Shown here: piece by piece, positions 1 to 64,000 of the stretch
How the letters are laid out: the number at the start of each line of letters is the position of its first letter
Position numbering within the stretch: position 1 is the first letter of the stretch
From: Candidatus Brevefilum sp.
GTDB taxonomy: Bacteria > Chloroflexota > Anaerolineae > Anaerolineales > Anaerolineaceae
Length of the DNA stretch: 64,000 nucleotides
NCBI GenBank assembly: GCA_029210815.1
Contig: JARGGB010000001.1
Coordinates: 1 to 64,000, forward strand
Direction of reading: 5' to 3'
Program-made: the position numbers and the translations under genes
The notes under the pieces: generated by a model
What the model was told of the DNA's origin: nothing
What the model saw: only the letters and a program-made list of their open reading frames with translations
The model's database searches: none

Positions 1-1350
1 TCAGCAATAGAAGATGGCGCAAAACGGCTTTTATTACCTACCATCAGCAGGGATACTCGGCGTGATATCAATAAAAAAGCAGAAGAGCACGCAATTCAAG
101 TATTTGCCAAAAATTTAAGAGCACTTCTAACGCAACCTCCTATTAGCGATCGCACCATCTTAGGGATAGACCCGGGATTTCGAACAGGCTCTAAGGTCGT
201 TGTGATTGATCCTAACGGGAAATTCCTTGCTGCTGATACCATTTACCCTCACCCGCCTCACAACAAGCTTGAACAGGCTTATAGCGTATTACTAACTTTG
301 ATAAAGCAATTTAAGGTTTCACTGATCGTCATTGGGAACGGGACCGCTTCCCGGGAAACAGAACAGCTGATCGCTGAAATCACAAAACAAGAGAAGTCTT
401 TGCATTACCTTATTACTAATGAAGCTGGGGCATCCGTTTACAGTGCCAGTTCGGTAGCAAGGAAAGAATTTCCCGATTTGGATGTAAGTATGCGAGGTGC
501 TGTCTCAATAGCACGTCGAGTCCAGGACCCGCTTGCAGAACTTGTGAAAATAGATCCGAGATCAGTGGGTGTTGGCCTTTATCAACATGATTTAAATCAA
601 TCTAAACTGTCCGATGCGCTTGACCAGGTCGTTGAATCCGTTGTCAATTCTGTCGGCGTGGAAATTAACACAGCATCTGCAGAACTTCTATCCCATGTAG
701 CTGGCATCGGACCAACGCTTGCTGAAAAAATCGTTTCCTTTCGAGAGGAAAATGGACCATTCCTGAACAGGCAGGCTTTATTAAAAATCTCAGGCTTGGG
801 ACCGAAAACTTTTGAACAAGCAGCCGGTTTTTTAAGAATCAGGAATAGCGACAACACATTGGATGCGACAGCAATTCATCCTGAAAGTTATAAATTAGCG
901 TACCGGATAATCGACCAGTTTGGTTTGTCAGATGAAATTACAATGGAGGAAAAAGTAAAAAGGATTAACGCCATTAAAACATCCAAAGATCTCGATACGC
1001 TGGCAAGATCCTTAAATTCTGGTCTTGTCACCCTTACGGATATCCTTGATGAGCTTTCTCATCCGGGGCGTGATCCTCGTGAAAACCTACCAAAACCAAT
1101 TCTGCGCAGTGACGTTCTCAGCATGGATGATTTATCCCCGGGAATGCAATTAAAGGGTACAATTCGAAATGTTGTAGACTTTGGTGCATTTGTCGACATC
1201 GGTGTCAAAATCGATGGATTGCTTCATCGCTCAAAGATCCATGCGAATGTATCGCTAAAAGTGGGAGATATTGTCGAAGTAATTATCGTATCTATTGAAG
1301 AAGAAAGAAATCGGATAGCCCTGTCCATGAAAGAAAATTCGGATAAATGA
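1..1350 (+). CDS. tex: Tex-family RNA-binding transcription accessory protein, 5' truncated by window edge
   Basis: The open frame runs from base 1 without a start codon, so the N-terminus lies outside the window; the GTG at 202 is internal. Visible parts in order are a YqgF/RNase H-like segment (GIDPGFRTGSK, bases 163-195), a helix-hairpin-helix region (about bases 655-840, with GIGPTLAEKI and GLGPKTFEQ), and a C-terminal S1 RNA-binding domain (about bases 1140-1340, GTIRNVVDFGAFVDIG). That order is diagnostic of Tex/YhgF proteins, which bind nucleic acid and influence transcription and ribosome-associated processes. The stop overlaps the ATG of the next ABC transporter gene by four bases, suggesting translational coupling although the functions are unrelated. 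Confidence 0.95.
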   Translation, partial: SAIEDGAKRLLLPTISRDTRRDINKKAEEHAIQVFAKNLRALLTQPPISDRTILGIDPGFRTGSKVVVIDPNGKFLAADTIYPHPPHNKLEQAYSVLLTLIKQFKVSLIVIGNGTASRETEQLIAEITKQEKSLHYLITNEAGASVYSASSVARKEFPDLDVSMRGAVSIARRVQDPLAELVKIDPRSVGVGLYQHDLNQSKLSDALDQVVESVVNSVGVEINTASAELLSHVAGIGPTLAEKIVSFREENGPFLNRQALLKISGLGPKTFEQAAGFLRIRNSDNTLDATAIHPESYKLAYRIIDQFGLSDEITMEEKVKRINAIKTSKDLDTLARSLNSGLVTLTDILDELSHPGRDPRENLPKPILRSDVLSMDDLSPGMQLKGTIRNVVDFGAFVDIGVKIDGLLHRSKIHANVSLKVGDIVEVIIVSIEEERNRIALSMKENSDK

Positions 1351-3116
1351 CCCAAGAAAACGTTGAAAACATTTCTGAATTCAGTTTTGATACAAAATAT
1401 TCTACAAACAGAAAAACAAAAATTCTCTGGATTTTATCCCATACAATTCACCAATGGGCTTGGATTCTTATCGCACTGATTGGTGCGACCAGCAATGCAG
1501 CCCTTGCAGGTGTCGTCCCTGTTTATATTGGTCGGGCTTTTAACGAAATATTGACTCCCAATCCTAGCATGGCAACAATAGGACGATTTGCTTTGATTGT
1601 TGGTCTCTCACAAACATTAAGAGGCTTTCTTCAATTCAGCCGTAATTTTGGTTTTGAGGTCATTGCTCAAAATATCGAAAGATATGTTCGGCAAGAATTA
1701 TATGTCAACCTCCTGGGCAAAAGCATGACGTTCCATAACCTCCAATCGGTTGGGGATCTTATGGCGAGGGCAACAAACGATGTTCGGGAAGTTAATTATA
1801 TGTTCAGCCCAGGACTCAATCTCGTTATTGGCTCCTTAAATTTCTTATTCATCCCCTTATTCGTCGCGCCAACATATCATATGGCATTAATTGCAACCCC
1901 AACAGCATTCATCATTCTTTACGCCCTGGCTTTATGGCATTATTTAACAATTCTCAACCCGGTCACAAGTAGAGTTCGTCAAACTTTTGGGGCTATGAAC
2001 AGCCGCCTTGCTGAAGCCATCGACGGCGTTGAAATTGTGAAAGGCTCGGCTCAAGAAGATAGTGAAATCGAAAATTTTCGCCAAAATGCTATCGATTATC
2101 GTGATGTCTCGGTCGAACAAGGTGATATTGAGAGTCGTTTCTTACCTATGCTGATATTAGCAATAACAATGGCTGTAGGCTTGATGCATGCGCTGCTTTT
2201 ACTCAAACAAGGTCAGATCAACATTGGAGACGTTATCGGTTATTTTGGTATATTGTCCTTATTGGGGTTCCCTACTTTTATCTCCCTTTTTGCTTATTCT
2301 CAAATTTCTCTCGGTTTAGCAGGCGCTGAAAGAATATTAGAATTATTAAAAACAGAAAACAATCTTGATCAGAACCTCAAAGGTTATGCCGAGGCAATTG
2401 AAGGTGCAGTTGAGTTTAAGAATGTTGAATTTGGTTATGATAGCAGCGATCTAGTTTTAAGAGATATCACACTGAAAATTGAACCCGGGCAAACTGTCGC
2501 AATTGTAGGTCAAACCGGGTCTGGAAAAACTTCTTTAGTAAAGCTAATTAATCGCACATTTGATGTCCAAAAAGGCGCAGTGCTGGTGGATGGTGTTGAT
2601 GTTCGAGACTGGTATCTTGAGGAACTAAGGAACCAAATCTCTATCATTGAACAGGATGTCTTCTTATTTTCTCGCTCTATTGCTGAAAACATTGCCTTTG
2701 GAAAACAAGACGCAACAAGAGAAGAAGTGATCCGGGCATCCAAAGAAGCACAGGCACACGACTTTATCACCAGTTTTGGGGATGGTTATGAAACCATCAT
2801 TGGCGAAAGAGGTGCAACATTATCTGGTGGACAAAGGCAGAGATTAGCCCTTGCAAGAGCATTTTTAACTTCTCCAAGAATTTTGGTTCTGGATGACTCC
2901 ACGAGTGCTATTGATAGTGAAACCGAAGATCAAATTCAAAAAGCGATTTTTAGAGCAGCAGAAGGACGAACCACATTAATCATTACACACCGCCTGTCTC
3001 AAATTCGATGGGCAAATCAAATCGTGGTGATGCGTCAGGGTGAAGTGGTAGCAGTTGGCACCCACGAAGAATTGATGGAGAAGTCAAAATCTTATCAGAG
3101 AATCTTTAGCGAGTAA
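1347..3116 (+). CDS. ABC exporter half-transporter, subunit with degenerate catalytic site
   Basis: 589 residues: an N-terminal six-helix exporter membrane domain (about 30-320) and a C-terminal nucleotide-binding domain with Walker A GQTGSGKTS, signature LSGGQRQRL and H-loop in IITHRLS. The Walker B segment reads LVLDDSTSAID, so the usual catalytic Glu is Asp517. In heterodimeric exporters of the TM287/288 and BmrCD type, one half-transporter typically carries this kind of replacement. The partner gene starts two bases after the stop and has the canonical Glu. Substrate is unknown; lipid or drug export is the family norm. Confidence 0.93.
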   Translation: MTQENVENISEFSFDTKYSTNRKTKILWILSHTIHQWAWILIALIGATSNAALAGVVPVYIGRAFNEILTPNPSMATIGRFALIVGLSQTLRGFLQFSRNFGFEVIAQNIERYVRQELYVNLLGKSMTFHNLQSVGDLMARATNDVREVNYMFSPGLNLVIGSLNFLFIPLFVAPTYHMALIATPTAFIILYALALWHYLTILNPVTSRVRQTFGAMNSRLAEAIDGVEIVKGSAQEDSEIENFRQNAIDYRDVSVEQGDIESRFLPMLILAITMAVGLMHALLLLKQGQINIGDVIGYFGILSLLGFPTFISLFAYSQISLGLAGAERILELLKTENNLDQNLKGYAEAIEGAVEFKNVEFGYDSSDLVLRDITLKIEPGQTVAIVGQTGSGKTSLVKLINRTFDVQKGAVLVDGVDVRDWYLEELRNQISIIEQDVFLFSRSIAENIAFGKQDATREEVIRASKEAQAHDFITSFGDGYETIIGERGATLSGGQRQRLALARAFLTSPRILVLDDSTSAIDSETEDQIQKAIFRAAEGRTTLIITHRLSQIRWANQIVVMRQGEVVAVGTHEELMEKSKSYQRIFSE

Positions 3117-3118
3117 TT

Positions 3119-4936
3119 ATGGGTTTCTTTTCAGGTTTAGCCGCAGAAAAATATGATCGACAGTATTCTGACAGGAAGCTGATCAGTAGAATTTTTGATT
3201 ATTTCAAGAATCAATCTAAAAGGTTGATCATTATTGGGATTTCAATTGTCCTTCATTCTGTGATCGAAGCATATATGCCCGTGATTGTCGCCAATGGTTT
3301 GGATCGTGTAACGCAGGAGACAATTACAAACAATTATGTCTTAACTTTGTCAGGCATTATTCTTCTCTTGGGTGTGCTGAGCTGGTTCACAAACCTGCTA
3401 CGGAGACGATATTCTGCAAGAACCATCGCTGAACTCATTCGGGAACTCGCCACAGATGCCTTTCAAGCGTCGGTCAGGCAGGATCTTTCCTTCCATGACC
3501 ACTTTCAATCCGGGAAGATTGTTTCGAGGATCACTTCCGATACACGTGAATTTGGTCAGTTAATCACCCTTTCAACAGATGTTTTCATGCAGTTGATTAC
3601 ATCTGTCATCCTGGCGGTTGTCTTGCTGCAAACCGAGTGGCGGTTAGCCTTAGCAGTTTTTCTGCTAATCCCAATCATTTTCTTCCTTGTAATGAAATAT
3701 CGGCATGCCGCTCGCCAGGTGACCAGAGATGGCATGCGTGCTATGGCAAATGTCAACTCGACCATCAAAGAAACTGTCAGTGGAATTGCTATCGCCAAGA
3801 ATTTTCGACAAGAAGATAAAATTTTCGAGGAGTTTGATGAAGCTAATCAGACTTCATACAAGGTAAATATCAAGCGGGGTTTAATTCTATCTGTCGTTTT
3901 CCCAGTACTGCGGACGATCGGCGGTATTGCGACTTCATTAATGATCTACTTTGGCGCAATGACTGTTCTTGAAGGGTTCGTTTCAGCTGGTGCATGGTAT
4001 CTCTTCCTTTCGACACTCGACCGGTTTTTAATGCCAGTGATGAGCATTTCTTCTTTCTGGACAAACGTTCAGACCGGATTTTCTGCAGCTGAACGTATTT
4101 TTGCACTGATCGATGCGGAACACTCTGTTATTCAAAACAACTCAATCGTTCCTGAAGATTTGCAGGGTCGAATTGATATGATCAATGTCGACTTCAGTTA
4201 TACATCTGAAGAAGCAGTATTGAAAGATTTCACACTCCAAATTGTACCAGGTGAAACCTTAGCCCTTGTCGGACATACTGGGGCTGGAAAAACATCGATT
4301 GGCAGGCTTATTGCGAGATTTTACGAGTTTCAAAACGGTAAAATCTACATTGATAATGTGGACATTCGTGACTTTGATCTCATATCTCTTCGGAGACATA
4401 TGGGCATTGTTTCCCAGGTGCCTTTTTTATTTTCAGGGACAGTTCAAGAAAATATCCAATACGGCTGCCCGAGATGCAGCCGTGAAGAAATTCTAAATAT
4501 CGGAAGGAAAATTGGCGATGGCGAATGGCTTGATACTTTACCCAATGGCCTGGATACTCAGGTTGGCGAACGCGGTTCACAACTGTCAATGGGGCAGCGG
4601 CAGCTTGTGGCATTAATGCGCGTTTTAATTCAAAAACCCTCCATCTTCATCCTTGATGAAGCCACAGCAAGTATAGACCCTTTCACTGAAACCCAAATTC
4701 AAACTGCCCTGGACATGATCCTTTCAGAAACAACCAGCATATTAATTGCCCATCGCCTATCAACGGTCCGTTCTGCTGATCGAATATTGGTGATGAGCAA
4801 CGGTGAAATCATTGAAGAGGGCAGTCATGATTTCTTAATGGAGCAGGGTGCACACTATGCTGAGTTATATAACACTTACTTCCGCCACCAGTCCCTTGAA
4901 TATGTCGAAGAAACAAGAAAATATGTAAAAAAATGA
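3119..4936 (+). CDS. ABC exporter half-transporter, catalytic partner subunit
   Basis: 605 residues with an exporter-type membrane domain (about 35-320) followed by an ATPase domain: Walker A GHTGAGKTS, signature LSMGQRQLV, Walker B FILDEATASID with Glu514 intact, and H-loop IAHRLS. The signature has Met where Gly is usual, complementing the Asp-for-Glu change in the upstream subunit; together they would form one degenerate and one competent ATP site. The two genes are separated by two bases and are almost surely co-translated to make a heterodimer. The gene precedes the glycine operon but a new promoter starts just after it. Confidence 0.93.
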   Translation: MGFFSGLAAEKYDRQYSDRKLISRIFDYFKNQSKRLIIIGISIVLHSVIEAYMPVIVANGLDRVTQETITNNYVLTLSGIILLLGVLSWFTNLLRRRYSARTIAELIRELATDAFQASVRQDLSFHDHFQSGKIVSRITSDTREFGQLITLSTDVFMQLITSVILAVVLLQTEWRLALAVFLLIPIIFFLVMKYRHAARQVTRDGMRAMANVNSTIKETVSGIAIAKNFRQEDKIFEEFDEANQTSYKVNIKRGLILSVVFPVLRTIGGIATSLMIYFGAMTVLEGFVSAGAWYLFLSTLDRFLMPVMSISSFWTNVQTGFSAAERIFALIDAEHSVIQNNSIVPEDLQGRIDMINVDFSYTSEEAVLKDFTLQIVPGETLALVGHTGAGKTSIGRLIARFYEFQNGKIYIDNVDIRDFDLISLRRHMGIVSQVPFLFSGTVQENIQYGCPRCSREEILNIGRKIGDGEWLDTLPNGLDTQVGERGSQLSMGQRQLVALMRVLIQKPSIFILDEATASIDPFTETQIQTALDMILSETTSILIAHRLSTVRSADRILVMSNGEIIEEGSHDFLMEQGAHYAELYNTYFRHQSLEYVEETRKYVKK

Positions 4937-4974
4937 GCTCTATTTTAGTAGTGACTCTCTTTGATCAAAGTTCC

Positions 4975-5003
4975 TTGACAATTAATAGGGGTGGTTTTAA
5001 AAT
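4975..5003 (+). promoter_or_regulatory. Sigma-70 type promoter of the glycine cleavage operon
   Basis: TTGACA at 4975-4980 and TAAAAT at 4998-5003 are separated by 17 bases. Transcription would start near 5010, just upstream of the glycine riboswitch. Confidence 0.7.
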
Positions 5004-5023
5004 CAAATTATAAAAGTTAGATG

Positions 5024-5165
5024 TTAATGGGAAGAGACCGAATTTTTAAACGGCACCGAAGGGGCAAGGCAAATTTGCTGAAACTCTCAGGTAAAGGAGA
5101 CCCATTAAACAGACACCTCTGAAATTGCAAATATAATTGCGTCTGACAGAGGACCCCATTTTTAC
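5024..5165 (+). promoter_or_regulatory. Glycine riboswitch, single aptamer with trailing ghost-like hairpin
   Basis: The core GGCACCGAAGGGGCAA (5052-5067) followed by ACTCTCAGGTAAAGGA (5083-5098) is the conserved glycine aptamer. P1 is formed by TTAATGGG (5024-5031) with CCCATTAA (5101-5108), and the GAAGAG/CTCTC helix lies inside. Only one full aptamer is present. Downstream CCTCTG (5116-5121) pairs with CAGAGG (5147-5152), which resembles the residual ghost aptamer known for singlet glycine riboswitches. It precedes gcvH-gcvPA-gcvPB and would turn the operon on with glycine. Confidence 0.93.
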
Positions 5166-5196
5166 TGTCAAATTAATTTAATATATGGAGGCCTTT

Positions 5197-5586
5197 ATGA
5201 AAACCCCCGAAGGATTAAAGTACGCAAAAACTGATGAATGGGTCAAGTTAGTTGGCGATGAAGCAACCATTGGGATTTCTGATTTTGCTCAGGACCAGTT
5301 GTCAGATGTTGTTTATGTCGAATTCATGATTGATGAAGGTGATGCAGTCAACAAAGGTGACACCGTTGCAACTGTAGAGTCCGTGAAAGCGGCTGCGGAT
5401 GTCATATTTCCTGCTTCAGGCGAAATCCTTGCAGTGAATGAAGATCTGGCTGACGCCCCAGAACTCTTAAACAGCGATCCTTATGAAAAATCCTGGCTCG
5501 TCAAGATAAAACTGGATGATCCATCTGAGCTGGACGATCTCATGACCGCATCCGAATACGAAGCTTACAACGCAGATCGCGAGTAA
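5197..5586 (+). CDS. gcvH: Glycine cleavage system H protein
   Basis: 129 residues from the ATG at 5197, preferred over an upstream in-frame ATG at 5185 because GGAGG (5187-5191) sits five bases before 5197. The lipoyl-attachment lysine is Lys64 in VESVKAAADV, and length and fold pattern match GcvH. The lipoylated arm carries the aminomethyl group from the P protein to the T protein in glycine oxidation. It is the first gene of the riboswitch-controlled operon, two bases before gcvPA. Confidence 0.97.
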   Translation: MKTPEGLKYAKTDEWVKLVGDEATIGISDFAQDQLSDVVYVEFMIDEGDAVNKGDTVATVESVKAAADVIFPASGEILAVNEDLADAPELLNSDPYEKSWLVKIKLDDPSELDDLMTASEYEAYNADRE

Positions 5587-5588
5587 CC

Positions 5589-6944
5589 ATGTATACACCT
5601 CATACCCCCCAAGAAATTGAGGAGATGCTGAGGGTGATCGGGGTCAATACAATTGAAGACCTATTTTTAAAAGTTCCGGAGCGTCATCGTTTTCCGGAAC
5701 TTGATCTTCCCGAACCATTGACTGAGATGGAAGCATCTGCTGAATTACAAGAAATAGCCTCAGCAAATGCATCGACAGATGATTTTGTATCCTTCTTAGG
5801 TGCAGGCGCTTATAATCACTATATTCCAGCTGCTGTAGATATGCTGCTAAGACGTGGTGAATTTTACACTGCTTATACCCCCTACCAACCCGAAGTTTCT
5901 CAAGGCACGCTTCAGGCCACATTCGAATATCAATCGCTGATGGCAGAATTAACAGGCATGGACATCAGCAATGCCTCTCATTACGATGGTGCAACGGCTG
6001 CTGCAGAGGCTGCAAACCTTGCATACCATTTCTTCAGAGGAAAAAGTAAGAAAGTCCTTGTCTCGAGAGCAGTCAACCCACAATATAGAGAGACCATCCG
6101 CACTTATATGCAAGGTTTGGATGATGTGCTGGTTGAAGGCGACGACGCTGAGACAGGCTTTGATCCGGACATGCAAAGTTTTATCGATAAAATTGACAAT
6201 AACACGGCAATTGTTATTGTCCAATATCCTGATTTCTTTGGTAGAACAATTGACTATACGAATTTAGTGGAATTCTCACATCAAAAAGGAGCACTTGTTG
6301 CTTTTGTCTTCAATCCCACTGCCCTTGGTTTATTGAAACCACCAGGAGAATTTGATGTCGACATTGCTGTTGGCGATGGTCAGCCTTTAGGAATCCCCCT
6401 CTCCTATGGCGGTCCATATTTGGGCATCTTTACAACCAAGCAAAAATACGTCAGGAAATTAGCCGGTCGTTTGGTAGGCGAAACAGAGGATGAAGAAGGT
6501 CAGCGCGCTTATGTCCTGACGCTGACTGCCAGAGAACAGCACATTCGCAGAGAAAAATCAACTTCAAATATTTGTACAAACCAGGGCTTGATGGCGCTGG
6601 CTGCAACTGTTTACTTAAGCCTGCTTGGAAAATCCGGGTTCAAACAAGTCGCAAATCTCTGCTATCAAAAAGCCCACTATGCGGCTGAGCAGATTGCGGA
6701 TTTGCCCGGATATGAATTAGCTTTTCCAGAAACACCTTTCTTCCACGAATTTGTCATAAAAACGCCAAAACCAGCGGATGAAATAATTCATCACCTGCAG
6801 GAACATTGGATACTCGCAGGTTATGATCTTAGCCAAACTTACTCAGAAATGAAAAATCATATACTGGTCGCCGTTACTGAAAAAATCTCAAAATTTGAAA
6901 TTGATGAATTTGTTGAAGCCCTGAAAGAGGTGAATCATGACTGA
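5589..6944 (+). CDS. gcvPA: Glycine dehydrogenase (decarboxylating) subunit 1
   Basis: 451 residues, the N-terminal half of the two-subunit glycine decarboxylase found in many anaerobes and Gram-positives. Recognisable segments include FLGAGAYNHYIPAAVD, YTPYQPEVSQGTLQ and REQHIRREKSTSNICTNQ. It lacks the PLP lysine, which lies in the partner encoded next. The reaction releases CO2 from glycine and loads the aminomethyl group on GcvH. The stop overlaps the gcvPB start by eight bases. Confidence 0.96.
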   Translation: MYTPHTPQEIEEMLRVIGVNTIEDLFLKVPERHRFPELDLPEPLTEMEASAELQEIASANASTDDFVSFLGAGAYNHYIPAAVDMLLRRGEFYTAYTPYQPEVSQGTLQATFEYQSLMAELTGMDISNASHYDGATAAAEAANLAYHFFRGKSKKVLVSRAVNPQYRETIRTYMQGLDDVLVEGDDAETGFDPDMQSFIDKIDNNTAIVIVQYPDFFGRTIDYTNLVEFSHQKGALVAFVFNPTALGLLKPPGEFDVDIAVGDGQPLGIPLSYGGPYLGIFTTKQKYVRKLAGRLVGETEDEEGQRAYVLTLTAREQHIRREKSTSNICTNQGLMALAATVYLSLLGKSGFKQVANLCYQKAHYAAEQIADLPGYELAFPETPFFHEFVIKTPKPADEIIHHLQEHWILAGYDLSQTYSEMKNHILVAVTEKISKFEIDEFVEALKEVNHD

Positions 6945-8394
6945 GAAGACGATTTATGAATTATCCCAGCCTGGTCGCCAAGGGGTCCGATTCCCCGAAT
7001 CGGATGTGCCTGAACAAGCGCTTCCAGATGCCTTTCTACGAACAGAGATTAATTTGCCAGAGCTGTCAGAATTGGATGTTGTCCGACATTTCACAAATCT
7101 CTCAAAATTGAACTACTCAATTGATGGCGGATTTTATCCTTTGGGTTCCTGCACTATGAAATACAACCCAAAAATCAACGAGGAAGTTGCACGCCTGCCA
7201 GGATTAGCCCATACACACCCTCTTCAGCCAAGCGTCACCGTGCAGGGAAATCTGTACTTAATGCATACGCTTCAGGAGTATTTACAAGAAATCAGTGGTT
7301 TTTATCGTGTGAGTTTATCACCTGCAGCAGGTGCACAAGGTGAGCTTGTTGGTGCGTTGATCATCAAGAAATTTCATCAAATTAATGAGAATTACAAACG
7401 TGTTAAGATCTTGATACCTGACTCAGCTCATGGAACAAATCCCGCGACCTCATCGATGAGTGGTTTTAATGTTGTCCCCTTGCCTTCGGATGAACGCGGC
7501 AATGTCGATATTGAGGCCTTAAAAACCGAATGTGATGAGACTTTGGCAGGCTTGATGCTGACCAATCCGAACACTCTCGGGTTGTTTGATGAGAATGTTG
7601 AAGAAGTTATCCGCCTGGTACACGAGGCCGGTGGATTGGTTTATGGTGATGGCGCCAACCTTAATGCTTTGCTTGGCATTCTCAGGCCAGGTGATGTCGG
7701 GTTTGACATCATGCACTTTAATTTACATAAGACCTTTTCGACGCCTCACGGCGGCGGCGGACCGGGGTCCGGGCCAGTCGGGGTGGCAGAACACTTAGCT
7801 GAATATCTCCCAAGCCCAATTGTAACAATTATCGATGAAGGAGACGATGAAACGCCGCCTTTGTTTGATTTTTATGAGCCAACGCTTTCGATAGGTCGAA
7901 TGAAATCTTTTTACGGGCACTTTGGGGTGCACATTCGGGCATATACCTATATTGCCATGCATGGCATCAAAGGTCTACGTGACATCGCTGAAAAAGCAGT
8001 CTTGAACGCCAACTATTTGATGACTAAAGTCAAGCAGGACTACAAACTGCCTTATGATCGCACTTGCATGCATGAATTTGTTGTTGAAGGTGCCTGGGAG
8101 GATATCCCAGAGGTCCATGCGCTGGACATTAGCAAACGGTTGATGGATTATGGCTTCCACCCACCGACAAACTATTTCCCGTTGATTGTTCATGAAGCAC
8201 TGATGATAGAGCCAACCGAGACCGAAAATAAAGACACTTTGGATTCTTTTGCTTCCGCATTAAAAGCAATTGCAAAAGAAGCTCGGGAAAAACCAGAACT
8301 GCTTCATGGCGCACCTTTCACAACCCCCATCCGTCGCTGTGACGAGGTCAAGGCTGCCCGAGATTTGGTCTTGTGCTGTTGGATACCTGAATAA
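6937..8394 (+). CDS. gcvPB: Glycine dehydrogenase (decarboxylating) subunit 2, PLP-bearing
   Basis: 485 residues. The PLP Schiff-base lysine is Lys265 in HFNLHKTFSTPHGGGGPG, and PDSAHGTNPATSSM and DGANLNALLG are typical of the catalytic half. It forms the P protein with GcvPA. The operon ends here at a hairpin terminator; neither gcvT (aminomethyltransferase) nor lpd (L protein) is present, so they must be encoded elsewhere. Confidence 0.97.
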   Translation: MTEKTIYELSQPGRQGVRFPESDVPEQALPDAFLRTEINLPELSELDVVRHFTNLSKLNYSIDGGFYPLGSCTMKYNPKINEEVARLPGLAHTHPLQPSVTVQGNLYLMHTLQEYLQEISGFYRVSLSPAAGAQGELVGALIIKKFHQINENYKRVKILIPDSAHGTNPATSSMSGFNVVPLPSDERGNVDIEALKTECDETLAGLMLTNPNTLGLFDENVEEVIRLVHEAGGLVYGDGANLNALLGILRPGDVGFDIMHFNLHKTFSTPHGGGGPGSGPVGVAEHLAEYLPSPIVTIIDEGDDETPPLFDFYEPTLSIGRMKSFYGHFGVHIRAYTYIAMHGIKGLRDIAEKAVLNANYLMTKVKQDYKLPYDRTCMHEFVVEGAWEDIPEVHALDISKRLMDYGFHPPTNYFPLIVHEALMIEPTETENKDTLDSFASALKAIAKEAREKPELLHGAPFTTPIRRCDEVKAARDLVLCCWIPE

Positions 8395-8415
8395 ACCCGA
8401 ATTATGTATCAAAAT

Positions 8416-8442
8416 AGGCGTTGGCAATTTCGACCAACGCCT
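8416..8442. terminator. Bidirectional terminator between gcvPB and xth
   Basis: AGGCGTTGG (8416-8424) pairs with CCAACGCCT (8434-8442), followed by a T-rich run on the plus strand and flanked by AAAA upstream, which gives T residues on the minus strand. It can serve both convergent genes. Confidence 0.85.
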
Positions 8443-8457
8443 TTTGTTTCTTAATGA

Positions 8458-9222
8458 CTAACCTAAAAGACTCAAGCTCACCGGGCAGTGGTCAGAGCCC
8501 ATGATTTCATTGTGAATGACCACATCTTCAACCCTGTTCATCAATTGTTGAGAAACCAGGAAATAATCCAATCGCCAACCAATATCCTTTGACCGAGCAT
8601 TATAACGGTAACTCCACCAGGTATAATCTTCACGTTCCGGGTAAAGTTCGCGGAATGCATCAACAAAATTATGCTCCAGATATTTGTCAATCCATACCCT
8701 TTCCTCCGGAAGGAAACCGGTATTCTTTTCATTTGATTTTGGGTTTTTCAGGTCAATTTCATTGTGAGCTGTATTAAAATCACCGGTGATGATAATGTTT
8801 TCACCCTTATCGTGTAAATCATCACAAATATTCAGCAGCTTCTCGTAGAATTCCAGTTTATATGGCACCCGATTGTTATCCTGCCCGCCATTAGGGAAAT
8901 AAATATTGAATAAGGTGAAATCCTCAAATATCGTTCGAATTACCCGACCTTCATTATCAAATTTTTCAAAGCCTAATCCTTTTTCAACAGATACTGGTGC
9001 TTTTTTATGAAAAGTTACAACCCCGCTGTAACCCTTTCTTTCGGCAGAGTTCCATACTGCCTCATACCCTTCCAAACTAGCTTCATCATCGTTAATTTGG
9101 TCCAATTGCAATTTTGTTTCTTGCAAACATAGAACATCGGGTTTAACGCTTTCCACCCATGTCAGTGCCTCTTTCCTCAGTACTGCACGATAACCGTTGA
9201 CATTCCAGGTTGTGATTTTCAC
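8458..9222 (-). CDS. xth: Exodeoxyribonuclease III (AP endonuclease family)
   Basis: 254 residues with all hallmark motifs of the ExoIII/APE1 family: WNVNGYRA at the N-terminus, LQETK carrying the metal-binding Glu, GDFNTAH, RLDYFL and the terminal GSDHCPV with the catalytic Asp-His. It cuts DNA at abasic sites and trims 3' blocked ends in base excision repair. The start ATG is preceded on the minus strand by AAAGGAATC. It stands alone, convergent with gcvPB. Confidence 0.95.
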   Translation of the reverse strand: MKITTWNVNGYRAVLRKEALTWVESVKPDVLCLQETKLQLDQINDDEASLEGYEAVWNSAERKGYSGVVTFHKKAPVSVEKGLGFEKFDNEGRVIRTIFEDFTLFNIYFPNGGQDNNRVPYKLEFYEKLLNICDDLHDKGENIIITGDFNTAHNEIDLKNPKSNEKNTGFLPEERVWIDKYLEHNFVDAFRELYPEREDYTWWSYRYNARSKDIGWRLDYFLVSQQLMNRVEDVVIHNEIMGSDHCPVSLSLLG

Positions 9223-9331
9223 GTCGTGATTCCTTTCCCTTCTTAATGTGGCTATGGTAAACTTGTTACTTGGCTATTGCTAAATACTCCCTTATTCTAA
9301 TTCACCTTCAGGCGAATCATAAAGGGTTTTT

Positions 9332-10750
9332 ATGAGATTTTTGATGGAAAGTAATAAAAATTATTTAAAGTACATTGCAATTGTAATTCTATTTGTTCTC
9401 TTTTTTGGTCCTTCAACATTTCCGGCTTCTGCAAGTGGGCAGTATCAAGAGGATGGTCCTGTGTATATTGTCCAGCCAGGAGACACACTGAATACCATTG
9501 CCCTCAGGTTTGGCGTTTCGTCTGAGGATATCCAATCAGCGAATGGCATTACTGATCCAAATGCAATAAACATAAACCAACAGCTAATCATCCCCGGTCT
9601 AGAGGGTATTACCGGATTATTAACCTCGGAAGTCCTTCAATATGGTACCTCCCTGCTTGGTTTATCCCGGCAATATGGAAGTAAAGCAGCGGATCTTATT
9701 TATCTCAACAAGCTTTCCAGTCCCTCAGAAACAATTGCTGGGCAGACATTTATCATCCCTATCGACGAAACCAAACCAACAAAATCTTCAGCTCACACTG
9801 CCGCTTTGCGTGAAACAATACTTGAATACGCAATCCGAACTGGCATTTCTCAATGGGAGACTCTGTCGAATAACCAGTTATCTGGCAGTTGGGATATTCT
9901 TCCTGGTGAAGAATTGTTTATTACTTCAGAAATTTCAGGAAACCAAAGCCCTATACCAAATGTGTCTGCTATTTCTTTCAACAACCTCCCCATTATCCAG
10001 GGTGAGACCTTAGAACTGGAAATAATTTCCAGCACACCAGGTCAATTTTCAGGCACCTTCAATGATAAAGTATTAAATTTCTTTACAGAGGATGGAGAAA
10101 CTTATTATAGTTTTCTCGGCATTCATGCATTGGAAGAACCTGGAGCCTATCCGCTCAAAATAATGTTAACCTCAGAAGATGGGAGCGCAGATGTATTTGA
10201 GCAGCTTGTCCTCCTTGAAACCGGTGGATATGGTAATGAATGGGTAAATGTTCCTGAGGATTACCTGGATGAAACCGTTATACAAAAAGAAGATGAATAC
10301 CTTTCTCCAATACTCAACCAGTTCACACCTGAAAGATATTGGGATGGACGCTTTCAATATCCGGTGAACGAGCCCTGCATAAACAGTCAATTTGGCCAGC
10401 GTCGAGATTATAATAATGGAGGTTTATTCTTCTACCACACAGGTATGGATTTTGGCGTTTGTACCCCTAACTTGAACATCTACGCACCTGCTGCCGGGAA
10501 AGTTGTGTTAGCCGAGGAATTAACTATCAAAGGTAAAGCAATAATGATTGATCATGGCTGGGGTGTATTTTCTGGATACTGGCATATGTCGGAATTCAAT
10601 GTTTCAGTGGGCGACTTCGTCGAATCGGGCGATTTGCTCGGTCAGATTGGCAATACTGGGCGCTCTGCAGGACCGCACCTTCACTTTGAAATAGATATTA
10701 CGGGAACACCTGTGAATCCCATGACCTGGCTTTCACAAGAATTCCCCTAA
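9332..10750 (+). CDS. Secreted LysM plus M23 metallopeptidase
   Basis: 472 residues. A hydrophobic N-terminal stretch (about 14-32) ending near FPASASG looks like a signal peptide. One LysM domain (about 46-90, YIVQPGDTLNTIALRFGVS) binds peptidoglycan; a second weaker LysM-like segment may follow. The C-terminal M23 domain has HTGMDFG and GPHLHFE, which supply the zinc ligands, so the peptidase should be active on cell-wall cross-links. The start follows AAAGGG by five bases. No partner gene is adjacent; a role in wall remodelling or division is family-level inference. Confidence 0.9.
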   Translation: MRFLMESNKNYLKYIAIVILFVLFFGPSTFPASASGQYQEDGPVYIVQPGDTLNTIALRFGVSSEDIQSANGITDPNAININQQLIIPGLEGITGLLTSEVLQYGTSLLGLSRQYGSKAADLIYLNKLSSPSETIAGQTFIIPIDETKPTKSSAHTAALRETILEYAIRTGISQWETLSNNQLSGSWDILPGEELFITSEISGNQSPIPNVSAISFNNLPIIQGETLELEIISSTPGQFSGTFNDKVLNFFTEDGETYYSFLGIHALEEPGAYPLKIMLTSEDGSADVFEQLVLLETGGYGNEWVNVPEDYLDETVIQKEDEYLSPILNQFTPERYWDGRFQYPVNEPCINSQFGQRRDYNNGGLFFYHTGMDFGVCTPNLNIYAPAAGKVVLAEELTIKGKAIMIDHGWGVFSGYWHMSEFNVSVGDFVESGDLLGQIGNTGRSAGPHLHFEIDITGTPVNPMTWLSQEFP

Positions 10751-10765
10751 AACTATTAAAATAAA

Positions 10766-10791
10766 AACAAGCACAGCGATTTGTGCTTGTT
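10766..10791 (-). terminator. Terminator of the tRNA-Leu gene
   Basis: AACAAGCACA (10766-10775) and TGTGCTTGTT (10782-10791) form a ten-base-pair stem. The T-rich tail lies on the minus strand (opposite the A-rich run 10757-10767), so it terminates the minus-strand tRNA transcript rather than the plus-strand peptidase gene. Confidence 0.8.
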
Positions 10792-10797
10792 CGTCAA

Positions 10798-10879
10798 TGC
10801 GCTGGGAGGGAGTCGAACCCTCACGCCTTTCGGCACGTGGCCCTCAACCACGCCTGTCTGCCAGTTCCAGCACCAGCGC
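10798..10879 (-). tRNA. tRNA-Leu (anticodon GAG)
   Basis: On the minus strand the sequence starts GCGCTGG and ends CCAGCGC plus discriminator A, giving a perfect seven-pair acceptor stem. The anticodon stem CGTGG/CCACG encloses the loop TTGAGGG, so the anticodon is GAG (reads CUC/CUU). A long class II variable arm (GCCGAAAGGC) and a normal T arm with GGTTCGACTCC are present. The CCA end is not encoded. Confidence 0.96.
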
Positions 10880-10892
10880 TTGAGCAGAAGTA

Positions 10893-10920
10893 ATTATATC
10901 CTGCTCAGGTTCGTTGTCAA
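10893..10920 (-). promoter_or_regulatory. Consensus sigma-70 promoter of tRNA-Leu
   Basis: Read on the minus strand, TTGACA (10920-10915) and TATAAT (10898-10893) both match consensus exactly with a 16-base spacer, just upstream of the tRNA 5' end at 10879. TGAGCAG (10881-10887) and CTGCTCA (10901-10907) form a perfect inverted repeat around the -10 element. Confidence 0.8.
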
Positions 10921-10950
10921 GCAAAATTGAGGGTAAAAAGGAGAGAAATT

Positions 10951-11946
10951 ATGACAATCATATTAGATGCAATGGGCAGCGATGATCGTCCCGATCCTGA
11001 AGTTCAGGGTGCTGTCATTGCCGCCAATGAACTCAATGAAGAAATTGTTCTGGTTGGGAATAAAAATGAACTTGAGTCATTGCTTAAGAATGTCCCGGGG
11101 GATAAATCGCGGGTGCATATTGCCCATGCCCCCGAAGCTTTGGATATGAGTGATCATATTGTTGAGGCGCGTGCGAAAAAACAAAACTCCATGAAAATCG
11201 GTATGGAATTGGTGAAGGAAGGTCGAGGTGATGCCTTTGTAACTGCCGGAAACACCGGTATGGCAATGTATTTTGCGAAGAAAACCTTTGGAGATATTGA
11301 AGGCGTCATCCGCCCGTGTCTCTGCGGCGTCTTCCCTGTTCGAAATGGAAAGGCTGTTGTTCTTGATATAGGTGCGAATGCAGAATGCCGCCCAGAATTT
11401 CTTGTTCAGTTTTCAATTATGGGCAAGATTTATGCACAAACCATGCTCAAGATTGCTGCTCCTCGGGTGGGTTTGCTCTCAAATGGAGAGGAGGAAGGCA
11501 AAGGCAATAATCTTGTCAGAGAAACATTCCCCCTTCTCGAAAACGTAGAGCAAATTAACTTTGTTGGCAATGTGGAGGGTAAGGAGCTTTTTGGCGGCGA
11601 TGTTGATGTTGTAGTTACGGATGGTTTTACTGGAAATGTCGTACTGAAATCAACTGAAGCCGTGGCAAAATTGATTGTTGATATTCTCAAAGAAGAATTG
11701 ATGTCCTCTTTCCGTACAAAGATGGGTGGCTTACTCGCAAAACCAGCCTTTGGTAAACTTAGAAGCATGCTGGATCCTTCGGAAGTCGGTGCAGCACCTT
11801 TATTAGGGATCGATGCACTCGTATTCGTCGGGCATGGACGTTCGGACACGAAAGCAATTGTCAGCGCAATTCGCGAAGCAAAGCAAGCTGTGGACAATCA
11901 TCTTCTCGAAGAATTACGTATTGCAATTACAGAATCGCTATCATAA
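10951..11946 (+). CDS. plsX: Phosphate acyltransferase PlsX
   Basis: 331 residues from ATG 10951, chosen because AAAGGAGAG lies seven bases upstream; a TTG at 10927 is rejected. The N-terminus MTIILDAMGSD and the segments AGNTGMAMYFA, VLDIGANAEC, LLSNGEEEGKGN and VTDGFTGNVVLKS are characteristic. PlsX converts acyl-ACP to acyl-phosphate, the first step of the PlsX/PlsY route to phosphatidic acid at the membrane. The next gene starts 15 bases downstream and is likely co-transcribed. Confidence 0.96.
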   Translation: MTIILDAMGSDDRPDPEVQGAVIAANELNEEIVLVGNKNELESLLKNVPGDKSRVHIAHAPEALDMSDHIVEARAKKQNSMKIGMELVKEGRGDAFVTAGNTGMAMYFAKKTFGDIEGVIRPCLCGVFPVRNGKAVVLDIGANAECRPEFLVQFSIMGKIYAQTMLKIAAPRVGLLSNGEEEGKGNNLVRETFPLLENVEQINFVGNVEGKELFGGDVDVVVTDGFTGNVVLKSTEAVAKLIVDILKEELMSSFRTKMGGLLAKPAFGKLRSMLDPSEVGAAPLLGIDALVFVGHGRSDTKAIVSAIREAKQAVDNHLLEELRIAITESLS

Positions 11947-11961
11947 CATTAAGGAATATGA

Positions 11962-12657
11962 ATGAATCAAATAACAAATGACAAACTTATTACCCGAAAT
12001 AAGAAAATTGGAAATATAACATCTATTTTGGGAATTGCTATTCTTATTGGCGGCTTGATTTTAAACATTAAACCTGATCCAACACGGACCATATTATCCC
12101 TTGGGGCATTGATTGTTGGCTTTGTTATTGCGCAGATCAGCACTTTCTTTGTAACTCGATTTGGTCGATCTCCGCGTTATGACGAAATTATTACCAGCAA
12201 CCTGTCCAAATTAAATAATGAATACACTTTCTTTGTTTATACAAGTCCTGTACCGATGCTTCTGACAAGTCCCCATGGAATATGGATACCAGTGCCTGTC
12301 GCTGTTGGCGGTGAAATATATTACGATGGTAAATGGAGGCAAAGGGGGGGCAATATCATGTTGAAAATATTTGGCCAGGAAAACTTGAGCAAACCTGAAA
12401 AAGATATTGCAGCTCGGGAAGCCCAGGTCCGTAAGTTCCTGGAGGAAAACCTGGGAAAGGATTCAATCCCTCCGATTAACAATATCCTGGTCTCCTTGCA
12501 TCCAAAAGCAATCATTGGAAATGTTGAAGATGCTCCCACCCCCATTGTCGAAGTTGAGGCCTTAAGAAGGACGATAAGAAAAGTAGATAGAAAGAGAGAA
12601 GAGGAAATCTCTCCAGAATTGCTCAACAAAATTAATGATTTATTTAAAACAGAATAA
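11962..12657 (+). CDS. Hypothetical membrane protein with NERD-like soluble domain
   Basis: 231 residues. Two transmembrane segments (about 17-36 and 41-63) are followed by a soluble domain. Residues about 85-130 (LLTSPHGIWIPVPVAVGGEI, then a YDGKW turn) recall the core of nuclease-related (NERD-like) domains, but the acid/Lys pattern expected of a nuclease is not evident, so I do not call it one. AAGGA precedes the ATG by six bases. Function unknown; location behind plsX hints at a membrane role only by position. Confidence 0.7.
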   Translation: MNQITNDKLITRNKKIGNITSILGIAILIGGLILNIKPDPTRTILSLGALIVGFVIAQISTFFVTRFGRSPRYDEIITSNLSKLNNEYTFFVYTSPVPMLLTSPHGIWIPVPVAVGGEIYYDGKWRQRGGNIMLKIFGQENLSKPEKDIAAREAQVRKFLEENLGKDSIPPINNILVSLHPKAIIGNVEDAPTPIVEVEALRRTIRKVDRKREEEISPELLNKINDLFKTE

Positions 12658-12673
12658 TAAAAGCTAGGTTTTC

Positions 12674-13402
12674 TTAATCTGATAAGCCAGCATATTTTCG
12701 TAAGGTTTCTATCTCATCAGGTTTCAAATAACGGAAATTACCTGTTTGCAGCTTGCCCAACTCAATAGGACCAATTCTTACTCTGCGGATCTGGCGGACA
12801 GGCAGCCCAATACGCTGACCGGTTCGCCGGATCTGTCTGTTTTTGCCTTCACGTAAGACCACTTTAAGCCATGCGCCGCTTTTTGTGTAAGTTTTTACTT
12901 CAATTTCAGCAGGTAAAGTCCGATAGCCATCTTCAAGCACCACTCCCCGTCGCCAGATTGTCAGTTGTTCCTCATCAGGGCGCCGTGTTACCCGAACTTC
13001 GTATTCTTTATCATGTTCATAACGAGGATGTGTCAGGCGATTAGCTAAGCGACCGTCGTTTGTTAACAAGACCAAACCTTCACTGTCAAAGTCCAAACGT
13101 CCAACGGGGTACAGATGTCGTTCATCCGGGATCAAATCAAAAATTGTAGGCCGTGGATCCTCAGGTGCATTCAAAGACAGCATATTTTTTGGTTTATTTA
13201 ACGCAATATAAACCTTTTTCTCTGGTTTCCCAATTGAAATACCATCCAATTGAATGTTATCAATTTTAGGGTTAGCTTTTGCACCAAGTTTGATCTTTTG
13301 GCCATTGACAGTAACTCGACCTTCCTCAATAAACTTCTCACATCCGCGTCGAGAGCCGTGCCCGGCTTGAGATAATATTTTTTGAACTCGTTCTTCTGCC
13401 AT
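12674..13402 (-). CDS. rluB: Ribosomal large subunit pseudouridine synthase, RluB/RsuA family
   Basis: 242 residues: an N-terminal S4 RNA-binding domain (1-60, RVQKILSQAGHGSRRGCEK) and a catalytic domain whose GRLDFDSEGL places the active-site Asp at 104, followed by LLTNDG and a basic C-terminus with REGKNRQIRR. These enzymes isomerise a specific uridine in rRNA; the pairing with scpB is a common gene order and supports RluB. Its ATG overlaps the scpB stop by one base. Confidence 0.93.
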   Translation of the reverse strand: MAEERVQKILSQAGHGSRRGCEKFIEEGRVTVNGQKIKLGAKANPKIDNIQLDGISIGKPEKKVYIALNKPKNMLSLNAPEDPRPTIFDLIPDERHLYPVGRLDFDSEGLVLLTNDGRLANRLTHPRYEHDKEYEVRVTRRPDEEQLTIWRRGVVLEDGYRTLPAEIEVKTYTKSGAWLKVVLREGKNRQIRRTGQRIGLPVRQIRRVRIGPIELGKLQTGNFRYLKPDEIETLRKYAGLSD

Positions 13403-13974
13403 CAGGTTTTTAACACTTCCTTTGTCCCATTTTCTGTCATTTGTTCTTCTAATGCACCAAAATCGATATATGGAAGCGCATCCAGACTTTCCAGTCCAAA
13501 ATATTGCAAGAATTCTGGTGATGTGCCGTAATAAATTGGTCTACCGGGTGTATCTGCACGTCCTAATTCCTCGATTAATCCCTTTGATAATAAAGTTCGC
13601 AAAACACCATCGCTGTTGACCCCCCGAATTACATCTACTTCAGGCCTTGTCACCGGTTGTTTATAAACAATGATTGCGAGTGCTTCCAGTGCTGCTTGAG
13701 AGAGCGTGGAGGTCGCTTCTAGGCCGAGGAAGGTTTCAACATCCTCGCTTATCGAGGGATCCGTGGTCAATTGCACCTTTGTTTTGACGCGCATCAACCT
13801 TAATCCATGCCCATTTTTTTTGTAATGTGTATCCAACTCATTCAAGCCAGTTTCAATTTCACCTTCGCTGACCTGTAGCGCTTGAGAAAGTTGATAGATA
13901 CTGACCAAACCAGACGAAACAAACAATAATGCTTCGATTTTTCCAAAGAGATAATGTTGATTAGTTTCTTCCAT
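13402..13974 (-). CDS. scpB: Segregation and condensation protein B
   Basis: 190 residues, typical ScpB length. The tandem winged-helix pattern is visible: IEALLFVSSGLVSIYQLSQA near the N-terminus, and LAIIVYKQPVTRPEVDVIRG around 110-130, the conserved family signature. ScpB joins ScpA and SMC in chromosome condensation. Its usual partner scpA is not upstream here; the next gene is divergent. It is translationally coupled to rluB. Confidence 0.95.
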   Translation of the reverse strand: MEETNQHYLFGKIEALLFVSSGLVSIYQLSQALQVSEGEIETGLNELDTHYKKNGHGLRLMRVKTKVQLTTDPSISEDVETFLGLEATSTLSQAALEALAIIVYKQPVTRPEVDVIRGVNSDGVLRTLLSKGLIEELGRADTPGRPIYYGTSPEFLQYFGLESLDALPYIDFGALEEQMTENGTKEVLKT

Positions 13975-14118
13975 AAAACCTTTTATGTACCTTTGAATTA
14001 TTAGCTGACTGATTATACTCCATTAAAAAACTCCCATCATATGCTGCTTGCTGGTAAAATTGCAGCAGTAACATGTAAAAAAATTTGGGAAATAATTCTT
14101 AAGAGTGGAGTAAAAAAC

Positions 14119-15075
14119 ATGCGTATCTTATTAACTGGTGCAGCAGGCTTTTTAGGTTCGCACCTGACAGATCGTTTGATCAAAGAAGGACATGAGGTCA
14201 TCGGGATGGATAATTTCATCACCGGGAACCAAAATAATTTGGAACACCTTGCAGGTAATAAAAATTTTAGCTTTATTCGGCACGATGTCTCAAATTTCAT
14301 ATTTGTACCTGGAAAGATTGATTATGTTTTGCATTTTGCATCCCCTGCCAGTCCAAACCCTGCATCTCCCCTGGGTTATCCCAACCTCCCCATTCAAACC
14401 ATGAAAGCCGGAGCTTTAGGGACACATAATTCACTTGGGGTGGCACGAGCGCATAATGCAAAATTTTTATTGGCGTCAACGAGCGAAATATATGGTGATC
14501 CACAAGAGCATCCTCAGAAGGAAACCTACAGAGGCCACGTTGATCCGATTGGCGCAAGATCCGTTTATGATGAAGCAAAAAGATTTGCGGAAGCCCTGAC
14601 GATGGCTTATCATCGATTTCACAACATTGACACCCGCATTGTTCGCATTTTCAATACTTACGGTCCCAGGATGCGCCTGGATGATGGCCGTGTTGTTCCC
14701 AATTTTATTCAGCAGTCTTTAAGAGGTGAGCCGCTGACGATCTATGGCGATGGGGAACAAACACGAAGTTTCTGTTACGTAGATGACCTTATTGAGGGCA
14801 TCTTCCGACTGATGATGAGCGATTTTCATGAACCCGTCAATATCGGCAACCCATCAGAAACCAGCATTCTTGAATTTGCGAATTTAGTAAATGAGCTTAT
14901 TGGAAATAAGGCAGGAACGATCATCAAAATGGCAAAACGCCTTGGTAACGACCCACAAAGAAGGCAGCCAGATATCACTCGGGCAAAGACGATCCTTCAG
15001 TGGGAACCTGGGGTAAGCCTAAAAAATGGCCTGGGCAAGACAATTCCCTATTTTAAAGCAAAATTGAACTTATGA
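14119..15075 (+). CDS. UDP-glucuronate decarboxylase-type NAD-dependent epimerase/dehydratase
   Basis: 318 residues from ATG 14119, eight bases after GGAG; the upstream in-frame ATG at 14041 would add an atypical leader. The NAD-binding motif is GAAGFLG (7-13) and the catalytic pair is Tyr150/Lys154 in [11 protein letters not shown]. The stretch [20 protein letters not shown] and [16 protein letters not shown] match UDP-xylose synthases closely. It would convert UDP-glucuronate to UDP-xylose for surface glycans. Four-base overlap with the GtrA-type gene supports a cell-surface sugar role. Confidence 0.88.
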
Positions 15076-15584
15076 GTTTGATCAATAACAAGCGAGAAAG
15101 AATTCGCTTCTTAAAATTTTCCATTGTTGGCATGACAGGCACAATTGTTGACTTTGGCGTAATGAATATTCTACGCCTGGTATTAAACACGCCATTAATT
15201 TGGGCACAAGGCATTTCATTTGTTTGTGCTGTGTTCAATAATTTTCTCTGGAATCGTTATTGGACCTACCCGGAATCGCGCTCAAAGGCTGCACCAAAGC
15301 AATTATTACAATTCCTTGTAATTAACCTCATAGGCATCCTTATTCGATCACCTTTGGTGCCGTGGTTAGATAAAAACATAATAAATTTTTTAGATGATAT
15401 GAGCTTGTCATTGCCGCTGAAAAACATGGTTATCAGTCAGAACCTTGCACTAGCCATCAGCATTATCATTGTTTCGTTTTGGAATTTCTTTGCTAACCGC
15501 TACTGGACTTACGGGAATGTCCCAGAAAGTGAAATAATAAAATCCGATCATTCGAAACAAGGTTCCATTCAAGAAACCGATTAA
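15072..15584 (+). CDS. GtrA-family membrane protein
   Basis: 170 residues with four predicted membrane helices. The opening [20 protein letters not shown] and the repeated [13 protein letters not shown] and [10 protein letters not shown] segments are the classic GtrA signature. Family members are thought to flip or present lipid-linked sugars for cell-envelope glycosylation. The ATG overlaps the stop of the upstream sugar-nucleotide gene (ATGA). Confidence 0.9.
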
Positions 15585-15605
15585 TTGACGTAAAGGCGGT
15601 TGTAA

Positions 15606-16166
15606 ATGCGTGTCATTTCTGGAAGTGCAAAAGGGATAAACTTATCAAGTGTTCCTGGGGATTCAACTCGACCAATCACAGATAGGGTTAAAGAAGCGCT
15701 TTTCAACATCATTAGCCTGGATATTTACGACAAGAATTTTTTAGATCTTTTTGGTGGAACAGGCGCAGTTGGTATAGAAGCATTATCACGTGGTGCAGAT
15801 TATGTCCTTTTCCTGGATACAAACTACCGTGCTTATAAAATAATTCAAAAAAACTTAGCTGCAACACAGCTCGCGCCGTATGCAGATGTTTTAAAAAAGG
15901 ATGCATTTGCATTTTTACGGGGAGAAATTGATAAGTCTTATGATTTTATTTTTATTGCCCCACCCCAATACAAAGGTCTTTGGCATAAGGCAATGCAAGA
16001 ACTTGACAAGAATCCCGGATGGTTGGTGGACTCTGGCGTAATTATTGTTCAGATTCACCCAAAAGAAATCGATGAAGATTATGGCTATACGAACTATAGG
16101 GAATTTGATAGAAGAGATTACGGCGACACCCTTTTAATATTTTATGAAAAAATTACTGCAGGCTGA
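15606..16166 (+). CDS. rsmD: 16S rRNA (guanine-N2) methyltransferase RsmD, variant active-site motif
   Basis: 186 residues. MRVISGSAKG at the start, TRPITDRVKEALFNI and the SAM-binding LDLFGGTGAVGIEALSRGA are typical of RsmD, which methylates a guanine of 16S rRNA. The expected motif IV, (D/N)PPY, reads APPQY at residues 118-122, so the Asp is replaced and Tyr is shifted by one. This may be a lineage variant or altered chemistry. The 3' end overlaps the convergent NUDIX gene by 14 bases. Confidence 0.87.
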   Translation: MRVISGSAKGINLSSVPGDSTRPITDRVKEALFNIISLDIYDKNFLDLFGGTGAVGIEALSRGADYVLFLDTNYRAYKIIQKNLAATQLAPYADVLKKDAFAFLRGEIDKSYDFIFIAPPQYKGLWHKAMQELDKNPGWLVDSGVIIVQIHPKEIDEDYGYTNYREFDRRDYGDTLLIFYEKITAG

Positions 16167-16656
16167 CGATCAAGTTTCCTTGCTTGTCATAATGGTATTT
16201 ACCTATGATCAAGGGATCCCCAGGCTGGTGTTTAACCACCTGTGGCATTAATAAGGGTATATCCTCAACTATTTCTTCAAAATTTAAATTGTCAATGGAT
16301 TTCCATAACAACTTCCCCTCAGAAGAATTGGTTAACACTTCACCAGTATAAGTTCCTCTAAATAAAAAAAGCATCACACCTGCACGTTCACTCACATCGA
16401 TTGTGATTAGCCCACAAATCCGTAGAAGCACATCCGTAATGCCAGTTTCTTCTTCAAGTTCACGATAAGCGCCTTCAATAACACTTTCGCCGCGTTCAAT
16501 ATGCCCACCAATTGCATTATATAAGCCAGACCATAATTTCTTTTGTGATGACCCTTTGATTAGCAATACACGATCCTTGTCATCAAATAAAAAGATTAAT
16601 GCCCTGGGAACCAACTTATATCGATTGTCACTAGAGCCCTGGTCAGATACTGGCAT
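16153..16656 (-). CDS. NUDIX hydrolase
   Basis: 167 residues from the ATG at 16656. A start at 16719 is also open but would run translation through the phosphofructokinase terminator, so it is rejected. The complete NUDIX box is present (GHIERGESVIEG then AYRELEEETGI), giving the metal-binding Glu cluster. The family cleaves nucleoside diphosphates linked to other moieties; the substrate cannot be told from sequence, and a housecleaning NTP role is possible. Confidence 0.88.
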   Translation of the reverse strand: MPVSDQGSSDNRYKLVPRALIFLFDDKDRVLLIKGSSQKKLWSGLYNAIGGHIERGESVIEGAYRELEEETGITDVLLRICGLITIDVSERAGVMLFLFRGTYTGEVLTNSSEGKLLWKSIDNLNFEEIVEDIPLLMPQVVKHQPGDPLIIGKYHYDKQGNLIVSLQ

Positions 16657-16676
16657 AAAGTCAATTCCTATCCAAC

Positions 16677-16710
16677 AAAAAAGCCCGTGAAGAAAATTCC
16701 ACGGGCTTTT
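16677..16710 (-). terminator. Terminator after phosphofructokinase
   Basis: GCCCGTG (16683-16689) pairs with CACGGGC (16700-16706), extended by A/T pairs; the minus strand then has a run of T opposite 16677-16682. It separates the phosphofructokinase gene from the NUDIX gene. Confidence 0.85.
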
Positions 16711-16720
16711 ATTACACATT

Positions 16721-17890
16721 TTAGGTTAAGAACATGGGTACACCAAGGAAATCCTTAACTTTGGGTTTGTAATTTTCCTTGTCGTAATATGCTTCAACAT
16801 CGACACGCTTTTTGCCGCTCAACACAATGTCAATCGGGACAGTTGTGTATCTGCCGCCTTGAAGCGCTGTCAATTTTCCAAATTCTTCACGTTGAACCAA
16901 TTGCATGGCTAAATTACCAAAAGACATAGCCACCATCCGGTCAAGTGAGTCAGGTGCACCAGAGCGCATGACATAAGCAAATTTTTGATACATAATATGC
17001 TGTTTTGTAATTCTTTTGATTTCATCAGCGACGATTTCTCCAATGCCGCCAAGCTTTCGATGACCAAAAGCATCCTGCGGACCAGATTCAATGATGTCTC
17101 CGCCTTTCATAATCGCGCCTTCTGAAATAGTGACAATCGCATAATTCGAAGGATTGTTTCGCTTATCTTCGTGAAGGAAGTAAGCAAGCTTTTCCATATC
17201 AAAAGGCACCTCGGAGATTATTGCCCTATCCACATAAGATAAATATGCGCTTAAAAGGCTTGTTTCACCAGAATTACGCCCAAAGAGTTCAAAGACTCCA
17301 ATACGCTCATGGGATCCTACCGATGTTCGCAATTGGGTGATCAAATCAACAGATCTGGTTACTGCAGTAGAGAAACCAATACAATAATCCGTGCCAAAAA
17401 CATCGTTGTCCATCGTCTTTGGAATTCCAACCACAGGAAAGCCTTCTCGATTGAGCCGAACAGAATAACTTAGTGTGTCATCGCCGCCAATGGTGACAAG
17501 CACCTCAATTCCTAGGTGATCAAGTACCTTTAAAATATGCGCAGAAAAGTCCATTGTTCCTTTGTCATCAATCTCAACGCCAAGGCCTGAATTTTTCAAA
17601 AAATCCGGAACATCCTTAGACCGAACATTCTGGGGATTAGTACGCGAGGTATGCAAAAATGTTCCACCAGTACGATCGATACTTCGGACGTCATTTCTGC
17701 CTAGTTTTTTTATGTAATAATCATGTGTGGCTGGCTCATCCAAATTATACCAAAGCAGTCCTCCCCATCCTCTTCGGATACCAATTACTTCATAATCGGC
17801 ATCAAGTGCATTAAGGACAACTTCCTTAATTGCCGGATTCAAACCAGGAACATCACCGCCGCCAGTCAAAACACCAATTCTTTTCTTCAT
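16721..17890 (-). CDS. 6-phosphofructokinase, PPi-dependent type by motif
   Basis: 389 residues from ATG 17890, with GGAGG ten bases upstream on the minus strand; an earlier in-frame start at 17911 is less likely. The N-terminus [18 protein letters not shown] is typical. Two diagnostic sites read as pyrophosphate-type: GGDDT at 135-139 (Asp138 where ATP enzymes have Gly) and PKTMDND at 157-163 (Lys158 where ATP enzymes have Gly). By established PFK rules this predicts PPi as phosphoryl donor, making the step reversible and ATP-sparing. Biochemistry could still show mixed use. Confidence 0.92.
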
Positions 17891-18046
17891 TAATCTTGTT
17901 CCTCCAATCAATAAACATTTACTAATGAAACAATAATCTCTTCAAACCTAGTCGAGTTTACTCACCAGGTCAAGAACGCAAATCCATCAAAGTATAGCAT
18001 AAATTACCAACCATCATACTCAGTTTACTTGAATATCCTAAGAAGA

Positions 18047-19279
18047 TTAAAAGGGTAATTTCGGGATCTTGACTGCCCACCATCGAATCCAATTCATTCC
18101 AATAATAACCAGAATCGGAAGCCAAATAACCACTGAGGAAAGTGATGATGATGCTGTAATGAGCTCAACAGGCAGTGATGCGTACCAGGGGATGGCAATC
18201 AATAAGCCAATAAAAATCCAGGTAATAATTCTGCCAAACAAGCCCAGGCGTTCTGTTAAAAATCTAAATACCAACAATATTGCCGGAAGTAGAAGAAACA
18301 AATATACTACCGAGCCGCGAATATTCAAAAGTGAAGCAACAACGAGCGCTGCAAGAGCGTTCCAAACAAAAACGCGCTCAGATTTTGACCGAAGACGAAT
18401 AAGCAGGAAAATATAAAATGTACCAAAAATGATATGGAGAAATATCGAAAGAAAATCTTCAATGCCAGGTAGTAATGAGGCAAGTGTCATCAAAGGCGTT
18501 TGAACCAGGTTAAGATTTTCATAATTCTCAACAACGATAATGAGCCAATCCCTCGGCCAGGTTGGTAATAGTAATAATGAAACAATTACTAAGAAGACAA
18601 GCCCAGCACTATAAGCAGTAACCAAGGACCATCGACGCTTAATAATTGCATAAGTAATAAACAGGATAATTACCAGCCCGGTTATGTAAAAGGAACCTGA
18701 AGTCAATGCAAGAATAAAACCTGCAGCATTATCCTGACCCTGCAAAAACAAATAAAGGCTGATCAACAAGAGCAGGATCACAATTGGCGATAGCTGCCCG
18801 GTGATGATAGTCGCGATTCCCGGTATCCATAATAAACCTGCAAGCAATATTATTATTTTTGATGTTGTCGTAATCTTCCAATTTGCAATAAGTAGACTCA
18901 AGTAACCTATGAGAAGAACCCCAATGGTTAAAGTCATGACCCACAACATACGGCTGATTTGATAAGGGATCAAGCTGAAAGGCAAATAAAAGACCATGTT
19001 TAAAAATGGATTTAATTGAACTGTCTCAGCAGGTAATATCGCTAAAAAATCCGATCCTACGATAGCCTCTTCAGCTCTTTGAAGAATTTCTGCCTCATCA
19101 TACGGGTTGATCCCCTCTAAAAGCCATGCCCTGCCGGCAGCCCAGTTTAGAACAAAATGATCCTCAAAGGGAATGCGCTGCATCACGAACATGCTTGCAA
19201 ACCCTGCCGCAGCAAGGCTGGCAAGGATCAAGCTCAAAATCAAATATTGTGAAATTTTCGTTTTTTGGTATCTTTTCAT
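18047..19279 (-). CDS. Polytopic membrane protein, GT87/DUF2029-like glycosyltransferase
   Basis: 410 residues with about ten hydrophobic helices. The first extracytoplasmic loop has WAAGRAWLLEGINPYDEAEI, the pattern (acidic/Gly-rich loop ending in NPYD) of GT-C fold polyprenyl-phosphate mannosyl/arabinosyl transferases and DUF2029 proteins. An acidic residue pair in the loop (PFEDH, about residues 38-42) could be the metal/catalytic site. Donor and acceptor are unknown. It is monocistronic, divergent from the sigma factor gene. Confidence 0.7.
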   Translation of the reverse strand: MKRYQKTKISQYLILSLILASLAAAGFASMFVMQRIPFEDHFVLNWAAGRAWLLEGINPYDEAEILQRAEEAIVGSDFLAILPAETVQLNPFLNMVFYLPFSLIPYQISRMLWVMTLTIGVLLIGYLSLLIANWKITTTSKIIILLAGLLWIPGIATIITGQLSPIVILLLLISLYLFLQGQDNAAGFILALTSGSFYITGLVIILFITYAIIKRRWSLVTAYSAGLVFLVIVSLLLLPTWPRDWLIIVVENYENLNLVQTPLMTLASLLPGIEDFLSIFLHIIFGTFYIFLLIRLRSKSERVFVWNALAALVVASLLNIRGSVVYLFLLLPAILLVFRFLTERLGLFGRIITWIFIGLLIAIPWYASLPVELITASSSLSSVVIWLPILVIIGMNWIRWWAVKIPKLPF

Positions 19280-19591
19280 AGTTAATTGGAACCCGTGGGA
19301 ATTTTACCAGCCAGTTTGTAACCGGTCAATTAATGAATTTAACCTGTATATACAATTGAGATTCTGTATGAGATGTTTCCAGAAGAAAACGCCTAATTAC
19401 TAATTTTAATTCGACTTTCCTTTTCGTTTGAAAACATTTTCCCTTCCCCAGGCTGTTGATTTTTTCGAAAAATAATAGTATTCTCAAGTCTAACTTTTTA
19501 ACCTAACTCGATAGAACCATAATCTTTACTTTATGTGGGACTTTTCATTCTAATTCTCACAAAATAGAAGAAACCAATGGGTAAATAAGAC
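19280..19591 (+). promoter_or_regulatory. Divergent intergenic region with likely rpoD promoter
   Basis: This 312-base AT-rich gap separates the divergent GT87-like and sigma-factor genes. TTGATT (19456-19461) and TATTCT (19479-19484), 17 bases apart, are a plausible sigma-70 promoter for the sigma gene, leaving a leader of about 100 bases. I see no hairpin or RNA gene in it. Confidence 0.45.
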
Positions 19592-20800
19592 ATGACGAGT
19601 GAAAAATCTAATGGTGGTAAAAACACTTCTCCTCTTGCACGACTAATTCAAATAGGTAGAAACAAATCATTTGTAACAATTGACGATATTCTCCAATTTT
19701 TTCCAAACGCTGAACAAGACGTTGGTCAACTCGAAAAGGCATTTGCTGCCTTAATTAGTGCCGGCATTCCATATATTGAAGATGCAGAACTTCTTATCGA
19801 TCCCTCTGATGAAGAACTTAAGAGAGAAGAAGACAAAGATGAAGCCGGAAAGGATGAGAAACCTAAGGCATCAGATGATTTAGCAAACATTGACACAGAT
19901 GACACCATTGGTCTTTATCTAAAAGAAGTCAGTCGCGTACCGCTGCTAACAGCTGTGGAAGAAGTTGAACTTGCTCAGCGGATTGAAAGCGGACGTATGG
20001 CAAGAGAAGAATTAGCTCGGGGAAATGTCACGACCAGGCGGCGAACTGAGCTGCGGCACCTGATTGAAGATGGATGGTCAGCCCGTGAGCACCTGATCAC
20101 AGCCAACTCAAGGCTTGTTATCAGCGTGGCAAAGAAATACATGGGAAGAGGTGTCCCTTTCCTGGATCTGATCCAGGAAGGCAATATTGGATTAATTCGG
20201 GCAACAAAGAAATTCGAATATCGACGAGGCCATAAATTCAGCACCTATGCAACATGGTGGATCAGGCAGGCGGTTACTCGCGCTATTGCGGACCAGGGAA
20301 GAACTATCAGGGTGCCTGTTCACATGGGCGACCAAATCAATAAATTGCTGCGAATTCAACATCAGTTAACACAGCGCCTGGGACGAGGGCCAACGGTTGA
20401 AGAGCTGGCTGAAACTTTAGAGGTGCCACCCAAAAAAGTAGAAAATATGATCCAGGTCGCCCGTCGGCCATTATCCCTCGAATTGCCGACTGATGATGAA
20501 GAAGATTCAATGTTGGGCGATTTCATTGAAGATGACGAAGCACCCCCACCAGACGATACTGCGACTTACAATCTCCTCAAAGAGCATTTAGGTTTGGTAT
20601 TAGATTCCTTACCGCCAAGAGAAGTCAGGATTTTACAGCTTCGTTATGGTCTTTTAGACGGTCAATCCTACACACTGGAAGAAGTAGGGAGAAAAATGGG
20701 GGTAACGCGCGAAAGAGTGCGGCAGATCGAAGCGCAAGCGCTCAGCCGTCTTCGGCACCCATCGATTAAACGTCGCCTCCGTGATTATTTGAACGAATAA
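19592..20800 (+). CDS. rpoD: Primary sigma factor (RpoD/SigA)
   Basis: 402 residues with every conserved region: 1.2 ([17 protein letters not shown]), 2 ([49 protein letters not shown]), 3 and region 4.2 ([20 protein letters not shown]). An acidic spacer lies at about 70-105. It directs RNA polymerase to housekeeping promoters such as those noted in this window. There is no clear Shine-Dalgarno before the ATG. A strong terminator follows. Confidence 0.96.
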
Positions 20801-20813
20801 GATAATAATAAAA

Positions 20814-20842
20814 GAACCGTTCCGATTGAGGAACGGTTTTTT
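20814..20842 (+). terminator. Terminator of the primary sigma factor gene
   Basis: AACCGTTCC (20815-20823) pairs with GGAACGGTT (20830-20838), six-base loop, followed by a run of T. Confidence 0.92.
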
Positions 20843-20894
20843 CTTGACCATGATAAAATATCAACGTATCATAATTTATTAAGAAAATGACGAC

Positions 20895-22136
20895 ATGCCA
20901 ATCTTGACTAATGCGAATGGACCAACCATGGACGATCAATACGATAAAGATAATTCTGAAAAAGCAAATACTGACTTTGACTCATCCCAGGATGAAGAAC
21001 ACAATGACGAGTTTTCTGAAATGGACGATCTACCCTCAGAAGATGAAACCAGTGAATCCGAATTGAATAATTCTGGACAATGGGTTAAGGAAATTTTAGA
21101 GAACACTGATGAGGACGATAATGCCGTTCTACAGGATTTGCAAAACCTTCCAGTGAAACAGGGTGATTTGCCGGATTGGATCAATACCCTCTCCCAGTCT
21201 GGTGGAGACGAACAAATCTCAGACGAACATATTGAAGAAGAACAAGAAAAGTCAGATGCCATTCATTTTAAATCACTGGACGATTCCTGGGATACAGAAG
21301 AACCCATAGAAGAAAACATTCAAAACGAAGAAACCGAAGCTGTGAATGAGATTGTTCAGCCGGACGAAGGTTTTGTTGAAATTTCTCAATTTGATCTGGA
21401 AGCCTCAGATAATCTTGAAAAGAGTGAAGATGAAGTCAATCAGCAAAATGAGGAGCAAGAAGAATTGCCAGACTGGCTTGAAGAGATGATCGAAGAACCA
21501 GAAACTGAGAAATCAGAAAAAATGGAATTTGAGGATGAAGCATTCAATCCCGATGAAGCAACAAAGCCCGTCATTGTTACGTCCATTGAAGCTGAAGATG
21601 AAATGGTTATTGATGAACAACCCATTGAAGCAGCCCCTTTGACAACTGATCTGCCCGTTGAAGAGTACGAAAAACAATTTACTGAGGATGAGGTGTTCAT
21701 AGATGATCAAGTTGCAGAAGATTTGTCAATTGCGGAAGAAGAAATTCCTCCAGACAAAGCGCCATTTGAAGGTGAAATGTTAATTGAACAGCTACCGTCT
21801 TTGGAAATCGAAAATGTGGAAAAGTTTGATTCTGATGAGGGTGATTGGCATGAAGAAATTCTTCTATCATCAGAATTACCTAAATCCTTGAAATTCGCCA
21901 AATACCTGCTTGACCAGGGTGAAATTGAGCCCTCTTTTGAAATTTTCCAGACTTACGTTAGAAAATCCGAACATTTAGAAGAAATTAAAACCTGGGCAAA
22001 GGAAGCAGCAGCCGCGGATAAAGAAAAAAGTAATCTCTTGTGGGAATTGATCGGTGACCTTTCGCTAAAACAAAACAAACCCGATGAAGCCTTATCAGCG
22101 TACACACTGGCAATTTCAAAATTAATTAGAAAGTAA
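20895..22136 (+). CDS. Highly acidic protein with C-terminal TPR-like helices
   Basis: 413 residues, extremely rich in Asp and Glu and likely disordered for the first 320 residues, with no signal peptide or membrane segment. Short motifs of the form LPDWI/LPDWL recur (LPDWINTLSQ near residue 95, LPDWLEEMIEE near 190). The last 90 residues are helical and TPR-like (LLDQGEIEPSFEIFQTYVRK, then DLSLKQNKPDEALSAYTLAI). An alternative start is ATG 20931. Function unknown. Such low-complexity acidic proteins followed by a DUF2007 gene may be lineage-specific. Confidence 0.8.
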   Translation: MPILTNANGPTMDDQYDKDNSEKANTDFDSSQDEEHNDEFSEMDDLPSEDETSESELNNSGQWVKEILENTDEDDNAVLQDLQNLPVKQGDLPDWINTLSQSGGDEQISDEHIEEEQEKSDAIHFKSLDDSWDTEEPIEENIQNEETEAVNEIVQPDEGFVEISQFDLEASDNLEKSEDEVNQQNEEQEELPDWLEEMIEEPETEKSEKMEFEDEAFNPDEATKPVIVTSIEAEDEMVIDEQPIEAAPLTTDLPVEEYEKQFTEDEVFIDDQVAEDLSIAEEEIPPDKAPFEGEMLIEQLPSLEIENVEKFDSDEGDWHEEILLSSELPKSLKFAKYLLDQGEIEPSFEIFQTYVRKSEHLEEIKTWAKEAAAADKEKSNLLWELIGDLSLKQNKPDEALSAYTLAISKLIRK

Positions 22137-22150
22137 AAAGGGGTCCTCAA

Positions 22151-22411
22151 ATGAAATTAATTCAAGTTTATACAACAGAAGGACAATTGGAAGCTGAGAT
22201 GGTCAAAGGTTTTCTTGAAGCACAGGGTTTAAATGTAACTTTGAGTCAGGAAAGCATCGGTCGGACATTAGGACTTTCTGCTGGGCGTTTAGGACAGGTA
22301 AAAGTTCTTGTGCCAGAATCGCAGGTAACCGCAGCTGTAGATTTGTTAGAAGCCATGGAAAGGGGCGATTTCGAAGATGAGGACTTTTCCGATTTTATGG
22401 ACGAGACCTGA
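22151..22411 (+). CDS. DUF2007-like small protein
   Basis: 86 residues. It begins MKLIQVYTTEGQLEAEMVKGF and contains KVLVPESQVTAAVDLLEA, the pattern of DUF2007 (putative signal-transducing) proteins: a small ferredoxin-like alpha/beta domain of unknown ligand. The ATG follows AAAAGGGG. It sits 14 bases after the acidic protein and is likely in the same operon. Confidence 0.8.
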   Translation: MKLIQVYTTEGQLEAEMVKGFLEAQGLNVTLSQESIGRTLGLSAGRLGQVKVLVPESQVTAAVDLLEAMERGDFEDEDFSDFMDET

Positions 22412-22436
22412 TCTATCACTTGCGGCGTAATCATGC

Positions 22437-22465
22437 TTGACGCATATCCCAAGTGCCGGTATAAT
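22437..22465 (+). promoter_or_regulatory. Sigma-70 promoter of rpmF
   Basis: TTGACG (22437-22442) and TATAAT (22460-22465) with a 17-base spacer, about 45 bases before the rpmF start. Confidence 0.8.
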
Positions 22466-22510
22466 CCTTTGGCTAAATTGGAATAATCATAGAATTTTAA
22501 GGAGTGTAAG

Positions 22511-22699
22511 ATGACCCCTCTTCCAAAACGAAAAATTTCCCCTGGTCGACGTGACCGACGACGTGCCCACGATGCACTCAAAGCTCGTAATGTTGTCATA
22601 TGCCCTAACTGCGGTGAAACCCGTCTACCGCATCGTGTCTGCCCTAACTGCGGACATTACCAGGGCCGGGAAATTCTGGATATTACCGAACGAGAATAA
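22511..22699 (+). CDS. rpmF: Ribosomal protein bL32
   Basis: 62 residues. The basic N-terminus MTPLPKRKISPGRRDRRRAH and four zinc-binding cysteines (31, 34, 44, 47; CPNCGE and CPNCGHY) identify a zinc-type L32. TAAGGAG lies upstream of the ATG. It has its own near-consensus promoter and terminator, so it is expressed as a single gene. Confidence 0.97.
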   Translation: MTPLPKRKISPGRRDRRRAHDALKARNVVICPNCGETRLPHRVCPNCGHYQGREILDITERE

Positions 22700-22718
22700 T
22701 TCTTAAATAGTATCAATC

Positions 22719-22750
22719 AAAAAGCTGGGCTCTTGAGCCCGGCTTTTTTA
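22719..22750. terminator. Bidirectional terminator between rpmF and hflX
   Basis: AAAGCTGGGCTC (22721-22732) and GAGCCCGGCTTT (22735-22746) form a GC-rich stem with T runs on both strands. Confidence 0.9.
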
Positions 22751-22753
22751 TGC

Positions 22754-24088
22754 TCATAATTCATCGTCAGCAGGATCTGGAATGAAATAAGGCTCAAATT
22801 TGTGCATAAACCGTCTTGGTATCAGCCCTTTGATCCTGGTCCCCTCCTCTAAATTTTCAAGTTCATGGACCTGTCCAAATTCATGTAATTTCGAAATCAA
22901 CTGCCCCTCCTGGTAGGGGATGAAAACATCCAATTCAATGTAAGTTTCAAATAACTCACTTTCGATTGCGGAAAGTAATGCATCTATTCCCTGACCTGTC
23001 CGGGCTGAAATCGGGAAAGTGCTTGGAAATTCCTCTAAATTATCAACCGCAGCTTCAGGATCTTTCAGAAGATCAATTTTGTTAAAAGCTGTCACCATAG
23101 GGATTTCCCCGGCCCCAATATCGATCAGTGTCTCCTGAACTGATTTTGCCTGCGCACTGGCATTTCTGTGAGTGATATCCACAATATGTAACAGCACATC
23201 CGCATCTGAAATCTCTTCCAGGGTTGCACGAAAGGCTGCCACCAATTCCGTTGGCAGTTTTTGTATAAACCCAACAGTATCTGTAAATAAAACTGCCTGA
23301 CCGCCAGGTAGTTCAACACGCCTTGTTGTAGGGTCCAATGTGGCAAATAACTGGTCTGCGACATAAACATCCGAGCTCGCCAATCTGTTTAGCAAAGTCG
23401 ATTTGCCAGCGTTGGTATAACCAACCAGGGCAATGACAGGTATTCGGGTCTTCTTGCGGCGCTGACGATAGCGAGAACGATGCGCCCGTACCTTTTCTAA
23501 CTCTTCTTTCAGAAATTCAATTCGGCGTGAAATTATTCGACGGTCAACCTCAAGCTGCGTTTCACCAGGACCGCGCAAACCAACACCCCCAACACCGCCA
23601 GCTCGACCACCGCCGCCACCTGCCTGACGAGCAAGGTGTGTCCAGGCTCGTGTCAACCTGGGCAAGCGATACTCATATTGAGCTAATTCAACCTGCAAAC
23701 TACCTTCACTTGTGTTTGCGTGTTGTGCAAAAATATCCAGAATTAATGCCGTTCGATCAATAACCCGAATAGACTCTCCAAGCGCTTCCTCCAATTCTCG
23801 TTGATGTCTGGGCGATAAAACATTATCAAATATCACCATATCTGCACCCAGCTCTTGAGCTAGAATTTTCACCTCTTCAACTTTTCCAGAACCAATAAAA
23901 GTCTTTGGGTTGGGCGTGCTCAGGTTCTGAGTAATGTTCCCAACAACTTCTACACCAGCTGTATCAGCCAACAAGGATAATTCTTCCAGTGAGTCTTCTA
24001 ATGGTAATAAATTTTCATCAGAAAAAAGGCTGACCCCGATCAAGAGTGCTTTTTCCTGTGGTGCTGTCGTATCAATCAATTTTGTCAC
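22754..24088 (-). CDS. hflX: Ribosome-associated GTPase HflX
   Basis: 444 residues, GTG start immediately after the upstream stop, with AAAGGAAAC inside the preceding gene as ribosome site. An N-terminal HflX domain and the glycine-rich linker with LRGPGETQLEVDRR precede the G domain: G1 GYTNAGKST, G3 DTVGF, G4 FNKIDL. HflX splits stalled 70S ribosomes under stress. It is coupled to the aminotransferase gene. Confidence 0.95.
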   Translation of the reverse strand: MTKLIDTTAPQEKALLIGVSLFSDENLLPLEDSLEELSLLADTAGVEVVGNITQNLSTPNPKTFIGSGKVEEVKILAQELGADMVIFDNVLSPRHQRELEEALGESIRVIDRTALILDIFAQHANTSEGSLQVELAQYEYRLPRLTRAWTHLARQAGGGGGRAGGVGGVGLRGPGETQLEVDRRIISRRIEFLKEELEKVRAHRSRYRQRRKKTRIPVIALVGYTNAGKSTLLNRLASSDVYVADQLFATLDPTTRRVELPGGQAVLFTDTVGFIQKLPTELVAAFRATLEEISDADVLLHIVDITHRNASAQAKSVQETLIDIGAGEIPMVTAFNKIDLLKDPEAAVDNLEEFPSTFPISARTGQGIDALLSAIESELFETYIELDVFIPYQEGQLISKLHEFGQVHELENLEEGTRIKGLIPRRFMHKFEPYFIPDPADDEL

Positions 24089-25264
24089 TTAGTTTCCTTT
24101 CATCCATTTTTTCAAACGACACATTGCTTCTTTTAAAATTCCTTCAGGTGTCACAAGCGATATGCGCACATATCCAGCTCCTGATGGCCCGTACACCTCA
24201 CCTGGAGTGATGCTCACACCAGTAGCATGTAACAATTCATCACAAAAAGCGATGCTGTCAACAAAAGGCGAAGGGATTCTTGCCCAGACATACAATGATG
24301 CTTTTGGCACTTCGAAATCAAAGTCCAATTCCCTTAAGGTGAATACAATAATATCTCGCCTTTTTTGATAAACCAAATTCCGCTCATCTACCCATGATTG
24401 ATCACCCAAAAGTGCGGCCTTCGCTGCCTCCATGATTGGTTTAAAGTGTGATGAGTCCAGCTGGCTCTTATATACCCTCAGTAAACGGATAATGTCTTGG
24501 TTTCCTGCTGCCACCCCTACCCGCCATCCAGCCATATTATATGTCTTTGAAAGCGAATTGAATTCTACCGTTACCTCTTTTGCGCCAGGCACCTGAAGAA
24601 TGCTTGGTGCTATATAATTGTCAAAACACACATCGACATAGGGTGCATCATGGGCAATAATGATTTCGTTACGTTTTGCAAAGGTGACAACTTTTTCAAA
24701 GAATTCGTAGGGTGCAACAGCGCCGGTAGGATTATTGGGATAATTCAGCCATATCAATTTTGCTTGGTTTGCTATTTCGGTAGGAATTGCTTCAAGATCA
24801 GGTAGAAAGTCATTTTCAGCTAACAGCGGCATGTAATAAGGTTTCGCTCGCGTGATAACAGCGCCTACCCCATAAACTGGATACCCGGGATCAGGCATCA
24901 AAACCAAATCTCCCTTATTCAAAATCACCTGACTGAGGTTAAATAATCCCTCTTTTGATCCAATCAAACCCACAAGTTCTCGATCCGGATCAAGATCAAT
25001 CCCAAAACGCTGTGCGTAATACGAAGCAAAAGCCTTACGCAAAGAGTCTGAACCGCCAGATTGACCGTAGCCATGCATGTCTGGACGTCTAGCCGCATCA
25101 ACAAGCGCTTCAATAATAAAATCCTTTGGCGGTAAATCTGGTGATCCAATATCCAGCCGAATGATATTCTTTCCAGATTTTTTTAATGCCTCAATTGTGT
25201 CTCCTAATTTTGCGAAGAAATAGGGTTTTACTTGTGAAACTCTTTTGGCTGACTCAATAATCAT
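24089..25264 (-). CDS. Class I/II aminotransferase, LL-diaminopimelate aminotransferase-like
   Basis: 391 residues of fold type I PLP enzyme. IRLDIGSPDLPPKDFI near the N-terminus, WLNYPNNPTGAVA, and the PLP-lysine region NSLSKTYNMAGWRVG are visible. These features fit the DapL/alanine-type aminotransferases; in anaerobes DapL makes LL-diaminopimelate for lysine and the wall, but substrate choice cannot be settled by eye. The gene abuts hflX. Confidence 0.85.
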   Translation of the reverse strand: MIIESAKRVSQVKPYFFAKLGDTIEALKKSGKNIIRLDIGSPDLPPKDFIIEALVDAARRPDMHGYGQSGGSDSLRKAFASYYAQRFGIDLDPDRELVGLIGSKEGLFNLSQVILNKGDLVLMPDPGYPVYGVGAVITRAKPYYMPLLAENDFLPDLEAIPTEIANQAKLIWLNYPNNPTGAVAPYEFFEKVVTFAKRNEIIIAHDAPYVDVCFDNYIAPSILQVPGAKEVTVEFNSLSKTYNMAGWRVGVAAGNQDIIRLLRVYKSQLDSSHFKPIMEAAKAALLGDQSWVDERNLVYQKRRDIIVFTLRELDFDFEVPKASLYVWARIPSPFVDSIAFCDELLHATGVSITPGEVYGPSGAGYVRISLVTPEGILKEAMCRLKKWMKGN

Positions 25265-25337
25265 TTCAAAATTTATCCTTGCTATCTATTGGTGAGTGTA
25301 AGGAATTATAAATCATCCTTTTGAATTTCACCCAGGC

Positions 25338-25359
25338 AAAAAATCCTTGAAACAAGGAT
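25338..25359 (-). terminator. Terminator downstream of trmFO
   Basis: ATCCTTG (25343-25349) pairs with CAAGGAT (25353-25359) and the minus strand continues into a T run opposite 25338-25342. Confidence 0.65.
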
Positions 25360-25394
25360 AAAAGCCTTAATAGATACAAATAACATCCCTTGAA

Positions 25395-26744
25395 TTAAAT
25401 TCCTTCTGCTGCCAAGAGATATTGTTCTAAATCAGCTAAAGCCCTTTGCGAATAAAATAAATAACGATCCTTTTTATTTCGACGCTGATCATCTTCAGGT
25501 TTGGGAAGCAATCCAAACATTGCTTTCATAGGTTGAAAATCCTTGGCTTCTGCGTGGCTTATATAATGCATTAATGCACCTGTCATTGTTGTGATTGGCA
25601 GTTTCAATGGTGCTAATCCCCGAATAAACCTTGCAGCATTAATACCTACCACCAAGCCTGAAACAATATTTCCGGCATAGCCTTCAATACCCGAAAGCTG
25701 TCCGGCAGCAAATAAGCCTGCTTGTTGTTTGAAGGCAAGGCTTTCATCGAGTAAGTTTGGTGATGTAATGTAAGCATTGCGGTGCATCTGACCAAAACGC
25801 TCAAAGCTCGCATTCTCCAAGCCCGGAATGAGTCTGAAGACACGCTCTTGTTCACTAAAAAGGAGGTTTGTCTGAAAACCTACTATGTTAAACAAATCCG
25901 CTGCCAGATTATCCTGCCGTAACTGAACAACAGCATACGGCCAACGCCCAGTTCGGGGGTTTGGTAAACCTGCTGGGCGCATTGGTCCAAAAGCTAATGA
26001 CTTTTCTCCAGTAGCTGCAATAACCTCGACAGGTTGACAGCCCTGGAAATACTGTCCACTCCCAGCATCTACGCCTTTCTCGATCTCTACTTCAAAGTCC
26101 TTCAAAGGTATTCGCTTTGATGAAATTAAAGCCTCTCGAAAACGATGATAAGTTTCTTGATCCAAAGGGCAGTTAATATAGTCGCCATCTTGCGAGTCAC
26201 TCAAATCATAACGATTTGCCCGATAAGCAACTTCCATATTAATTGAATCAAAATGAACAATCGGAGCAATTGCATCATAAAAAAACAATTGCTTCTCTCC
26301 TGAAAAATCCTGCAAAGCCTTTAATAATTTTGGTGATGTTAATGGCCCAGACGCCAAAACGGCAGGGGTTTCAGGGATTTCGGTTATTTCCTCACGGATA
26401 AGCCTGATATTGGAGTGATTTTCAATTTTTGCTTGTACACAAGTAGAAAACACTTCACGATCAACTGCCAGAGCTCCCCCTGCTGGTAAGGAACTTGCAT
26501 CTCCACAAGCAATGAGCAGTGAACCAAGCCTTCTAAGTTCTTCTTTCAATAATCCCGATGCCCTGTTGGGTAGATTTGAACCCAGCGAATTCGAGCAAAC
26601 CAATTCAGCCAAATTACCAGTTCGATGGGCACCAGTCGTCTGTTCTGGTCGCATCTCGTATAAATCAACGCCAATTCCTCTTTCAGCAGCCTGCCATGCT
26701 GCCTCACACCCGGCTAATCCGCCACCCACAATCGTTAATCTCAT
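25395..26744 (-). CDS. trmFO: Methylenetetrahydrofolate-tRNA-(uracil-5-)-methyltransferase TrmFO
   Basis: 449 residues. The FAD-binding start MRLTIVGGGLAGCEAAWQAA, then YEMRPEQTTGAHRT and LVCSNSLGSN, are signature TrmFO segments, as is the GNIVSGLVVGINAAR region near the C-terminus. It makes ribothymidine 54 in tRNA using CH2-THF and FADH2. GAGGG precedes the ATG on the minus strand. It diverges from the rpoN unit. Confidence 0.96.
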   Translation of the reverse strand: MRLTIVGGGLAGCEAAWQAAERGIGVDLYEMRPEQTTGAHRTGNLAELVCSNSLGSNLPNRASGLLKEELRRLGSLLIACGDASSLPAGGALAVDREVFSTCVQAKIENHSNIRLIREEITEIPETPAVLASGPLTSPKLLKALQDFSGEKQLFFYDAIAPIVHFDSINMEVAYRANRYDLSDSQDGDYINCPLDQETYHRFREALISSKRIPLKDFEVEIEKGVDAGSGQYFQGCQPVEVIAATGEKSLAFGPMRPAGLPNPRTGRWPYAVVQLRQDNLAADLFNIVGFQTNLLFSEQERVFRLIPGLENASFERFGQMHRNAYITSPNLLDESLAFKQQAGLFAAGQLSGIEGYAGNIVSGLVVGINAARFIRGLAPLKLPITTMTGALMHYISHAEAKDFQPMKAMFGLLPKPEDDQRRNKKDRYLFYSQRALADLEQYLLAAEGI

Positions 26745-26820
26745 AAAAAAGCCCTCACAAATTAGAATAGATGCATTTTACCACTCGAAGGATCGTCAAT
26801 AAACCTGTACCCGAAAACTC

Positions 26821-26837
26821 CTGGCACACTTCTTGCA
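26821..26837 (+). promoter_or_regulatory. Sigma-54 promoter of the rpoN operon
   Basis: CTGGCAC at 26821-26827, five bases, then TTGCA at 26833-26837 matches the sigma-54 consensus (YTGGCAC-N5-TTGCW) with exact -24/-12 spacing. Start of transcription is expected near 26848, 33 bases before the rpoN ATG. The location implies that RpoN activates its own gene. Confidence 0.88.
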
Positions 26838-26880
26838 ACAAATGCATTATTCATTTATAATAATTCCAGGAGCTGAGATT

Positions 26881-28314
26881 ATGAGACTTAACCAGTATCA
26901 AGGTCAAAACCAGGTACAGAGCCCGATGACATCAGCGCACATAGCGCAAACGATGACCTTGCTCTATATGACGTCAACTGAATTATTACAAACTATTGAC
27001 GTTGAATTATCTAAAAACCCGGCACTTGAATTGGTGAACGAACGAAGATGTCCCATGTGCGGCAGGAAATTGCCGCTGCAGGGTCCCTGCCCTATTTGCA
27101 GTCAGCCTAAAACTCTCAACCCCGATGAAACTATTGTATTTGTTTCCCCCAGAGATGATTTTTACAACTACAGCGGTTCTGGTAAGTCCTACAGCGATGA
27201 CATGCCAGAAGATCCTTACTCTTCTATTCCACTTAACCTACCCACCTATGTCTTGCGCCAGGTTGCACCGGAATTAGAAAAAGACGAGCGTGAAATTGCA
27301 GCGATGATTCTGACAAATCTCGACGACGATGGATTCTTAGACATTGAAGTTCATGAAATTTGTCGTTTCCATCACACAAGACCCAGCAAAGTCGAGGCGA
27401 TCCTTAAAAAAATCCAGCGATGTGATCCCCTGGGTGTTTCAGCAAGAAATATCAAGGAAGCTTTGTTAGCACAGGTGGAGTTCTTATCTGAATCTTCAAA
27501 TATTCCAGAATTTGTTCGTCGAGCAATTTCAGAAGAATTCGAATTATTACAAAAGCGTCAGTACAGCGAACTTGCGAAAAAGCTTGGTACAAGTGTTCAA
27601 AAGATTAAACTCGTGTCCCATTACATCAGTGAAAACCTGAATCCCTTTCCTGCTCGAGCAAATTGGGGAACCTTCAGACAGCCCAATGACAATACACCAG
27701 ATGTGTTTCATCAACCTGATATTCTGATTTATTATCTCGACAACAAACCTGGGAACCCCCTGATCATTGAAATCATCACCCCTTCACGGGGCACCCTTCG
27801 ATTAAATCCATTATTCAAGAAAGCATTAAAAGAACAATCAGAAGATAAACAAGAGGAATGGAAAAAGGACCTCGATAAAGCATCCCTGCTCATCAAGTGC
27901 ATCCAGCAGCGCAACAATACCATGCGTCAACTTATGGGAAAAATTGTTGAGGTGCAAAAATCATATATAATTCATGGTGATGTCCATCTTGAACCTTTAA
28001 CCCGGGCCGAGGTGGCAGAAAATCTGGATGTTCATGAATCAACAATTTCAAGGGCTGTAGCAAATAAGACTGTTCAGCTCCCAAACCGGAAGATCATACC
28101 GATGTCTACTTTTTTCGATCGCAGTTTATCTGTCAGAGCAATTATGCGCAACATTATTGAGAACGAAAATCATGCGATGAACGATACGGAAATCCGCAAG
28201 AGCCTGGAAAAGCAGGGCATTCAGGTTGCTCGCAGAACAGTCGCAAAATATCGTGCAATGGAAGGCATTTTGCCAGCACACCTACGCCGAATCGAAAAAT
28301 TTGCAACCGCTTGA
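26881..28314 (+). CDS. rpoN: RNA polymerase sigma-54 factor
   Basis: 477 residues from ATG 26881, eight bases after CCAGGAG; a TTG at 26833 lies within the promoter and is rejected. Region I (glutamine-rich activator-contact helix, MRLNQYQGQNQVQSPMTSAH) is followed by a four-cysteine knuckle (C57, C60, C70, C73) not typical of RpoN, then the core-binding domain (about 115-300), the -12 binding HTH and the RpoN box ARRTVAKYRAM near residue 455. It reads -24/-12 promoters and needs an AAA+ activator, which the operon supplies two genes on. Confidence 0.96.
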   Translation: MRLNQYQGQNQVQSPMTSAHIAQTMTLLYMTSTELLQTIDVELSKNPALELVNERRCPMCGRKLPLQGPCPICSQPKTLNPDETIVFVSPRDDFYNYSGSGKSYSDDMPEDPYSSIPLNLPTYVLRQVAPELEKDEREIAAMILTNLDDDGFLDIEVHEICRFHHTRPSKVEAILKKIQRCDPLGVSARNIKEALLAQVEFLSESSNIPEFVRRAISEEFELLQKRQYSELAKKLGTSVQKIKLVSHYISENLNPFPARANWGTFRQPNDNTPDVFHQPDILIYYLDNKPGNPLIIEIITPSRGTLRLNPLFKKALKEQSEDKQEEWKKDLDKASLLIKCIQQRNNTMRQLMGKIVEVQKSYIIHGDVHLEPLTRAEVAENLDVHESTISRAVANKTVQLPNRKIIPMSTFFDRSLSVRAIMRNIIENENHAMNDTEIRKSLEKQGIQVARRTVAKYRAMEGILPAHLRRIEKFATA

Positions 28315-28321
28315 GTAAAAT

Positions 28322-30277
28322 GTGACCCAAAATATAATCGAAAACCTGGCAAATGTTGAATTTTCAAAGAATGAAGGGATTCAAGCAATCCTGACCTTGA
28401 TTGATTTAATTCAGGACCCTGCAATTATTTACAACCAAACAGAAAACAAAATTCTTACAGCCAACAACCCCCTGTTTTTGCTGACAAACCTTGGGGAAAA
28501 CGATTTCCTCGGTCAGCCGATTGAGATCCTTCTTCCTGACATTTCCGACACCGATCCAATCTCTGGACATGACCAAAAAGCCTTTCTAAAGCACAAGAAA
28601 CAGCCTTTGATCCCTGTCAGGGTAAAGATCTTTCCCCTCACCCATAAACAGAATTTGCTGCTCCTGACCTTTCAGCCTGAAGGGATAACGACGAGCCAAT
28701 CAAGGCTCCGTGAACAGGTTAAATTTATCGAGAACCTGAAACGCTTCTTCAAAAATCAAAACAAGAATAATCTCTCTGAAACACTCTCACATATTGTTAA
28801 GGAATCAGCGAGAATCTTAGAGTCGGAGTTTATCTCAATCTATAAAGCCAGCGGTGGAAAACCACAGTTGGTGCAATATCAGTCCAATGATGAGCGTTTG
28901 GCTTCCGATTACCCAAAGGTTCTATCGGGTGAGGAACTGGTCAACGCATCAGACGCGGTCGAGTGGCGGTCCGAATTTCCACCAAAGACCCATCTTCAAA
29001 AGACTGCTGCAAATGCAGGTTATAAGTTTCTGATCACAGCACCTCTGGGAAACGAAGAGTCAAAATTCGGCTTATTAATTGCCGGAAGTAAACAGTCAAA
29101 TCCAACACAGGTAAGCCTTCCCCTCACAGAACTATTAGCTGTTTACATAACAGAATTAATGGAAGACCAGATTTCCCTTCAAAACTTAAAAAATCTCTCA
29201 AGTAAAATCAGGCAAGTCGTAAAAATTCAAAATGAGATAATCGAGAATCTTGACGAAGGTGTTATTATCCTCGCTCCGGATCTGACAATTGCAGAGACCA
29301 ATCCTGCTATTGAAACAATCCTTGGTTACGCCAATGTTGAAGCGTTGCGGCAGCCAATTGATTCCATATTAATCGGGTCCGAATCGCTTGGTTCTGCACT
29401 CTCATCAGCCAGGCAAGGCATCCCAACTCTCACAGGCGGTGACCTGACATTGCACCATCGCAATGGCACGTCCTTCCCTGCTCAAATAATGATGTCCCCG
29501 GTCATGCAGAATGGACATGTCCTTTCAATTATTATTTTAATCAAGGACATCAGCCAGCAAGAACAGAACCAGGCAGCCAGAAAACAACTGGAACAGCGCG
29601 CCATACTGGGAGAAGTCATGGCAATTTTTGCCCATGAGGTGCGTAACCCTATTAACGCAATCATGCTTTCACTACAAGTCATTGAAGACAATTTATCTGA
29701 GGGTGATGAAAATCTTAAATGGATTGATAATATGCGGGATGAATGCAATAAATTGCTGTACTTAATGGAAAGTGTGCTTTCATTTGCCAAGCCCCTGGAA
29801 TATAAAATGTCTGGTGTGGACCTGGACTTCATGGTAAGGCATATTCTAGACAGATGGCACCCGAGGCTGCTCCGTTTGAACATTTCATCGTATTACGAAT
29901 CACAGGTTGGTAATCCCATTGTTGAAGGTGATCTGAGAGCGCTTGAACAAGTTTTTACAAATATCATCAGTAATTCCGTCAATTCAATGAGCGAAGAAGG
30001 AGGCACCCTGGGCATTCGCATTACCGAACCCGAGCTTGAAGAGGATCGAAAATTTTTCCAGGTGATCCTGACAGATTCGGGGCACGGCATTCCTGATGAA
30101 ATCAAAGCACATTTATTTAAACCATTTGTTACTGGTTCAGATCATGGAACTGGCCTGGGATTAGCAATAACCCAGAGGATTATTAATGCCCATAAAGGTA
30201 AAATTGAGGTGGACAGTTACACAGGAGGCACAATTTTTAGAATTTTCCTGGTGAAAAAGAAAGGCATGCTTGATTAA
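28322..30277 (+). CDS. Cytoplasmic PAS/GAF sensor histidine kinase, NtrB-like
   Basis: 651 residues beginning with GTG. There is no membrane helix. In order: a PAS-like domain (about 15-110), a GAF-like domain (about 140-285), a PAS domain (about 300-415), HisKA with phospho-acceptor His438 in FAHEVRNPINAI, and an HATPase with an N-box around NIISNSVNSM, DSGHGI and GTGLGLAI. It should sense an internal signal and phosphorylate the regulator whose ATG overlaps its stop codon by one base. The signal is unknown. Confidence 0.93.
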   Translation: MTQNIIENLANVEFSKNEGIQAILTLIDLIQDPAIIYNQTENKILTANNPLFLLTNLGENDFLGQPIEILLPDISDTDPISGHDQKAFLKHKKQPLIPVRVKIFPLTHKQNLLLLTFQPEGITTSQSRLREQVKFIENLKRFFKNQNKNNLSETLSHIVKESARILESEFISIYKASGGKPQLVQYQSNDERLASDYPKVLSGEELVNASDAVEWRSEFPPKTHLQKTAANAGYKFLITAPLGNEESKFGLLIAGSKQSNPTQVSLPLTELLAVYITELMEDQISLQNLKNLSSKIRQVVKIQNEIIENLDEGVIILAPDLTIAETNPAIETILGYANVEALRQPIDSILIGSESLGSALSSARQGIPTLTGGDLTLHHRNGTSFPAQIMMSPVMQNGHVLSIIILIKDISQQEQNQAARKQLEQRAILGEVMAIFAHEVRNPINAIMLSLQVIEDNLSEGDENLKWIDNMRDECNKLLYLMESVLSFAKPLEYKMSGVDLDFMVRHILDRWHPRLLRLNISSYYESQVGNPIVEGDLRALEQVFTNIISNSVNSMSEEGGTLGIRITEPELEEDRKFFQVILTDSGHGIPDEIKAHLFKPFVTGSDHGTGLGLAITQRIINAHKGKIEVDSYTGGTIFRIFLVKKKGMLD

Positions 30278-31458
30278 TGAGCGCAACAATACTTGTCGTA
30301 GATGATGTCGATACAGCCCGAGAAGCCATCACAGACAGCTTAAGAAAAGATGGCAAAGAAGTTCTTGAAGCCGGCACACTGAAAGAAGCACGAGGATTTT
30401 TAGAAATGGGCAAAGTGGATATTTGCGTCCTCGACATTTTACTGCCTGACGGAAATGGATTATCACTTTTAGATGAAGTTGTACAGATGGATGAGCAGCC
30501 CAAATTCATCATCATCACAGCCCATGGTCAAATTGATTACGCTGTTGAAGCGATGAAGAAAGGGGCATTGGACTTTATCACCAAGCCCATCGAGATGAAA
30601 ACACTCAAGAATTCCATTCAAAGGGCTGAGGAATTGGTCGCAATGAAGCGAGAATTGGACCATCTTAGAAGCTCTCAATCTTCAACCTCAAAATTTGTTG
30701 TTGGACACCACCCACGCATGAAAGCTCTCATTAACCTTGCCCAGAGGGCTTCTGAAGCCTCTGCTTCCATCTTAATAACAGGTGAATCCGGAACGGGTAA
30801 GGAGATTATGGCGACCTTTATTCACCAGGTTGGACCTAGGCAGCAGCACCCATTCATCGCCGTCAACTGCGCAGCAATCGCAAACACTTTGCTCGAATCC
30901 GAGTTATTTGGCCACGAAGCTAACGCTTTCACAGGCGCATCCAATAAGAGAAAGAACGGTTTGATGGAAGTCGCTGACGGCGGCATTCTTTTCCTTGATG
31001 AAATTTCATCCATGCCCCTGGATATGCAGGCAAAACTTTTACGTGCCATTGAAGAACGAGCCTTCCGCAGAGTCGGAGGGACAACCCTTATCAGAGTTGA
31101 TGTTCAAATAATCGCAGCCTCAAACCAGGATCTTAAAGAAATGATCAAACGGGGTGAATTCAGAGAAGACCTCTACTATCGGCTCAAGGTTGTTGACCTC
31201 GACCTTCCCCCACTCAGAAAACGGAAAGAGGATATTCCGGAATTGGTTGGCTTGCTCTTGAAGCAAAGCAACATGTCCATGGGAATAAACATTCAGGACG
31301 TCACACCACGGGCAATGCAAGCCTTAATGGAATACCAATGGCCAGGTAATATTCGAGAATTAAGGAATGCACTGGAGCGCGCCATCATTTTCTGCGATGA
31401 CCCCGCGATCGACATCCATCATCTGCCTTCTGAAATCAAAGATACCTATGTAAATTAA
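30277..31458 (+). CDS. Sigma-54 dependent response regulator lacking a DNA-binding domain
   Basis: 393 residues. Receiver domain 1-120 (acidic pair Asp9/Asp10, phospho-acceptor Asp53, Lys103). AAA+ domain about 140-375 with Walker A GESGTGKE (169-176), Walker B ILFLDE (237-242) and REDLYYRL arginine-finger region. The sigma-54 contact loop reads NAFTGA (216-221), Asn216 replacing the first Gly of GAFTGA. After the AAA+ lid (WPGNIRELRNALERAI) the protein ends at 393 with no Fis-type HTH, so it probably works from solution on RpoN holoenzyme, as FlgR does. Confidence 0.93.
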   Translation: MSATILVVDDVDTAREAITDSLRKDGKEVLEAGTLKEARGFLEMGKVDICVLDILLPDGNGLSLLDEVVQMDEQPKFIIITAHGQIDYAVEAMKKGALDFITKPIEMKTLKNSIQRAEELVAMKRELDHLRSSQSSTSKFVVGHHPRMKALINLAQRASEASASILITGESGTGKEIMATFIHQVGPRQQHPFIAVNCAAIANTLLESELFGHEANAFTGASNKRKNGLMEVADGGILFLDEISSMPLDMQAKLLRAIEERAFRRVGGTTLIRVDVQIIAASNQDLKEMIKRGEFREDLYYRLKVVDLDLPPLRKRKEDIPELVGLLLKQSNMSMGINIQDVTPRAMQALMEYQWPGNIRELRNALERAIIFCDDPAIDIHHLPSEIKDTYVN

Positions 31459-31483
31459 CAAAATTTCCCCTCTATATATTATT

Positions 31484-31500
31484 TTGGCACAGATATTGCT
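31484..31500 (+). promoter_or_regulatory. Sigma-54 promoter of the TPR/protease operon
   Basis: TTGGCAC (31484-31490), five bases, TTGCT (31496-31500): a full match to the -24/-12 consensus with correct spacing. Start expected near 31511, 26 bases before the ATG of the small membrane protein. Confidence 0.9.
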
Positions 31501-31502
31501 AC

Positions 31503-31534
31503 AACACCTCCAGAGACATTTATCAGGAGGTGTT
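31503..31534 (+). repeat. Perfect 9-bp inverted repeat over start site and ribosome site
   Basis: AACACCTCC (31503-31511) and GGAGGTGTT (31526-31534) are exact complements with a 14-base spacer. The right arm contains the Shine-Dalgarno GGAGG for the gene at 31537; the left arm straddles the predicted start of transcription, so most of it would not be in the mRNA. That favours a DNA operator over an RNA hairpin. Confidence 0.6.
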
Positions 31535-31536
31535 TT

Positions 31537-31869
31537 ATGTTTAGTACCGCTTTTGAATTTCAAATCACCATGGCGACTGTTCTATTTCTATTGGGATTGG
31601 TCGTCATGGTCATCAGCATATTCATCCTAACCCGCCAAGCAATTGGACGAGATGTCCACACAATTGCCAGTCAAACCTCGAAATTGGCTGAAAAAGGCAT
31701 AACAGAAAATATTGCCGGCTTGGTCGGGAATGCATCAGCGCTGATCAACGCATTACATGATCTCTCAAAAACAAATACAGGCATTGGCGTATTCTTGGTC
31801 TTTCTGGGAATTGCATTGTTGACAACTGCTTATTTCATTTCCAGAAATTTAGGCATCACACCTTATTAA
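31537..31869 (+). CDS. Small two-helix membrane protein of unknown function
   Basis: 110 residues. One membrane helix near the N-terminus (about 9-32), a polar amphipathic middle (34-82, with many Ser/Thr/Ala and a short Gly-Asn segment) and a second helix (about 83-104). GGAGG lies seven bases upstream. It is the first gene behind the sigma-54 promoter, followed after 30 bases by the giant TPR gene. No family recognised; it could anchor or be acted on by the downstream proteins. Confidence 0.8.
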   Translation: MFSTAFEFQITMATVLFLLGLVVMVISIFILTRQAIGRDVHTIASQTSKLAEKGITENIAGLVGNASALINALHDLSKTNTGIGVFLVFLGIALLTTAYFISRNLGITPY

Positions 31870-31899
31870 AAACAACGATAACAAGGATAGGAGATCGCC

Positions 31900-34800
31900 A
31901 TGCCTTTAGAGGGATTGCTTGATTTAATTAGAACACAGTTTTCACCTGAGCAAAGACAAATGATTGTCAGCAGCCTGCAGCAAGATTCCCTGGTCTGGCA
32001 ATTCGCGCAGGATGAAGGCACAAGTTTGCCTTACTTTCAATCAAAAGTATCAGACATAGTGTCTTTTTCACCTGGAAGAATTAGCTTATGGCTAATTGGC
32101 AACGCAACGGGGCATGATTTAGAAAATCTTGATAACTTAGACAATCAAATTCCAGAAGAAATTTACCAACGGTCTTCTCAATCATTAGAGACTCTTAGCA
32201 ATACGGGCTTGCCGCCTGCAGATCTTACTTCTGCTGGTTTGTTAGCCCTGTCTGTTCGTGAATCCCGAAGAACTAAAGGTCATTGGCAGGGCATTGCTGG
32301 AGAATTATTTGGAAAGTCAAAAATAGTTGATATACAAAAATTCTTTCAAATTTGGCGAACCCCCTTTGCATGTCTATTCTCATACAGCCCGGACTTCAAT
32401 GATTTAATCCTGGATTTCTTGAATTCCGAAAAAGAATTTTTGGCTAAAGCAATCGTACCCCTAAGCATCCATGCTTACTTAGCCAATCCAATAAAGAGTG
32501 AAAATAGATTGGATCAAATATTTCAGCTGTATGTTAATCGTTCACAAGACCTGCAGCTTGACAGCCTAAAATGGCTTGAAATTTTCCACAGGTTTGACTT
32601 GCGCAAAATATTAGCTAAAAGTTACCTCGAAACAAAGAAAAATATCGACTTTTCTGCAGGTGTTTATGCCGAGATTGAAGCATTTAAAGCTTTAAATCAA
32701 GAAACCGATCCATTAGAAAAACAAATCAGGTATTCTTTGCCTGAAGACCTGAATCGATTAGCCGCTTATTACTACTACAGCGGGGATCAGCAAAGATCAT
32801 CAGAAACATATCAGCTATCCAGCGATCTGTTGAAATTTCTGGAATCACAAACATTGTTCCAATCGATTAATTCTCAAAAAGGTCAGACCTCCCCAACAAG
32901 CTGGATGGGTTTGATGGCTTCGCTTCCAAATTCAAAGACAATAAAACATTTTTACGTCAAAACGCTCATCGAATTGGGAAATTTGGACGAGGCAGAGGAA
33001 AAACTTGATTTTTTATCAGACTCTGATGAAAAACATATTCTGAAGACAAAGATTGAACAAAACAAGAACGATGAAGTACGGATCGACACAAATCAAGTCA
33101 ATATCAAGCAAAAAGAAAATTCCGGGTTCCCATCCTACTACGTCCATAATGCCCAATTTGATAAGGTCGGATATTTACTTCAAATGCTTGAAGCTCAAAA
33201 AGATAATCAAGCCATCATCAAATTCGCTGATGATATTCTAAAGAATCAATTCCAAAATTTAGATATCGTCAAAAAAATCAGGGACGTTTACGAGAAATCA
33301 CAACTGTTTGACAAAGCCCTGACATTAACCTCCTACCTTGAACTTAGGGAACCGGAAAACAAGGATAACCAACGAGCACTTGCCCGACTCTACAGCAAGA
33401 ACAATCGATGGGAAGATACCTTTGCGACATCACAGTCGTTTATCAAATCAACGCCGACTCCAGCAGTTGAAGATCTTGAAATTTTTGCCGAATCTGCCAT
33501 AAAAACAAATCGGGTTGACATAGCAATCTCAGTCTGCCAAAACATCCTTAAGAAGGATTCGCACAACACAAAAGCTTTAATCCTTCTTGGTGAAAGTTTT
33601 ATGCACAAGGGAGACATTATCAAAGCCATACAGCATATGGAAAATGTTGTCGAAATGATCCCTGAAGAACCTGAGACTTGGCTGACACTAGCCCGATTAT
33701 GGGCCCACAACGGACAAAAGGATCGATCCTTTGAAATCTTGAATAAAGGTGTTTTGGCATTGCCAAACGAGCCAAAACTTCTTCGAGCCTATGGCAAAGC
33801 ACTGTTGGATCGAAAAGCTCCTGCGGAGGCATTGCCCCACCTGGAGAAAGCGCACGAAATTGACCTCGAAGATTTACAGGGAAGCCTTGTTTTAGCAAAC
33901 GCACAACATCAATTAGGTCATTTTGATGCAGCATGGCGTTTGTTAGCACCCTTTGAAACGACCTACCCACAATATCCTGCTGTCTCAAAATTACTGGGTA
34001 AAGTTATGCTGGACATGGGCAGGGAGAAATCAGCTGAGCCCATACTGATTTTTGCAGCAGAGCAATACCCGGAAGATATCGATATTGTTTTAACAGCAGC
34101 AAGATTGATCATCAACAAATTTGAAAACAGTTTTGAAGAAACCCCTGAAGAAAATTTGGTGAGAGTTAATGAAATCCTCAATAAAGCACTCGAGATCAGT
34201 CCCAGCCAAATAGTTCTGAAATTACATCTGGCTGATATTGAAAGGCTGAGTGGTAATATTCAAACTGCCCTTGATCAATACAAAGCGCTTTCTGATGAAA
34301 TTTCCTCTGAAAAGTCTTCTTTAAATTGGCGCCTCAATTATGGCATCGGTAAAACATCGATTGCTCTCGGCGAGTTTGACATGGGATTGGCGGCACTCCA
34401 GGATGCGGGTTCAGAACAACCTGAAAATCTGCTCATTATCCACGGATTGGTGGAGGCTTACCAGGCTGCTGATTTACAGTCAAAAGGCAGGGATTTAGCA
34501 AACACAGCACTCAGATTAGCGCCACAAGACATAACGAATATTCTCTGGTTTGCGAATTTCAAAACTAAAAACAACGAACCAGAAGAAGCCGTAAATGCCC
34601 TGAGAGAGGCATTGCGCATCAATCCTGATAAACATCAACTTAAACTCTGGTTGGCAAAAATCCATTTATCGATTGGCGACCATGAAGAGGCAAAACAAAT
34701 TCTTTCTGATCTGACAAATCTAGAAAATACTTCCCCTGAAGACCTTCACCAGGCTGCCTATACTTGTGTTCGCATGAATGAATTAGCACTAGCGGTAGAA

Positions 34801-37314
34801 GCACTTGAAAAAGCGGTTGAGAGATCCACAGCCTTCAGTCCCATTAGGGTTCTCGATTTATCTGCTGCTTATACTTTGGTAGATCAAGAAAAGAAAGCGC
34901 TTGATCTATTCAACCAAAATCAGGATTACCATGAGATTTATCCTCAAATTTCTTTGATGAAATCAGACATCCTGACACATTTAGGACAATATCAATCAGC
35001 CTTCAACGCACTCAAATCCATTGAAGATTCGGTAATGGAAGGGCTTCGCAATAATGATGAAATCAACAAAGACACCTCCCCTCTCCTTTACACTTATGAT
35101 TTCAAAATTTCTGGCTATCTCTACCGAATGGGTCAATTGAATCTCGCTTTAGGTGATTTCCATTCAGCATTAGCCTACCTGGCTCAAGCAGCTGAAATTA
35201 AACCAGAGGATGAACAAATAAGCCAAACAATCTTCGAAACCCAGCTACAACTGTTCAATTTTGATGAAATACAAAAAGCAAGCTTCGAAAACCAAAACGA
35301 AGCTATCAAATCCGATTCATTAGGAGTGAACCAGCTGGACATCATATGCTCAAAGGCTGAAATCCTTGGCCTTCAAGGGCAAATGGAAGATGCAGCAGCC
35401 TTGATCAATGGTTTGTCTTCATCAAATCGAAACTATCCTCGATATTTAGCTGTTCAAAGTCAACTTGCAAGCTACCGTGGAGATGTAGACCTCGCGAAAG
35501 ATTACTTTGATGATGCTGTTATTTCTTATAAGAACACATTGGAGGGAATGCAATCTAAATCACTGCCAATCCTCCTAAGAAAAATAAGAAATTTGATCAG
35601 CATTGCAGATGCTGCTTTTGCCCAGGATGACTATATCACTGCAATTCAAACCCATCAACAGGCTTGGCAGGATCTCGACAATCAACCCTTTAATAACTGG
35701 CGTTTTGCACAATGCTTGATAAAATCCGCTGAAAATCAGCAAATTGCAAGATCCCTGATGATCACAAATCACTCTCCTGGAGAGTCAGTCCTTTCAAAAG
35801 ACTACGAAAATATTACCCGGGAAATTGTCAACAGCTTGCAGAAGCACTTGCCAGAAGAAACCTTTGTCTGCAGTCAGGCGAGAATGACTGCTGCTTTCTC
35901 AGGTGAATGGCCAATGGGATTGAGCGCCGATGTCTGTTTGAACGCTCCGGAGACTGCCGCTTCTGTCCTGATATTTACTCAAGATGGTAATCTTGCTGAC
36001 AAAATTGCAGATATTTATCCAAACAATGCGAATGTACTCCAGGCATATGCTATCTATGCTCTGAAAACCAAAAAACGTAATGGGCATCGATTTGCAGCCA
36101 GGGTGCTTGAATTTGACACATCCAATCCAGCCAATCACGCATTGTTGGCAATGCTCAATAAGGACCAACCAGAACAAGCATTGAAATCTATTGAAACTGC
36201 TTTGTCATTCTGGCCTGACGAGTCAAAATGGCACGCTTTTGCTGCTGAATTGTACAAACAAATCGAAAAACATGACCTGGCATCCAAACATATTTCTGAA
36301 GCAATAAAAATCCAGCCTGAAAATGCTGACTTTTGGCGAAAAAGTGCGGAAATAAACCTGCAAATGAACAACTTAAGACATGCAAAATATGATTTGGAGC
36401 GAAGTGCCGCCTTAACTGAAAAGGACACTGAAATCTGGGTCAGCATGGCAGATGTCAATCGTCGATTAGGGTTCGTACAGGAAGCGACGCACAATATTGA
36501 AACCGCTTCGAAACTAAACCCCAAGGACAGAACTATTGCCTTTAAGGAAGCAAAATTCCTGTTCGATACCAAACAATATGAGCAGGCTGAAATAAAGTCC
36601 GAAGAAATCCTTAACACCGAGACCAACAACATTGACGCATTTATCATCCTTGCTCAATCACAGGCTAAACAAGGCAAATTCACACAAGCAATCGCGACGA
36701 TAAACAAAGCAGAGAACCAGAACCCTGGGAATGTTGAAATTGCATTGGAGACTATCAAAATCAAAAAGGACTATGAGGGCATTGAAACTGTATTACCGCA
36801 GCTTGTTGAGCTTGCACAAAAGGAGCCTGAGAATCCCGCTGTCCTTACAACTTTGACGGATTGGCTCATCCAAACAAACAGGCTCAAGCAAGCAAAAGAA
36901 ACTGCCCAAATGGTTTTGAAAATCATGCCCCATCAAGCTGAAGTTCACCTGATGCTGGGTCGATTACAACGTCTTGATGGGCAGCTTGATCAGGCAATCG
37001 CACAATTTTCAGAAGCAATCACCCTAGAGCCAAACAAAGTGGATGCGTACATAGAATTAGGAAAAACTTATCAGGATCGCCGTGACCTTGAAAAAGCCAT
37101 TGAAATTTATCAGAAGGGTTCACTGGCAGATGCATCAGACCCACGACCCTATTATCATGCAGGGATGGCACTCAAAGAACGGAAAGATTATCCCGGTGCA
37201 GAAGCAATGCTTAAACAGGCGAAGAAATATGCACCGGATGACCCAAATATTGTTCGCCAGCTTGGCATGGTTACTGCACTAAACCTGATAAATAATTTAC
37301 GAGAGGCAAGTTAA
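31900..37314 (+). CDS. Giant TPR-repeat protein, 1804 residues
   Basis: AGGAG precedes the ATG. Residues 1-330 are helical but not obviously TPR and match nothing I recognise. From about 330 to the end the sequence is a near-continuous array of 34-residue TPR-like repeats; well-formed examples are AETWLTLARLW-type helices near 595-700 and the terminal AYIELGKTYQDRRDLEKAIE with YYHAGMALKERKDYPGAEAM. No signal peptide, membrane helix or enzymatic motif. It is likely a cytoplasmic scaffold or sensor superhelix. The next gene, a caspase-like protease with its own TPR-like N-terminus, starts two bases after the stop. Confidence 0.9.
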   Translation: MPLEGLLDLIRTQFSPEQRQMIVSSLQQDSLVWQFAQDEGTSLPYFQSKVSDIVSFSPGRISLWLIGNATGHDLENLDNLDNQIPEEIYQRSSQSLETLSNTGLPPADLTSAGLLALSVRESRRTKGHWQGIAGELFGKSKIVDIQKFFQIWRTPFACLFSYSPDFNDLILDFLNSEKEFLAKAIVPLSIHAYLANPIKSENRLDQIFQLYVNRSQDLQLDSLKWLEIFHRFDLRKILAKSYLETKKNIDFSAGVYAEIEAFKALNQETDPLEKQIRYSLPEDLNRLAAYYYYSGDQQRSSETYQLSSDLLKFLESQTLFQSINSQKGQTSPTSWMGLMASLPNSKTIKHFYVKTLIELGNLDEAEEKLDFLSDSDEKHILKTKIEQNKNDEVRIDTNQVNIKQKENSGFPSYYVHNAQFDKVGYLLQMLEAQKDNQAIIKFADDILKNQFQNLDIVKKIRDVYEKSQLFDKALTLTSYLELREPENKDNQRALARLYSKNNRWEDTFATSQSFIKSTPTPAVEDLEIFAESAIKTNRVDIAISVCQNILKKDSHNTKALILLGESFMHKGDIIKAIQHMENVVEMIPEEPETWLTLARLWAHNGQKDRSFEILNKGVLALPNEPKLLRAYGKALLDRKAPAEALPHLEKAHEIDLEDLQGSLVLANAQHQLGHFDAAWRLLAPFETTYPQYPAVSKLLGKVMLDMGREKSAEPILIFAAEQYPEDIDIVLTAARLIINKFENSFEETPEENLVRVNEILNKALEISPSQIVLKLHLADIERLSGNIQTALDQYKALSDEISSEKSSLNWRLNYGIGKTSIALGEFDMGLAALQDAGSEQPENLLIIHGLVEAYQAADLQSKGRDLANTALRLAPQDITNILWFANFKTKNNEPEEAVNALREALRINPDKHQLKLWLAKIHLSIGDHEEAKQILSDLTNLENTSPEDLHQAAYTCVRMNELALAVEALEKAVERSTAFSPIRVLDLSAAYTLVDQEKKALDLFNQNQDYHEIYPQISLMKSDILTHLGQYQSAFNALKSIEDSVMEGLRNNDEINKDTSPLLYTYDFKISGYLYRMGQLNLALGDFHSALAYLAQAAEIKPEDEQISQTIFETQLQLFNFDEIQKASFENQNEAIKSDSLGVNQLDIICSKAEILGLQGQMEDAAALINGLSSSNRNYPRYLAVQSQLASYRGDVDLAKDYFDDAVISYKNTLEGMQSKSLPILLRKIRNLISIADAAFAQDDYITAIQTHQQAWQDLDNQPFNNWRFAQCLIKSAENQQIARSLMITNHSPGESVLSKDYENITREIVNSLQKHLPEETFVCSQARMTAAFSGEWPMGLSADVCLNAPETAASVLIFTQDGNLADKIADIYPNNANVLQAYAIYALKTKKRNGHRFAARVLEFDTSNPANHALLAMLNKDQPEQALKSIETALSFWPDESKWHAFAAELYKQIEKHDLASKHISEAIKIQPENADFWRKSAEINLQMNNLRHAKYDLERSAALTEKDTEIWVSMADVNRRLGFVQEATHNIETASKLNPKDRTIAFKEAKFLFDTKQYEQAEIKSEEILNTETNNIDAFIILAQSQAKQGKFTQAIATINKAENQNPGNVEIALETIKIKKDYEGIETVLPQLVELAQKEPENPAVLTTLTDWLIQTNRLKQAKETAQMVLKIMPHQAEVHLMLGRLQRLDGQLDQAIAQFSEAITLEPNKVDAYIELGKTYQDRRDLEKAIEIYQKGSLADASDPRPYYHAGMALKERKDYPGAEAMLKQAKKYAPDDPNIVRQLGMVTALNLINNLREAS

Positions 37315-37316
37315 CA

Positions 37317-39956
37317 ATGACAGACGCCAACAATCAACTGGACTATCTACGAGCAATTGATCGCTATCGTTTTCTGACCATCCTCAATGCCGCAGACCAC
37401 TGTGAGGAATATCAGTTTGCCAAACAGGCAACAATGTTATGGCTCGCCAATTTCCCCGGTGATTTGTATGTAAAATATTACCAGGCAAAAACATTCATAA
37501 AAACTGGTAAAAACGATCAGGGAAGATTGCTGTATGAAAATCTGATAGAACTGGACCCATTGTTCGTCGAACCTGTAAAAGATATGAGTGAATTGACCGC
37601 CAAAAAAGACCTTCAAAGTCGGTACCGATCAATTTATCAGTATCTTGTAAAAAATAAGGCATCCAATCAAACTCAGGAAGCCTGGCTGTCACCGCTGTGG
37701 GAAGCTCGATCGAAGTTTGAGCAAGGGGATTTCTCAAATGCAATGCAATATGTACATCAATCGCTCCTCAAAGCACCACAATCACCCATCCCAGCAGTAT
37801 TGCATTTGCAAATTGCCAATAACCTGGAAAACCAGGAAATGGTCAGCAACCTGAGCGAAATTTATTATGACGCCTGGCCAAAGTGTTTGCAAATCAATGT
37901 GGTAAAAGCAATTTCTGAAATTGAGCAAGGATTGGAAGCCAGGGCTGTAGAGCGCTTGCATTGGGTTGAATCTCAGGATAACGCAGGTCAGGTGATAACG
38001 AGAATGTTGGGGAATAATCACCAATTTAAGGACATGTGGCCTGAATACTTACAAGCTCATTTCGACCTGCCAATACCTGCCTCTGTCAGTGCGTATCTGG
38101 GATGGAATCAACTCAATCCTGGTTCTTTCAATTTTCCGACATTTTCTCAAAGCCCATTTTTCAGACGTGTAACCCACACACCGTCAATCAGTGAAACACA
38201 TGAAATCAGGGTGGCACAAGCATCAACCAGGTCTGTTAAAAATATGCCTGCATCTCACGCTGATGACAGTTCAAAACAAAAAGTAAAAAAAGGTGCAAAT
38301 AGCAAAGATATTGAAAAAGTCCAAACAGCTTTTGCAAAGATCGCCAAGCGATTAAAGAAGCTTGACTTAGAACGAACGGACACCCGCTTCCCAGTATATG
38401 TCATTTTATCTTCGAGAAAACAACTGGAGAAAATATACGGACCAAATACCGCGGATGTCATTGATAAACTTCTCCAAGAACTAATGGGGCATATCCAGGG
38501 ACTGCCGGATTGGGATGCAAAAATTTACTATCCAGATGATTCAGCCTCAATGGCAAGGTTAGGGCTCAAGCCCTTCATTGCTAATGACCCATGGCAGGTA
38601 AAATTAGCCCTTGCGGACCTCGATGATCATCTTGAAAAGCAAGGGGAAATGATCGGCGCGCTACTGATCGTTGGCGGTCCTGAAATCGTACCCTTCCATC
38701 ACCTGCCAAATCCCACAAGCGATAATGATTTAGATGTGCCTTCAGATAACCCATATGGAACAATTGATGAAAATTACTTCATCCCGCAATGGCCTGTTGG
38801 GCGTCTCCCCGGTGAAACTGGCTCAGACGCAGGTTTGTTACTCTCGCAGATCAGAGGTTTGATCTATCAATACAAGCAAAAATCAAAGAAATCCAAATCA
38901 AGTGTGCAGAAATTCGCCTCAATTTTCACATGGATCCTGGATCTCTTCTCCAATTGGAATAGGAATGTTAACTCGAACCAGAGTCTTGGTTACTCTGCAG
39001 AAATATGGAAGGAAGCATCTGCTGAGGTTTACAAGACTGCTGGGCAGGGAAAAGAACTGCAGCTTTCACCACCCATTCATTCTGGTTCACTTGCCCTCAA
39101 CAACAGCCTTGGGCACAAAATCGGTTATTTCAATCTTCACGGCATCAAAGACGGCGCAAACTGGTACGGACAAAAAGACTTCTCATCTCAATCCTCCGGA
39201 CCAGATTATCCAATTGCCTTGAGCCCAAACATGTTCAGTGAAAAAATCCGTTCGCCTAAGCTTGTTTTTACTGAGGCATGTTACGGTGCAAATGTTTTAG
39301 AAAAACGACATGAAGAGGCGATGTCTTTGAAATTCCTTGACACCGGCACCAAATCCTTTGTTGGCTCAACCTGCATCGCTTATGGGTCAGTCATGCCGCC
39401 ATTAATTGCGGCAGATTACTTAGCAAATGCTTTTTGGAAACAAGTCCTCGATGGACAGCCTGCCGGCTATGCTTTGATGCAAGCCAAGTTAAACCTTGTA
39501 GAAGAAATGACAAAAACACAGGGCTTCCTGGATGGTGAAGACCAGAAAACGATCTTATCATTCATTCTTTATGGCGATCCCCTGGCAGTTCACGATGGAA
39601 TCAGCACGTTACCAAAACCTTTACTAAGGGAAAAAATGCATCCTGAAATAAAAACAATAAGCGACTCAGATTTAGTGCCTGAAAATAATGAAAACGATAT
39701 GCCTAATAACGTCAGCAAACAGGTAAAGAAAATTGTTGAAAGTTATCTGCCAGGCTTGGAAAATGCACAAATGAAGATGAACAAATCCTATCAGGAATTC
39801 AATACAAAGAAAGTGGGCAGATCAAACGACGCACAAAGGTATGTTGTCACACTGCAGAAATCCTTTGATCTTAACCTCGATGCAGAGCATCATCATTATG
39901 CACGTATGACCTTCAATGAAAAAGGTAAATTAGTAAAATTCACAACATCTCGGTAA
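37317..39956 (+). CDS. TPR-linked C25/caspase-like (clan CD) cysteine protease
   Basis: 879 residues. The N-terminal 230 are TPR-like helices; 300-345 is a charged linker. From about 360 the sequence follows the C25 (gingipain-like) pattern: ALLIVGGPEIVPFHHLP, SDNPYGTIDENY, VGRLPGETGSD, then the catalytic His608 in YFNLHGI and Cys655 in TEACYGAN, 47 residues apart as in clan CD. GSTCIAYG and FILYGDPLAVHD follow as in C25. It lacks a secretion signal, so it should act in the cytoplasm. The C-terminal 120 residues are an extra domain. Pairing with a giant TPR protein recalls TPR-CHAT and caspase-type immune or signalling proteases, but the target is unknown. Confidence 0.85.
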   Translation: MTDANNQLDYLRAIDRYRFLTILNAADHCEEYQFAKQATMLWLANFPGDLYVKYYQAKTFIKTGKNDQGRLLYENLIELDPLFVEPVKDMSELTAKKDLQSRYRSIYQYLVKNKASNQTQEAWLSPLWEARSKFEQGDFSNAMQYVHQSLLKAPQSPIPAVLHLQIANNLENQEMVSNLSEIYYDAWPKCLQINVVKAISEIEQGLEARAVERLHWVESQDNAGQVITRMLGNNHQFKDMWPEYLQAHFDLPIPASVSAYLGWNQLNPGSFNFPTFSQSPFFRRVTHTPSISETHEIRVAQASTRSVKNMPASHADDSSKQKVKKGANSKDIEKVQTAFAKIAKRLKKLDLERTDTRFPVYVILSSRKQLEKIYGPNTADVIDKLLQELMGHIQGLPDWDAKIYYPDDSASMARLGLKPFIANDPWQVKLALADLDDHLEKQGEMIGALLIVGGPEIVPFHHLPNPTSDNDLDVPSDNPYGTIDENYFIPQWPVGRLPGETGSDAGLLLSQIRGLIYQYKQKSKKSKSSVQKFASIFTWILDLFSNWNRNVNSNQSLGYSAEIWKEASAEVYKTAGQGKELQLSPPIHSGSLALNNSLGHKIGYFNLHGIKDGANWYGQKDFSSQSSGPDYPIALSPNMFSEKIRSPKLVFTEACYGANVLEKRHEEAMSLKFLDTGTKSFVGSTCIAYGSVMPPLIAADYLANAFWKQVLDGQPAGYALMQAKLNLVEEMTKTQGFLDGEDQKTILSFILYGDPLAVHDGISTLPKPLLREKMHPEIKTISDSDLVPENNENDMPNNVSKQVKKIVESYLPGLENAQMKMNKSYQEFNTKKVGRSNDAQRYVVTLQKSFDLNLDAEHHHYARMTFNEKGKLVKFTTSR

Positions 39957-40014
39957 ACCTGTGTGGCAAACCATTCAATCTCCTGAATGTCTCTAAATTG
40001 CCACATGAGATAAC

Positions 40015-40047
40015 AATGCCCCAGCGCAACTGGGGCATTGGGTTTTT
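40015..40047 (+). terminator. Terminator of the sigma-54 operon
   Basis: AATGCCCCAG (40015-40024) pairs with CTGGGGCATT (40030-40039), followed by GGG and a run of seven T. Confidence 0.93.
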
Positions 40048-40104
40048 TTAGGCTGGACTTGCTATATTAGTCATTCTCACAAGAATTGTATGATATTCAG
40101 CACC

Positions 40105-40132
40105 TTGACCGAATGTCTGCCTGTGTTAAAAT
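40105..40132 (+). promoter_or_regulatory. Sigma-70 promoter of the ECF/SUOX-like operon
   Basis: TTGACC (40105-40110) and TAAAAT (40127-40132), spacer 16, at the head of a 190-base leader. Confidence 0.6.
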
Positions 40133-40159
40133 ATCAAAAAGCGAATAATTTGTTGTAGT

Positions 40160-40322
40160 ATCTTCGAGTCTGCCTGCCTAAAGCGCTGCAATGGCAATCA
40201 GACCGATAGGGTAAGAATGGAAACTTTCTTGCCTCCCGTGTTTGGAAAGGAGATTAACACAACAACACGATAAAGTTAAGATCGTTTTGTTTTGTGCGCT
40301 CCTTTTCTGGAAGGAGCTTTTT
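40160..40322 (+). promoter_or_regulatory. Structured leader with terminator/antiterminator, class not recognised
   Basis: Stems visible: GTCTGCC with GGC and CAGAC (about 40169-40203); GGGTAAGAA with TTCTTGCC (40209-40233); GTGTT with AACAC (40239-40260); and AACAACACGAT with ATCGTTTTGTT (10 of 11 pairs). The final hairpin GCTCCTT (40298-40304)/AAGGAGC (40311-40317) plus a T run is an intrinsic terminator that also holds the Shine-Dalgarno. An upstream AAAGGAG (40246-40252) can pair with the same CTCCTTT, giving a clear switch between two folds. It lacks the conserved cores of the TPP, cobalamin, FMN and glycine classes. Ligand unknown. Confidence 0.6.
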
Positions 40323-40324
40323 CT

Positions 40325-41704
40325 TTGACAATACAAAAGGAAAATAATAAATCCTTATATTTTTCAACTCACGATTTATTAATTATGGCAGTTTTAGCTG
40401 CGCTTGGGGGTGTCACCGGCACTTACATCAACGCGCTTGGTGATCTTGTACAGGCTGCCCTTGGTTTTCCGGGCGGGACACAGTGGGCAGCTGGCTTTCA
40501 TGTCCTGTGGATTGTGATTGCGTATGGGATCGTTCAAAAACCAGGAACCGGCATTGTCATGGGCTTGTTAAAAGGTGCGGTTGAGCTTCTGAGTGGAAAC
40601 AGCCATGGAATCATTATCTTATTGGTCGATTTGGTTGCTGGAATTTTAGTTGATTTCGGATTTCTCTTGTTTCGCAATAAAAGATCCCTTCTTGCCTATA
40701 TCCTCGCAGGTGGATTGGCTACCGGGTCCAATGTTCTGGTTTTTCAAATTTTTGCAACCATCCCTTTGAACATTCTTGGTTTGAGTGCAATTGCGATATT
40801 GTTTGTACTGGCTACCATTTCAGGTATCGTGTTTGCGAGCTTTCTGCCCTATTGGTTGATCAATGTACTCACAAATGCTGGCGTTGTTAAATTACCTGTA
40901 CAAAGAGAAAAGAAGCAAAAGTTGGGCTGGATCATCCTGTTAAGCACGTTGATTTTTGCTTTTGTCTTTACATTTGTATTGGTTGGAAAATTGAAAGGCG
41001 CAGAAACTATCAAAATTTCTGGCGCAGTAGAAAGCACCTTAGCGTTTCCAAACAACGAGCTTAATATCAAAAAAGTCACTCGACAAATGGAGTATCGCGG
41101 CGTCCTCACTTCATACGAAGGCTTCCCATTAAGTAAGATTATAAATTATGCGGAACCCTATAAAGACATGAATACCGTCCTGCTTGAAGCCTCAGATGGT
41201 TACGCCTTCATGATTAGCGCTGATGAACTAAATGAAAATGAAAATATTCTTCTTGTTCAACAAGGACGTGGACAAAACGCTTCCTTCGATATCGTTGGAC
41301 CTGAAAGCAGTAAAGCCTGGGTTCGGAACCTGATAGAAATTCGCTTGATTGCTGCCAAAGGACTTGAAGTCAATAATTTTCAGGGTGAGAAATATTTATT
41401 TGAAGCTAAAAACTGGATATCTGAGATGGACAGCACACAAATAGCTCTTCCAGAAGGATCTCAAAAACTGCAAGGTGTGCCTATGTGGAAAGTCATTGAA
41501 GCTTCAGAAACAAGAAGTAACATCTCTCAAGTCATTTTTAAATCAGAGGAAGGTCAAGACCTCACGCTTGATTGGGAAACAATCAATCAAAATAACGACA
41601 TTCGTTTATTCATTTTGATTGAGGATGAAGGTATCAGTTACGTTCTTGCTGAAATGTCCGGTGATGTTCTTGTTTACCCAATATCAAGCATAGAAATTAA
41701 TTAA
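40325..41704 (+). CDS. ECF transporter S component fused to SUOX-like extracellular domains
   Basis: 459 residues from TTG 40325, preceded by GGAAGGAG. Residues 10-220 form about six helices resembling YkoE-type ECF substrate-binding membrane proteins (LAALGGVTGTYINALGDLVQ, GLLKGAVELLSGNSHGI). After a further helix, residues about 235-459 hold two domains resembling the sulfite-oxidase/molybdopterin-binding fold (KISGAVESTLAFPNNELNIK, YRGVLTSYEGFPLSKII, ASDGYAFMISADEL; then LQGVPMWKVIEA). The transporter subunit probably sits with the ATPase and EcfT encoded next. Substrate: an unidentified vitamin or cofactor. Fusion of these two modules is unusual. Confidence 0.82.
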   Translation: MTIQKENNKSLYFSTHDLLIMAVLAALGGVTGTYINALGDLVQAALGFPGGTQWAAGFHVLWIVIAYGIVQKPGTGIVMGLLKGAVELLSGNSHGIIILLVDLVAGILVDFGFLLFRNKRSLLAYILAGGLATGSNVLVFQIFATIPLNILGLSAIAILFVLATISGIVFASFLPYWLINVLTNAGVVKLPVQREKKQKLGWIILLSTLIFAFVFTFVLVGKLKGAETIKISGAVESTLAFPNNELNIKKVTRQMEYRGVLTSYEGFPLSKIINYAEPYKDMNTVLLEASDGYAFMISADELNENENILLVQQGRGQNASFDIVGPESSKAWVRNLIEIRLIAAKGLEVNNFQGEKYLFEAKNWISEMDSTQIALPEGSQKLQGVPMWKVIEASETRSNISQVIFKSEEGQDLTLDWETINQNNDIRLFILIEDEGISYVLAEMSGDVLVYPISSIEIN

Positions 41705-41707
41705 TCG

Positions 41708-43207
41708 ATGAGCTGGGTCGAAGTAAAGCAATTTTCCTATTCATATCCCGGTGAGAACACACCCGTCTTTCGTGATTTGAATTTTGTAATCAATCGCGGC
41801 GATTTTGTAGTGATCACAGGTAAGTCAGGTTGTGGAAAATCCACCTTCGGTAAAGCCCTTGCAGGTTTCTTATTTCAGGATGATACAGCTAATTATTCAG
41901 GAAAAATAATTATCAATAGCGAAGATATGACCCAACTGCCCCTTTATGAAGCCAGCAGAAAAGTTGGGTACGTTCAGCAAAATCCTGAAGATCAATTTTG
42001 CACACTCAATGTTGACGATGAAATTGCCTTTGGTCTTGAAAACTTGTGTGTTGCGCCAGATGAAATCGAAGACCGAATAAATCAATCACTGATGATTGTT
42101 AAAGGCATAGAACTAAGGGGTCGCGACTTAGCTACGCTATCTGGTGGAGAAAAGCAAAAGGTAGCGATTGCATCCATGCTTGCCCTATCTCCTGAACTTT
42201 TGATCCTCGATGAACCGACATCGAATTTAGATCCCATTGCCACCCGGAATATATTCCAAACCCTTCACAACTTACGGGAGTCTATGGGTTTGACATTAAT
42301 CATTTTTGAGCATAAATTATCTCAACTGCTTGATTTAGATCCAAAATTTTTTGTACTTGACCAGGGTGAAATTAAACCCCTAGGAAATAATCAATACCAA
42401 TCTAAATCTGTAAACAGGATAAATCTTTCGTTTCCTGGAAAGACTTCTCTTCATAATGATCATAAAAACATCATGATCAAAGTTGAGAATCTTAATGTGG
42501 CAATTCAGAACAAAATCATTCTTCAGGAAATTAATTTCGCAATTGTTCCCGGCGAGTTTATTGCATTAATGGGACCAAACGGCAGTGGTAAAAGTACTTT
42601 ATTACAATCATTGGTTGGTTTTCACCCGCCAAGCAGTGGAAACATTCGTTGCTTCGACCAGGCATCCCCTAATATAAAAACATCCAGTCTTGTTATGGAT
42701 CTTGGATTTATATTCCAAAATCCTGATCATCAATTGTTTACGCAATCTGTTGTGGATGAAGTGATATTCACTTCAGAAAACCTTAAGATTCTCAACGATG
42801 AAATGGCTAATCTTGCCCAAAAATGGCTTGATCAAATTGAATTATTGGACCGAGTGGATGATCACCCACAGCGTCTCAGTTATGGTGAAAAACGACGTCT
42901 GAATCTTATCGCTGCAATGCTTCACAATCCAAAGCTTCTGATTATCGATGAATTATTGATTGGTCAGGATATGGCGAATGCATTAATGTGGATGAAGATA
43001 TTACATGACTATACGAAGCTCGGAAATTCAGTCCTGCTGGTAAACCATCACCCCGAACTTACTAAAGAATTTTGCAGTCGCTTGATATTCCTTTATGAGG
43101 GAAGAATGTTACTTGATCAGCCTGTAGACTTAGCATTTGAAACGTTAAGAACGGCTGGTTTTGAGCCCTTTGTACCCGGCAAGAGAGTGAGTGAAATTGA
43201 TGCATAA
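41708..43207 (+). CDS. ECF transporter ATPase, two fused ATP-binding domains
   Basis: 499 residues comprising two ABC ATPase domains: the first with Walker A GKSGCGKST, signature LSGGEKQKV and LILDEPTSNLD; the second with GPNGSGKST, LSYGEKRRL and LLIIDELLIG. This is the duplicated EcfA arrangement that powers ECF uptake systems. It lies three bases after the S-component gene and overlaps the EcfT gene. Confidence 0.95.
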   Translation: MSWVEVKQFSYSYPGENTPVFRDLNFVINRGDFVVITGKSGCGKSTFGKALAGFLFQDDTANYSGKIIINSEDMTQLPLYEASRKVGYVQQNPEDQFCTLNVDDEIAFGLENLCVAPDEIEDRINQSLMIVKGIELRGRDLATLSGGEKQKVAIASMLALSPELLILDEPTSNLDPIATRNIFQTLHNLRESMGLTLIIFEHKLSQLLDLDPKFFVLDQGEIKPLGNNQYQSKSVNRINLSFPGKTSLHNDHKNIMIKVENLNVAIQNKIILQEINFAIVPGEFIALMGPNGSGKSTLLQSLVGFHPPSSGNIRCFDQASPNIKTSSLVMDLGFIFQNPDHQLFTQSVVDEVIFTSENLKILNDEMANLAQKWLDQIELLDRVDDHPQRLSYGEKRRLNLIAAMLHNPKLLIIDELLIGQDMANALMWMKILHDYTKLGNSVLLVNHHPELTKEFCSRLIFLYEGRMLLDQPVDLAFETLRTAGFEPFVPGKRVSEIDA

Positions 43208-43976
43208 ACTCAGCTACTCACCTGGCAGCAGCCTTATGCATCGCCTCTATCCATTGACAAAATTTGCCTGGCTGCTGCTCACGACAATTTTTGCCTTCAT
43301 CGTTAACCGTGCAGAGCTGCTCGCCATCACTGCTTTATTTAGTCTTGTCATGCTATTATTGGTCAAGCCCGATATCTCAAAGGTGAGAGGTTTTCGACTG
43401 GTATTAGCAACAGGACTCACTCTCTTTGCTCTTTATATTCTTTTTGATAAACAAGGAAAAACTCTTTTGGATCCTGGCATCGGTCTTTTGCGGGTTACAT
43501 CGAGCGGATTTAATCTGGGCTTACTCATAAGCAGTCGATTTTTGTTGATTATTTTTAGCAGTTACCTCTTTATCTTGACCACAAAACCCAATGACATTGC
43601 TTATGCTCTGATGAAAATTGGTTTGCCATACCGATATGGATTTATGCTGGTGACCGCATTAAGATTGGCACCCATCCTCGAAGAAGAGGGGCAAACCATT
43701 TATAAGGCACAACTTTTGCGTGGTGTGCGTTATGACCAGGGAAGCGTTTTCAAAATCCTGAATCTCATCAAACAATTCTTGACACCCCTGCTGATAAGCG
43801 CCCTTCGTCGGACGGACAAGCTGGTTTTCAGTATGGAAGGTAGAGGTTTTGGAAGGCAAACTGGACGAACATTTCACAGAAGCCCAAAAGCAACTCAACT
43901 TGATTTATTTATCAGCCTGATTCTGATAGTTTACTTTGCCAGTTTATTATTTTTGAATTATTGGAGAGCCCTATGA
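43200..43976 (+). CDS. ECF transporter transmembrane protein EcfT
   Basis: 258 residues from ATG 43200; GTG 43191 is alternative. Five to six membrane helices, with the coupling-helix region carrying the ALRLAPILEEEGQTIYKAQL segment and ISALRRTDKLVFSMEGRGFG, typical of EcfT/CbiQ proteins. It joins the fused ATPase to the S component. The stop overlaps the next ATG (ATGA). Confidence 0.93.
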   Translation: MHKLSYSPGSSLMHRLYPLTKFAWLLLTTIFAFIVNRAELLAITALFSLVMLLLVKPDISKVRGFRLVLATGLTLFALYILFDKQGKTLLDPGIGLLRVTSSGFNLGLLISSRFLLIIFSSYLFILTTKPNDIAYALMKIGLPYRYGFMLVTALRLAPILEEEGQTIYKAQLLRGVRYDQGSVFKILNLIKQFLTPLLISALRRTDKLVFSMEGRGFGRQTGRTFHRSPKATQLDLFISLILIVYFASLLFLNYWRAL

Positions 43977-44893
43977 AGAAGCACCAATCAAAACCGATTA
44001 CGATTTTTCTCATTGTCTTTACCATTGTGCTGCTTGGTGTGATCATTGCACTTGTCATCACTACAAAACCAATGCCAGTTTCTTTACTGCAAGAATATGG
44101 CTTGGGTTTGCTCTGGGAAGAGGGTTTGGCGATGAACGAATGTGCAGAATGCCATGATTCAGTGGATTTCCACTCCTGCGTAACCTGTCATGACGATCAT
44201 GGGGCTGTTGAACTAACAAATATCCCTTTTTCTGAGATCGTCGAATTAACAGGGGACGTCCCAGATCCAAGCTTTGTAAAGATCCATCAGGTAATTCCAG
44301 ATCAAGAAAATTTAGGAACCCATATCACATTACTCAATTTCTTAGAAATTCACGGTGTCCAGGAGTTTGAAACTGTGACATTCACAACTAATGACGGCGG
44401 ATTAACCACAATTGAATACCAATATCTCGATGAAACGGCGATGTTAGTTCCTTATATTGATGGCGTTCGTTTCATAACAGAAACCATTCATAATTCAACT
44501 TGGCTGAAAGGCATCAACCGGATCACGATTGTTGGGAAAGACAGACCCCTCACGATTGATGGTGAATCGACTTCGATTGGAAGATTGTTATTAGGCGATA
44601 CAATGCGGTTAACGGTCGAAGGATCAAATGTCATGCTTTCCGATGAGACTGGGAACCTGAGCCGTGCTATGGTTGCAAACTGGGTAGAAGGGCCTCGACT
44701 TTTGGACCTATTAAGAACTAAATCTCCAGATGGAATTTTAATTACAGGTGTGAATGGTGATGTCACAGAATTGACAGCTGATGAAATTCAAAATGCAATC
44801 ATTGCAATTGTGAAAGATGAGGTTACCCTCGTTTTACCAGATCGAGGAAGAAGTGCCTGGCCAACTCAAATTGTAGAAATAGAGTCATATTAG
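43973..44893 (+). CDS. Membrane-anchored two-haem c-type protein with SUOX-like domains
   Basis: 306 residues from ATG 43973, seven bases after GGAG. An N-terminal membrane helix (8-31) is followed by two CXXCH haem-c sites, CAECH (57-61) and CVTCH (69-73). The remaining 230 residues contain two segments resembling the SUOX-like domains of the S component (FTTNDGGLTTIEY region; GPRLLDLLRTKSPDGILITG). It would face outside. A haem protein inside a vitamin-uptake operon is odd and suggests redox handling of the ligand or of the cofactor. Confidence 0.8.
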   Translation: MKKHQSKPITIFLIVFTIVLLGVIIALVITTKPMPVSLLQEYGLGLLWEEGLAMNECAECHDSVDFHSCVTCHDDHGAVELTNIPFSEIVELTGDVPDPSFVKIHQVIPDQENLGTHITLLNFLEIHGVQEFETVTFTTNDGGLTTIEYQYLDETAMLVPYIDGVRFITETIHNSTWLKGINRITIVGKDRPLTIDGESTSIGRLLLGDTMRLTVEGSNVMLSDETGNLSRAMVANWVEGPRLLDLLRTKSPDGILITGVNGDVTELTADEIQNAIIAIVKDEVTLVLPDRGRSAWPTQIVEIESY

Positions 44894-44895
44894 AA

Positions 44896-46026
44896 ATGTT
44901 AAAAAACAAAACCAAAATTATTCTATTGCTGTTCTTTGTTTTCTTTCTTTCTTCCTGTGGACCTGCCTGGGAAATTAATGTCATTGAAGATGGACGCAAT
45001 ACTGGCGTAATCAATCAAGAAAGTTTCGAATTCTACGACGATAATTACAAGGATGAGACCAGTGAAATCCCCCTGGGTCAAACGCTATATGACATAGGCT
45101 ACACGCTCATCGATGAAATCACATTCAAATCGGAAAGCGACTCAAGCGTGACATATGTTTGGGACGAAATGGGCGAGACAGCTGTAATTCAGGGATCCGG
45201 TGAGATCACACTGGAAGATGGCACAAAGATATCAGCGGATCAAATTGAAATTGAAACACCTTCAATTTCCAGTTATTACTCCATTATGGATATTGCGCCG
45301 ACCATCGCCTACGCCTTTAATTTGCCAGAATTACCGGATACCAAAGGCCAGGTCCGTTTGACCGAATCAGGCGTATGGGATCATGCTGTTATGATTTTCC
45401 TGGATGGCCTTAATTACGACATCCTCACATCATTAATTGATACAGGGAAATTACCTTTTTTTAAACAATTAAACGGGATTCAACAGGGAATAACAGTATT
45501 TCCACCCATTACAACATCCTCATCAGCAGCGCTTCTAACCGGTACACCGCCAAAAGAGAATGGCGTTTATGGTTATGGGTACCGCACAACCACAACTACA
45601 ACGCTTTTCGACCTTTTTGCAGAACAAGGTAAATCGGTAACTGCCGTAGAAGGACACAGCCTGGCTTTCAATTTGAGAAATGCGGAGACAATTTTGAGCG
45701 GTGATCGGGATGAAAATGGCTTCACGAATGACAATGTCTTTGAAAACAGCCTTGAAGTCATCCGCTCGAATATGCCAGATTTGCTTTATATCCATTTTCA
45801 TGACATCGATGAAATGGGGCATCAATACGGACCTTTTTCTTCAGAATACGAAACAGCCATCATCCAGGTCGACAGCTATTTGGAAGAGATTTTTACAAGG
45901 CTGCCAGAAGACACCCTGATCACAATCTTTGGTGACCATGGCATGCACAAAACAGAAGACGGCGGAAACCATGGCACCTTAACAGCCGCCGATCTAATTA
46001 TTCCCATCATTTTTATCGAAAAGTAA
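44896..46026 (+). CDS. Lipoprotein phosphodiesterase/nucleotide pyrophosphatase-like
   Basis: 376 residues. The lipobox LSSC places the lipidated Cys at 21. Residues about 25-125 may be another SUOX-like domain (weak). From about 165 it is alkaline phosphatase superfamily: metal Asp in VMIFLDGLNYD, likely nucleophile in PPITTSSSAALL, HDIDEMGHQYG, FGDHGMHK and a final GNHGT His. Enzymes of this type split phosphodiester or pyrophosphate bonds of nucleotides and cofactors, so it may trim a phosphorylated or nucleotide-linked precursor before ECF uptake. Confidence 0.85.
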   Translation: MLKNKTKIILLLFFVFFLSSCGPAWEINVIEDGRNTGVINQESFEFYDDNYKDETSEIPLGQTLYDIGYTLIDEITFKSESDSSVTYVWDEMGETAVIQGSGEITLEDGTKISADQIEIETPSISSYYSIMDIAPTIAYAFNLPELPDTKGQVRLTESGVWDHAVMIFLDGLNYDILTSLIDTGKLPFFKQLNGIQQGITVFPPITTSSSAALLTGTPPKENGVYGYGYRTTTTTTLFDLFAEQGKSVTAVEGHSLAFNLRNAETILSGDRDENGFTNDNVFENSLEVIRSNMPDLLYIHFHDIDEMGHQYGPFSSEYETAIIQVDSYLEEIFTRLPEDTLITIFGDHGMHKTEDGGNHGTLTAADLIIPIIFIEK

Positions 46027-46036
46027 AGGAGTTGAT

Positions 46037-46531
46037 ATGGTTAAAGTCAAGCAACAAAAAGTAAATATTCCAAAATGGGTATTACTGATATGCATTTCCA
46101 TGCTGCTCACCGCCTGCGGTGGAACGCCTAAAGTTGAATGGGAGCTCTCCATTTCAGGCGATGTGAACAATCCAACAACATTTTCATTCGCCCAGTTGGC
46201 CGAAATGGAACTGGTTGATTTGAATGAAGTGCTCATGGAAAAATCACGGGGAGAAGACGAAGTCCGTTCTTTTAGCGGTGTTCCCCTTGCCTTACTTTTA
46301 GAAAAAGTTGGTGCCCCGGATGATATCAGCACAATTACCGCAATCGCAGCCGACGGTTACGCTATTGAAATCAGCAAAGACGAAATGGTCGATGGCATTG
46401 TCGCCCTCAAACAATCCGGCGAATGGATTGTCGATGCTGATCCAGACGCTGGTCCCATTCGATTGGTTTTCCCAACAACACCAGCCAATCGTTGGGTTTT
46501 TCAAATAAACGAGATTATTGTCAACAAATAA
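46037..46531 (+). CDS. Lipoprotein with SUOX-like (molybdopterin-binding-fold) domain
   Basis: 164 residues; lipobox LLTAC gives Cys27. The mature domain has WELSISGDVNNPTTFSFAQL, RSFSGVPLALLLEKVGAP and AADGYAIEISKDEM, the pattern of the sulfite-oxidase middle domain, without the Cys that ligates Mo in true enzymes. Probably an extracellular binding protein for the adjacent ECF transporter. AAAGGAG precedes the start. Confidence 0.82.
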   Translation: MVKVKQQKVNIPKWVLLICISMLLTACGGTPKVEWELSISGDVNNPTTFSFAQLAEMELVDLNEVLMEKSRGEDEVRSFSGVPLALLLEKVGAPDDISTITAIAADGYAIEISKDEMVDGIVALKQSGEWIVDADPDAGPIRLVFPTTPANRWVFQINEIIVNK

Positions 46532-46559
46532 CAACAATCAATATCAAGAAAGGACCATC

Positions 46560-46982
46560 ATGAAAAAATCAATCTTATTCACAAGTCTGTTTATTCTAAT
46601 TACCTTACTCGCTGCATGCAGTCAAACGCCAGAAGCAGTGGTAACGGAAACCGCCGTCCTGACAGTAGGATCAGAAGAATTTTCGCTGTCAGAATTAGAA
46701 GCTTATGAGACGGTGTCCGCCGACTATACTAACAAGGATGGTGAAACATCTACCTTCGAAGGTGTTGCGCTCACTGACATTTTGCAGGACGCCAACCTCA
46801 TCGATGGAGATACCCTCGTCTTTACAGCTTCAGACGGCTATGAAGCAGAATTGCCGCTTGAAGAAGCCTTGAGCTGTGCAAATTGTATTGTTGCCTTCGA
46901 TGACGACATTCTACGCATGGTTATGCCTGATATGTCAAGCAAACTTCAGGTCAAAGATGTCATAAAAATCAGCGTGAAATAG
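46560..46982 (+). CDS. Second SUOX-like lipoprotein
   Basis: 140 residues from ATG 46560 (AAAGGA just upstream; the upstream GTG-like start at 46518 would spoil the signal peptide). Lipobox LAAC, Cys20. The mature part resembles the preceding protein: FEGVALTDILQDANL and ASDGYEAELPLEEAL. It has two Cys (CANC) near residue 110. A paralogous binding protein is likely. Confidence 0.82.
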   Translation: MKKSILFTSLFILITLLAACSQTPEAVVTETAVLTVGSEEFSLSELEAYETVSADYTNKDGETSTFEGVALTDILQDANLIDGDTLVFTASDGYEAELPLEEALSCANCIVAFDDDILRMVMPDMSSKLQVKDVIKISVK

Positions 46983-46998
46983 CATAAAGTAAAAGGAA

Positions 46999-47033
46999 GA
47001 GATCAGACTGGCTAATATCACCAGTCTGATCTC
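46999..47033 (+). terminator. Strong hairpin between SUOX-like lipoprotein and metV
   Basis: GAGATCAGACTGG (46999-47011) pairs exactly with CCAGTCTGATCTC (47021-47033). No long T run follows. It ends eight bases before metV, leaving no room for a usual ribosome site. Confidence 0.6.
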
Positions 47034-47041
47034 AATTAATT

Positions 47042-47482
47042 ATGCCAATCATCACACCTTCAAGGCGCTGGCAGCAGGCTTATTATCCCTTTAAAAAACG
47101 CAGTCTGCCTGAAAAAATTGAAGAAAACATTGAAAGAACTGTCAAAGGTGTTTTATGGGGATGCCGGATGTGCGGGAATTGCCTGCTCCAGGAAACGGCT
47201 TTCATTTGTCCCATGGCATGTCCCAAAGGGCTGCGTAATGGACCTTGCGGCGGTTCATCACCGGACCATTGCTGCGTCGATGAATCTCGACCCTGTATTT
47301 GGTATGAAATCTATCGAAGAGCAGAAAACATGGGTCGACTTGACAAACTACTTGAAGTGCTGCCGCCGTTGGACTGGGACAAAACCGGCACATCTGCATT
47401 AAGAGATGTTTACGAAAAGGCACATGAAATTGGATTATTAAAAATTGTGTCCAAGACAACGCATTCGTCCTCTGAAGAATGA
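47042..47482 (+). CDS. metV: MetV-type iron-sulfur partner of methylene-THF reductase
   Basis: 146 residues with a dense Cys cluster (C41, C44, C47, C56, C60, C69, C77, C78, C85; CRMCGNCLLQ, CPMACPKGLRNGPCGG), the pattern of MetV and MTHFR C-terminal domains of acetogens. It binds FeS/zinc and teams with MetF to reduce methylene-THF. No Shine-Dalgarno is seen, since the hairpin ends eight bases upstream. metF follows 24 bases later. Confidence 0.9.
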   Translation: MPIITPSRRWQQAYYPFKKRSLPEKIEENIERTVKGVLWGCRMCGNCLLQETAFICPMACPKGLRNGPCGGSSPDHCCVDESRPCIWYEIYRRAENMGRLDKLLEVLPPLDWDKTGTSALRDVYEKAHEIGLLKIVSKTTHSSSEE

Positions 47483-47506
47483 AAGCGGGGTTGGGATCGT
47501 TTCTTC

Positions 47507-48472
47507 ATGGAGATCCGTCAACCGGCTTGGTGGGATGGGGATTCACAATACCACCCCGCACCACACCATGAACCCGTTTCGAAATTTGAGAAAAAGCTTA
47601 CTGAAGGCAGTTTTGTAGTCACCTGCGAACTCGTCCCCCCCTTATCCAGTGACTATGCATCTCTAAAGAATAAAATCACAAAACTAACAAACATTGTTGA
47701 TGCAATTAATATTACAGACAGTGCTTCAGCAATACCACGTTTATCACCAATGACGTGCGCCATCGAAATGCTCGAATTAGGCATTGAGCCAATACTGCAA
47801 ATGGCAGCCAGGGACCGAACACGACTCAGCCTTCAATCCGACCTGATTGGTGCTTCCGCTTCTGGTATTCGCAATATCCTGCTAATTACCGGCGACCATC
47901 CTAACAAAGGTAAAAAACCTTTCAGTAAAATGGATATCTGGGATTATGACAGCATCCAGGCAGCATGGATTGCAAGAAAATTGAGAGATGAACAAATCTA
48001 TTTAGATGGTCGAAAGGTTTCCAATCCACCAAGCTACTTTATTGGTTCAGCCGCATCGCCTAATGCATCGGAGCCGAGGTACCAGGCGATCCGCATGGAG
48101 AAAAAGATCAATGCTGGTACACAATTTTTCCAAACAAATTTAATTTTTGACAAAGCAAGATTTGAATCCTACCTGGAAGCACTTGATAAGCGTAATCTCT
48201 TGGGCAAAATGCACCTCATTGCTGGTATAACAGCCATTCGAAGTATTAACGCCGCCAAGTTCATGAACGATTTGCCAGGGATCGAAGTGCCTGATAAAAT
48301 TATTAAGCGACTCTTGAGTGCAAAAGACATCAAAAAAGAAGGCTATCTGATTTGTTTGGAGTTGATTGGAAAAATTAGATCCCTCCCTGGCATTCAGGGT
48401 ATCCACTTCATGGCAATTGATGATCCTGAAAGCATTAAGAGTTTGATTGTCGACAGCCATTTGAAAAATTAA
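47507..48472 (+). CDS. metF: Methylenetetrahydrofolate reductase
   Basis: 321 residues. The barrel pattern of MetF is visible: TCELVPPLSSDYASL, INITDSASAIPRLSPM, ILLITGDHPNKGK, YFIGSAASPNA, FFQTNLIFD and HLIAGITAIRS. It would make methyl-THF in methionine synthesis or a Wood-Ljungdahl methyl branch; FAD/FMN use is family knowledge. Pairing with MetV suggests the ferredoxin/NADH-linked acetogen type rather than the E. coli type. Confidence 0.93.
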   Translation: MEIRQPAWWDGDSQYHPAPHHEPVSKFEKKLTEGSFVVTCELVPPLSSDYASLKNKITKLTNIVDAINITDSASAIPRLSPMTCAIEMLELGIEPILQMAARDRTRLSLQSDLIGASASGIRNILLITGDHPNKGKKPFSKMDIWDYDSIQAAWIARKLRDEQIYLDGRKVSNPPSYFIGSAASPNASEPRYQAIRMEKKINAGTQFFQTNLIFDKARFESYLEALDKRNLLGKMHLIAGITAIRSINAAKFMNDLPGIEVPDKIIKRLLSAKDIKKEGYLICLELIGKIRSLPGIQGIHFMAIDDPESIKSLIVDSHLKN

Positions 48473-48768
48473 ATCAATTGAACCAGATAAGGTCTAAATC
48501 CAGGGCAATCGCAAAGTTGATTATCTAGGAGCCAATCAACAATTTTTCGGTTTATTAGGATGCATTATAACAACAAATATTCTTTCTCCGGCTGCCACAG
48601 CGGTCAGCCCCTACAAAGATATCCTATTTAATTCCGAATTAAGTAAATGTAATAAAGTGTTTTACGGGTGGGGCTCTATCCCCACCCATCTTTATTGATA
48701 AAAACTAAAAGAAAATTGTATATATTGACTATGCGATCGCCCTAGGTCTAAATCATTTCAGTTTCTTG
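48473..48768 (+). other. Non-coding spacer with two GC-rich inverted repeats
   Basis: Nothing coding is seen here. GGCTG and CAGCC enclose CC/GG pairs around 48592-48612 (a hairpin with one bulge), followed by CAGCCCCTACAAAG. GGGTGGGG (48666-48673) pairs with CCCCACCC (48680-48687), a strong hairpin with a weak T-rich tail that may terminate metF. The GC-rich blocks stand out from AT-rich surroundings and look like interspersed repeat remnants. Confidence 0.5.
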
Positions 48769-48796
48769 TTGACAAAAAACGTAGTATCATTAGAAT
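48769..48796 (+). promoter_or_regulatory. Sigma-70 promoter of the cobalamin-riboswitch operon
   Basis: TTGACA (48769-48774) and TAGAAT (48791-48796), spacer 16, just before the riboswitch. Confidence 0.75.
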
Positions 48797-48810
48797 GATT
48801 AATAAATAAA

Positions 48811-48973
48811 TAAGCCATAAAGGGTGCACCTCCTGCCCGGATGCAAGGTGCACAATGGGGGAAGCTGGTGAAAGTCCAGCACTGTCCCGCAACGGTAACA
48901 CCATTGGTGAAGTCCGATAACCCGCCCTTTATGACCCAAAACACTTCGTGGAAAGGCAGTTTGGGTATCGGAT
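48811..48973 (+). promoter_or_regulatory. Cobalamin (B12) riboswitch
   Basis: P1 is CATAAAGGG (48816-48824) with CCCTTTATG (48925-48933). The conserved core GCTGGTGAAAGTCCAGCACT (48864-48883) followed by GTCCCGCAACGG and then AGTCCGATAACCCGCC (48911-48926) is diagnostic. Downstream GGGTATCGGA (48964-48973) can pair with TCCGATAACCC of the aptamer, an alternative fold. A terminator at 49027-49055 completes the switch. Expected: B12 binding reduces expression. Confidence 0.95.
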
Positions 48974-49026
48974 TTTATTAAATAGTTCCGACCTCATCCT
49001 GTCGCCCAACCTGGGCGTTATGATTT

Positions 49027-49055
49027 AACGACCTTTTCACGAAAAGGTCGTTTTT
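49027..49055 (+). terminator. Intrinsic terminator of the cobalamin riboswitch
   Basis: CGACCTTTT (49029-49037) pairs with AAAAGGTCG (49042-49050), then TTTTT. It lies between aptamer and the first gene. Confidence 0.9.
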
Positions 49056-49076
49056 AATTAGAAAAGGATTTGCGCT

Positions 49077-51563
49077 GTGACAAAAACCATTCTTAAAACT
49101 GTTTTCATAATTTTTACTGCAGTTACTTTATTGACCGCCACCGTGCCTGGTGTGGTTGCTAATCCCACACAAAAGCATTCTCACCAGGAAAATCTACAAA
49201 CGCACATTGAAAGGGCATTTACTTACCTCGAAACCCAAATCAATCAAGATGGCGGCCTTCGTTGGATCGAAGAAACATCAAGCGTCCCCGCCACAATTCG
49301 CACAATTTTAGCACTGGCCGCAAATCATTACCCACAGGACTATCTAAAATCCCCTTCAGGAAAGCTGCCCATTGATTTCCTGTCGATTTCCATTTACGAC
49401 TGGGTCAACCAGTCTGACAGTGAATCACATGCTTTTAATGTCGCAAGAGCCGGCCAACTCCTTACTGCAATTGCTGCTGCGAATAAAAATCCGAGGCATT
49501 TTGGTCAGGATCCTGTTGATTTTATTTACGAAATCAACAGCCGCTACGATTCAACGACGGGTGTTTATGGTGATGCAGCAGGAGAAAACGTGACGGATCA
49601 GGTTTGGGCAATCCTGGGATTGGCCGCCAATAATGCTTCAATTCCAACGGATGCCATTGATTGGCTTGTCCGTGCTCAAAATGAGGACGGCAGCTGGAAC
49701 GATGGGTTTGGCGGTTTCCTTGATATGACACCTTTAGCAGTTATGGCATTAACCGCATCTGACCATGACAACGCAAACCTACCTGACATTCAAAATGCGA
49801 TCGGTTTTCTAAAAAACAATCAACAAAACAATGGCGGATGGCAAACACAATGGGATTCGACCACCAATGCCAACACGACAGGTTTGATCCTTCAGGCAAT
49901 AAGCGCAGTAGGTGATAATCCTCTGGATGAAACCTGGCTAAAAGATGGTGCTGATCCCTTCCAAGCACTTCTCGCATTGCAAAAAGAAGATGGAATGATT
50001 GGCGGTGAGTATGGAAACGCATATTCAACAGCCGAAGCTTTGCTTGGTCTGTCAGGGCAACCGCTTTATGCTTTAGGCTATGTCAAACGAGCAAACCATG
50101 CATTTGATTACATCATTGAAAGCCAGGGACCAGATGGCGGTTGGGAAACCATTGGGCAAACCATTGATGTCATTTTGGCTTTACGAGCCGCCGGATGGGA
50201 TCCGAATACCATAACCAAAAACGAAAAAAGCCCTTCGGATTACATTGCCAATAACCTGGAATCTTATCTTGAAAATGGTCCGGATGCACTTGGGAAGCTC
50301 AACCTTGGTTTGGTCGCAAGCGGCAAAAATCCAAGGATGTTTGCTGGCAAGAACCCAATAGCAATGCTCCTGGAGACGTATGATCCAAATTTAAATGCCT
50401 TTGGTGATGCTAACAACACCTGGCACCAGGCAATGGCTATCCTTGGGCTTGCTGCAGCAGGTGAAGTAATTCCAGATGGTGCAGTTGATACTTTGAATTC
50501 ACTTCAAACGGAAAACGGCGGCTGGGAATATGCCGCAGGCACTGGCATCTGGTCTGATAATACTGCCTTGGCAATCCAGGCATTATTGGCAGCAAATGTC
50601 AGCAAGGAGGACCCAAGTATCAAGATGGGATTAACTTACATCACCGAAATGCAATTAGAGGATGGCAGTTGGGGTGATACAAGCACAACAGCCTTCGTCT
50701 TGATGGCACTTAATGCCCTGGATGAATCTAGTTCTGAATGGAAAACCGAGAATAACCTGAGCCCATTGCCAAGTTTACTTTCCTATCAGAAACCAAACGG
50801 CGCTTTCGTTTACTCATGGGACTACCCGGACGATAATTTGATGGCGACAACAGCATCTTTGCTGGCTCTGTTTGATGGAAGTTACCTGGTAACGCCTCCT
50901 GAAACAAAGCCCTATACTGCTTTGATTATCGACCCAAATCAACAGGGAGAAATCATAACCAAATGCATCCCCCTAAATGAAGACACCACTTCTGGAATGA
51001 CGCTTTTAGATTCCTCTGGATTGACCGTGGATTCGGAAGGTGGATTTATTAACGCTATTGAAGGATTCAAAAATCCTAAAAATGGTACCCTGTACTGGTC
51101 TTACTGGTATTGGGATGGAAGAGAATGGCAGTTTTATGAAACCGGTGCAGCTCAAACAGAAGTTGTTCCTGGCAGCATCCAGGCATGGTTCCTGACGAGT
51201 TGGGAACAATTCCCATCCAAACCGCCCACATACGGTACAAACTTAAGTGAAATTTGCGGAACAGATGTATTAAAAAATTATCAAGCCCAAACCTATCTTA
51301 ACTACGGAGATCTCTTTAAATCTCAAGAAGGTAATTTTATTCAACAAGGTACACCACAATCACCACAAATTAATGAACTCTCTTCAACTGAGAGCTTTGT
51401 GACAGAAACGCCAGATTTGATGGGAGAACATACACAAAATGAGGTGAAGCTTGAGGATGAAGAAGCAGAGCAATTTAATACCCTCCCTCTTGTAATCCTT
51501 GCAGCCTTCGGAATTCTCCTGGCAGCTTTCCTTTATTTCAAGTACATCCGAAAGACGTCATGA
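49077..51563 (+). CDS. Transcobalamin/intrinsic-factor-like surface protein
   Basis: 828 residues, GTG start after AAAAGG. Signal peptide 1-29. Residues about 40-600 are alpha/alpha-barrel repeats of the prenyltransferase/terpene-cyclase type (NEDGSWNDGFGGFLD, NNGGWQTQWD, GPDGGWETIG, ENGGWEYAAGTG, EDGSWGDTST). Residues about 610-730 match the DUF4430/transcobalamin beta domain (SGMTLLDSSGLTV, AIEGFKNPKNGTLYWSYWYW, VVPGSIQAWFLTSW). An acidic spacer leads to a membrane helix (802-822) and short basic tail. Animal intrinsic factor and transcobalamin have the same two-domain plan and bind B12 between the domains. With the B12 riboswitch and the ECF transporter next to it, it is probably a surface B12 or corrinoid capture protein. 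Confidence 0.85.
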   Translation: MTKTILKTVFIIFTAVTLLTATVPGVVANPTQKHSHQENLQTHIERAFTYLETQINQDGGLRWIEETSSVPATIRTILALAANHYPQDYLKSPSGKLPIDFLSISIYDWVNQSDSESHAFNVARAGQLLTAIAAANKNPRHFGQDPVDFIYEINSRYDSTTGVYGDAAGENVTDQVWAILGLAANNASIPTDAIDWLVRAQNEDGSWNDGFGGFLDMTPLAVMALTASDHDNANLPDIQNAIGFLKNNQQNNGGWQTQWDSTTNANTTGLILQAISAVGDNPLDETWLKDGADPFQALLALQKEDGMIGGEYGNAYSTAEALLGLSGQPLYALGYVKRANHAFDYIIESQGPDGGWETIGQTIDVILALRAAGWDPNTITKNEKSPSDYIANNLESYLENGPDALGKLNLGLVASGKNPRMFAGKNPIAMLLETYDPNLNAFGDANNTWHQAMAILGLAAAGEVIPDGAVDTLNSLQTENGGWEYAAGTGIWSDNTALAIQALLAANVSKEDPSIKMGLTYITEMQLEDGSWGDTSTTAFVLMALNALDESSSEWKTENNLSPLPSLLSYQKPNGAFVYSWDYPDDNLMATTASLLALFDGSYLVTPPETKPYTALIIDPNQQGEIITKCIPLNEDTTSGMTLLDSSGLTVDSEGGFINAIEGFKNPKNGTLYWSYWYWDGREWQFYETGAAQTEVVPGSIQAWFLTSWEQFPSKPPTYGTNLSEICGTDVLKNYQAQTYLNYGDLFKSQEGNFIQQGTPQSPQINELSSTESFVTETPDLMGEHTQNEVKLEDEEAEQFNTLPLVILAAFGILLAAFLYFKYIRKTS

Positions 51564-52363
51564 AAAACACGCTAACGGGGATTTTGACAGATATCTTTGT
51601 CTTTCTTGTAGGTCTTTCGAGTCTTCTGGCACCCTTTATCCTTCCTCAGTCTCGGAATTCAGAAATACAATCTTCGGCTTTTCCAATTGTGGTCAGCCTG
51701 ATCATCATTTTGTGCCTGGCAATCGTTTTTATTGAAACACAATCATCTGTACTGGATAATAAAATGATTGCCTTTTTAGGCGTCCTAATTTCAATCAACG
51801 CTGGTTTGCGATTTCTTGAGAATGCAATACCTGGTCCTGCAGGTTTCAGCCCGACTTTTTTCCTGATAATATTGGTGGGTTACTTCTTTGGAAGTCGAAT
51901 CGGTTTCCTGATGGGCGCAATGACCATGTTCGTGTCAGGTTTGATTACCGGCGGCATCGGACCCTGGCTGCCAGGACAGATGATCACAGCAGGCTGGGTG
52001 GGTCAAACTGCATCCATTGCATCTTTTATAAGTAAGAAGCTTCACTTCAAAGAAAAGTTTGGTGAAGTTTTAGTATTGACCTTTTTTAGCGCGTTTTGGG
52101 GAATGCTTTATGGACTGATTATGAACCTCTGGTTCTGGCCTTTCCTTGCCGGCGGCGCAGGATCATCATGGAGCCAGGATGCCAGCCTGCTGGAAAACCT
52201 GGGCAAATACGGTGCATATTATTTGGCGACTTCTGTCATTTGGGATATCACCCGCTCTATTGGCAATATCCTTATCATGCTGACGATGGCACGCCCATTC
52301 TTAAAAGTGTTTCAACGCTTTTATCTGCGTTTTTCATTTCACTTCGAAGGGTCAGAATCATGA
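51560..52363 (+). CDS. ECF transporter S component, probable cobalamin/corrinoid specificity
   Basis: 267 residues with about six membrane helices (FFLIILVGYFFGSRIGFLMG, TGGIGPWLPGQMITAGWVG typical of ECF S components). The ATG overlaps the stop of the surface protein (ATGA). Riboswitch and neighbour argue for B12 or a corrinoid; no other specificity evidence. Confidence 0.85.
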   Translation: MKNTLTGILTDIFVFLVGLSSLLAPFILPQSRNSEIQSSAFPIVVSLIIILCLAIVFIETQSSVLDNKMIAFLGVLISINAGLRFLENAIPGPAGFSPTFFLIILVGYFFGSRIGFLMGAMTMFVSGLITGGIGPWLPGQMITAGWVGQTASIASFISKKLHFKEKFGEVLVLTFFSAFWGMLYGLIMNLWFWPFLAGGAGSSWSQDASLLENLGKYGAYYLATSVIWDITRSIGNILIMLTMARPFLKVFQRFYLRFSFHFEGSES

Positions 52364-53376
52364 AAAATGCTTATATTTGGGTTTTGTGGCTCGTTAATGC
52401 AATCATCTTTGTACTGTCGACAAGAAATCCAATTTACCTTTTCCTTGTTTTAATTTCCCTGTTTATCCTTGGGAACCGAAAAACAAAACCGCAGCATAGA
52501 AAAGCTTGGTTCATCCTTAATCTTCGCTTTCTTATCTCAATGATTTTGATCTCATCACTTGTTAACGGCTTATTTACGCACCTTGGTCAAACCAAATTAT
52601 TCCACTTCCCATCAAATTGGCTTTTGATTGGTGGAGATATCACCCTTGAATCTCTCATCTATGGTGCCGTTAACGGCTTGATCATTGGTTCGCTTTATCT
52701 CAGTTTCAACATTTTCAACTTAGCCTTGAGCGTGAAACAGCTGAGTCGGTTGATACCACGTGCCTTCCATCCAATTGGGATGACTGCAACATTGGCATTG
52801 ACCTTTTTTCCTTCTATTCAACAAAGAGCCAGGGAAATCAAGGAAGCACAAATGATCCGTGGAAATCCAATGAAAAAGATATCTGATTGGCTGCCAATTC
52901 TTTTGCCTTTGATCGTAACCAGCCTTGAAGATGCTATAATCCTTTCAGAATCGATGACATCGAGAGGTTTTCACGCTGTTTCCAACCGAAATCAAGAAAA
53001 TTTTTCAATTATCAGCCTGGTTATTGGCACTTTTTTAATTTTTTCTGGATGGATATTGAATTTATTTGATTATCCACAAGTCATCAGCATTTTTCTATAT
53101 GTGGTTGGTGGAAGCCTCATCATCTTCATCCTGTTAAAAAAAGGCTGTGAATTCAGAGTCACACATTATCACCGGGTTTCATGGCAGAAGAAAGATATCA
53201 TTTTCTGCGCCATTTTTCTAATTGCAATTATTACTCAAATCATTTTTGCTGCGCTCTATGAGAATAATTTTTCCTTTACACCCTATCCACAATTATCCAT
53301 GCCATCGCTCAATATTGGAGGCTTCCTGCTGAGTGTTGTTCCCCTTATCCCAATACTGGCGTCCAACCATGATTAA
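52360..53376 (+). CDS. ECF transporter transmembrane protein EcfT
   Basis: 338 residues from ATG 52360; an upstream open frame from 52096 is not used. Seven or so helices with the EcfT region LALTFFPSIQQRAREIKEAQ and TSLEDAIILSESMTSRGFHA. ATGA overlap with the S component before it and eight-base overlap with the ATPase gene after it. Confidence 0.9.
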   Translation: MKNAYIWVLWLVNAIIFVLSTRNPIYLFLVLISLFILGNRKTKPQHRKAWFILNLRFLISMILISSLVNGLFTHLGQTKLFHFPSNWLLIGGDITLESLIYGAVNGLIIGSLYLSFNIFNLALSVKQLSRLIPRAFHPIGMTATLALTFFPSIQQRAREIKEAQMIRGNPMKKISDWLPILLPLIVTSLEDAIILSESMTSRGFHAVSNRNQENFSIISLVIGTFLIFSGWILNLFDYPQVISIFLYVVGGSLIIFILLKKGCEFRVTHYHRVSWQKKDIIFCAIFLIAIITQIIFAALYENNFSFTPYPQLSMPSLNIGGFLLSVVPLIPILASNHD

Positions 53377-54958
53377 CATTGAAGCCTTATCCTTTAAATA
53401 TCCGAATATCTCGCAATACGCTCTCGAAAATGTTGATTGTCAAATCGAACCAGGCACACTGACCCTGATTATCGGCCCATCTGGGAGCGGCAAATCTACT
53501 TTCTTACGCTGCATCAACGGTCTTGTACCGCATTTTTCAGGGGGTACAATATCCGGAAAAATTGATGTTTTTGGGTCTGACCCAATCACAGATGGGCCTG
53601 AAACGCTTGCTGCAAATGTTGGATTTGTGTTTCAAGAGCCCGAAGCGCAATTCGTTTTTGATATCGTTGAAGATGAAATTGCCTTCTCTCTGGAAAACAT
53701 GGGGGTTCCAAGGACAGAAATGCACGCTCGTGTTGATGACATTATTGAACGCCTGGAATTATCCTCAATTCGCCATCGATCAATCCATGAAATTTCTGGA
53801 GGAGAAAAACAAAAGGTGGCGATTGCCAGTGTGCTTGTGACAAATCCAAAGGTATTGCTTTTGGATGAACCCACATCGCAGCTTGACCCCATTTCCGCTA
53901 ATCAAATTTTAAAATTATGCGTTCACTTAAAAAACAATTCTGACCTGACCATCATGATCTCAGAGCACAGGCTCGAAAGACTGCTCCCCTATACAGACAA
54001 GGTTATAGAAATAAATGATGAGCACAAACTGTTCATTGGCAGCCCGGAACAAATAATCCCACATTTACAAAATGTGCCGCCAGTTGTGGCAATCGGGAAA
54101 AAATTAGGACTGAATCCACTGCCCTTAACAGTTGAGGGTTTTCCAGATAATGTAATCAATAACAAAAAACCTGGTGCCAAGTTGGTTCTACCGGTTTTGC
54201 AAGAAACAAATTCTGAACCAATTTTAGAAATAAAGCACCTGTCTGCACAAATTAATCAGAAGGCAATCCTTGATGATATATCTTTTAACTTGAAGCAATC
54301 AGAAATCCTTGTTCTTCTTGGGAAAAACGGCTCTGGAAAGACAAGTTTGTTAAGATCGATTTTGGGATTAATGGTTTCCATGGGCGAGAAATATTTTAAG
54401 GGTCAAAATTTTACAGATTTGCCCATCACCAGGATATTAGACCAAATAGGTTACTTACCACAAAACCCAAGTGATTTGCTTTTTGCTGAAACCATCCTCG
54501 ACGAATTAAAAATCACCCTTAAGAACCATGGGCTTGAAAAGACGGATCAAGATTTAATCGATTTTCTTCAACAATTCAATCTTGCGGAAAAATCGCACCA
54601 ATACCCGCGGGATCTATCCGTTGGCGAGAGGCAGCGCATTGCCTTGGCAGCTATCACAGTTCATGACCCTGACATCATTTTTTTGGACGAACCAACCCGC
54701 GGCTTGGATTATGCTGCAAAAGATTTACTTTCTATGCTTTTCAAAGATTGGCGAGATTCTGGAAAGGGGATCTTGCTGATCACACACGATGTCGAATTTG
54801 CCGCAGATTTGGCTGATCGGGTCACCATACTTGAAGGGGGAAAAATTATCTTCACTGGCTCACCCTCCGCCGCCTTTTCACAGTTTCCTGCTTTCCAAAC
54901 ACAAACTGCCAGGTTATTCAATGCGTTTGGGTGGATCCTGCCTGAACAAGTTTCTTAG
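53369..54958 (+). CDS. ECF transporter ATPase, two fused ATP-binding domains
   Basis: 529 residues from ATG 53369. First domain: GPSGSGKST, ISGGEKQKV, LLLDEPTSQLD. Second: GKNGSGKTS, LSVGERQRI, IFLDEPTRGLD. It energises the S component and EcfT encoded just upstream, ending the cobalamin-riboswitch operon. Confidence 0.95.
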   Translation: MINIEALSFKYPNISQYALENVDCQIEPGTLTLIIGPSGSGKSTFLRCINGLVPHFSGGTISGKIDVFGSDPITDGPETLAANVGFVFQEPEAQFVFDIVEDEIAFSLENMGVPRTEMHARVDDIIERLELSSIRHRSIHEISGGEKQKVAIASVLVTNPKVLLLDEPTSQLDPISANQILKLCVHLKNNSDLTIMISEHRLERLLPYTDKVIEINDEHKLFIGSPEQIIPHLQNVPPVVAIGKKLGLNPLPLTVEGFPDNVINNKKPGAKLVLPVLQETNSEPILEIKHLSAQINQKAILDDISFNLKQSEILVLLGKNGSGKTSLLRSILGLMVSMGEKYFKGQNFTDLPITRILDQIGYLPQNPSDLLFAETILDELKITLKNHGLEKTDQDLIDFLQQFNLAEKSHQYPRDLSVGERQRIALAAITVHDPDIIFLDEPTRGLDYAAKDLLSMLFKDWRDSGKGILLITHDVEFAADLADRVTILEGGKIIFTGSPSAAFSQFPAFQTQTARLFNAFGWILPEQVS

Positions 54959-55233
54959 ACATGTAAATTCACTGCGTCAAAATAAACCTTCACATAAATC
55001 AAATTTGAATATTATTGTGAAATTTTTTACGAGTTAATTTATTGATATTACTCACCTCTTAAAATTACATCTTTCACTGTTGAAGAAAAAGAACCAATAG
55101 TATAAATAACTTGCGGATTTTTTAGTGTTTTTGATTATCTAATAATTTAATGTCAAATTACTTACGCTTTTCGTTAAAACTGTGATATAAATTTTCAAAA
55201 CAATCTTTTTTAGTCGAAATTAGGAGAGATCTC
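54959..55233 (+). other. AT-rich intergenic region
   Basis: 275 bases without a gene. No strong hairpin terminator is visible after the ATPase gene. A weak sigma-70 -10-like TATAAA (around 55185) could serve the AOR operon. GGAGAG lies seven bases before the AOR ATG. Confidence 0.5.
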
Positions 55234-57120
55234 ATGCACGGATACAGTGGAAAAATTCTGCACATAGACCTGGATGAACGAAAACACTGGTCAGAAGAGA
55301 AACCTGAAGAGTGGTACAAAATTTACATCGGTGGTGTTTGCATGGCAACTCGCCTCTGCTGGGAAAACATCAAAGTAGGCTGCGATCCCTACGACCCCGG
55401 AAATCCAGTGTGCATTGCCAACGGCATCTTTTCAGGCACACCTGTACCCGTTGGCGGTAAATATGGCCTGGCATCAAAATCACCATTAACCGGTGTCATC
55501 GGTGATAGTCTTTCAGGCAGCTGGTTTTCTGTTGCCTTGAAACGGGCACAATGGGACGGCGTTGTTATCCACGGTGCAAGTAAAGAGTGGATTTACTTAT
55601 TCATCGATGATGATCGTGTGGAGTTTCTACCAGCTGACAAACTCCTGGGTTTGGGCACTTATGAAACAGAAGAAAAAATCCGCGAAATTTTTGGTGATGA
55701 CCAGGTTCGCTCTGCCACAATTGGCCCAGCTGGTGAAAATATGGTCAGGTACGCAAATGTAACAAATGATGGACGACAGGCTGGCCGCACTGGTCATGGA
55801 TCGGTTTGGGCGAGCAAAAAACTCAAAGCTGTTGCAATACGTGGAACTTATGGTGTAACAGTTCACGATCCGGAGACTTTATTACAAATGTCTTTTGATA
55901 TCACTGAACAAGCCCAGGGTCCACATACAGCAAAATACAGGATCTATGGCACATCGACCAACATGCTCAATGCAAGTAAAGAAGGATTTTTACCTACTCA
56001 CAACTTTCAAGAAGGTGTTTTTGATTTTGTCGAACTGGTCAGCGGGGAATACCTTGACGAGCATCACAAGGTCAAAGTGATTGCCTGTGCACAATGCCCT
56101 ATTGCCTGCGAACAGATGTCCATGGTTAAAAAAGGGCCGTTCGCCGGATCAATGACTGGAATTGAATATGAGTGTCTGCAAGCTGTCAGTTCAAATTGTG
56201 GTATTGGAGACATGACTGCCGCAATCAAAATGGTGGATATCTCAGATAGCAGTGGCATGGACACGATGAGCATGGGGGTTTCAATTTCTTATGCCATGGA
56301 GTGCTTTGAAAAAGGAGTCTTGAAAAAAGAAGACTTCAAATGTAAAAAATATCCGGAAGGGTTTGAGCCGAATTTCGGTAATGGAGAAGCTGGTGTTGCA
56401 CTGGCGGAAATGATTCGCGACAAAGAAGGTATCGGAAAACTCCTTTCTGAAGGTACTCGAATAGCAGCAAAAACGATTGATGAAGAAAGAAATTCAGAAA
56501 GCTGGAAATGGGCAATGAATATCAAAGGGCTTGAGTGCCCCGGTTATGACGCCCGATCATTAAAAACTTTTGCAATGGGCTTAGCTGTAGGTACACGCGG
56601 CGGTTGCCATAATCGTTCTGCTGCATATGACCCGGATATCAAAGGCCAAACCAACCGCTTTACTGTGGATGATACACGTGGCGTAGTTGCTGCAAGTTCT
56701 GAAGAGTATGCTGCTGTTTATGATACTTTACCCATGTGCAAATTCATTCGTCGCTGTTTCACAGGTAAAGCAGATCGTGCGGGTGCCTGGCCAGCGATCG
56801 CAAAACTGATCAATGCCACAACTGGATGGAATTTTGATTACGATGATGTTGACTTAATTGGTGTAAGAGCTCATACAATAAAGAAGGCTTTTAATATCAG
56901 AGAAGGGTGGAAATCTGAAGATGATGACATTCCTTACCGATGGAAACATGATCCTATGACAAAAGGACCTGGTGCAGGGCATGTCGTCACAGATGAAGAA
57001 TTAAACTACATGAAACAGCTTTATTACAAAGCAAAGGGATGGACTGAAGAAGGCCTGATCCCCAAGCAATTACTCATTGACCTCGGTATGGACGATGTCG
57101 CAGAAGAAATCGGTGTATAA
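55234..57120 (+). CDS. Aldehyde ferredoxin oxidoreductase family (tungstopterin) catalytic subunit
   Basis: 628 residues. N-terminal YSGKILHIDLDERK and PVGGKYGLASKSPLTG bind the pterin; the [4Fe-4S] ligands are C285, C288, C292 (CAQCPIACE) and probably C502 (TLPMCKF), spaced as in AOR. Such enzymes oxidise aldehydes or reduce acids with ferredoxin; BamB of class II benzoyl-CoA reductase is in the same family. The genes that follow (polyferredoxin, HdrA, HdrC, MvhD, flavin module) suggest a larger electron-bifurcating complex. GGAGAG precedes the start. Confidence 0.93.
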   Translation: MHGYSGKILHIDLDERKHWSEEKPEEWYKIYIGGVCMATRLCWENIKVGCDPYDPGNPVCIANGIFSGTPVPVGGKYGLASKSPLTGVIGDSLSGSWFSVALKRAQWDGVVIHGASKEWIYLFIDDDRVEFLPADKLLGLGTYETEEKIREIFGDDQVRSATIGPAGENMVRYANVTNDGRQAGRTGHGSVWASKKLKAVAIRGTYGVTVHDPETLLQMSFDITEQAQGPHTAKYRIYGTSTNMLNASKEGFLPTHNFQEGVFDFVELVSGEYLDEHHKVKVIACAQCPIACEQMSMVKKGPFAGSMTGIEYECLQAVSSNCGIGDMTAAIKMVDISDSSGMDTMSMGVSISYAMECFEKGVLKKEDFKCKKYPEGFEPNFGNGEAGVALAEMIRDKEGIGKLLSEGTRIAAKTIDEERNSESWKWAMNIKGLECPGYDARSLKTFAMGLAVGTRGGCHNRSAAYDPDIKGQTNRFTVDDTRGVVAASSEEYAAVYDTLPMCKFIRRCFTGKADRAGAWPAIAKLINATTGWNFDYDDVDLIGVRAHTIKKAFNIREGWKSEDDDIPYRWKHDPMTKGPGAGHVVTDEELNYMKQLYYKAKGWTEEGLIPKQLLIDLGMDDVAEEIGV

Positions 57121-57131
57121 GGAGATAAATA

Positions 57132-57644
57132 ATGGTAGCTTCCACATCAAAGTATAAGTATATTGTTTGTGACCCGGAATTATGCATCGGGTGCCAATTA
57201 TGTGAATATATTTGTTCCTACACAAAGACAGGAGAATTCAATTCTTATCGCAGTCGTATTCGAACCATACGTGTTGATGAAGTCTTGATTACAGCTGTAT
57301 CCTGTCGAACTTGTGAAGATGCGCCTTGTGTTAGAGCATGCCCAAGAGATGGCCTCACACAAGATGTTGTAACGGGCATTATTCATATCGATCCACAAAA
57401 ATGTGATGGATGTGCCTGGTGCGTCGAAGCCTGTGATTTTGGCGCAATCTCCATCAACCATGAAACTAAATTAGCTGAAATCTGTGACCAGTGTGAAGAT
57501 GTTGAAGGCGGCCCTCAATGTGTATTAATCTGCCCTAAAGACGCACTTGAATATACAACTCCCGATCAACGATCTCAGCGAACACGGAAAAAATTGATCA
57601 AGAGCAGCCTTGAATTTCCGCAAATAGCCAGGGACCCTCGATGA
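57132..57644 (+). CDS. Four-cluster ferredoxin, AOR partner (BamC-like)
   Basis: 170 residues with four [4Fe-4S] Cys sets beginning C18, C21, C24, C28 (CIGCQLCEYIC), then CRTCEDAPCVRACP, CDGCAWCVEACD and CDQCEDVEGGPQCVLICP. This HycB/BamC-like polyferredoxin would wire the AOR subunit to HdrA. AAGGAG lies upstream and the stop overlaps the HdrA start by four bases. Confidence 0.9.
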   Translation: MVASTSKYKYIVCDPELCIGCQLCEYICSYTKTGEFNSYRSRIRTIRVDEVLITAVSCRTCEDAPCVRACPRDGLTQDVVTGIIHIDPQKCDGCAWCVEACDFGAISINHETKLAEICDQCEDVEGGPQCVLICPKDALEYTTPDQRSQRTRKKLIKSSLEFPQIARDPR

Positions 57645-60166
57645 GTCAACAACAACCTGAAAACAACAATGAAGAGCTTCGGGTGGGCGTTTACGTGTGC
57701 CACTGTGGTACCAACATTGCTGGGGTTATTGACCCAAAAGAAGTTGTTGAATTCGCCAAAGGCTTACCAGATGTTGTTCACGCAACAGACACATTATACG
57801 CATGTGCCGATTCTGGACAAAAGCAGATCAAAGAAGACATCAAAAAACACAAACTCAATCGGGTCATTGTTTCAGCATGTTCTGTTAGGATGCATGAAGC
57901 TACTTTCAGGGGGGCTGTTTCTGAAGCGGGAATAAATCCCTTCTTGATGGAAATGGCAAATATCCGTGAACAATGTACCTGGGCACATGGACATGACCGG
58001 GAAGGTGCACTTGAAAAGGCAAAAGATTTAACTGCCTCCGCAGTTGCAAAATCTCGATTTTTGACCTCGCTTGATATGATCGAAGTCCCGGTGACACAAA
58101 AAGCAATGGTCATCGGTGCAGGTGTGGCAGGTATCAGCGCTGCCCTCGACCTGGCAGACCAGGGTATTCAAACAATATTGGTTGAAAAGGAACCGACTAT
58201 CGGTGGGGTGATGGCGCAGCTTAATAAAACCTTCCCCACCATGGACTGTAGTATATGAATACTCGCACCTAAAATGGTTGACGCGGCGCGTCATCCCCGA
58301 ATTGATGTGCGAACCTTTACAGAGGTTGAAAAAGTTGAGGGCTTTGTCGGCAACTTCAAAGTCACACTTAGAGAAAAAGCTAAATATGTAATTGCAGATC
58401 GCTGCAATGGCTGCGGTGATTGTGCAAGAGTTTGTCCTATTGAAGTTCCAAATTATTTTGATATGAATTTGGCACCGCGCAAAGCGGCTTATGTCCCCAT
58501 GAGCCAATCGGTGCCCTTAGTATATAATATTGACCTGGATGCTTGCATTCATTGCTATAAATGTGTGGACGCCTGCGGTGCATTGGAAGCCATTGACTTC
58601 AGCCAGGAAGATAAACTGGTTGAAGAAGATATTGGCGCGATGATCGTTGCGACGGGATTCAGTCATTTCGATCCCAGTGTCATGGAGGAATACGGCTACA
58701 GCCGCTACCCCAATGTAATCACCTCCATGGAAATGGAACGCCTAAATAATTCAGCTGGACCCACAGCAGGCAACCTTATCCGACCAAGTGACAATAAGAA
58801 TCCCCAAAAATTAGCATTTATCAATTGTGTGGGGTCACGAGATAAACGCTATAACCCTTCCTGTTCGAATTTCTGCTGTATGTATTCGATTAAGAATGCC
58901 ATACTGCTTAAACAAATGAACCCCAATGTCGATATCACCATTTACTACATTGATATCCGAACGCCTTCGAAGGGCTACGAGGAATTCTATGATCGTGCCC
59001 GCGAGATGGGGATACATTTCTCACAGGGTCGACCAAGTTTGATTACTGAAGACCCTGAAACCCACAATTTATTTGTCCATTCTGAAGATGTCACCCTCGG
59101 AAAGGTCATGGAAAAAGAATATGATATGGTCATGCTCAACCAGGCGGCTGTTCCCCAGCCCGACCAAAATCATATGAGTTCCGTTTTAAATGTTGCTCAA
59201 AGTCCAGGGGGTTGGTTTATGGAATATCATCCTAAGCTAAGGCCTATTGACAGCCCAACAGATGGCGTATTCTTTGCCGGTGCATGCCAGGGTCCTAAAG
59301 ATATTCCAAGCAGCGTTGCACAGGGTTCGGCTGCATCATCCCGAGCATCGCGAATTTTGCAGTCTGATCACTGGGAAATTGAACCAACCGTTGCCGTTGT
59401 TTTCCCTGAAAGATGCTCAGCAACAACCAGGGGACGCGCTTGCGGCATCTGTGCTAAAGCCTGTCCCTACGGTGCAATTAATATCTTCAGCCCAGAAATA
59501 CCTGCTGAAGTCGTCACTGCAAAATGCCATGGCTGTGGTGCTTGTGTTGCTGAATGTCCTGAGGATGCTATTACCCAACTTCACTTCACGGACGCACAAA
59601 TTTTAGCACAAATGCGCGCGGTTCTCGCTGACAAACCTGAAGAGAAAATCCTTGCCTTCCGCTGCCACTGGTGCTCGTATGGCGGCGCTGACCTGGCAGG
59701 TACCAGCCACTTTGAATATACAGCTAATGAACGCGGTTTACGCGTGATGTGCTCTGCAAGAATGGATACCGATTTTATTTATGAAGCATACCGATTGGGC
59801 GCAGGTGCTGTTCTTTATTCTGGCTGCCATCCGCAAGACTGTCATTACATCACAGGTCAATTGATTGGCGCCAAACGTGCCAGCCGACTTGAAAAGATCT
59901 TTGAACGGATGAAGATGACCGATGGCAGATTCCGTGTCGAATGGATCAGCGCTGCAGAAGGTGACAAATACGCCCGGGTTCTGAACGAAATGCAAGCGGT
60001 TCTTGACGATATCCCAATGGATGATCTGAAAGCTGAAATCGAACAATTAAAACCAGAGATGAGCAAACGCTTAAAGAAATTCCCGGGTGTACCGGGGGTT
60101 CAGGAAGCCATGGATTATTCCGATATCCTTGTTGATGCTATTACTAAGCAAAAGGAGGCTGCATGA
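57641..60166 (+). CDS. hdrA: Heterodisulfide reductase HdrA, selenoprotein, fused to MvhD-type domain
   Basis: 841 residues read through an in-frame TGA at 58256-58258 (residue 206), interpreted as selenocysteine. Before it: FAD motif GAGVAGISAALDLADQG and MDCSI; after it: ILAPKMVDAARHPRI, the normal HdrA continuation, so TGA replaces a Cys in a CxxC. Two [4Fe-4S] sites follow (C255, 258, 261, 265 and C302, 305, 308, 312), then a further pair (CGICAKACP, CHGCGACVAECP) and a C-terminal MvhD/FrhD-like domain (FRCHWCSYGGADLAG, CHPQDCHY). HdrA is the flavin electron-bifurcating subunit. The apparent stop is not a frameshift: both halves are in one frame. Confidence 0.9.
58259..58300 (+). promoter_or_regulatory. 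Bacterial SECIS hairpin for selenocysteine insertion
   Basis: GACGC (58280-58284) pairs with GCGTC (58288-58292) around loop GGC; the outer GG (58276-58277) pairs with CC (58295-58296) across a T:T mismatch. The loop G is 27 bases after the UGA, within the range known for bacterial SECIS elements with a G at the loop start. Confidence 0.75.
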
Positions 60167-60756
60167 ACCACGAGCCTATTGGATCATTGTTCGTCGATGA
60201 GGTCAAAGCAATCCCTGGCGGCGAGTTTGTTGAAATGTGCTATTCCTGCGGAACTTGTGTGAGCAAATGCATGATCCAGCAGAAAGGTGAACCGGAATTT
60301 AACCCGCGAAGGCTGCTTCGAATGGTTATGATGGAGATGAAAGACGAATCCTTCGACAGCAAAACAACATGGCTGTGTTCAGCCTGTGATTTGTGCTACC
60401 CAGCCTGTCCTCAGAAAATTCACATTTCTGGTGTCATTCATGCTGTTAAATCATTAGCAGTTAAGAATGATAAGAAAACAATCCAAAATACTGCCGTTGT
60501 TGACCAACAGACATGTGTCGCATGCGGGCTTTGTGTAGAAGCATGTCCCTACGAGGCAATTAAAATCATTGAAACCAAAGTGCCCTACCGGGGCATAATA
60601 AATGTTGCCAGTGTGGACTCAGGGCTTTGCATGGCTTGTGGGACATGTTCCGCGGTTTGCCGCTCAACATCCATCGGGGTGCCGGAAGAATTTACAGATG
60701 AATCAGTTGTGGAAGGGCTTTGGACCTGGCTGCAGTCACAGGGAGTAGAAGACTAA
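60163..60756 (+). CDS. HdrC-like iron-sulfur protein with extra ferredoxin domain
   Basis: 197 residues. CYSCGTCVSKC and CSACDLCYPACP are the two HdrC clusters, followed by CVACGLCVEACP and CMACGTCSAVC, an added ferredoxin. In Hdr complexes HdrC passes electrons from HdrA to HdrB, but no HdrB is in the window, so here it may pass them toward the AOR or the flavin module. Overlaps the neighbours at both ends. Confidence 0.88.
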   Translation: MNHEPIGSLFVDEVKAIPGGEFVEMCYSCGTCVSKCMIQQKGEPEFNPRRLLRMVMMEMKDESFDSKTTWLCSACDLCYPACPQKIHISGVIHAVKSLAVKNDKKTIQNTAVVDQQTCVACGLCVEACPYEAIKIIETKVPYRGIINVASVDSGLCMACGTCSAVCRSTSIGVPEEFTDESVVEGLWTWLQSQGVED

Positions 60757-61196
60757 TGGAAACCAGACCTAAAATTGCGCTATTCCAATGCAAATGGTGT
60801 TTATACTCACAACCTGATCAAAACTGGGTGGATAATGATCTTCCTTCATCAATGTACCTTGTTAAACTTCCCTGTACTGGACGAATCAATCCTCTATACA
60901 TATTGAACGCTGCCCAGGGTGGCGCTGATGGCATTGTGATCAGCGGCTGCCTGCCTGAAAAATGCCATTATAAAGAAGGCAATCTGAGCGCATTGCGACA
61001 ACATGAAGAATTCTTAAATTTCCTTGATTACATTGGTTATGAGCGTTCCCGGGTTCGCTTTGTCTGGCTGGACTTGCAAGATCGCGGTCGCATTCAAAAA
61101 GAACTTGCTGACTTTGAAGCGGAAATAGCCAAACTTGGTAAAGCAAAGGTCTTGGCCACAAGGACCAACGTCTCCCCTGGAGGACAATATGCCTGA
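60756..61196 (+). CDS. MvhD/FlxD-type electron-transfer protein
   Basis: 146 residues from ATG 60756 (TAATG overlap with HdrC). FQCKWCLYSQPDQN at the start and ISGCLPEKCHYKEGN are the FrhD/MvhD pattern with its [2Fe-2S]-type Cys. It is a second MvhD in the operon, besides the one fused to HdrA. It normally docks the electron-donating module to HdrA. Confidence 0.88.
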   Translation: METRPKIALFQCKWCLYSQPDQNWVDNDLPSSMYLVKLPCTGRINPLYILNAAQGGADGIVISGCLPEKCHYKEGNLSALRQHEEFLNFLDYIGYERSRVRFVWLDLQDRGRIQKELADFEAEIAKLGKAKVLATRTNVSPGGQYA

Positions 61197-62142
61197 GCTT
61201 ACGACTGAATTACGGAAAAACATTGAACAATTGTTGACTGATCAAGTTGTTGATGTCGTCATTGCTTTCAAAAAAGCAGATGCACCCCTGCGTCCTCAAC
61301 CAGCGTTTTTTAGAAACCTCGAGGAACTGGAAGACCTTGAATATAATGGATTGTGTCAGAACAATCTGGCAAATTACCTGACACGTTACCCACATGACAC
61401 CAAAATCGGAATCGTCGTTCGAGGCTGCGAAAGCCGCTCGGTGAATGCCTTGATCGTTGAAAAACAACATCCGAGAGAAAACCTCTACATGATTGGCATT
61501 CCATGCCAGGGCATCCTTGATATTCGAAAGATCATCAAAAAAACAGGGGAAGATGTTACTGGTTATTCGGAAGATGGTGATCAGGTTTCTGTCGTATATG
61601 AGGGGAAAGAAGTCAATCTTCAACGCAGTGATCTTCTTCACGACTCATGTTTACGCTGTGCACACCCAAATCCGGTCAATGCAGATGTTCTTCTTGGCGA
61701 GCCATTGCCTGACGGGGATCCCACAATCGTTCGCCTGGCTATTGAGGAATTCGAAGCTTTAGACCGAGATGAGCGGTATGCCTGGTTCCAAAAAGAAGCA
61801 GAACGATGCATAAGGTGTTATGCCTGCAGAGAAGCCTGCCCCATGTGCTACTGCACCGAGTGCTTCGTCGATCACGCCACGCCACGATGGACTGAAAGTG
61901 ATATTTCTCAGGCAGGTACACAAGCCTGGCATATCATTCGTGCATTCCATCAAGCTGGTCGTTGTACAAGCTGCGGTGCCTGTGAACGAGCATGCCCAAT
62001 GGATATCAAAATGACATATCTTACCGACAAATTAAATAACGACATGCTTGAGGTCTACCAATTTGAAACGGGTATGGACGACAATACCCAACCTCCCTTT
62101 GCTTCATTTAATCTTGACGATAAAAATCGCTTCGTGATTTGA
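61189..62142 (+). CDS. Iron-sulfur electron-transfer protein (FrhB/FlxC-like)
   Basis: 317 residues from ATG 61189, five bases after GGAGGA. The middle (RGCESRSVNALIVE, IGIPCQGILDIRKI) resembles the FrhB/FdhB flavin-binding fold. C-terminal ferredoxin clusters include CIRCYACREACPMCYC (dense, noncanonical Cys) and CTSCGACERACP. Likely part of a FlxABCD-like NAD(P)H module. Exact assignment between FlxC and other names is uncertain. Confidence 0.78.
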   Translation: MPELTTELRKNIEQLLTDQVVDVVIAFKKADAPLRPQPAFFRNLEELEDLEYNGLCQNNLANYLTRYPHDTKIGIVVRGCESRSVNALIVEKQHPRENLYMIGIPCQGILDIRKIIKKTGEDVTGYSEDGDQVSVVYEGKEVNLQRSDLLHDSCLRCAHPNPVNADVLLGEPLPDGDPTIVRLAIEEFEALDRDERYAWFQKEAERCIRCYACREACPMCYCTECFVDHATPRWTESDISQAGTQAWHIIRAFHQAGRCTSCGACERACPMDIKMTYLTDKLNNDMLEVYQFETGMDDNTQPPFASFNLDDKNRFVI

Positions 62143-62156
62143 GGAATGACCATATT

Positions 62157-63182
62157 ATGATGTATATTCTTGAGAAGAAAAATGTAGATCAAACATTATC
62201 CGAATGGTCTGCAAAGTATGAGGTGTACACGCCGCAAAAAGTAGAGGCTTATTCCCAGTTCCTACCTTTCACTGAATCCAGTGAACTTGCTCTAAACGAA
62301 CCTCTTAATACACGCTATCCCCCAAAATCTTTATTTCTTCCCCAGTCGGAGGTCATGCTCAAGTACAACAAACGACTGAACAAATTTGATGAGATTAAGA
62401 TCCTGCCAGAAAAACGGATAATTTTTGGCATTCGTCCTTGCGACGCCAGTGCAATCACCTTATTGGATACCGTTTTTGATACGGATGAATACCAGGACCC
62501 CTATTGGACTGAGAGACGTGAGAATACCATCCTGGTTGGATTGGGATGCAGTGAACCGCCTTCTACTTGCTTTTGTACAACCGTTGGTTATGGACCATTC
62601 AATCAGGATGGTCTCGATGCCCTCATGACAGAACTCGATGATGTCTATGTGGTTGAAATTCTTTCTGATAAAGGTCAGAAATTATTTTCAAACTTTCCAG
62701 CTTCATCCAAAGACCAGGAACAAAGTGTGCTTAACATTCAGTTGAAGGCTAAGGACCTCATGGAACCAGCCTTTGAAACCGAAAATCTTAAACAAACCCT
62801 GGATCAACTTTTTGAATCAGATTACTGGTCAGAAATTGCCGAATCCTGTTTGGGATGCGGTATTTGCACTTTCCTTTGCCCAACCTGTTTTTGCTTCGAT
62901 ATCGTTGATGAAGTGCAAAGAAACGAACGCATTCGCAATTGGGACACCTGCATGTTCAGAATTTACTCACAGGAAGCATCCGGACATAATCCCCGCCCCA
63001 CACGTGCAGAAAGAACACGCCAGCGCTTGATGCACAAATACAGTTACTGGCTTGATCACATCGATAAAATTGGCTGCACAGGATGCGGACGGTGCGTTCG
63101 ACACTGCCCCGTCGGTTTAGACATTCGTGCAATGCTCAGAGCTGCCAGCAATTTTGAAAGAGAGGTGGTCAATGTCGGATAA
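62157..63182 (+). CDS. Iron-sulfur protein, AsrA/FlxB-like
   Basis: 341 residues from ATG 62157 (a TTG at 62139 is also open; ATG 62160 follows). FGIRPCDASAITLLDTVF and LVGLGCSEPPSTCFCT match the N-terminal half of anaerobic sulfite reductase A/hydrogenase beta proteins. Two ferredoxin sites: CLGCGICTFLCPTCFC and CTGCGRCVRHCPVG. It should relay electrons to the flavin protein whose start overlaps by 11 bases. Confidence 0.82.
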   Translation: MMYILEKKNVDQTLSEWSAKYEVYTPQKVEAYSQFLPFTESSELALNEPLNTRYPPKSLFLPQSEVMLKYNKRLNKFDEIKILPEKRIIFGIRPCDASAITLLDTVFDTDEYQDPYWTERRENTILVGLGCSEPPSTCFCTTVGYGPFNQDGLDALMTELDDVYVVEILSDKGQKLFSNFPASSKDQEQSVLNIQLKAKDLMEPAFETENLKQTLDQLFESDYWSEIAESCLGCGICTFLCPTCFCFDIVDEVQRNERIRNWDTCMFRIYSQEASGHNPRPTRAERTRQRLMHKYSYWLDHIDKIGCTGCGRCVRHCPVGLDIRAMLRAASNFEREVVNVG

Positions 63183-64000
63183 CGGGCACAATCCATACAA
63201 TCCTATACCAATGCACATCGTACGTGCATATTACGAATCTAACGATCGCTCTCTGAAAACTTTTGAACTGGTTTTTGATCATCAAAAAGACTGCGACCAA
63301 TTCTTCAGTAAATATAATCCGGGTCAGTTTTGTCAACTATCCATTTTCGGTAAGGGTGAAGCGCCTTTTGGGATTGCTTCCGCAGCTTGGGAGGGTGAAT
63401 TCGTCCGATTTACCGTTCAAAAGATGGGATCCTTCACCAAGTACATCCATAATCTTCAAGCAGGCGATCCTATTGGTATGCGCGGACCCTTAGGGAATGG
63501 CTTTCTTCTCGACGACTGGAAAGGCAAAAATATTGTCATAATTGGCGGCGGATGCGCATTCTCAACACTTTATGCCTTAACAAAACACGTTCATCATCCA
63601 AAACACCGTCCGGACTTTGAAGAATTGATCGTGATTTATGGTGCCAGAACCTCAGGATTATGCATGTACAAACATGATATCGAGACCTGGTACCAGAGAA
63701 ATGATATGCAAATTCACCAGGCAATCGATGTACCTGAAGAAGACTGGTCACATCATGTAGGCTACGTACCGGATGTCTTAAAAGATGTCGCACCTTCACC
63801 GCAAAACGCAGTTGCTGTCGTTTGTGGTCCACCAATCATGACCAAGTACACATTGCCTGTTCTGGTTGATTTAGGATTTGCACCAGAGGATATTTTTACA
63901 TCACTCGAAAAAAGAATGAAATGCGGCATTGGGAAATGCGGACGCTGCAACATCGGCTCTAAATACATTTGTAAAGACGGCCCAGTATTTAGCCTTGCTG
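63172..64000 (+). CDS. FAD/NAD(P)-binding oxidoreductase (FlxA/AsrB-like), 3' truncated
   Basis: ATG 63172 after AGAGGTGG; the frame is open to the window end (276 codons seen). A ferredoxin-reductase FAD domain (YNPGQFCQLSIFGKGEAPFG) is followed by the NAD(P) domain (VIIGGGCAFSTLYAL, VVCGPPIMTKY) and the Cys set of PyrK/AsrB proteins (MKCGIGKCGRCNIGSKYICK). It would exchange electrons between NAD(P)H and the iron-sulfur subunits encoded upstream. Confidence 0.88.
   Translation, partial: MSDNGHNPYNPIPMHIVRAYYESNDRSLKTFELVFDHQKDCDQFFSKYNPGQFCQLSIFGKGEAPFGIASAAWEGEFVRFTVQKMGSFTKYIHNLQAGDPIGMRGPLGNGFLLDDWKGKNIVIIGGGCAFSTLYALTKHVHHPKHRPDFEELIVIYGARTSGLCMYKHDIETWYQRNDMQIHQAIDVPEEDWSHHVGYVPDVLKDVAPSPQNAVAVVCGPPIMTKYTLPVLVDLGFAPEDIFTSLEKRMKCGIGKCGRCNIGSKYICKDGPVFSLA

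Follow-up and report, generated by a model that had tools for sequence, protein, structure and literature searches.

The stretch of DNA analysed here (the window, 64,000 nucleotides from Candidatus Brevefilum sp.) carries at positions 40325-46982 a single operon of seven genes on the plus strand, whose positions match those of the original prediction. The first gene (40325-41704) encodes an S component whose N terminus matches PF09819 in a profile search (7e-20); its start codon is the TTG at 40325, while the TTG at 40292 is likewise open. It is followed by a fused A1A2 ECF ATPase (41708-43207; TIGR04520, 331.7 bits for a cut-off of 315 bits, two PF00005 domains) and by a T component of the CbiQ family (43191-43976; PF02361, 2.8e-31), so that the S component, the T component and two ATPase domains of a dedicated-module ECF transporter lie within one operon. 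Further downstream are genes for a membrane-anchored di-haem c protein (43973-44893; CxxCH motifs CAECH and CVTCH), a lipoprotein of the nucleotide pyrophosphatase/phosphodiesterase type (44896-46026; PF01663, 3.6e-25) and two SUOX-like lipoproteins, LP1 (46037-46531) and LP2 (46560-46982). The gene order is kept across 25 named Chloroflexota contigs wherever the contig is long enough, with S-component identities of 38-94%, which together with the profile matches bears out the claim that an ECF transporter operon occupies this region. In one relative (L087) both lipoproteins are split off as a separate unit under an RF01055 riboswitch of their own. In the window, metF-type (methylenetetrahydrofolate reductase) genes adjoin the operon at 47042-48472.

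Upstream of the operon we identified a Moco/Tuco riboswitch aptamer (RF01055; 40150-40268, plus strand; Rfam 76.7 bits, E 8e-17, gathering threshold 36 bits), which ends 56 nt before the start codon of the S component and is the sole RF01055 match in the genome; the original prediction had no view of it. The P3 model positions are deleted in the covariance-model alignment, P3 is likewise missing in an alignment with P3-containing relatives, and the aptamer thus has the P3-less form that Regulski et al. (2008, PMC2408646) proposed to be Tuco-responsive. RF01055 precedes 22 of the 25 orthologous Chloroflexota operons, P3-less in 20 of these 22, and was not found before the other three. A second, weak match in another genome (G053; 32 bits, below the cut-off, amid cell-wall and division genes) was discounted. 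Sequence and fold prediction also place a terminator-like hairpin (40298-40317) and a T run (40318-40322) on the plus strand ahead of the start codon; the likely ribosome-binding site sits inside this element (40298-40322), and the 5' arm of the hairpin is complementary to the 3' strand of the aptamer (GGAAAGGAG). The stem is predicted, yet its stability against shuffled sequences is ordinary (z -0.77), and we therefore base the predicted reading of the leader as an OFF switch on the arrangement of aptamer and hairpin, which recurs in about 17 of 23 leaders, and not on hairpin energy. Moco riboswitches control molybdate/tungstate transporters and cofactor enzymes too, so the riboswitch alone does not name the cargo.

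The S component combines a YkoE-type membrane domain (approximately 40358-40903) with two extracytoplasmic SUOX-like domains (approximately 41000-41359 and 41360-41701), as seen in its AlphaFold model (mean pLDDT 83), in PDB matches and by hhalign. Residues 12-193 of the model match YkoE (5EDL, Z 21.8). The segment ~224-342 is structurally similar to SUOX enzymes and to PruR (Z 12-14), and the one at 345-459 to PruR 7kom (Z 11.9). The proposed fusion of the S component to extracellular SUOX-like domains is thereby confirmed, and so is the occurrence of such domains in both lipoproteins, since LP1 and LP2 exceed the PF00174 cut-off (44.6 and 25.0 bits), LP2 aligns to LP1 at 99% (hhalign) and the LP1 model adopts the SUOX fold (Z 16.3 to SoxC, 13.5-14.9 to PruR structures). 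Aligned to Thermus thermophilus sulfite oxidase, LP1 retains the G-P-[IVL]-R-[LV]-V segment from the half that binds the cofactor, while its E68 aligns with the Mo ligand C102 of that enzyme, a position taken by E, Q, A or N among orthologues; the Cys metal ligand of a sulfite oxidase-family molybdoenzyme is thus missing. The earlier statement that no metal-ligating Cys is seen holds at the SUOX position, but it overlooked a CxxC in LP2 that is invariant in the orthologue alignment and lies away from the Mo-ligand position.

For the two-haem protein the claim of SUOX-like domains stands for the C-terminal domain (hhalign 96-97% against LP1 and LP2), while the first soluble domain gives a weak match (30-40%); together with the orthologue alignment these values point to a C-terminal domain that is clearly SUOX-like and a first domain that is probably so. 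The N-terminal domain of the pyrophosphatase lipoprotein is possibly SUOX-like as well, with 84% against the second S-component domain but about 2% against the lipoproteins. Unrelated control segments scored no more than about 12% against the SUOX domains or one another, except in one comparison between two overlapping segments. The pyrophosphatase lipoprotein also has a complete two-metal site (D170, T206, D305, H309, D347, H348, H359), invariant in 15 orthologues. Membership of NF041762 (GEGP motif-containing diheme) was rejected both for the haem protein, with no match at E up to 1, and for LP1, whose 33 bits are far under the NCBIfam cut-off of 300.

We also searched for the genes of cofactor biosynthesis. 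MoaA, MoaC, MoaE and MoeA (MoeA_N) were not found in the window genome or in both same-genus genomes (95.9-97% complete, 9-99 contigs), and despite this all three carry a gene for an aldehyde ferredoxin oxidoreductase (AFOR). In the window this gene lies at 55234-57120 on the plus strand (PF01314, 3.9e-102; PF02730, 1.1e-68) and is the only AFOR_N match in the genome; its product, of tungstopterin type, is the probable client of an imported cofactor. In a draw of 151 genomes from the order, the full fused S component occurs in five, all of which lack MoaA and MoaC, while both proteins are absent from 23 of the 151 overall. MoaC is absent from 18 of 25 operon-bearing and 30 of 146 operon-less genomes (Fisher 8e-7, kinship ignored; several of the genomes counted are incomplete MAGs), and its presence or absence changes at least six times on the S-component tree; it is retained in seven of the 25 operon-bearing genomes. 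Absence of MoaE is the weaker sign, since it is seen even in some relatives that do have MoaA and MoaC. AFOR_N was found in 20 of the 21 operon-bearing genomes tested. The lost biosynthesis genes, the cofactor-sensing riboswitch and the pterin-cofactor-type domains on the pump indicate that ready-made cofactor is very probably taken up from neighbours, and we are confident that the operon encodes an ECF-type salvage importer of a W/Mo pyranopterin cofactor for an organism that does not make it.

Alternatively, the ECF transporter could import the tungstate or molybdate oxyanion, with the SUOX-like domains binding or sensing it. RF01055 has been described ahead of molybdate transporters (PMC2408646); in a sister genus (L099, L100) related SUOX lipoproteins under RF01055 adjoin tungstate ABC transporters of the Wtp/Tup type, and TupB-like genes are inserted in one orthologous operon (L078). 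Against this, an imported metal alone would be useless to a genus in which moaA, moaC, moaE and moeA are missing, and WtpA and TupA, like MoaC and MoeA, had no match across ~74% of a near-complete same-genus genome (G027). Moreover, the SUOX fold and PruR are pterin binders, and the S component derives from a transporter of organic cofactors of the thiamine/HMP type. We thus consider oxyanion import unlikely in genomes without the biosynthesis genes.

A smaller pterin or folate (monapterin, neopterin, folate) imported for C1 metabolism is very unlikely. PruR, a Cys-less SUOX-fold protein that resembles the domains described here, binds pterins, prefers tetrahydromonapterin and has been reported to be too small for Moco (PMC13259868), and the metF-type genes are direct neighbours of the operon. 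The riboswitch, however, is of the Moco class and not the THF class, MTHFR genes adjoin the operon only in L085 among the 25 orthologues, and the distribution of the operon tracks the loss of Moco biosynthesis.

The membrane domain is clearly homologous to YkoE (E 4e-14), which raises the question of an ordinary thiamine/HMP importer with unrelated accessory domains. Five residues were taken as coordinating thiamine in YkoE: Tyr46, Trp49, Glu77, Gln95 and Asp131. Only the Glu is retained here (E87), while the other four are replaced by A56, H59, A105 and Q141, and these Ala, His, Ala and Gln are fixed or nearly fixed across the 25 orthologues. In contrast, plain PF09819 relatives in the same order keep all five residues and have the TPP riboswitch (RF00059), which was not found in the window. 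On the basis of the pocket residues and the riboswitch class we rejected thiamine as the cargo, and a thiamine/HMP importer appears highly improbable. It is just as hard to credit a role in signalling, redox sensing or extracytoplasmic maturation of a tungstoenzyme while the ECF part imports something else, because although there is a di-haem protein in the operon, a membrane Fe-S/CCG protein inserted in three of the operons and the precedent of PruR in signalling (PMC13259868), the operon has no kinase or cyclase, the S component itself carries fused SUOX domains and no export role can be recognised for the AFOR client.

Import of the pyranopterin cofactor is therefore the reading that we retain. 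The original prediction had offered a pterin cofactor as a speculative ligand, and the riboswitch class, the loss of biosynthesis and the loss of the thiamine pocket now argue strongly for it; the cargo would be tungstopterin, molybdopterin or metal-loaded forms. The Cys-less SUOX domains, which resemble the pterin-binding PruR, point the same way, whereas the reported size of PruR, too small for Moco, speaks against this cargo. A relay of capture, trimming, redox change and import is plausible. Outside the cell, the SUOX domains of LP1, LP2 and the di-haem protein would bind cofactor released by neighbours, on which the chloroflexotal cells would live, and the pyrophosphatase lipoprotein may cut nucleotide-extended forms (e.g. 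MGD, MCD) to the size of plain molybdopterin monophosphate, the form bound by SUOX folds. The two SUOX domains of the S component could then pass the ligand on to the membrane pocket of the YkoE-like part, the A1A2 ATPase and the T component would drive it inward, and the aldehyde-oxidoreductase-type tungstoenzyme would use it inside the cell; the metal state of the cofactor and the trimming step are, like the relay, what we infer. The haem protein might keep the dithiolene or the metal reduced ahead of uptake, which is a guess; the membrane Fe-S/CCG protein that adjoins it in the three orthologous operons is an indirect pointer to such a step. Once the cofactor is abundant, the riboswitch would permit the hairpin over terminator and ribosome-binding site to form and the operon would be switched off.

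The Mo/W cofactor is an unstable compound, and the usual view is that every cell has to make its own. We found no description of a bacterial Moco/Tuco importer in the open-access literature searched, where a paper on 'molybdopterin uptake' only suggests a possible link to outer-membrane proteins (PMC12282271). The operon is probably the first dedicated importer of intact tungsto-/molybdopterin, serving Chloroflexota without the biosynthesis, with the SUOX fold acting as an extracellular cofactor chaperone and not as an enzyme. If so, Moco/Tuco would count among the shared public goods, alongside B12, haem and thiamine, the life of Chloroflexota that bear tungsten enzymes without moaA and moaC would be explained and a handle for cultivating them gained, and candidate tools for delivering the cofactor into cells would be at hand. 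It would also cast a new light on the 'sulphite oxidase' genes that puzzled Regulski et al. (PMC2408646) by lying under Tuco-type RNAs in Syntrophomonas.

Among known systems, the thiamine/HMP ECF transporter YkoEDC of Bacillus subtilis shares the S-component fold, the PF09819 family and a dedicated fused A1A2 ATPase with T component, but the S component described here has other residues in place of Tyr46, Trp49, Gln95 and Asp131 and carries two fused SUOX domains, and its operon stands under a riboswitch of the Moco and not the TPP class and adds lipoproteins, a haem protein and a pyrophosphatase. PruR (7KOS, 7RKB, 7KOM, 7KP2) is likewise an extracytoplasmic single-domain SUOX fold without the Mo-ligating Cys; its partner is the cyclase/phosphodiesterase DcpA and its ligands are small pterins, whereas the domains described here are encoded in the operon of a transporter, with a riboswitch of the Moco class in front, and no gene of the DcpA type was found in the operon within the window. 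The sulfite oxidase family (SorA, SoxC, MsrP/YedY and eukaryotic SO) has the same fold and the G-P-[IVL]-R-[LV]-V segment seen in LP1, while here the Cys ligand is exchanged in LP1, the dimerisation domain is absent and several SUOX domains occur per operon. ModABC, WtpABC and TupABC are also found under Moco/Tuco riboswitches, and in the sister genus they have SUOX lipoproteins as neighbours, but they carry the oxyanion and serve cofactor-making cells, and the operon has no such binding protein or permease. Finally, Caenorhabditis elegans takes up and uses ready-made dietary Moco by a membrane route stated as unknown (PMC9793310), whereas the present case would be a transporter of bacteria for which a mechanism can be proposed.

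The seven-gene operon of the original prediction is present at 40325-46982, in a window derived from an Anaerolineales (Chloroflexota) MAG whose closest named relatives are Anaerolineaceae MAGs. By Pfam and NCBIfam searches, the S component belongs to PF09819, the ECF-type ATPase is an A1A2 fusion and the T component is of the CbiQ type; there is also a type I phosphodiesterase, and the two lipoproteins, LP1 (46037) and LP2 (46560-46982), fall in PF00174 (Oxidored_molyb). The haem protein at 43973-44893, with its CAECH and CVTCH motifs, matched no family in either collection. The same genes in the same order are found in distant relatives, at about 40% identity, and none of the seven metal-site residues expected of the phosphodiesterase is replaced in any orthologue. 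A Moco riboswitch (RF01055; Rfam score 76.7 bits, gathering threshold 36) lies at 40150-40268 and is the sole RF01055 match in the window genome. It lacks stem P3, an absence tied to tungsten-cofactor use by Regulski et al. 2008 (PMC2408646). Downstream of the aptamer lie a hairpin and its T run. The hairpin's 5' arm is able to pair with the aptamer 3' strand, and its 3' arm contains the likely ribosome-binding site; about 17 of 23 orthologous leaders share such an arrangement. RF01055 precedes the S component in 22 of the 25 named loci (P3-less in 20 of the 22); it was not found there in L080, L082 and L083, two of which, L080 and L083, have a gene for a PadR-type regulator ahead of the operon. 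In locus L087 the LP1/LP2-type lipoproteins form a separate unit under their own P3-less RF01055, which ties them independently to the cofactor.

SUOX-like domains had been proposed to recur in the S component, both lipoproteins, the haem protein and possibly the phosphodiesterase. The AlphaFold model of LP1 (mean pLDDT 81.5) adopts a SUOX fold and matches SoxC (Z 16.3), SorA (Z 15.3) and the pterin-binding PruR (Z 14.9). In the predicted model of the S component (pLDDT 83.4), the membrane part matches YkoE (Z 21.8), residues 224-342 match SUOX/PruR and residues 345-459 match PruR again. Profile-profile comparison of isolated domains gave about 96-99% for most pairs among the two S-component domains (S1 and S2), LP1, LP2 and the C-terminal haem-protein domain, unrelated control segments reaching at most about 12%, except for two that overlap. 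The recurrence thereby stands for these proteins and is weaker for the first haem-protein domain (30-40%) and for the N-terminal domain of the phosphodiesterase (84%, and only to S2). As also noted, no metal-ligating Cys is seen: LP1 has Glu where sulfite oxidase has the Mo-ligating Cys, and the residue differs between orthologues. LP2 and its orthologues have an invariant CxxC away from that position, which may be a ligand for a metal or dithiolene, or a disulphide. The same CxxC is found in the last domain of three-SUOX lipoproteins of a sister genus.

In YkoE, thiamine is held by Tyr46, Trp49, Glu77, Gln95 and Asp131 (PMC5037267). In a profile alignment, the Moco-class S components have Ala56, His59, Glu87, Ala105 and Gln141 at these positions, fixed or almost fixed over 25 sequences. 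Since plain PF09819 relatives of the same order, which lie beside TPP riboswitches, retain all of Tyr, Trp, Glu, Gln and Asp whereas the Moco-class proteins do not, binding site and riboswitch class change together.

MoaC and MoaA are each present in 116 genomes, and MoaE in 114, of a 151-genome draw of the order. None of MoaA, MoaC, MoaE and MoeA_N was found in the window genome (95.9% complete) or in the two other genomes of the genus (97% complete, 9 and 20 contigs), and each of the three encodes one or two aldehyde ferredoxin oxidoreductases (AFORs). The full-length fused S component occurs in only 5 genomes of the draw, from two genera; MoaA and MoaC are both absent from all 5, against 23 of the whole 151, and sampled operon-free relatives in the second genus (G034, G047, G068) retain MoaA, MoaC and MoaE. 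MoaC is absent from 18 of 25 named operon-bearing genomes versus 30 of 146 operon-free ones (Fisher 8e-7), with at least 6 state changes on the S-component tree. MoaE is missing from 25 of 26, which is weak alone since some relatives with MoaA and MoaC also lack it. AFOR_N was found in 20 of 21 genomes tested, the single negative comprising only 1.5 Mb of sequence. None of these counts is made up of independent events, and they include several incomplete MAGs. The window's own AFOR-family enzyme (55234-57120) is followed by HdrA/MvhD/FrhB-like Fe-S proteins; this stretch (55234-63182) resembles electron-bifurcating tungstoenzyme clusters of the class II benzoyl-CoA reductase type and is the likely user of the cofactor.

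The simplest and most likely account is uptake of a ready-made Moco/Tuco-type cofactor. Less probably, the operon imports the tungstate or molybdate oxyanion, given that Moco riboswitches are known to control molybdate and tungstate uptake too, and that in the sister genus RF01055 stands before SUOX lipoproteins of three domains, whose neighbours are tungstate transporters of the Wtp and Tup types and moaA, moaC and moeA (L099 2500-9003; L100 4367-7675). The main argument for the cofactor as cargo is that cells lacking the biosynthesis genes would gain nothing from the oxyanion alone. A search covering about 74% of G027, a genome of the same genus, gave no WtpA or TupA homologue. The sister-genus genomes have MoaA, MoaC and MoeA, with no MoaE match; because their SUOX lipoproteins sit with tungstate transporters and these genes, such lipoproteins may serve more widely in handling the cofactor or tungsten. 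In locus L078, TupB-like permease and ATPase genes lie between two LP2-type lipoprotein genes inside the operon (9003-10396).

For cofactor uptake, nucleotide pyrophosphatases can convert the dinucleotide forms (MGD, MCD) to plain molybdopterin, and the operon phosphodiesterase would trim them in this way. Because MoeA, the metal insertase, is also absent, the form imported in this genus is probably already metal-loaded; G077 and G116 retain MoeA and could import metal-free molybdopterin instead. The haem protein of L087, L089 and L093 has one CxxCH motif, and a membrane Fe-S/CCG (HdrD/GlpC-type) protein is encoded just ahead of it, after the T component (L087 8942-10867; L089 9289-11214; L093 9929-12040), which suggests an electron-transfer role. 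The haem step, the least certain part of the account, may keep the dithiolene or metal reduced.

A second ECF operon (48805-54958) follows a cobalamin riboswitch (RF00174, 63.9 bits) and encodes an alpha-alpha toroid protein (49077), a PF12822 S component (51560), a T component and a fused ATPase (53333); its cargo is very probably B12, captured by a transcobalamin-like protein. Between both ECF operons lie MTHFR C-terminal (DUF5981) and MetF-type genes (47042-48472), also present in L085 and not adjoining the operon in other orthologues. Elsewhere, a glycine riboswitch (RF00504, 5019-5113) precedes two genes (5589-8394) that look like glycine decarboxylase P-protein subunits, and 31900-39956 encodes a 1804-residue TPR-rich protein, followed by one of 879 residues that may contain a peptidase region of the C25/CHAT type.

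ECF transporter, SUOX fold and Moco riboswitch are separately of known kinds, and no earlier description of their combination or of the inferred cargo was found in the open-access literature searched; the operon is classed with ECF transporters, and its inferred cargo class would be new. Moco passage across membranes in C. elegans has been described as unknown (PMC9793310). In Syntrophomonas wolfei, two P3-lacking Moco RNAs upstream of 'sulphite oxidase' genes were set aside as exceptions (PMC2408646); these genes may encode SUOX-like cofactor-binding proteins like the present ones. PruR, a Cys-less SUOX protein with a site reported too small for Moco, binds pterins outside the membrane (PMC13259868) and is a precedent for the proposed role of the present domains.

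Follow-up and report, generated by a model that had tools for sequence, protein, structure and literature searches.

A cobalamin riboswitch-controlled ECF importer operon in a Brevefilum-like member of the Anaerolineaceae encodes a transcobalamin/intrinsic-factor-like protein with a probable role in B12 capture

Does a bacterial operon behind a cobalamin riboswitch encode a vitamin B12 capture protein of the type known from animals? The question is raised by a locus in the window, i.e. the stretch of 64,000 nucleotides that was analysed (contig JARGGB010000001.1, positions 1 to 64,000) from a Brevefilum-like Anaerolineaceae genome. A first-pass annotation had proposed a transcobalamin/intrinsic-factor-like protein at this locus. 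Our analysis indicates that the operon probably encodes an ECF-type importer, repressed by B12 (cobamide), whose extracellular capture protein is of the transcobalamin/intrinsic-factor type and replaces BtuF. The leader region of the operon contains four features:

48769-48796, plus strand: promoter-like site TTGACA-16-TAGAAT (a match to the consensus only, at 11 of 12 positions), 9 nt before the aptamer
48805-48943, plus strand: cobalamin riboswitch aptamer RF00174, 63.9 bits (gathering score 31.5), E 1.8e-13
49003-49017, plus strand: G+C-rich hairpin CGCCC-AACCT-GGGCG, with similar hairpins in several relatives
49027-49057, plus strand: intrinsic-terminator-like hairpin (11 pairs) with T tract, located after the aptamer and ahead of the start codon

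The riboswitch, which had been claimed to lie ahead of the first gene, was thus found there by the covariance model, and it is the one copy of RF00174 over the gathering threshold in this genome. Judging from its sequence, the hairpin with T tract is likely the transcriptional off-switch, and scarce intracellular cobalamin would let the riboswitch allow transcription past this terminator. The G+C-rich hairpin is possibly part of the expression platform. The first gene product is composed of the following parts:

49077-51563, plus strand: transcobalamin/intrinsic-factor-like protein, 828 aa, GTG start
49077-49163, plus strand: N-terminal hydrophobic signal sequence, residues 1-29 (from the sequence; helix 2-21 in the model)
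49182-50060, plus strand: alpha/alpha toroid 1, residues 36-328 (matches squalene-hopene cyclase best, at Z 25.1 over 268 residues with rmsd 3.0)
50070-50876, plus strand: alpha/alpha toroid 2, residues 332-600 (Z 23.7 to squalene-hopene cyclase; Z 19-19.5 to transcobalamin chains, at rmsd 3.5-3.8)
50889-51281, plus strand: DUF4430-like beta domain, residues about 605-735 (conserved YWSYW...G.W...G; two cysteines, 630 and 727)
51483-51557, plus strand: transmembrane helix at the C-terminus, with a basic tail, residues 803-827 (from model and sequence)

Signal peptide and C-terminal anchor are present as first annotated, and the protein, which ends in KYIRKTS after helix 803-827, would be secreted and tethered to the membrane by this helix. 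The alpha/alpha barrel plus DUF4430 domain of the first-pass annotation held in part: a toroid is indeed followed by a beta domain, but there are two toroids, each of which matches solved toroids on its own in structure comparison, and Pfam DUF4430 (PF14478) gave 13.5 bits, under its cut-off of 23.8. One genus relative scored 22.8 bits for DUF4430, and the beta domain of the 828-aa protein is DUF4430-like only by fold and gene position. The second toroid is present in the genus of the window genome and missing in one-toroid relatives (L030, L041). Cobalamin_bind (PF01122) scored 13.0 bits in the 828-aa protein, under its cut-off of 25, and had matches in 5 of 11 relatives (best E 5.4e-3), while Pfam gave no match to the BtuF domain Peripla_BP_2 (PF01497). 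The three genes that follow encode the importer:

51560-52363, plus strand: ECF S component (substrate-binding membrane protein), PF12822 39.8 bits against 30.7, overlapping the preceding stop codon (ATGA)
52360-53376, plus strand: ECF T component (CbiQ family), PF02361 41.9 bits against 25
53369-54958, plus strand: single fused protein with both ECF ATPases, A1 and A2 (two ABC domains), TIGR04520 336.8 bits against 315

With S, T and two ATPases all reaching their Pfam or TIGR cut-offs, the ECF transporter is complete at the locus, as had been stated.

The likeness of the first protein to animal B12 carriers is seen in predicted structures. Foldseek searches of the PDB placed transcobalamin on ranks 1-6 for the 828-aa protein, and for a one-toroid relative ranks 1-15 were all transcobalamin, haptocorrin or intrinsic factor. 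The order of toroid and beta domain is also that of the animal carriers, with intrinsic factor aligning over model residues 332-709. The claim of an identical architecture is only approximately right, given the two toroids and the Pfam scores under cut-off. On superposition, the placement of toroid relative to beta domain agreed with the animal carriers in neither model (rmsd about 22 Å; pTM 0.58 for the one-toroid, short model), though AF2 places domains unreliably with 11-13 sequences. VIA-align of the one-toroid model had no animal carrier among the best 50 matches listed, which is still compatible with family membership. The link to the animal carriers is one of fold and not of sequence: when profiles built from the fused family (A1), from the toroids (A4) and from the beta domains (A5) were run against the PDB, transcobalamin was missing from the matches listed. 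These same searches returned squalene-hopene cyclases or nothing useful, and in sequence the toroids resemble the repeats of squalene-hopene cyclase more closely than transcobalamin. DALI-like Z scores for single toroids likewise favoured cyclases over animal carriers.

Could the first protein then be a membrane cyclase of the terpene or prenyl type, present in the operon by accident? PF13243 and PF13249 both score over cut-off in it and the toroid reaches Z 25 to squalene-hopene cyclase, but we find this reading hardly credible given that neither window toroid has the DXDD catalytic motif, which is missing in 36 of the 37 toroids compared, that the 828-aa protein has a beta domain in addition as well as a signal for secretion, and that its association with ECF genes and a cobalamin riboswitch is conserved. 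Terpene cyclase function (class II, squalene-hopene cyclase type) was rejected because of the missing DXDD motif.

What the protein does instead is best approached through related genomes. A cobalamin riboswitch over cut-off was found in 54 of 61 genomes of Anaerolineaceae, and 47 of these 54 encoded a FecCD permease (BtuC) within 4 kb downstream of it, compared to none of the five family genomes with the toroid-ECF operon. The family riboswitch loci that were read in detail encoded BtuF (PF01497), BtuC and BtuD, and the closest solved structures of these BtuF proteins include vitamin B12-binding proteins. Eighteen riboswitch-linked FecCDs formed one group with a support of 100/100. The window genome does contain one other FecCD-type ABC importer, on contig C9, which we count against our main reading; this single FecCD falls outside the group. 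The comparison supports an operon-for-operon replacement of the BtuC-containing operon in the family. The first-pass annotation had suggested that the 828-aa protein could do the job of BtuB/BtuF in a monoderm cell; of these two, BtuF is the right counterpart. Because the same switch controls a textbook B12 importer in most related bacteria, extracellular capture of B12 is the most likely role of the 828-aa protein.

Outside the family, the linkage was followed in 40 distant Chloroflexota loci picked by protein score alone. Thirty-five of them had a cobalamin riboswitch upstream of the toroid and/or beta genes (median distance 127 nt, 32 within 400 nt) and 36 contained ECF genes. No riboswitch over cut-off was present in the other five (L151, L166-L169), of which L166 lies near a contig end and one shows a sub-threshold aptamer of 22.7 bits. 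Toroid and beta parts are mostly separate genes in these distant loci, yet travel together, and true DUF4430 proteins occur near toroids in four other Chloroflexota genomes. Within the genus, the order riboswitch, carrier and ECF genes was found in all eight loci with upstream sequence. Its recurrence in the genus and also across the phylum, where the genes are usually separate, makes this order more than chance. The BtuC exchange in the family and the riboswitch linkage in the phylum are two independent genomic results that support B12 as the ligand.

Such linkage demonstrates a shared pathway only, and B12 import might be correctly assigned while the toroid/beta protein itself serves as a surface scaffold, receives a partner loaded with B12 or acts on the corrinoid as an enzyme, with the S component alone capturing B12. 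CbrT-type S components bind cobalamin by themselves (PMC5997447), and toroids are common as scaffolds and enzymes. We nevertheless hold this to be rather unlikely, as PDB searches with toroid and beta domain combined place cobalamin carriers ahead of every other entry, the two parts stay together even as separate genes, and the 828-aa protein occupies the place of BtuF.

The cargo itself deserves a similar consideration. If the operon imported cobalt (Co2+) or a precursor of B12 such as cobinamide or the lower-ligand base, and not finished cobamides, control by the riboswitch would look identical. Cobalamin riboswitches also precede cobalt transporters (PMC2667541), the T component belongs to the CbiQ family, and ECF-CbrT transports cobinamide too (PMC5997447). 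However, profile searches gave no match to CbiC or CobS in the window genome, nor in five other genomes with the toroid-ECF operon, so that cobalt or cobinamide could not be converted to a cobamide. Moreover, the S component is PF12822-like and not CbiM, the operon takes the place of one containing BtuC, and a metal ion needs no large two-domain surface protein. Import of a precursor or cobalt thus appears quite improbable. The window genome has five matches to B12-binding domains, four of them over cut-off; because B12-binding proteins are present with no match to CbiC or CobS, finished cobamides must be imported, and from its gene content the genome looks like a cobamide auxotroph. The initial proposal of a B12-import operon with a transcobalamin-like extracellular part is thereby strengthened by the Foldseek ranking, the BtuC-operon exchange, the riboswitch linkage in the phylum and in a Streptomyces (see below), and this apparent auxotrophy. 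In the proposed B12 importer, alpha/alpha toroid and DUF4430-like beta domain would clamp the cobamide extracellularly, with the binding site between the two, and would hand it to the S component, whose passage through the membrane the T-A1A2 module would power.

If true, bacteria of this kind own a B12-capture protein of animal-type design, and B12 scavenging has a second solution, cleanly exchangeable with BtuFCD behind one and the same riboswitch. It would also explain the unassigned families SCO2321, SCO2322 and DUF4430 beside ECF genes, and provide a prokaryotic outgroup for the still unexplained origin of intrinsic factor and transcobalamin. More tentatively, and with some doubt on our part, the toroid and DUF4430-like pair may be an ancient prokaryotic corrinoid clamp that works with the ECF importers of Chloroflexota, Actinomycetota and Bacillota. 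It would be made of two proteins in most cases and fused here, and the animal B12 carriers would be a later, membrane-free member of its lineage and not an animal invention.

In the literature we found no description of a toroid/DUF4430-ECF cobalamin system, while an earlier prediction of the ECF part may exist. Several known systems share parts of it. The BtuF-BtuCD operon of sister genera, whose place the toroid-ECF operon would take, occupies the same regulatory slot (riboswitch, binding protein, importer) but has a binding protein of unrelated fold (PF01497) and another type of ABC importer. Surface capture of B12 is likewise reported for BtuG, BtuH and DUF4465 proteins of Bacteroidota (PMC6143338, PMC8941943, PMC13398666); these are described as belonging to other protein families and acting with BtuB in diderms. 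The NCBIfam models SCO2321 and SCO2322, which represent Streptomyces families, both match 11 of 11 fused proteins (best E 6.5e-42 and 2.1e-8), with the 828-aa protein at 122 bits under the curated cut-off of 300 of the SCO2321 equivalog NF053823. They are two separate models where the window genome has one fused protein. A related Streptomyces locus resembles the window operon in that a toroid gene is followed by ECF genes, the order in SAT1 being riboswitch, toroid gene, hypothetical, T, A, S and then metE.

ECF-CbrT (CbrTUV) of Lactobacillales (PMC5997447) is also an ECF importer, for which the available part of that work describes no surface protein. A Lactiplantibacillus plasmid encodes nrdJ, an adenosyltransferase and CbrV-CbrU-CbrT. 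After these come a protein resembling the toroids (hhalign 96.9%) and one with a true DUF4430 domain (59.5 bits), which gives this locus the parts seen in the window operon. The S component encoded there matches chain 6fnp_A of the solved ECF-CbrT (E 1.8e-9) and is homologous to the window S family (hhalign 98.8%); the window S component had no direct profile match to 6fnp, and the connection runs through the Lactiplantibacillus protein. The window-type beta domains showed no connection to the Lactiplantibacillus DUF4430 protein (hhalign 0.2%), and no cobalamin riboswitch was found on the plasmid. Compared to the CbrTUV locus, the window operon has toroids and beta domain in one protein, possesses an ECF module of its own and lies behind a cobalamin riboswitch. 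Finally, animal transcobalamin, intrinsic factor and haptocorrin (PF01122 and PF14478) are also secreted and consist of an alpha/alpha toroid followed by a beta domain. The 828-aa protein, under both of these Pfam cut-offs, differs in having two toroids where the animal carriers have a single one, and in place of their endocytosis it has a C-terminal membrane anchor and is coupled to an ECF importer.

The cobalamin riboswitch (RF00174), which occurs in a single copy in the window genome (2.66 Mb, 96% complete), precedes four overlapping genes. The start codons of the T and A genes were taken from the sequence.

48769-48796, plus strand: near-consensus promoter, TTGACA-16-TAGAAT, ending 9 nt 5' of the aptamer
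48805-48943, plus strand: full-length cobalamin riboswitch, RF00174, 63.9 bits, E 1.8e-13
49027-49057, plus strand: 11-pair hairpin with T tract, 3' of the aptamer and 5' of the GTG start codon (49077)
49077-51563, plus strand: putative B12 carrier (the carrier below), 828 aa, GTG start, first gene
51560-52363, plus strand: ECF S component, second gene
52360-53376, plus strand: ECF T component, third gene
53369-54958, plus strand: ECF fused double ATPase, fourth gene

A riboswitch followed by a gene of the animal carrier type and a complete ECF transporter had been described in the first-pass annotation, and the RNA match as well as the presence of S, T and double ATPase genes bear this out. 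The hairpin with its T tract is placed as would be expected for a transcription-terminating riboswitch. Genes for a DUF5981 (MTHFR C-terminal-like) protein and MTHFR lie directly 5' of the operon (47042-48472, plus strand); MTHFR-type one-carbon enzymes feed B12-dependent methyl transfer.

The carrier has a hydrophobic segment at its N-terminus and, at its C-terminus, a transmembrane helix followed by a basic tail, in agreement with the signal peptide and C-terminal anchor proposed earlier. An AlphaFold2 model (11 sequences, mean pLDDT 81.7, pTM 0.80) predicts that two alpha/alpha toroids, spanning about residues 36-328 and 332-600, precede a beta domain (about 605-735). Two toroids are found in the genus of the window; a related genus (L030, 526 aa; L041, 534 aa) has the single toroid described in the first-pass annotation. 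Foldseek searches of the whole PDB with the carrier placed transcobalamin at ranks 1-6 (best E 1.5e-9), haptocorrin at rank 11 and intrinsic factor at ranks 19 and 24, while for a one-toroid relative (pLDDT 78.1, pTM 0.58) ranks 1-15 were all animal B12 carriers, followed by cyclases and prenyltransferases. The alignments to animal carriers span about 440 columns, long enough for a toroid plus the beta domain, and the rmsd of about 22 Å indicates that the domains match in succession without the same relative placement, which is unreliable in models from shallow alignments. The superposition on intrinsic factor that had been suggested gave the same picture (VIA-align, Z 20.0, 325 residues, rmsd 22, model residues 332-709), with toroid and then beta domain matching and their relative placement differing. 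The Pfam families of the carrier toroids are those of squalene-hopene cyclases, and cyclases are at least as close as animal carriers when single toroids or sequences are compared; the catalytic DXDD motif is missing in both carrier toroids and in 36 of the 37 toroids compared.

Formally, the beta domain is not the DUF4430 domain claimed earlier (13.5 bits, Pfam cut-off 23.8), and the architecture of the animal carriers holds for the toroid-then-beta fold and not for toroid number or DUF4430 score. The beta domain does, however, occupy the place of true DUF4430 domains. One genus relative reached 22.8 bits against the same cut-off of 23.8, and the NCBIfam SCO2322 model was matched by all 11 fused proteins (best E 2.1e-8). 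Four Chloroflexota genomes (G149, G229, G379, G440) encode a DUF4430 protein well above cut-off near a toroid gene on the same contig, directly adjoining it in G440. At this last locus (L182, contig C1 71819-75031, from a small-genome member of the phylum) the toroid lipoprotein and DUF4430 genes also adjoin an ORF that, by eye, reads like an adenosylcobalamin-dependent ribonucleotide reductase, apparently a further tie of the pair to B12.

Every genus relative whose sequence is long enough keeps the order carrier-S-T-A, and all eight genus loci that include upstream DNA carry the cobalamin riboswitch. At family level the riboswitch scored over cut-off in 54 of 61 genomes, and in 47 of these 54 a FecCD permease gene follows on the same strand at a distance of up to 4 kb; no such linkage was found in any of the five family genomes with the carrier-ECF operon. 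The riboswitch-FecCD loci that were read encode a PF01497 binding protein, a FecCD permease and an ATPase, that is BtuF-BtuC-BtuD, and vitamin B12-binding proteins of solved structure are among the matches of one BtuF (L039). A tree of 28 FecCD proteins contains a branch with 100/100 support that separates the 18 riboswitch-linked proteins from the single FecCD of the window genome. Linkage, loci and tree together indicate that in this genus the carrier-ECF operon has taken the place of BtuFCD behind a switch of the same type. The only FecCD-type ABC importer of the window genome (contig C9 18700-22460; L075 2705-6460) has a lipoprotein of family PF01497 and an ATPase carrying a fused NTPase_1 domain, and it belongs to the FecCD group without cobalamin riboswitch linkage.

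A profile of the fused protein matched in 159 of 400 Chloroflexota genomes; the weakest matches may be ordinary cyclases. Among 40 phylum loci picked by protein score, ignoring RNA, toroid and beta domain are mostly encoded by two separate neighbouring genes; ECF genes are nearby in 36. In 35 of the loci a cobalamin riboswitch precedes the genes on the same strand, at a median distance of 127 nt and in 32 cases within 400 nt, a linkage not attainable by chance given the few riboswitches per multi-megabase genome. On a Streptomyces plasmid, a riboswitch of 41.8 bits is followed by a toroid gene, a hypothetical gene and the genes for T, A and S, in this order; next comes metE, which encodes the B12-independent methionine synthase. 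On the Lactiplantibacillus plasmid pMF1298-5, genes named CbrV, CbrU and CbrT (PMC6722938) are followed by those for a toroid-like protein (350 aa, hhalign 96.9%) and a true DUF4430 protein (59.5 bits), and the locus adjoins nrdJ and a cobalamin adenosyltransferase gene. Its S component matched the solved CbrT chain 6fnp_A (E 1.8e-9) and the S family of the window (98.8%); B12 transport by CbrT is experimentally proven (PMC5997447). A DUF4430 gene beside rtpR was noted in L. rhamnosus in a proteomics paper (PMC9963975).

Five B12-binding domain hits were obtained in the window genome; four of them score over cut-off, and one lies in a protein of 1202 aa, comparable to MetH in size. CbiC and CobS had no match in this or in five other draft genomes with the operon, which argues that neither cobalt nor cobinamide is usable; judged from these two marker families in drafts, what is imported is expected to be a complete cobamide. 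What was observed is the set of parts, their order and linkage, the fold, and the replacement of BtuC-containing operons; we consider it probable that a riboswitch-regulated, anchored toroid/beta carrier holds the cobamide and passes it to S for import by T-A1A2. At low B12 the riboswitch would permit read-through, and the carrier would be secreted and anchored at the cell surface. One toroid and the beta domain might hold the cobamide outside at an inter-domain site, from which the S component would take it over, with T-A1A2 powering import; at high B12 the terminator would form.

A second ECF importer lies behind a Moco riboswitch (40150-46982, plus strand; RF01055, 76.7 bits). As in the window, this riboswitch is located about 7-9 kb 5' of the cobalamin riboswitch in L095, L098, L099 and L102. 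The operon encodes a PF09819 S-like protein, a double ATPase and a T component of the CbiQ type, together with a CxxCH-motif protein of 310 aa, a lipoprotein resembling phosphodiesterases and two small lipoproteins of the molybdopterin-binding (SUOX, PF00174) fold; by eye, the C-terminal half of the S-like protein is similar to these small lipoproteins. It is a candidate for import of molybdenum cofactor, or Mo/W, and shares the design of the B12 operon, an ECF importer with putative surface cofactor-binding parts. Elsewhere in the window, a glycine riboswitch (5019-5113, plus strand) precedes a glycine cleavage P-protein gene (5589-6944), an ordinary arrangement, and a TPR-repeat protein of 1804 aa is followed by an 879-aa protein with no Pfam match (31900-39956, plus strand).

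ECF import of B12 is not new, and the ECF part may already have been predicted by comparative genomics; in the literature searched we found no description of a bacterial toroid/beta protein as B12 carrier. More far-reaching is a possible shared ancestry with the animal carriers: sequence is not yet in favour of it, while the predicted fold would favour a common ancestor of animal carriers and the toroid/beta pair.
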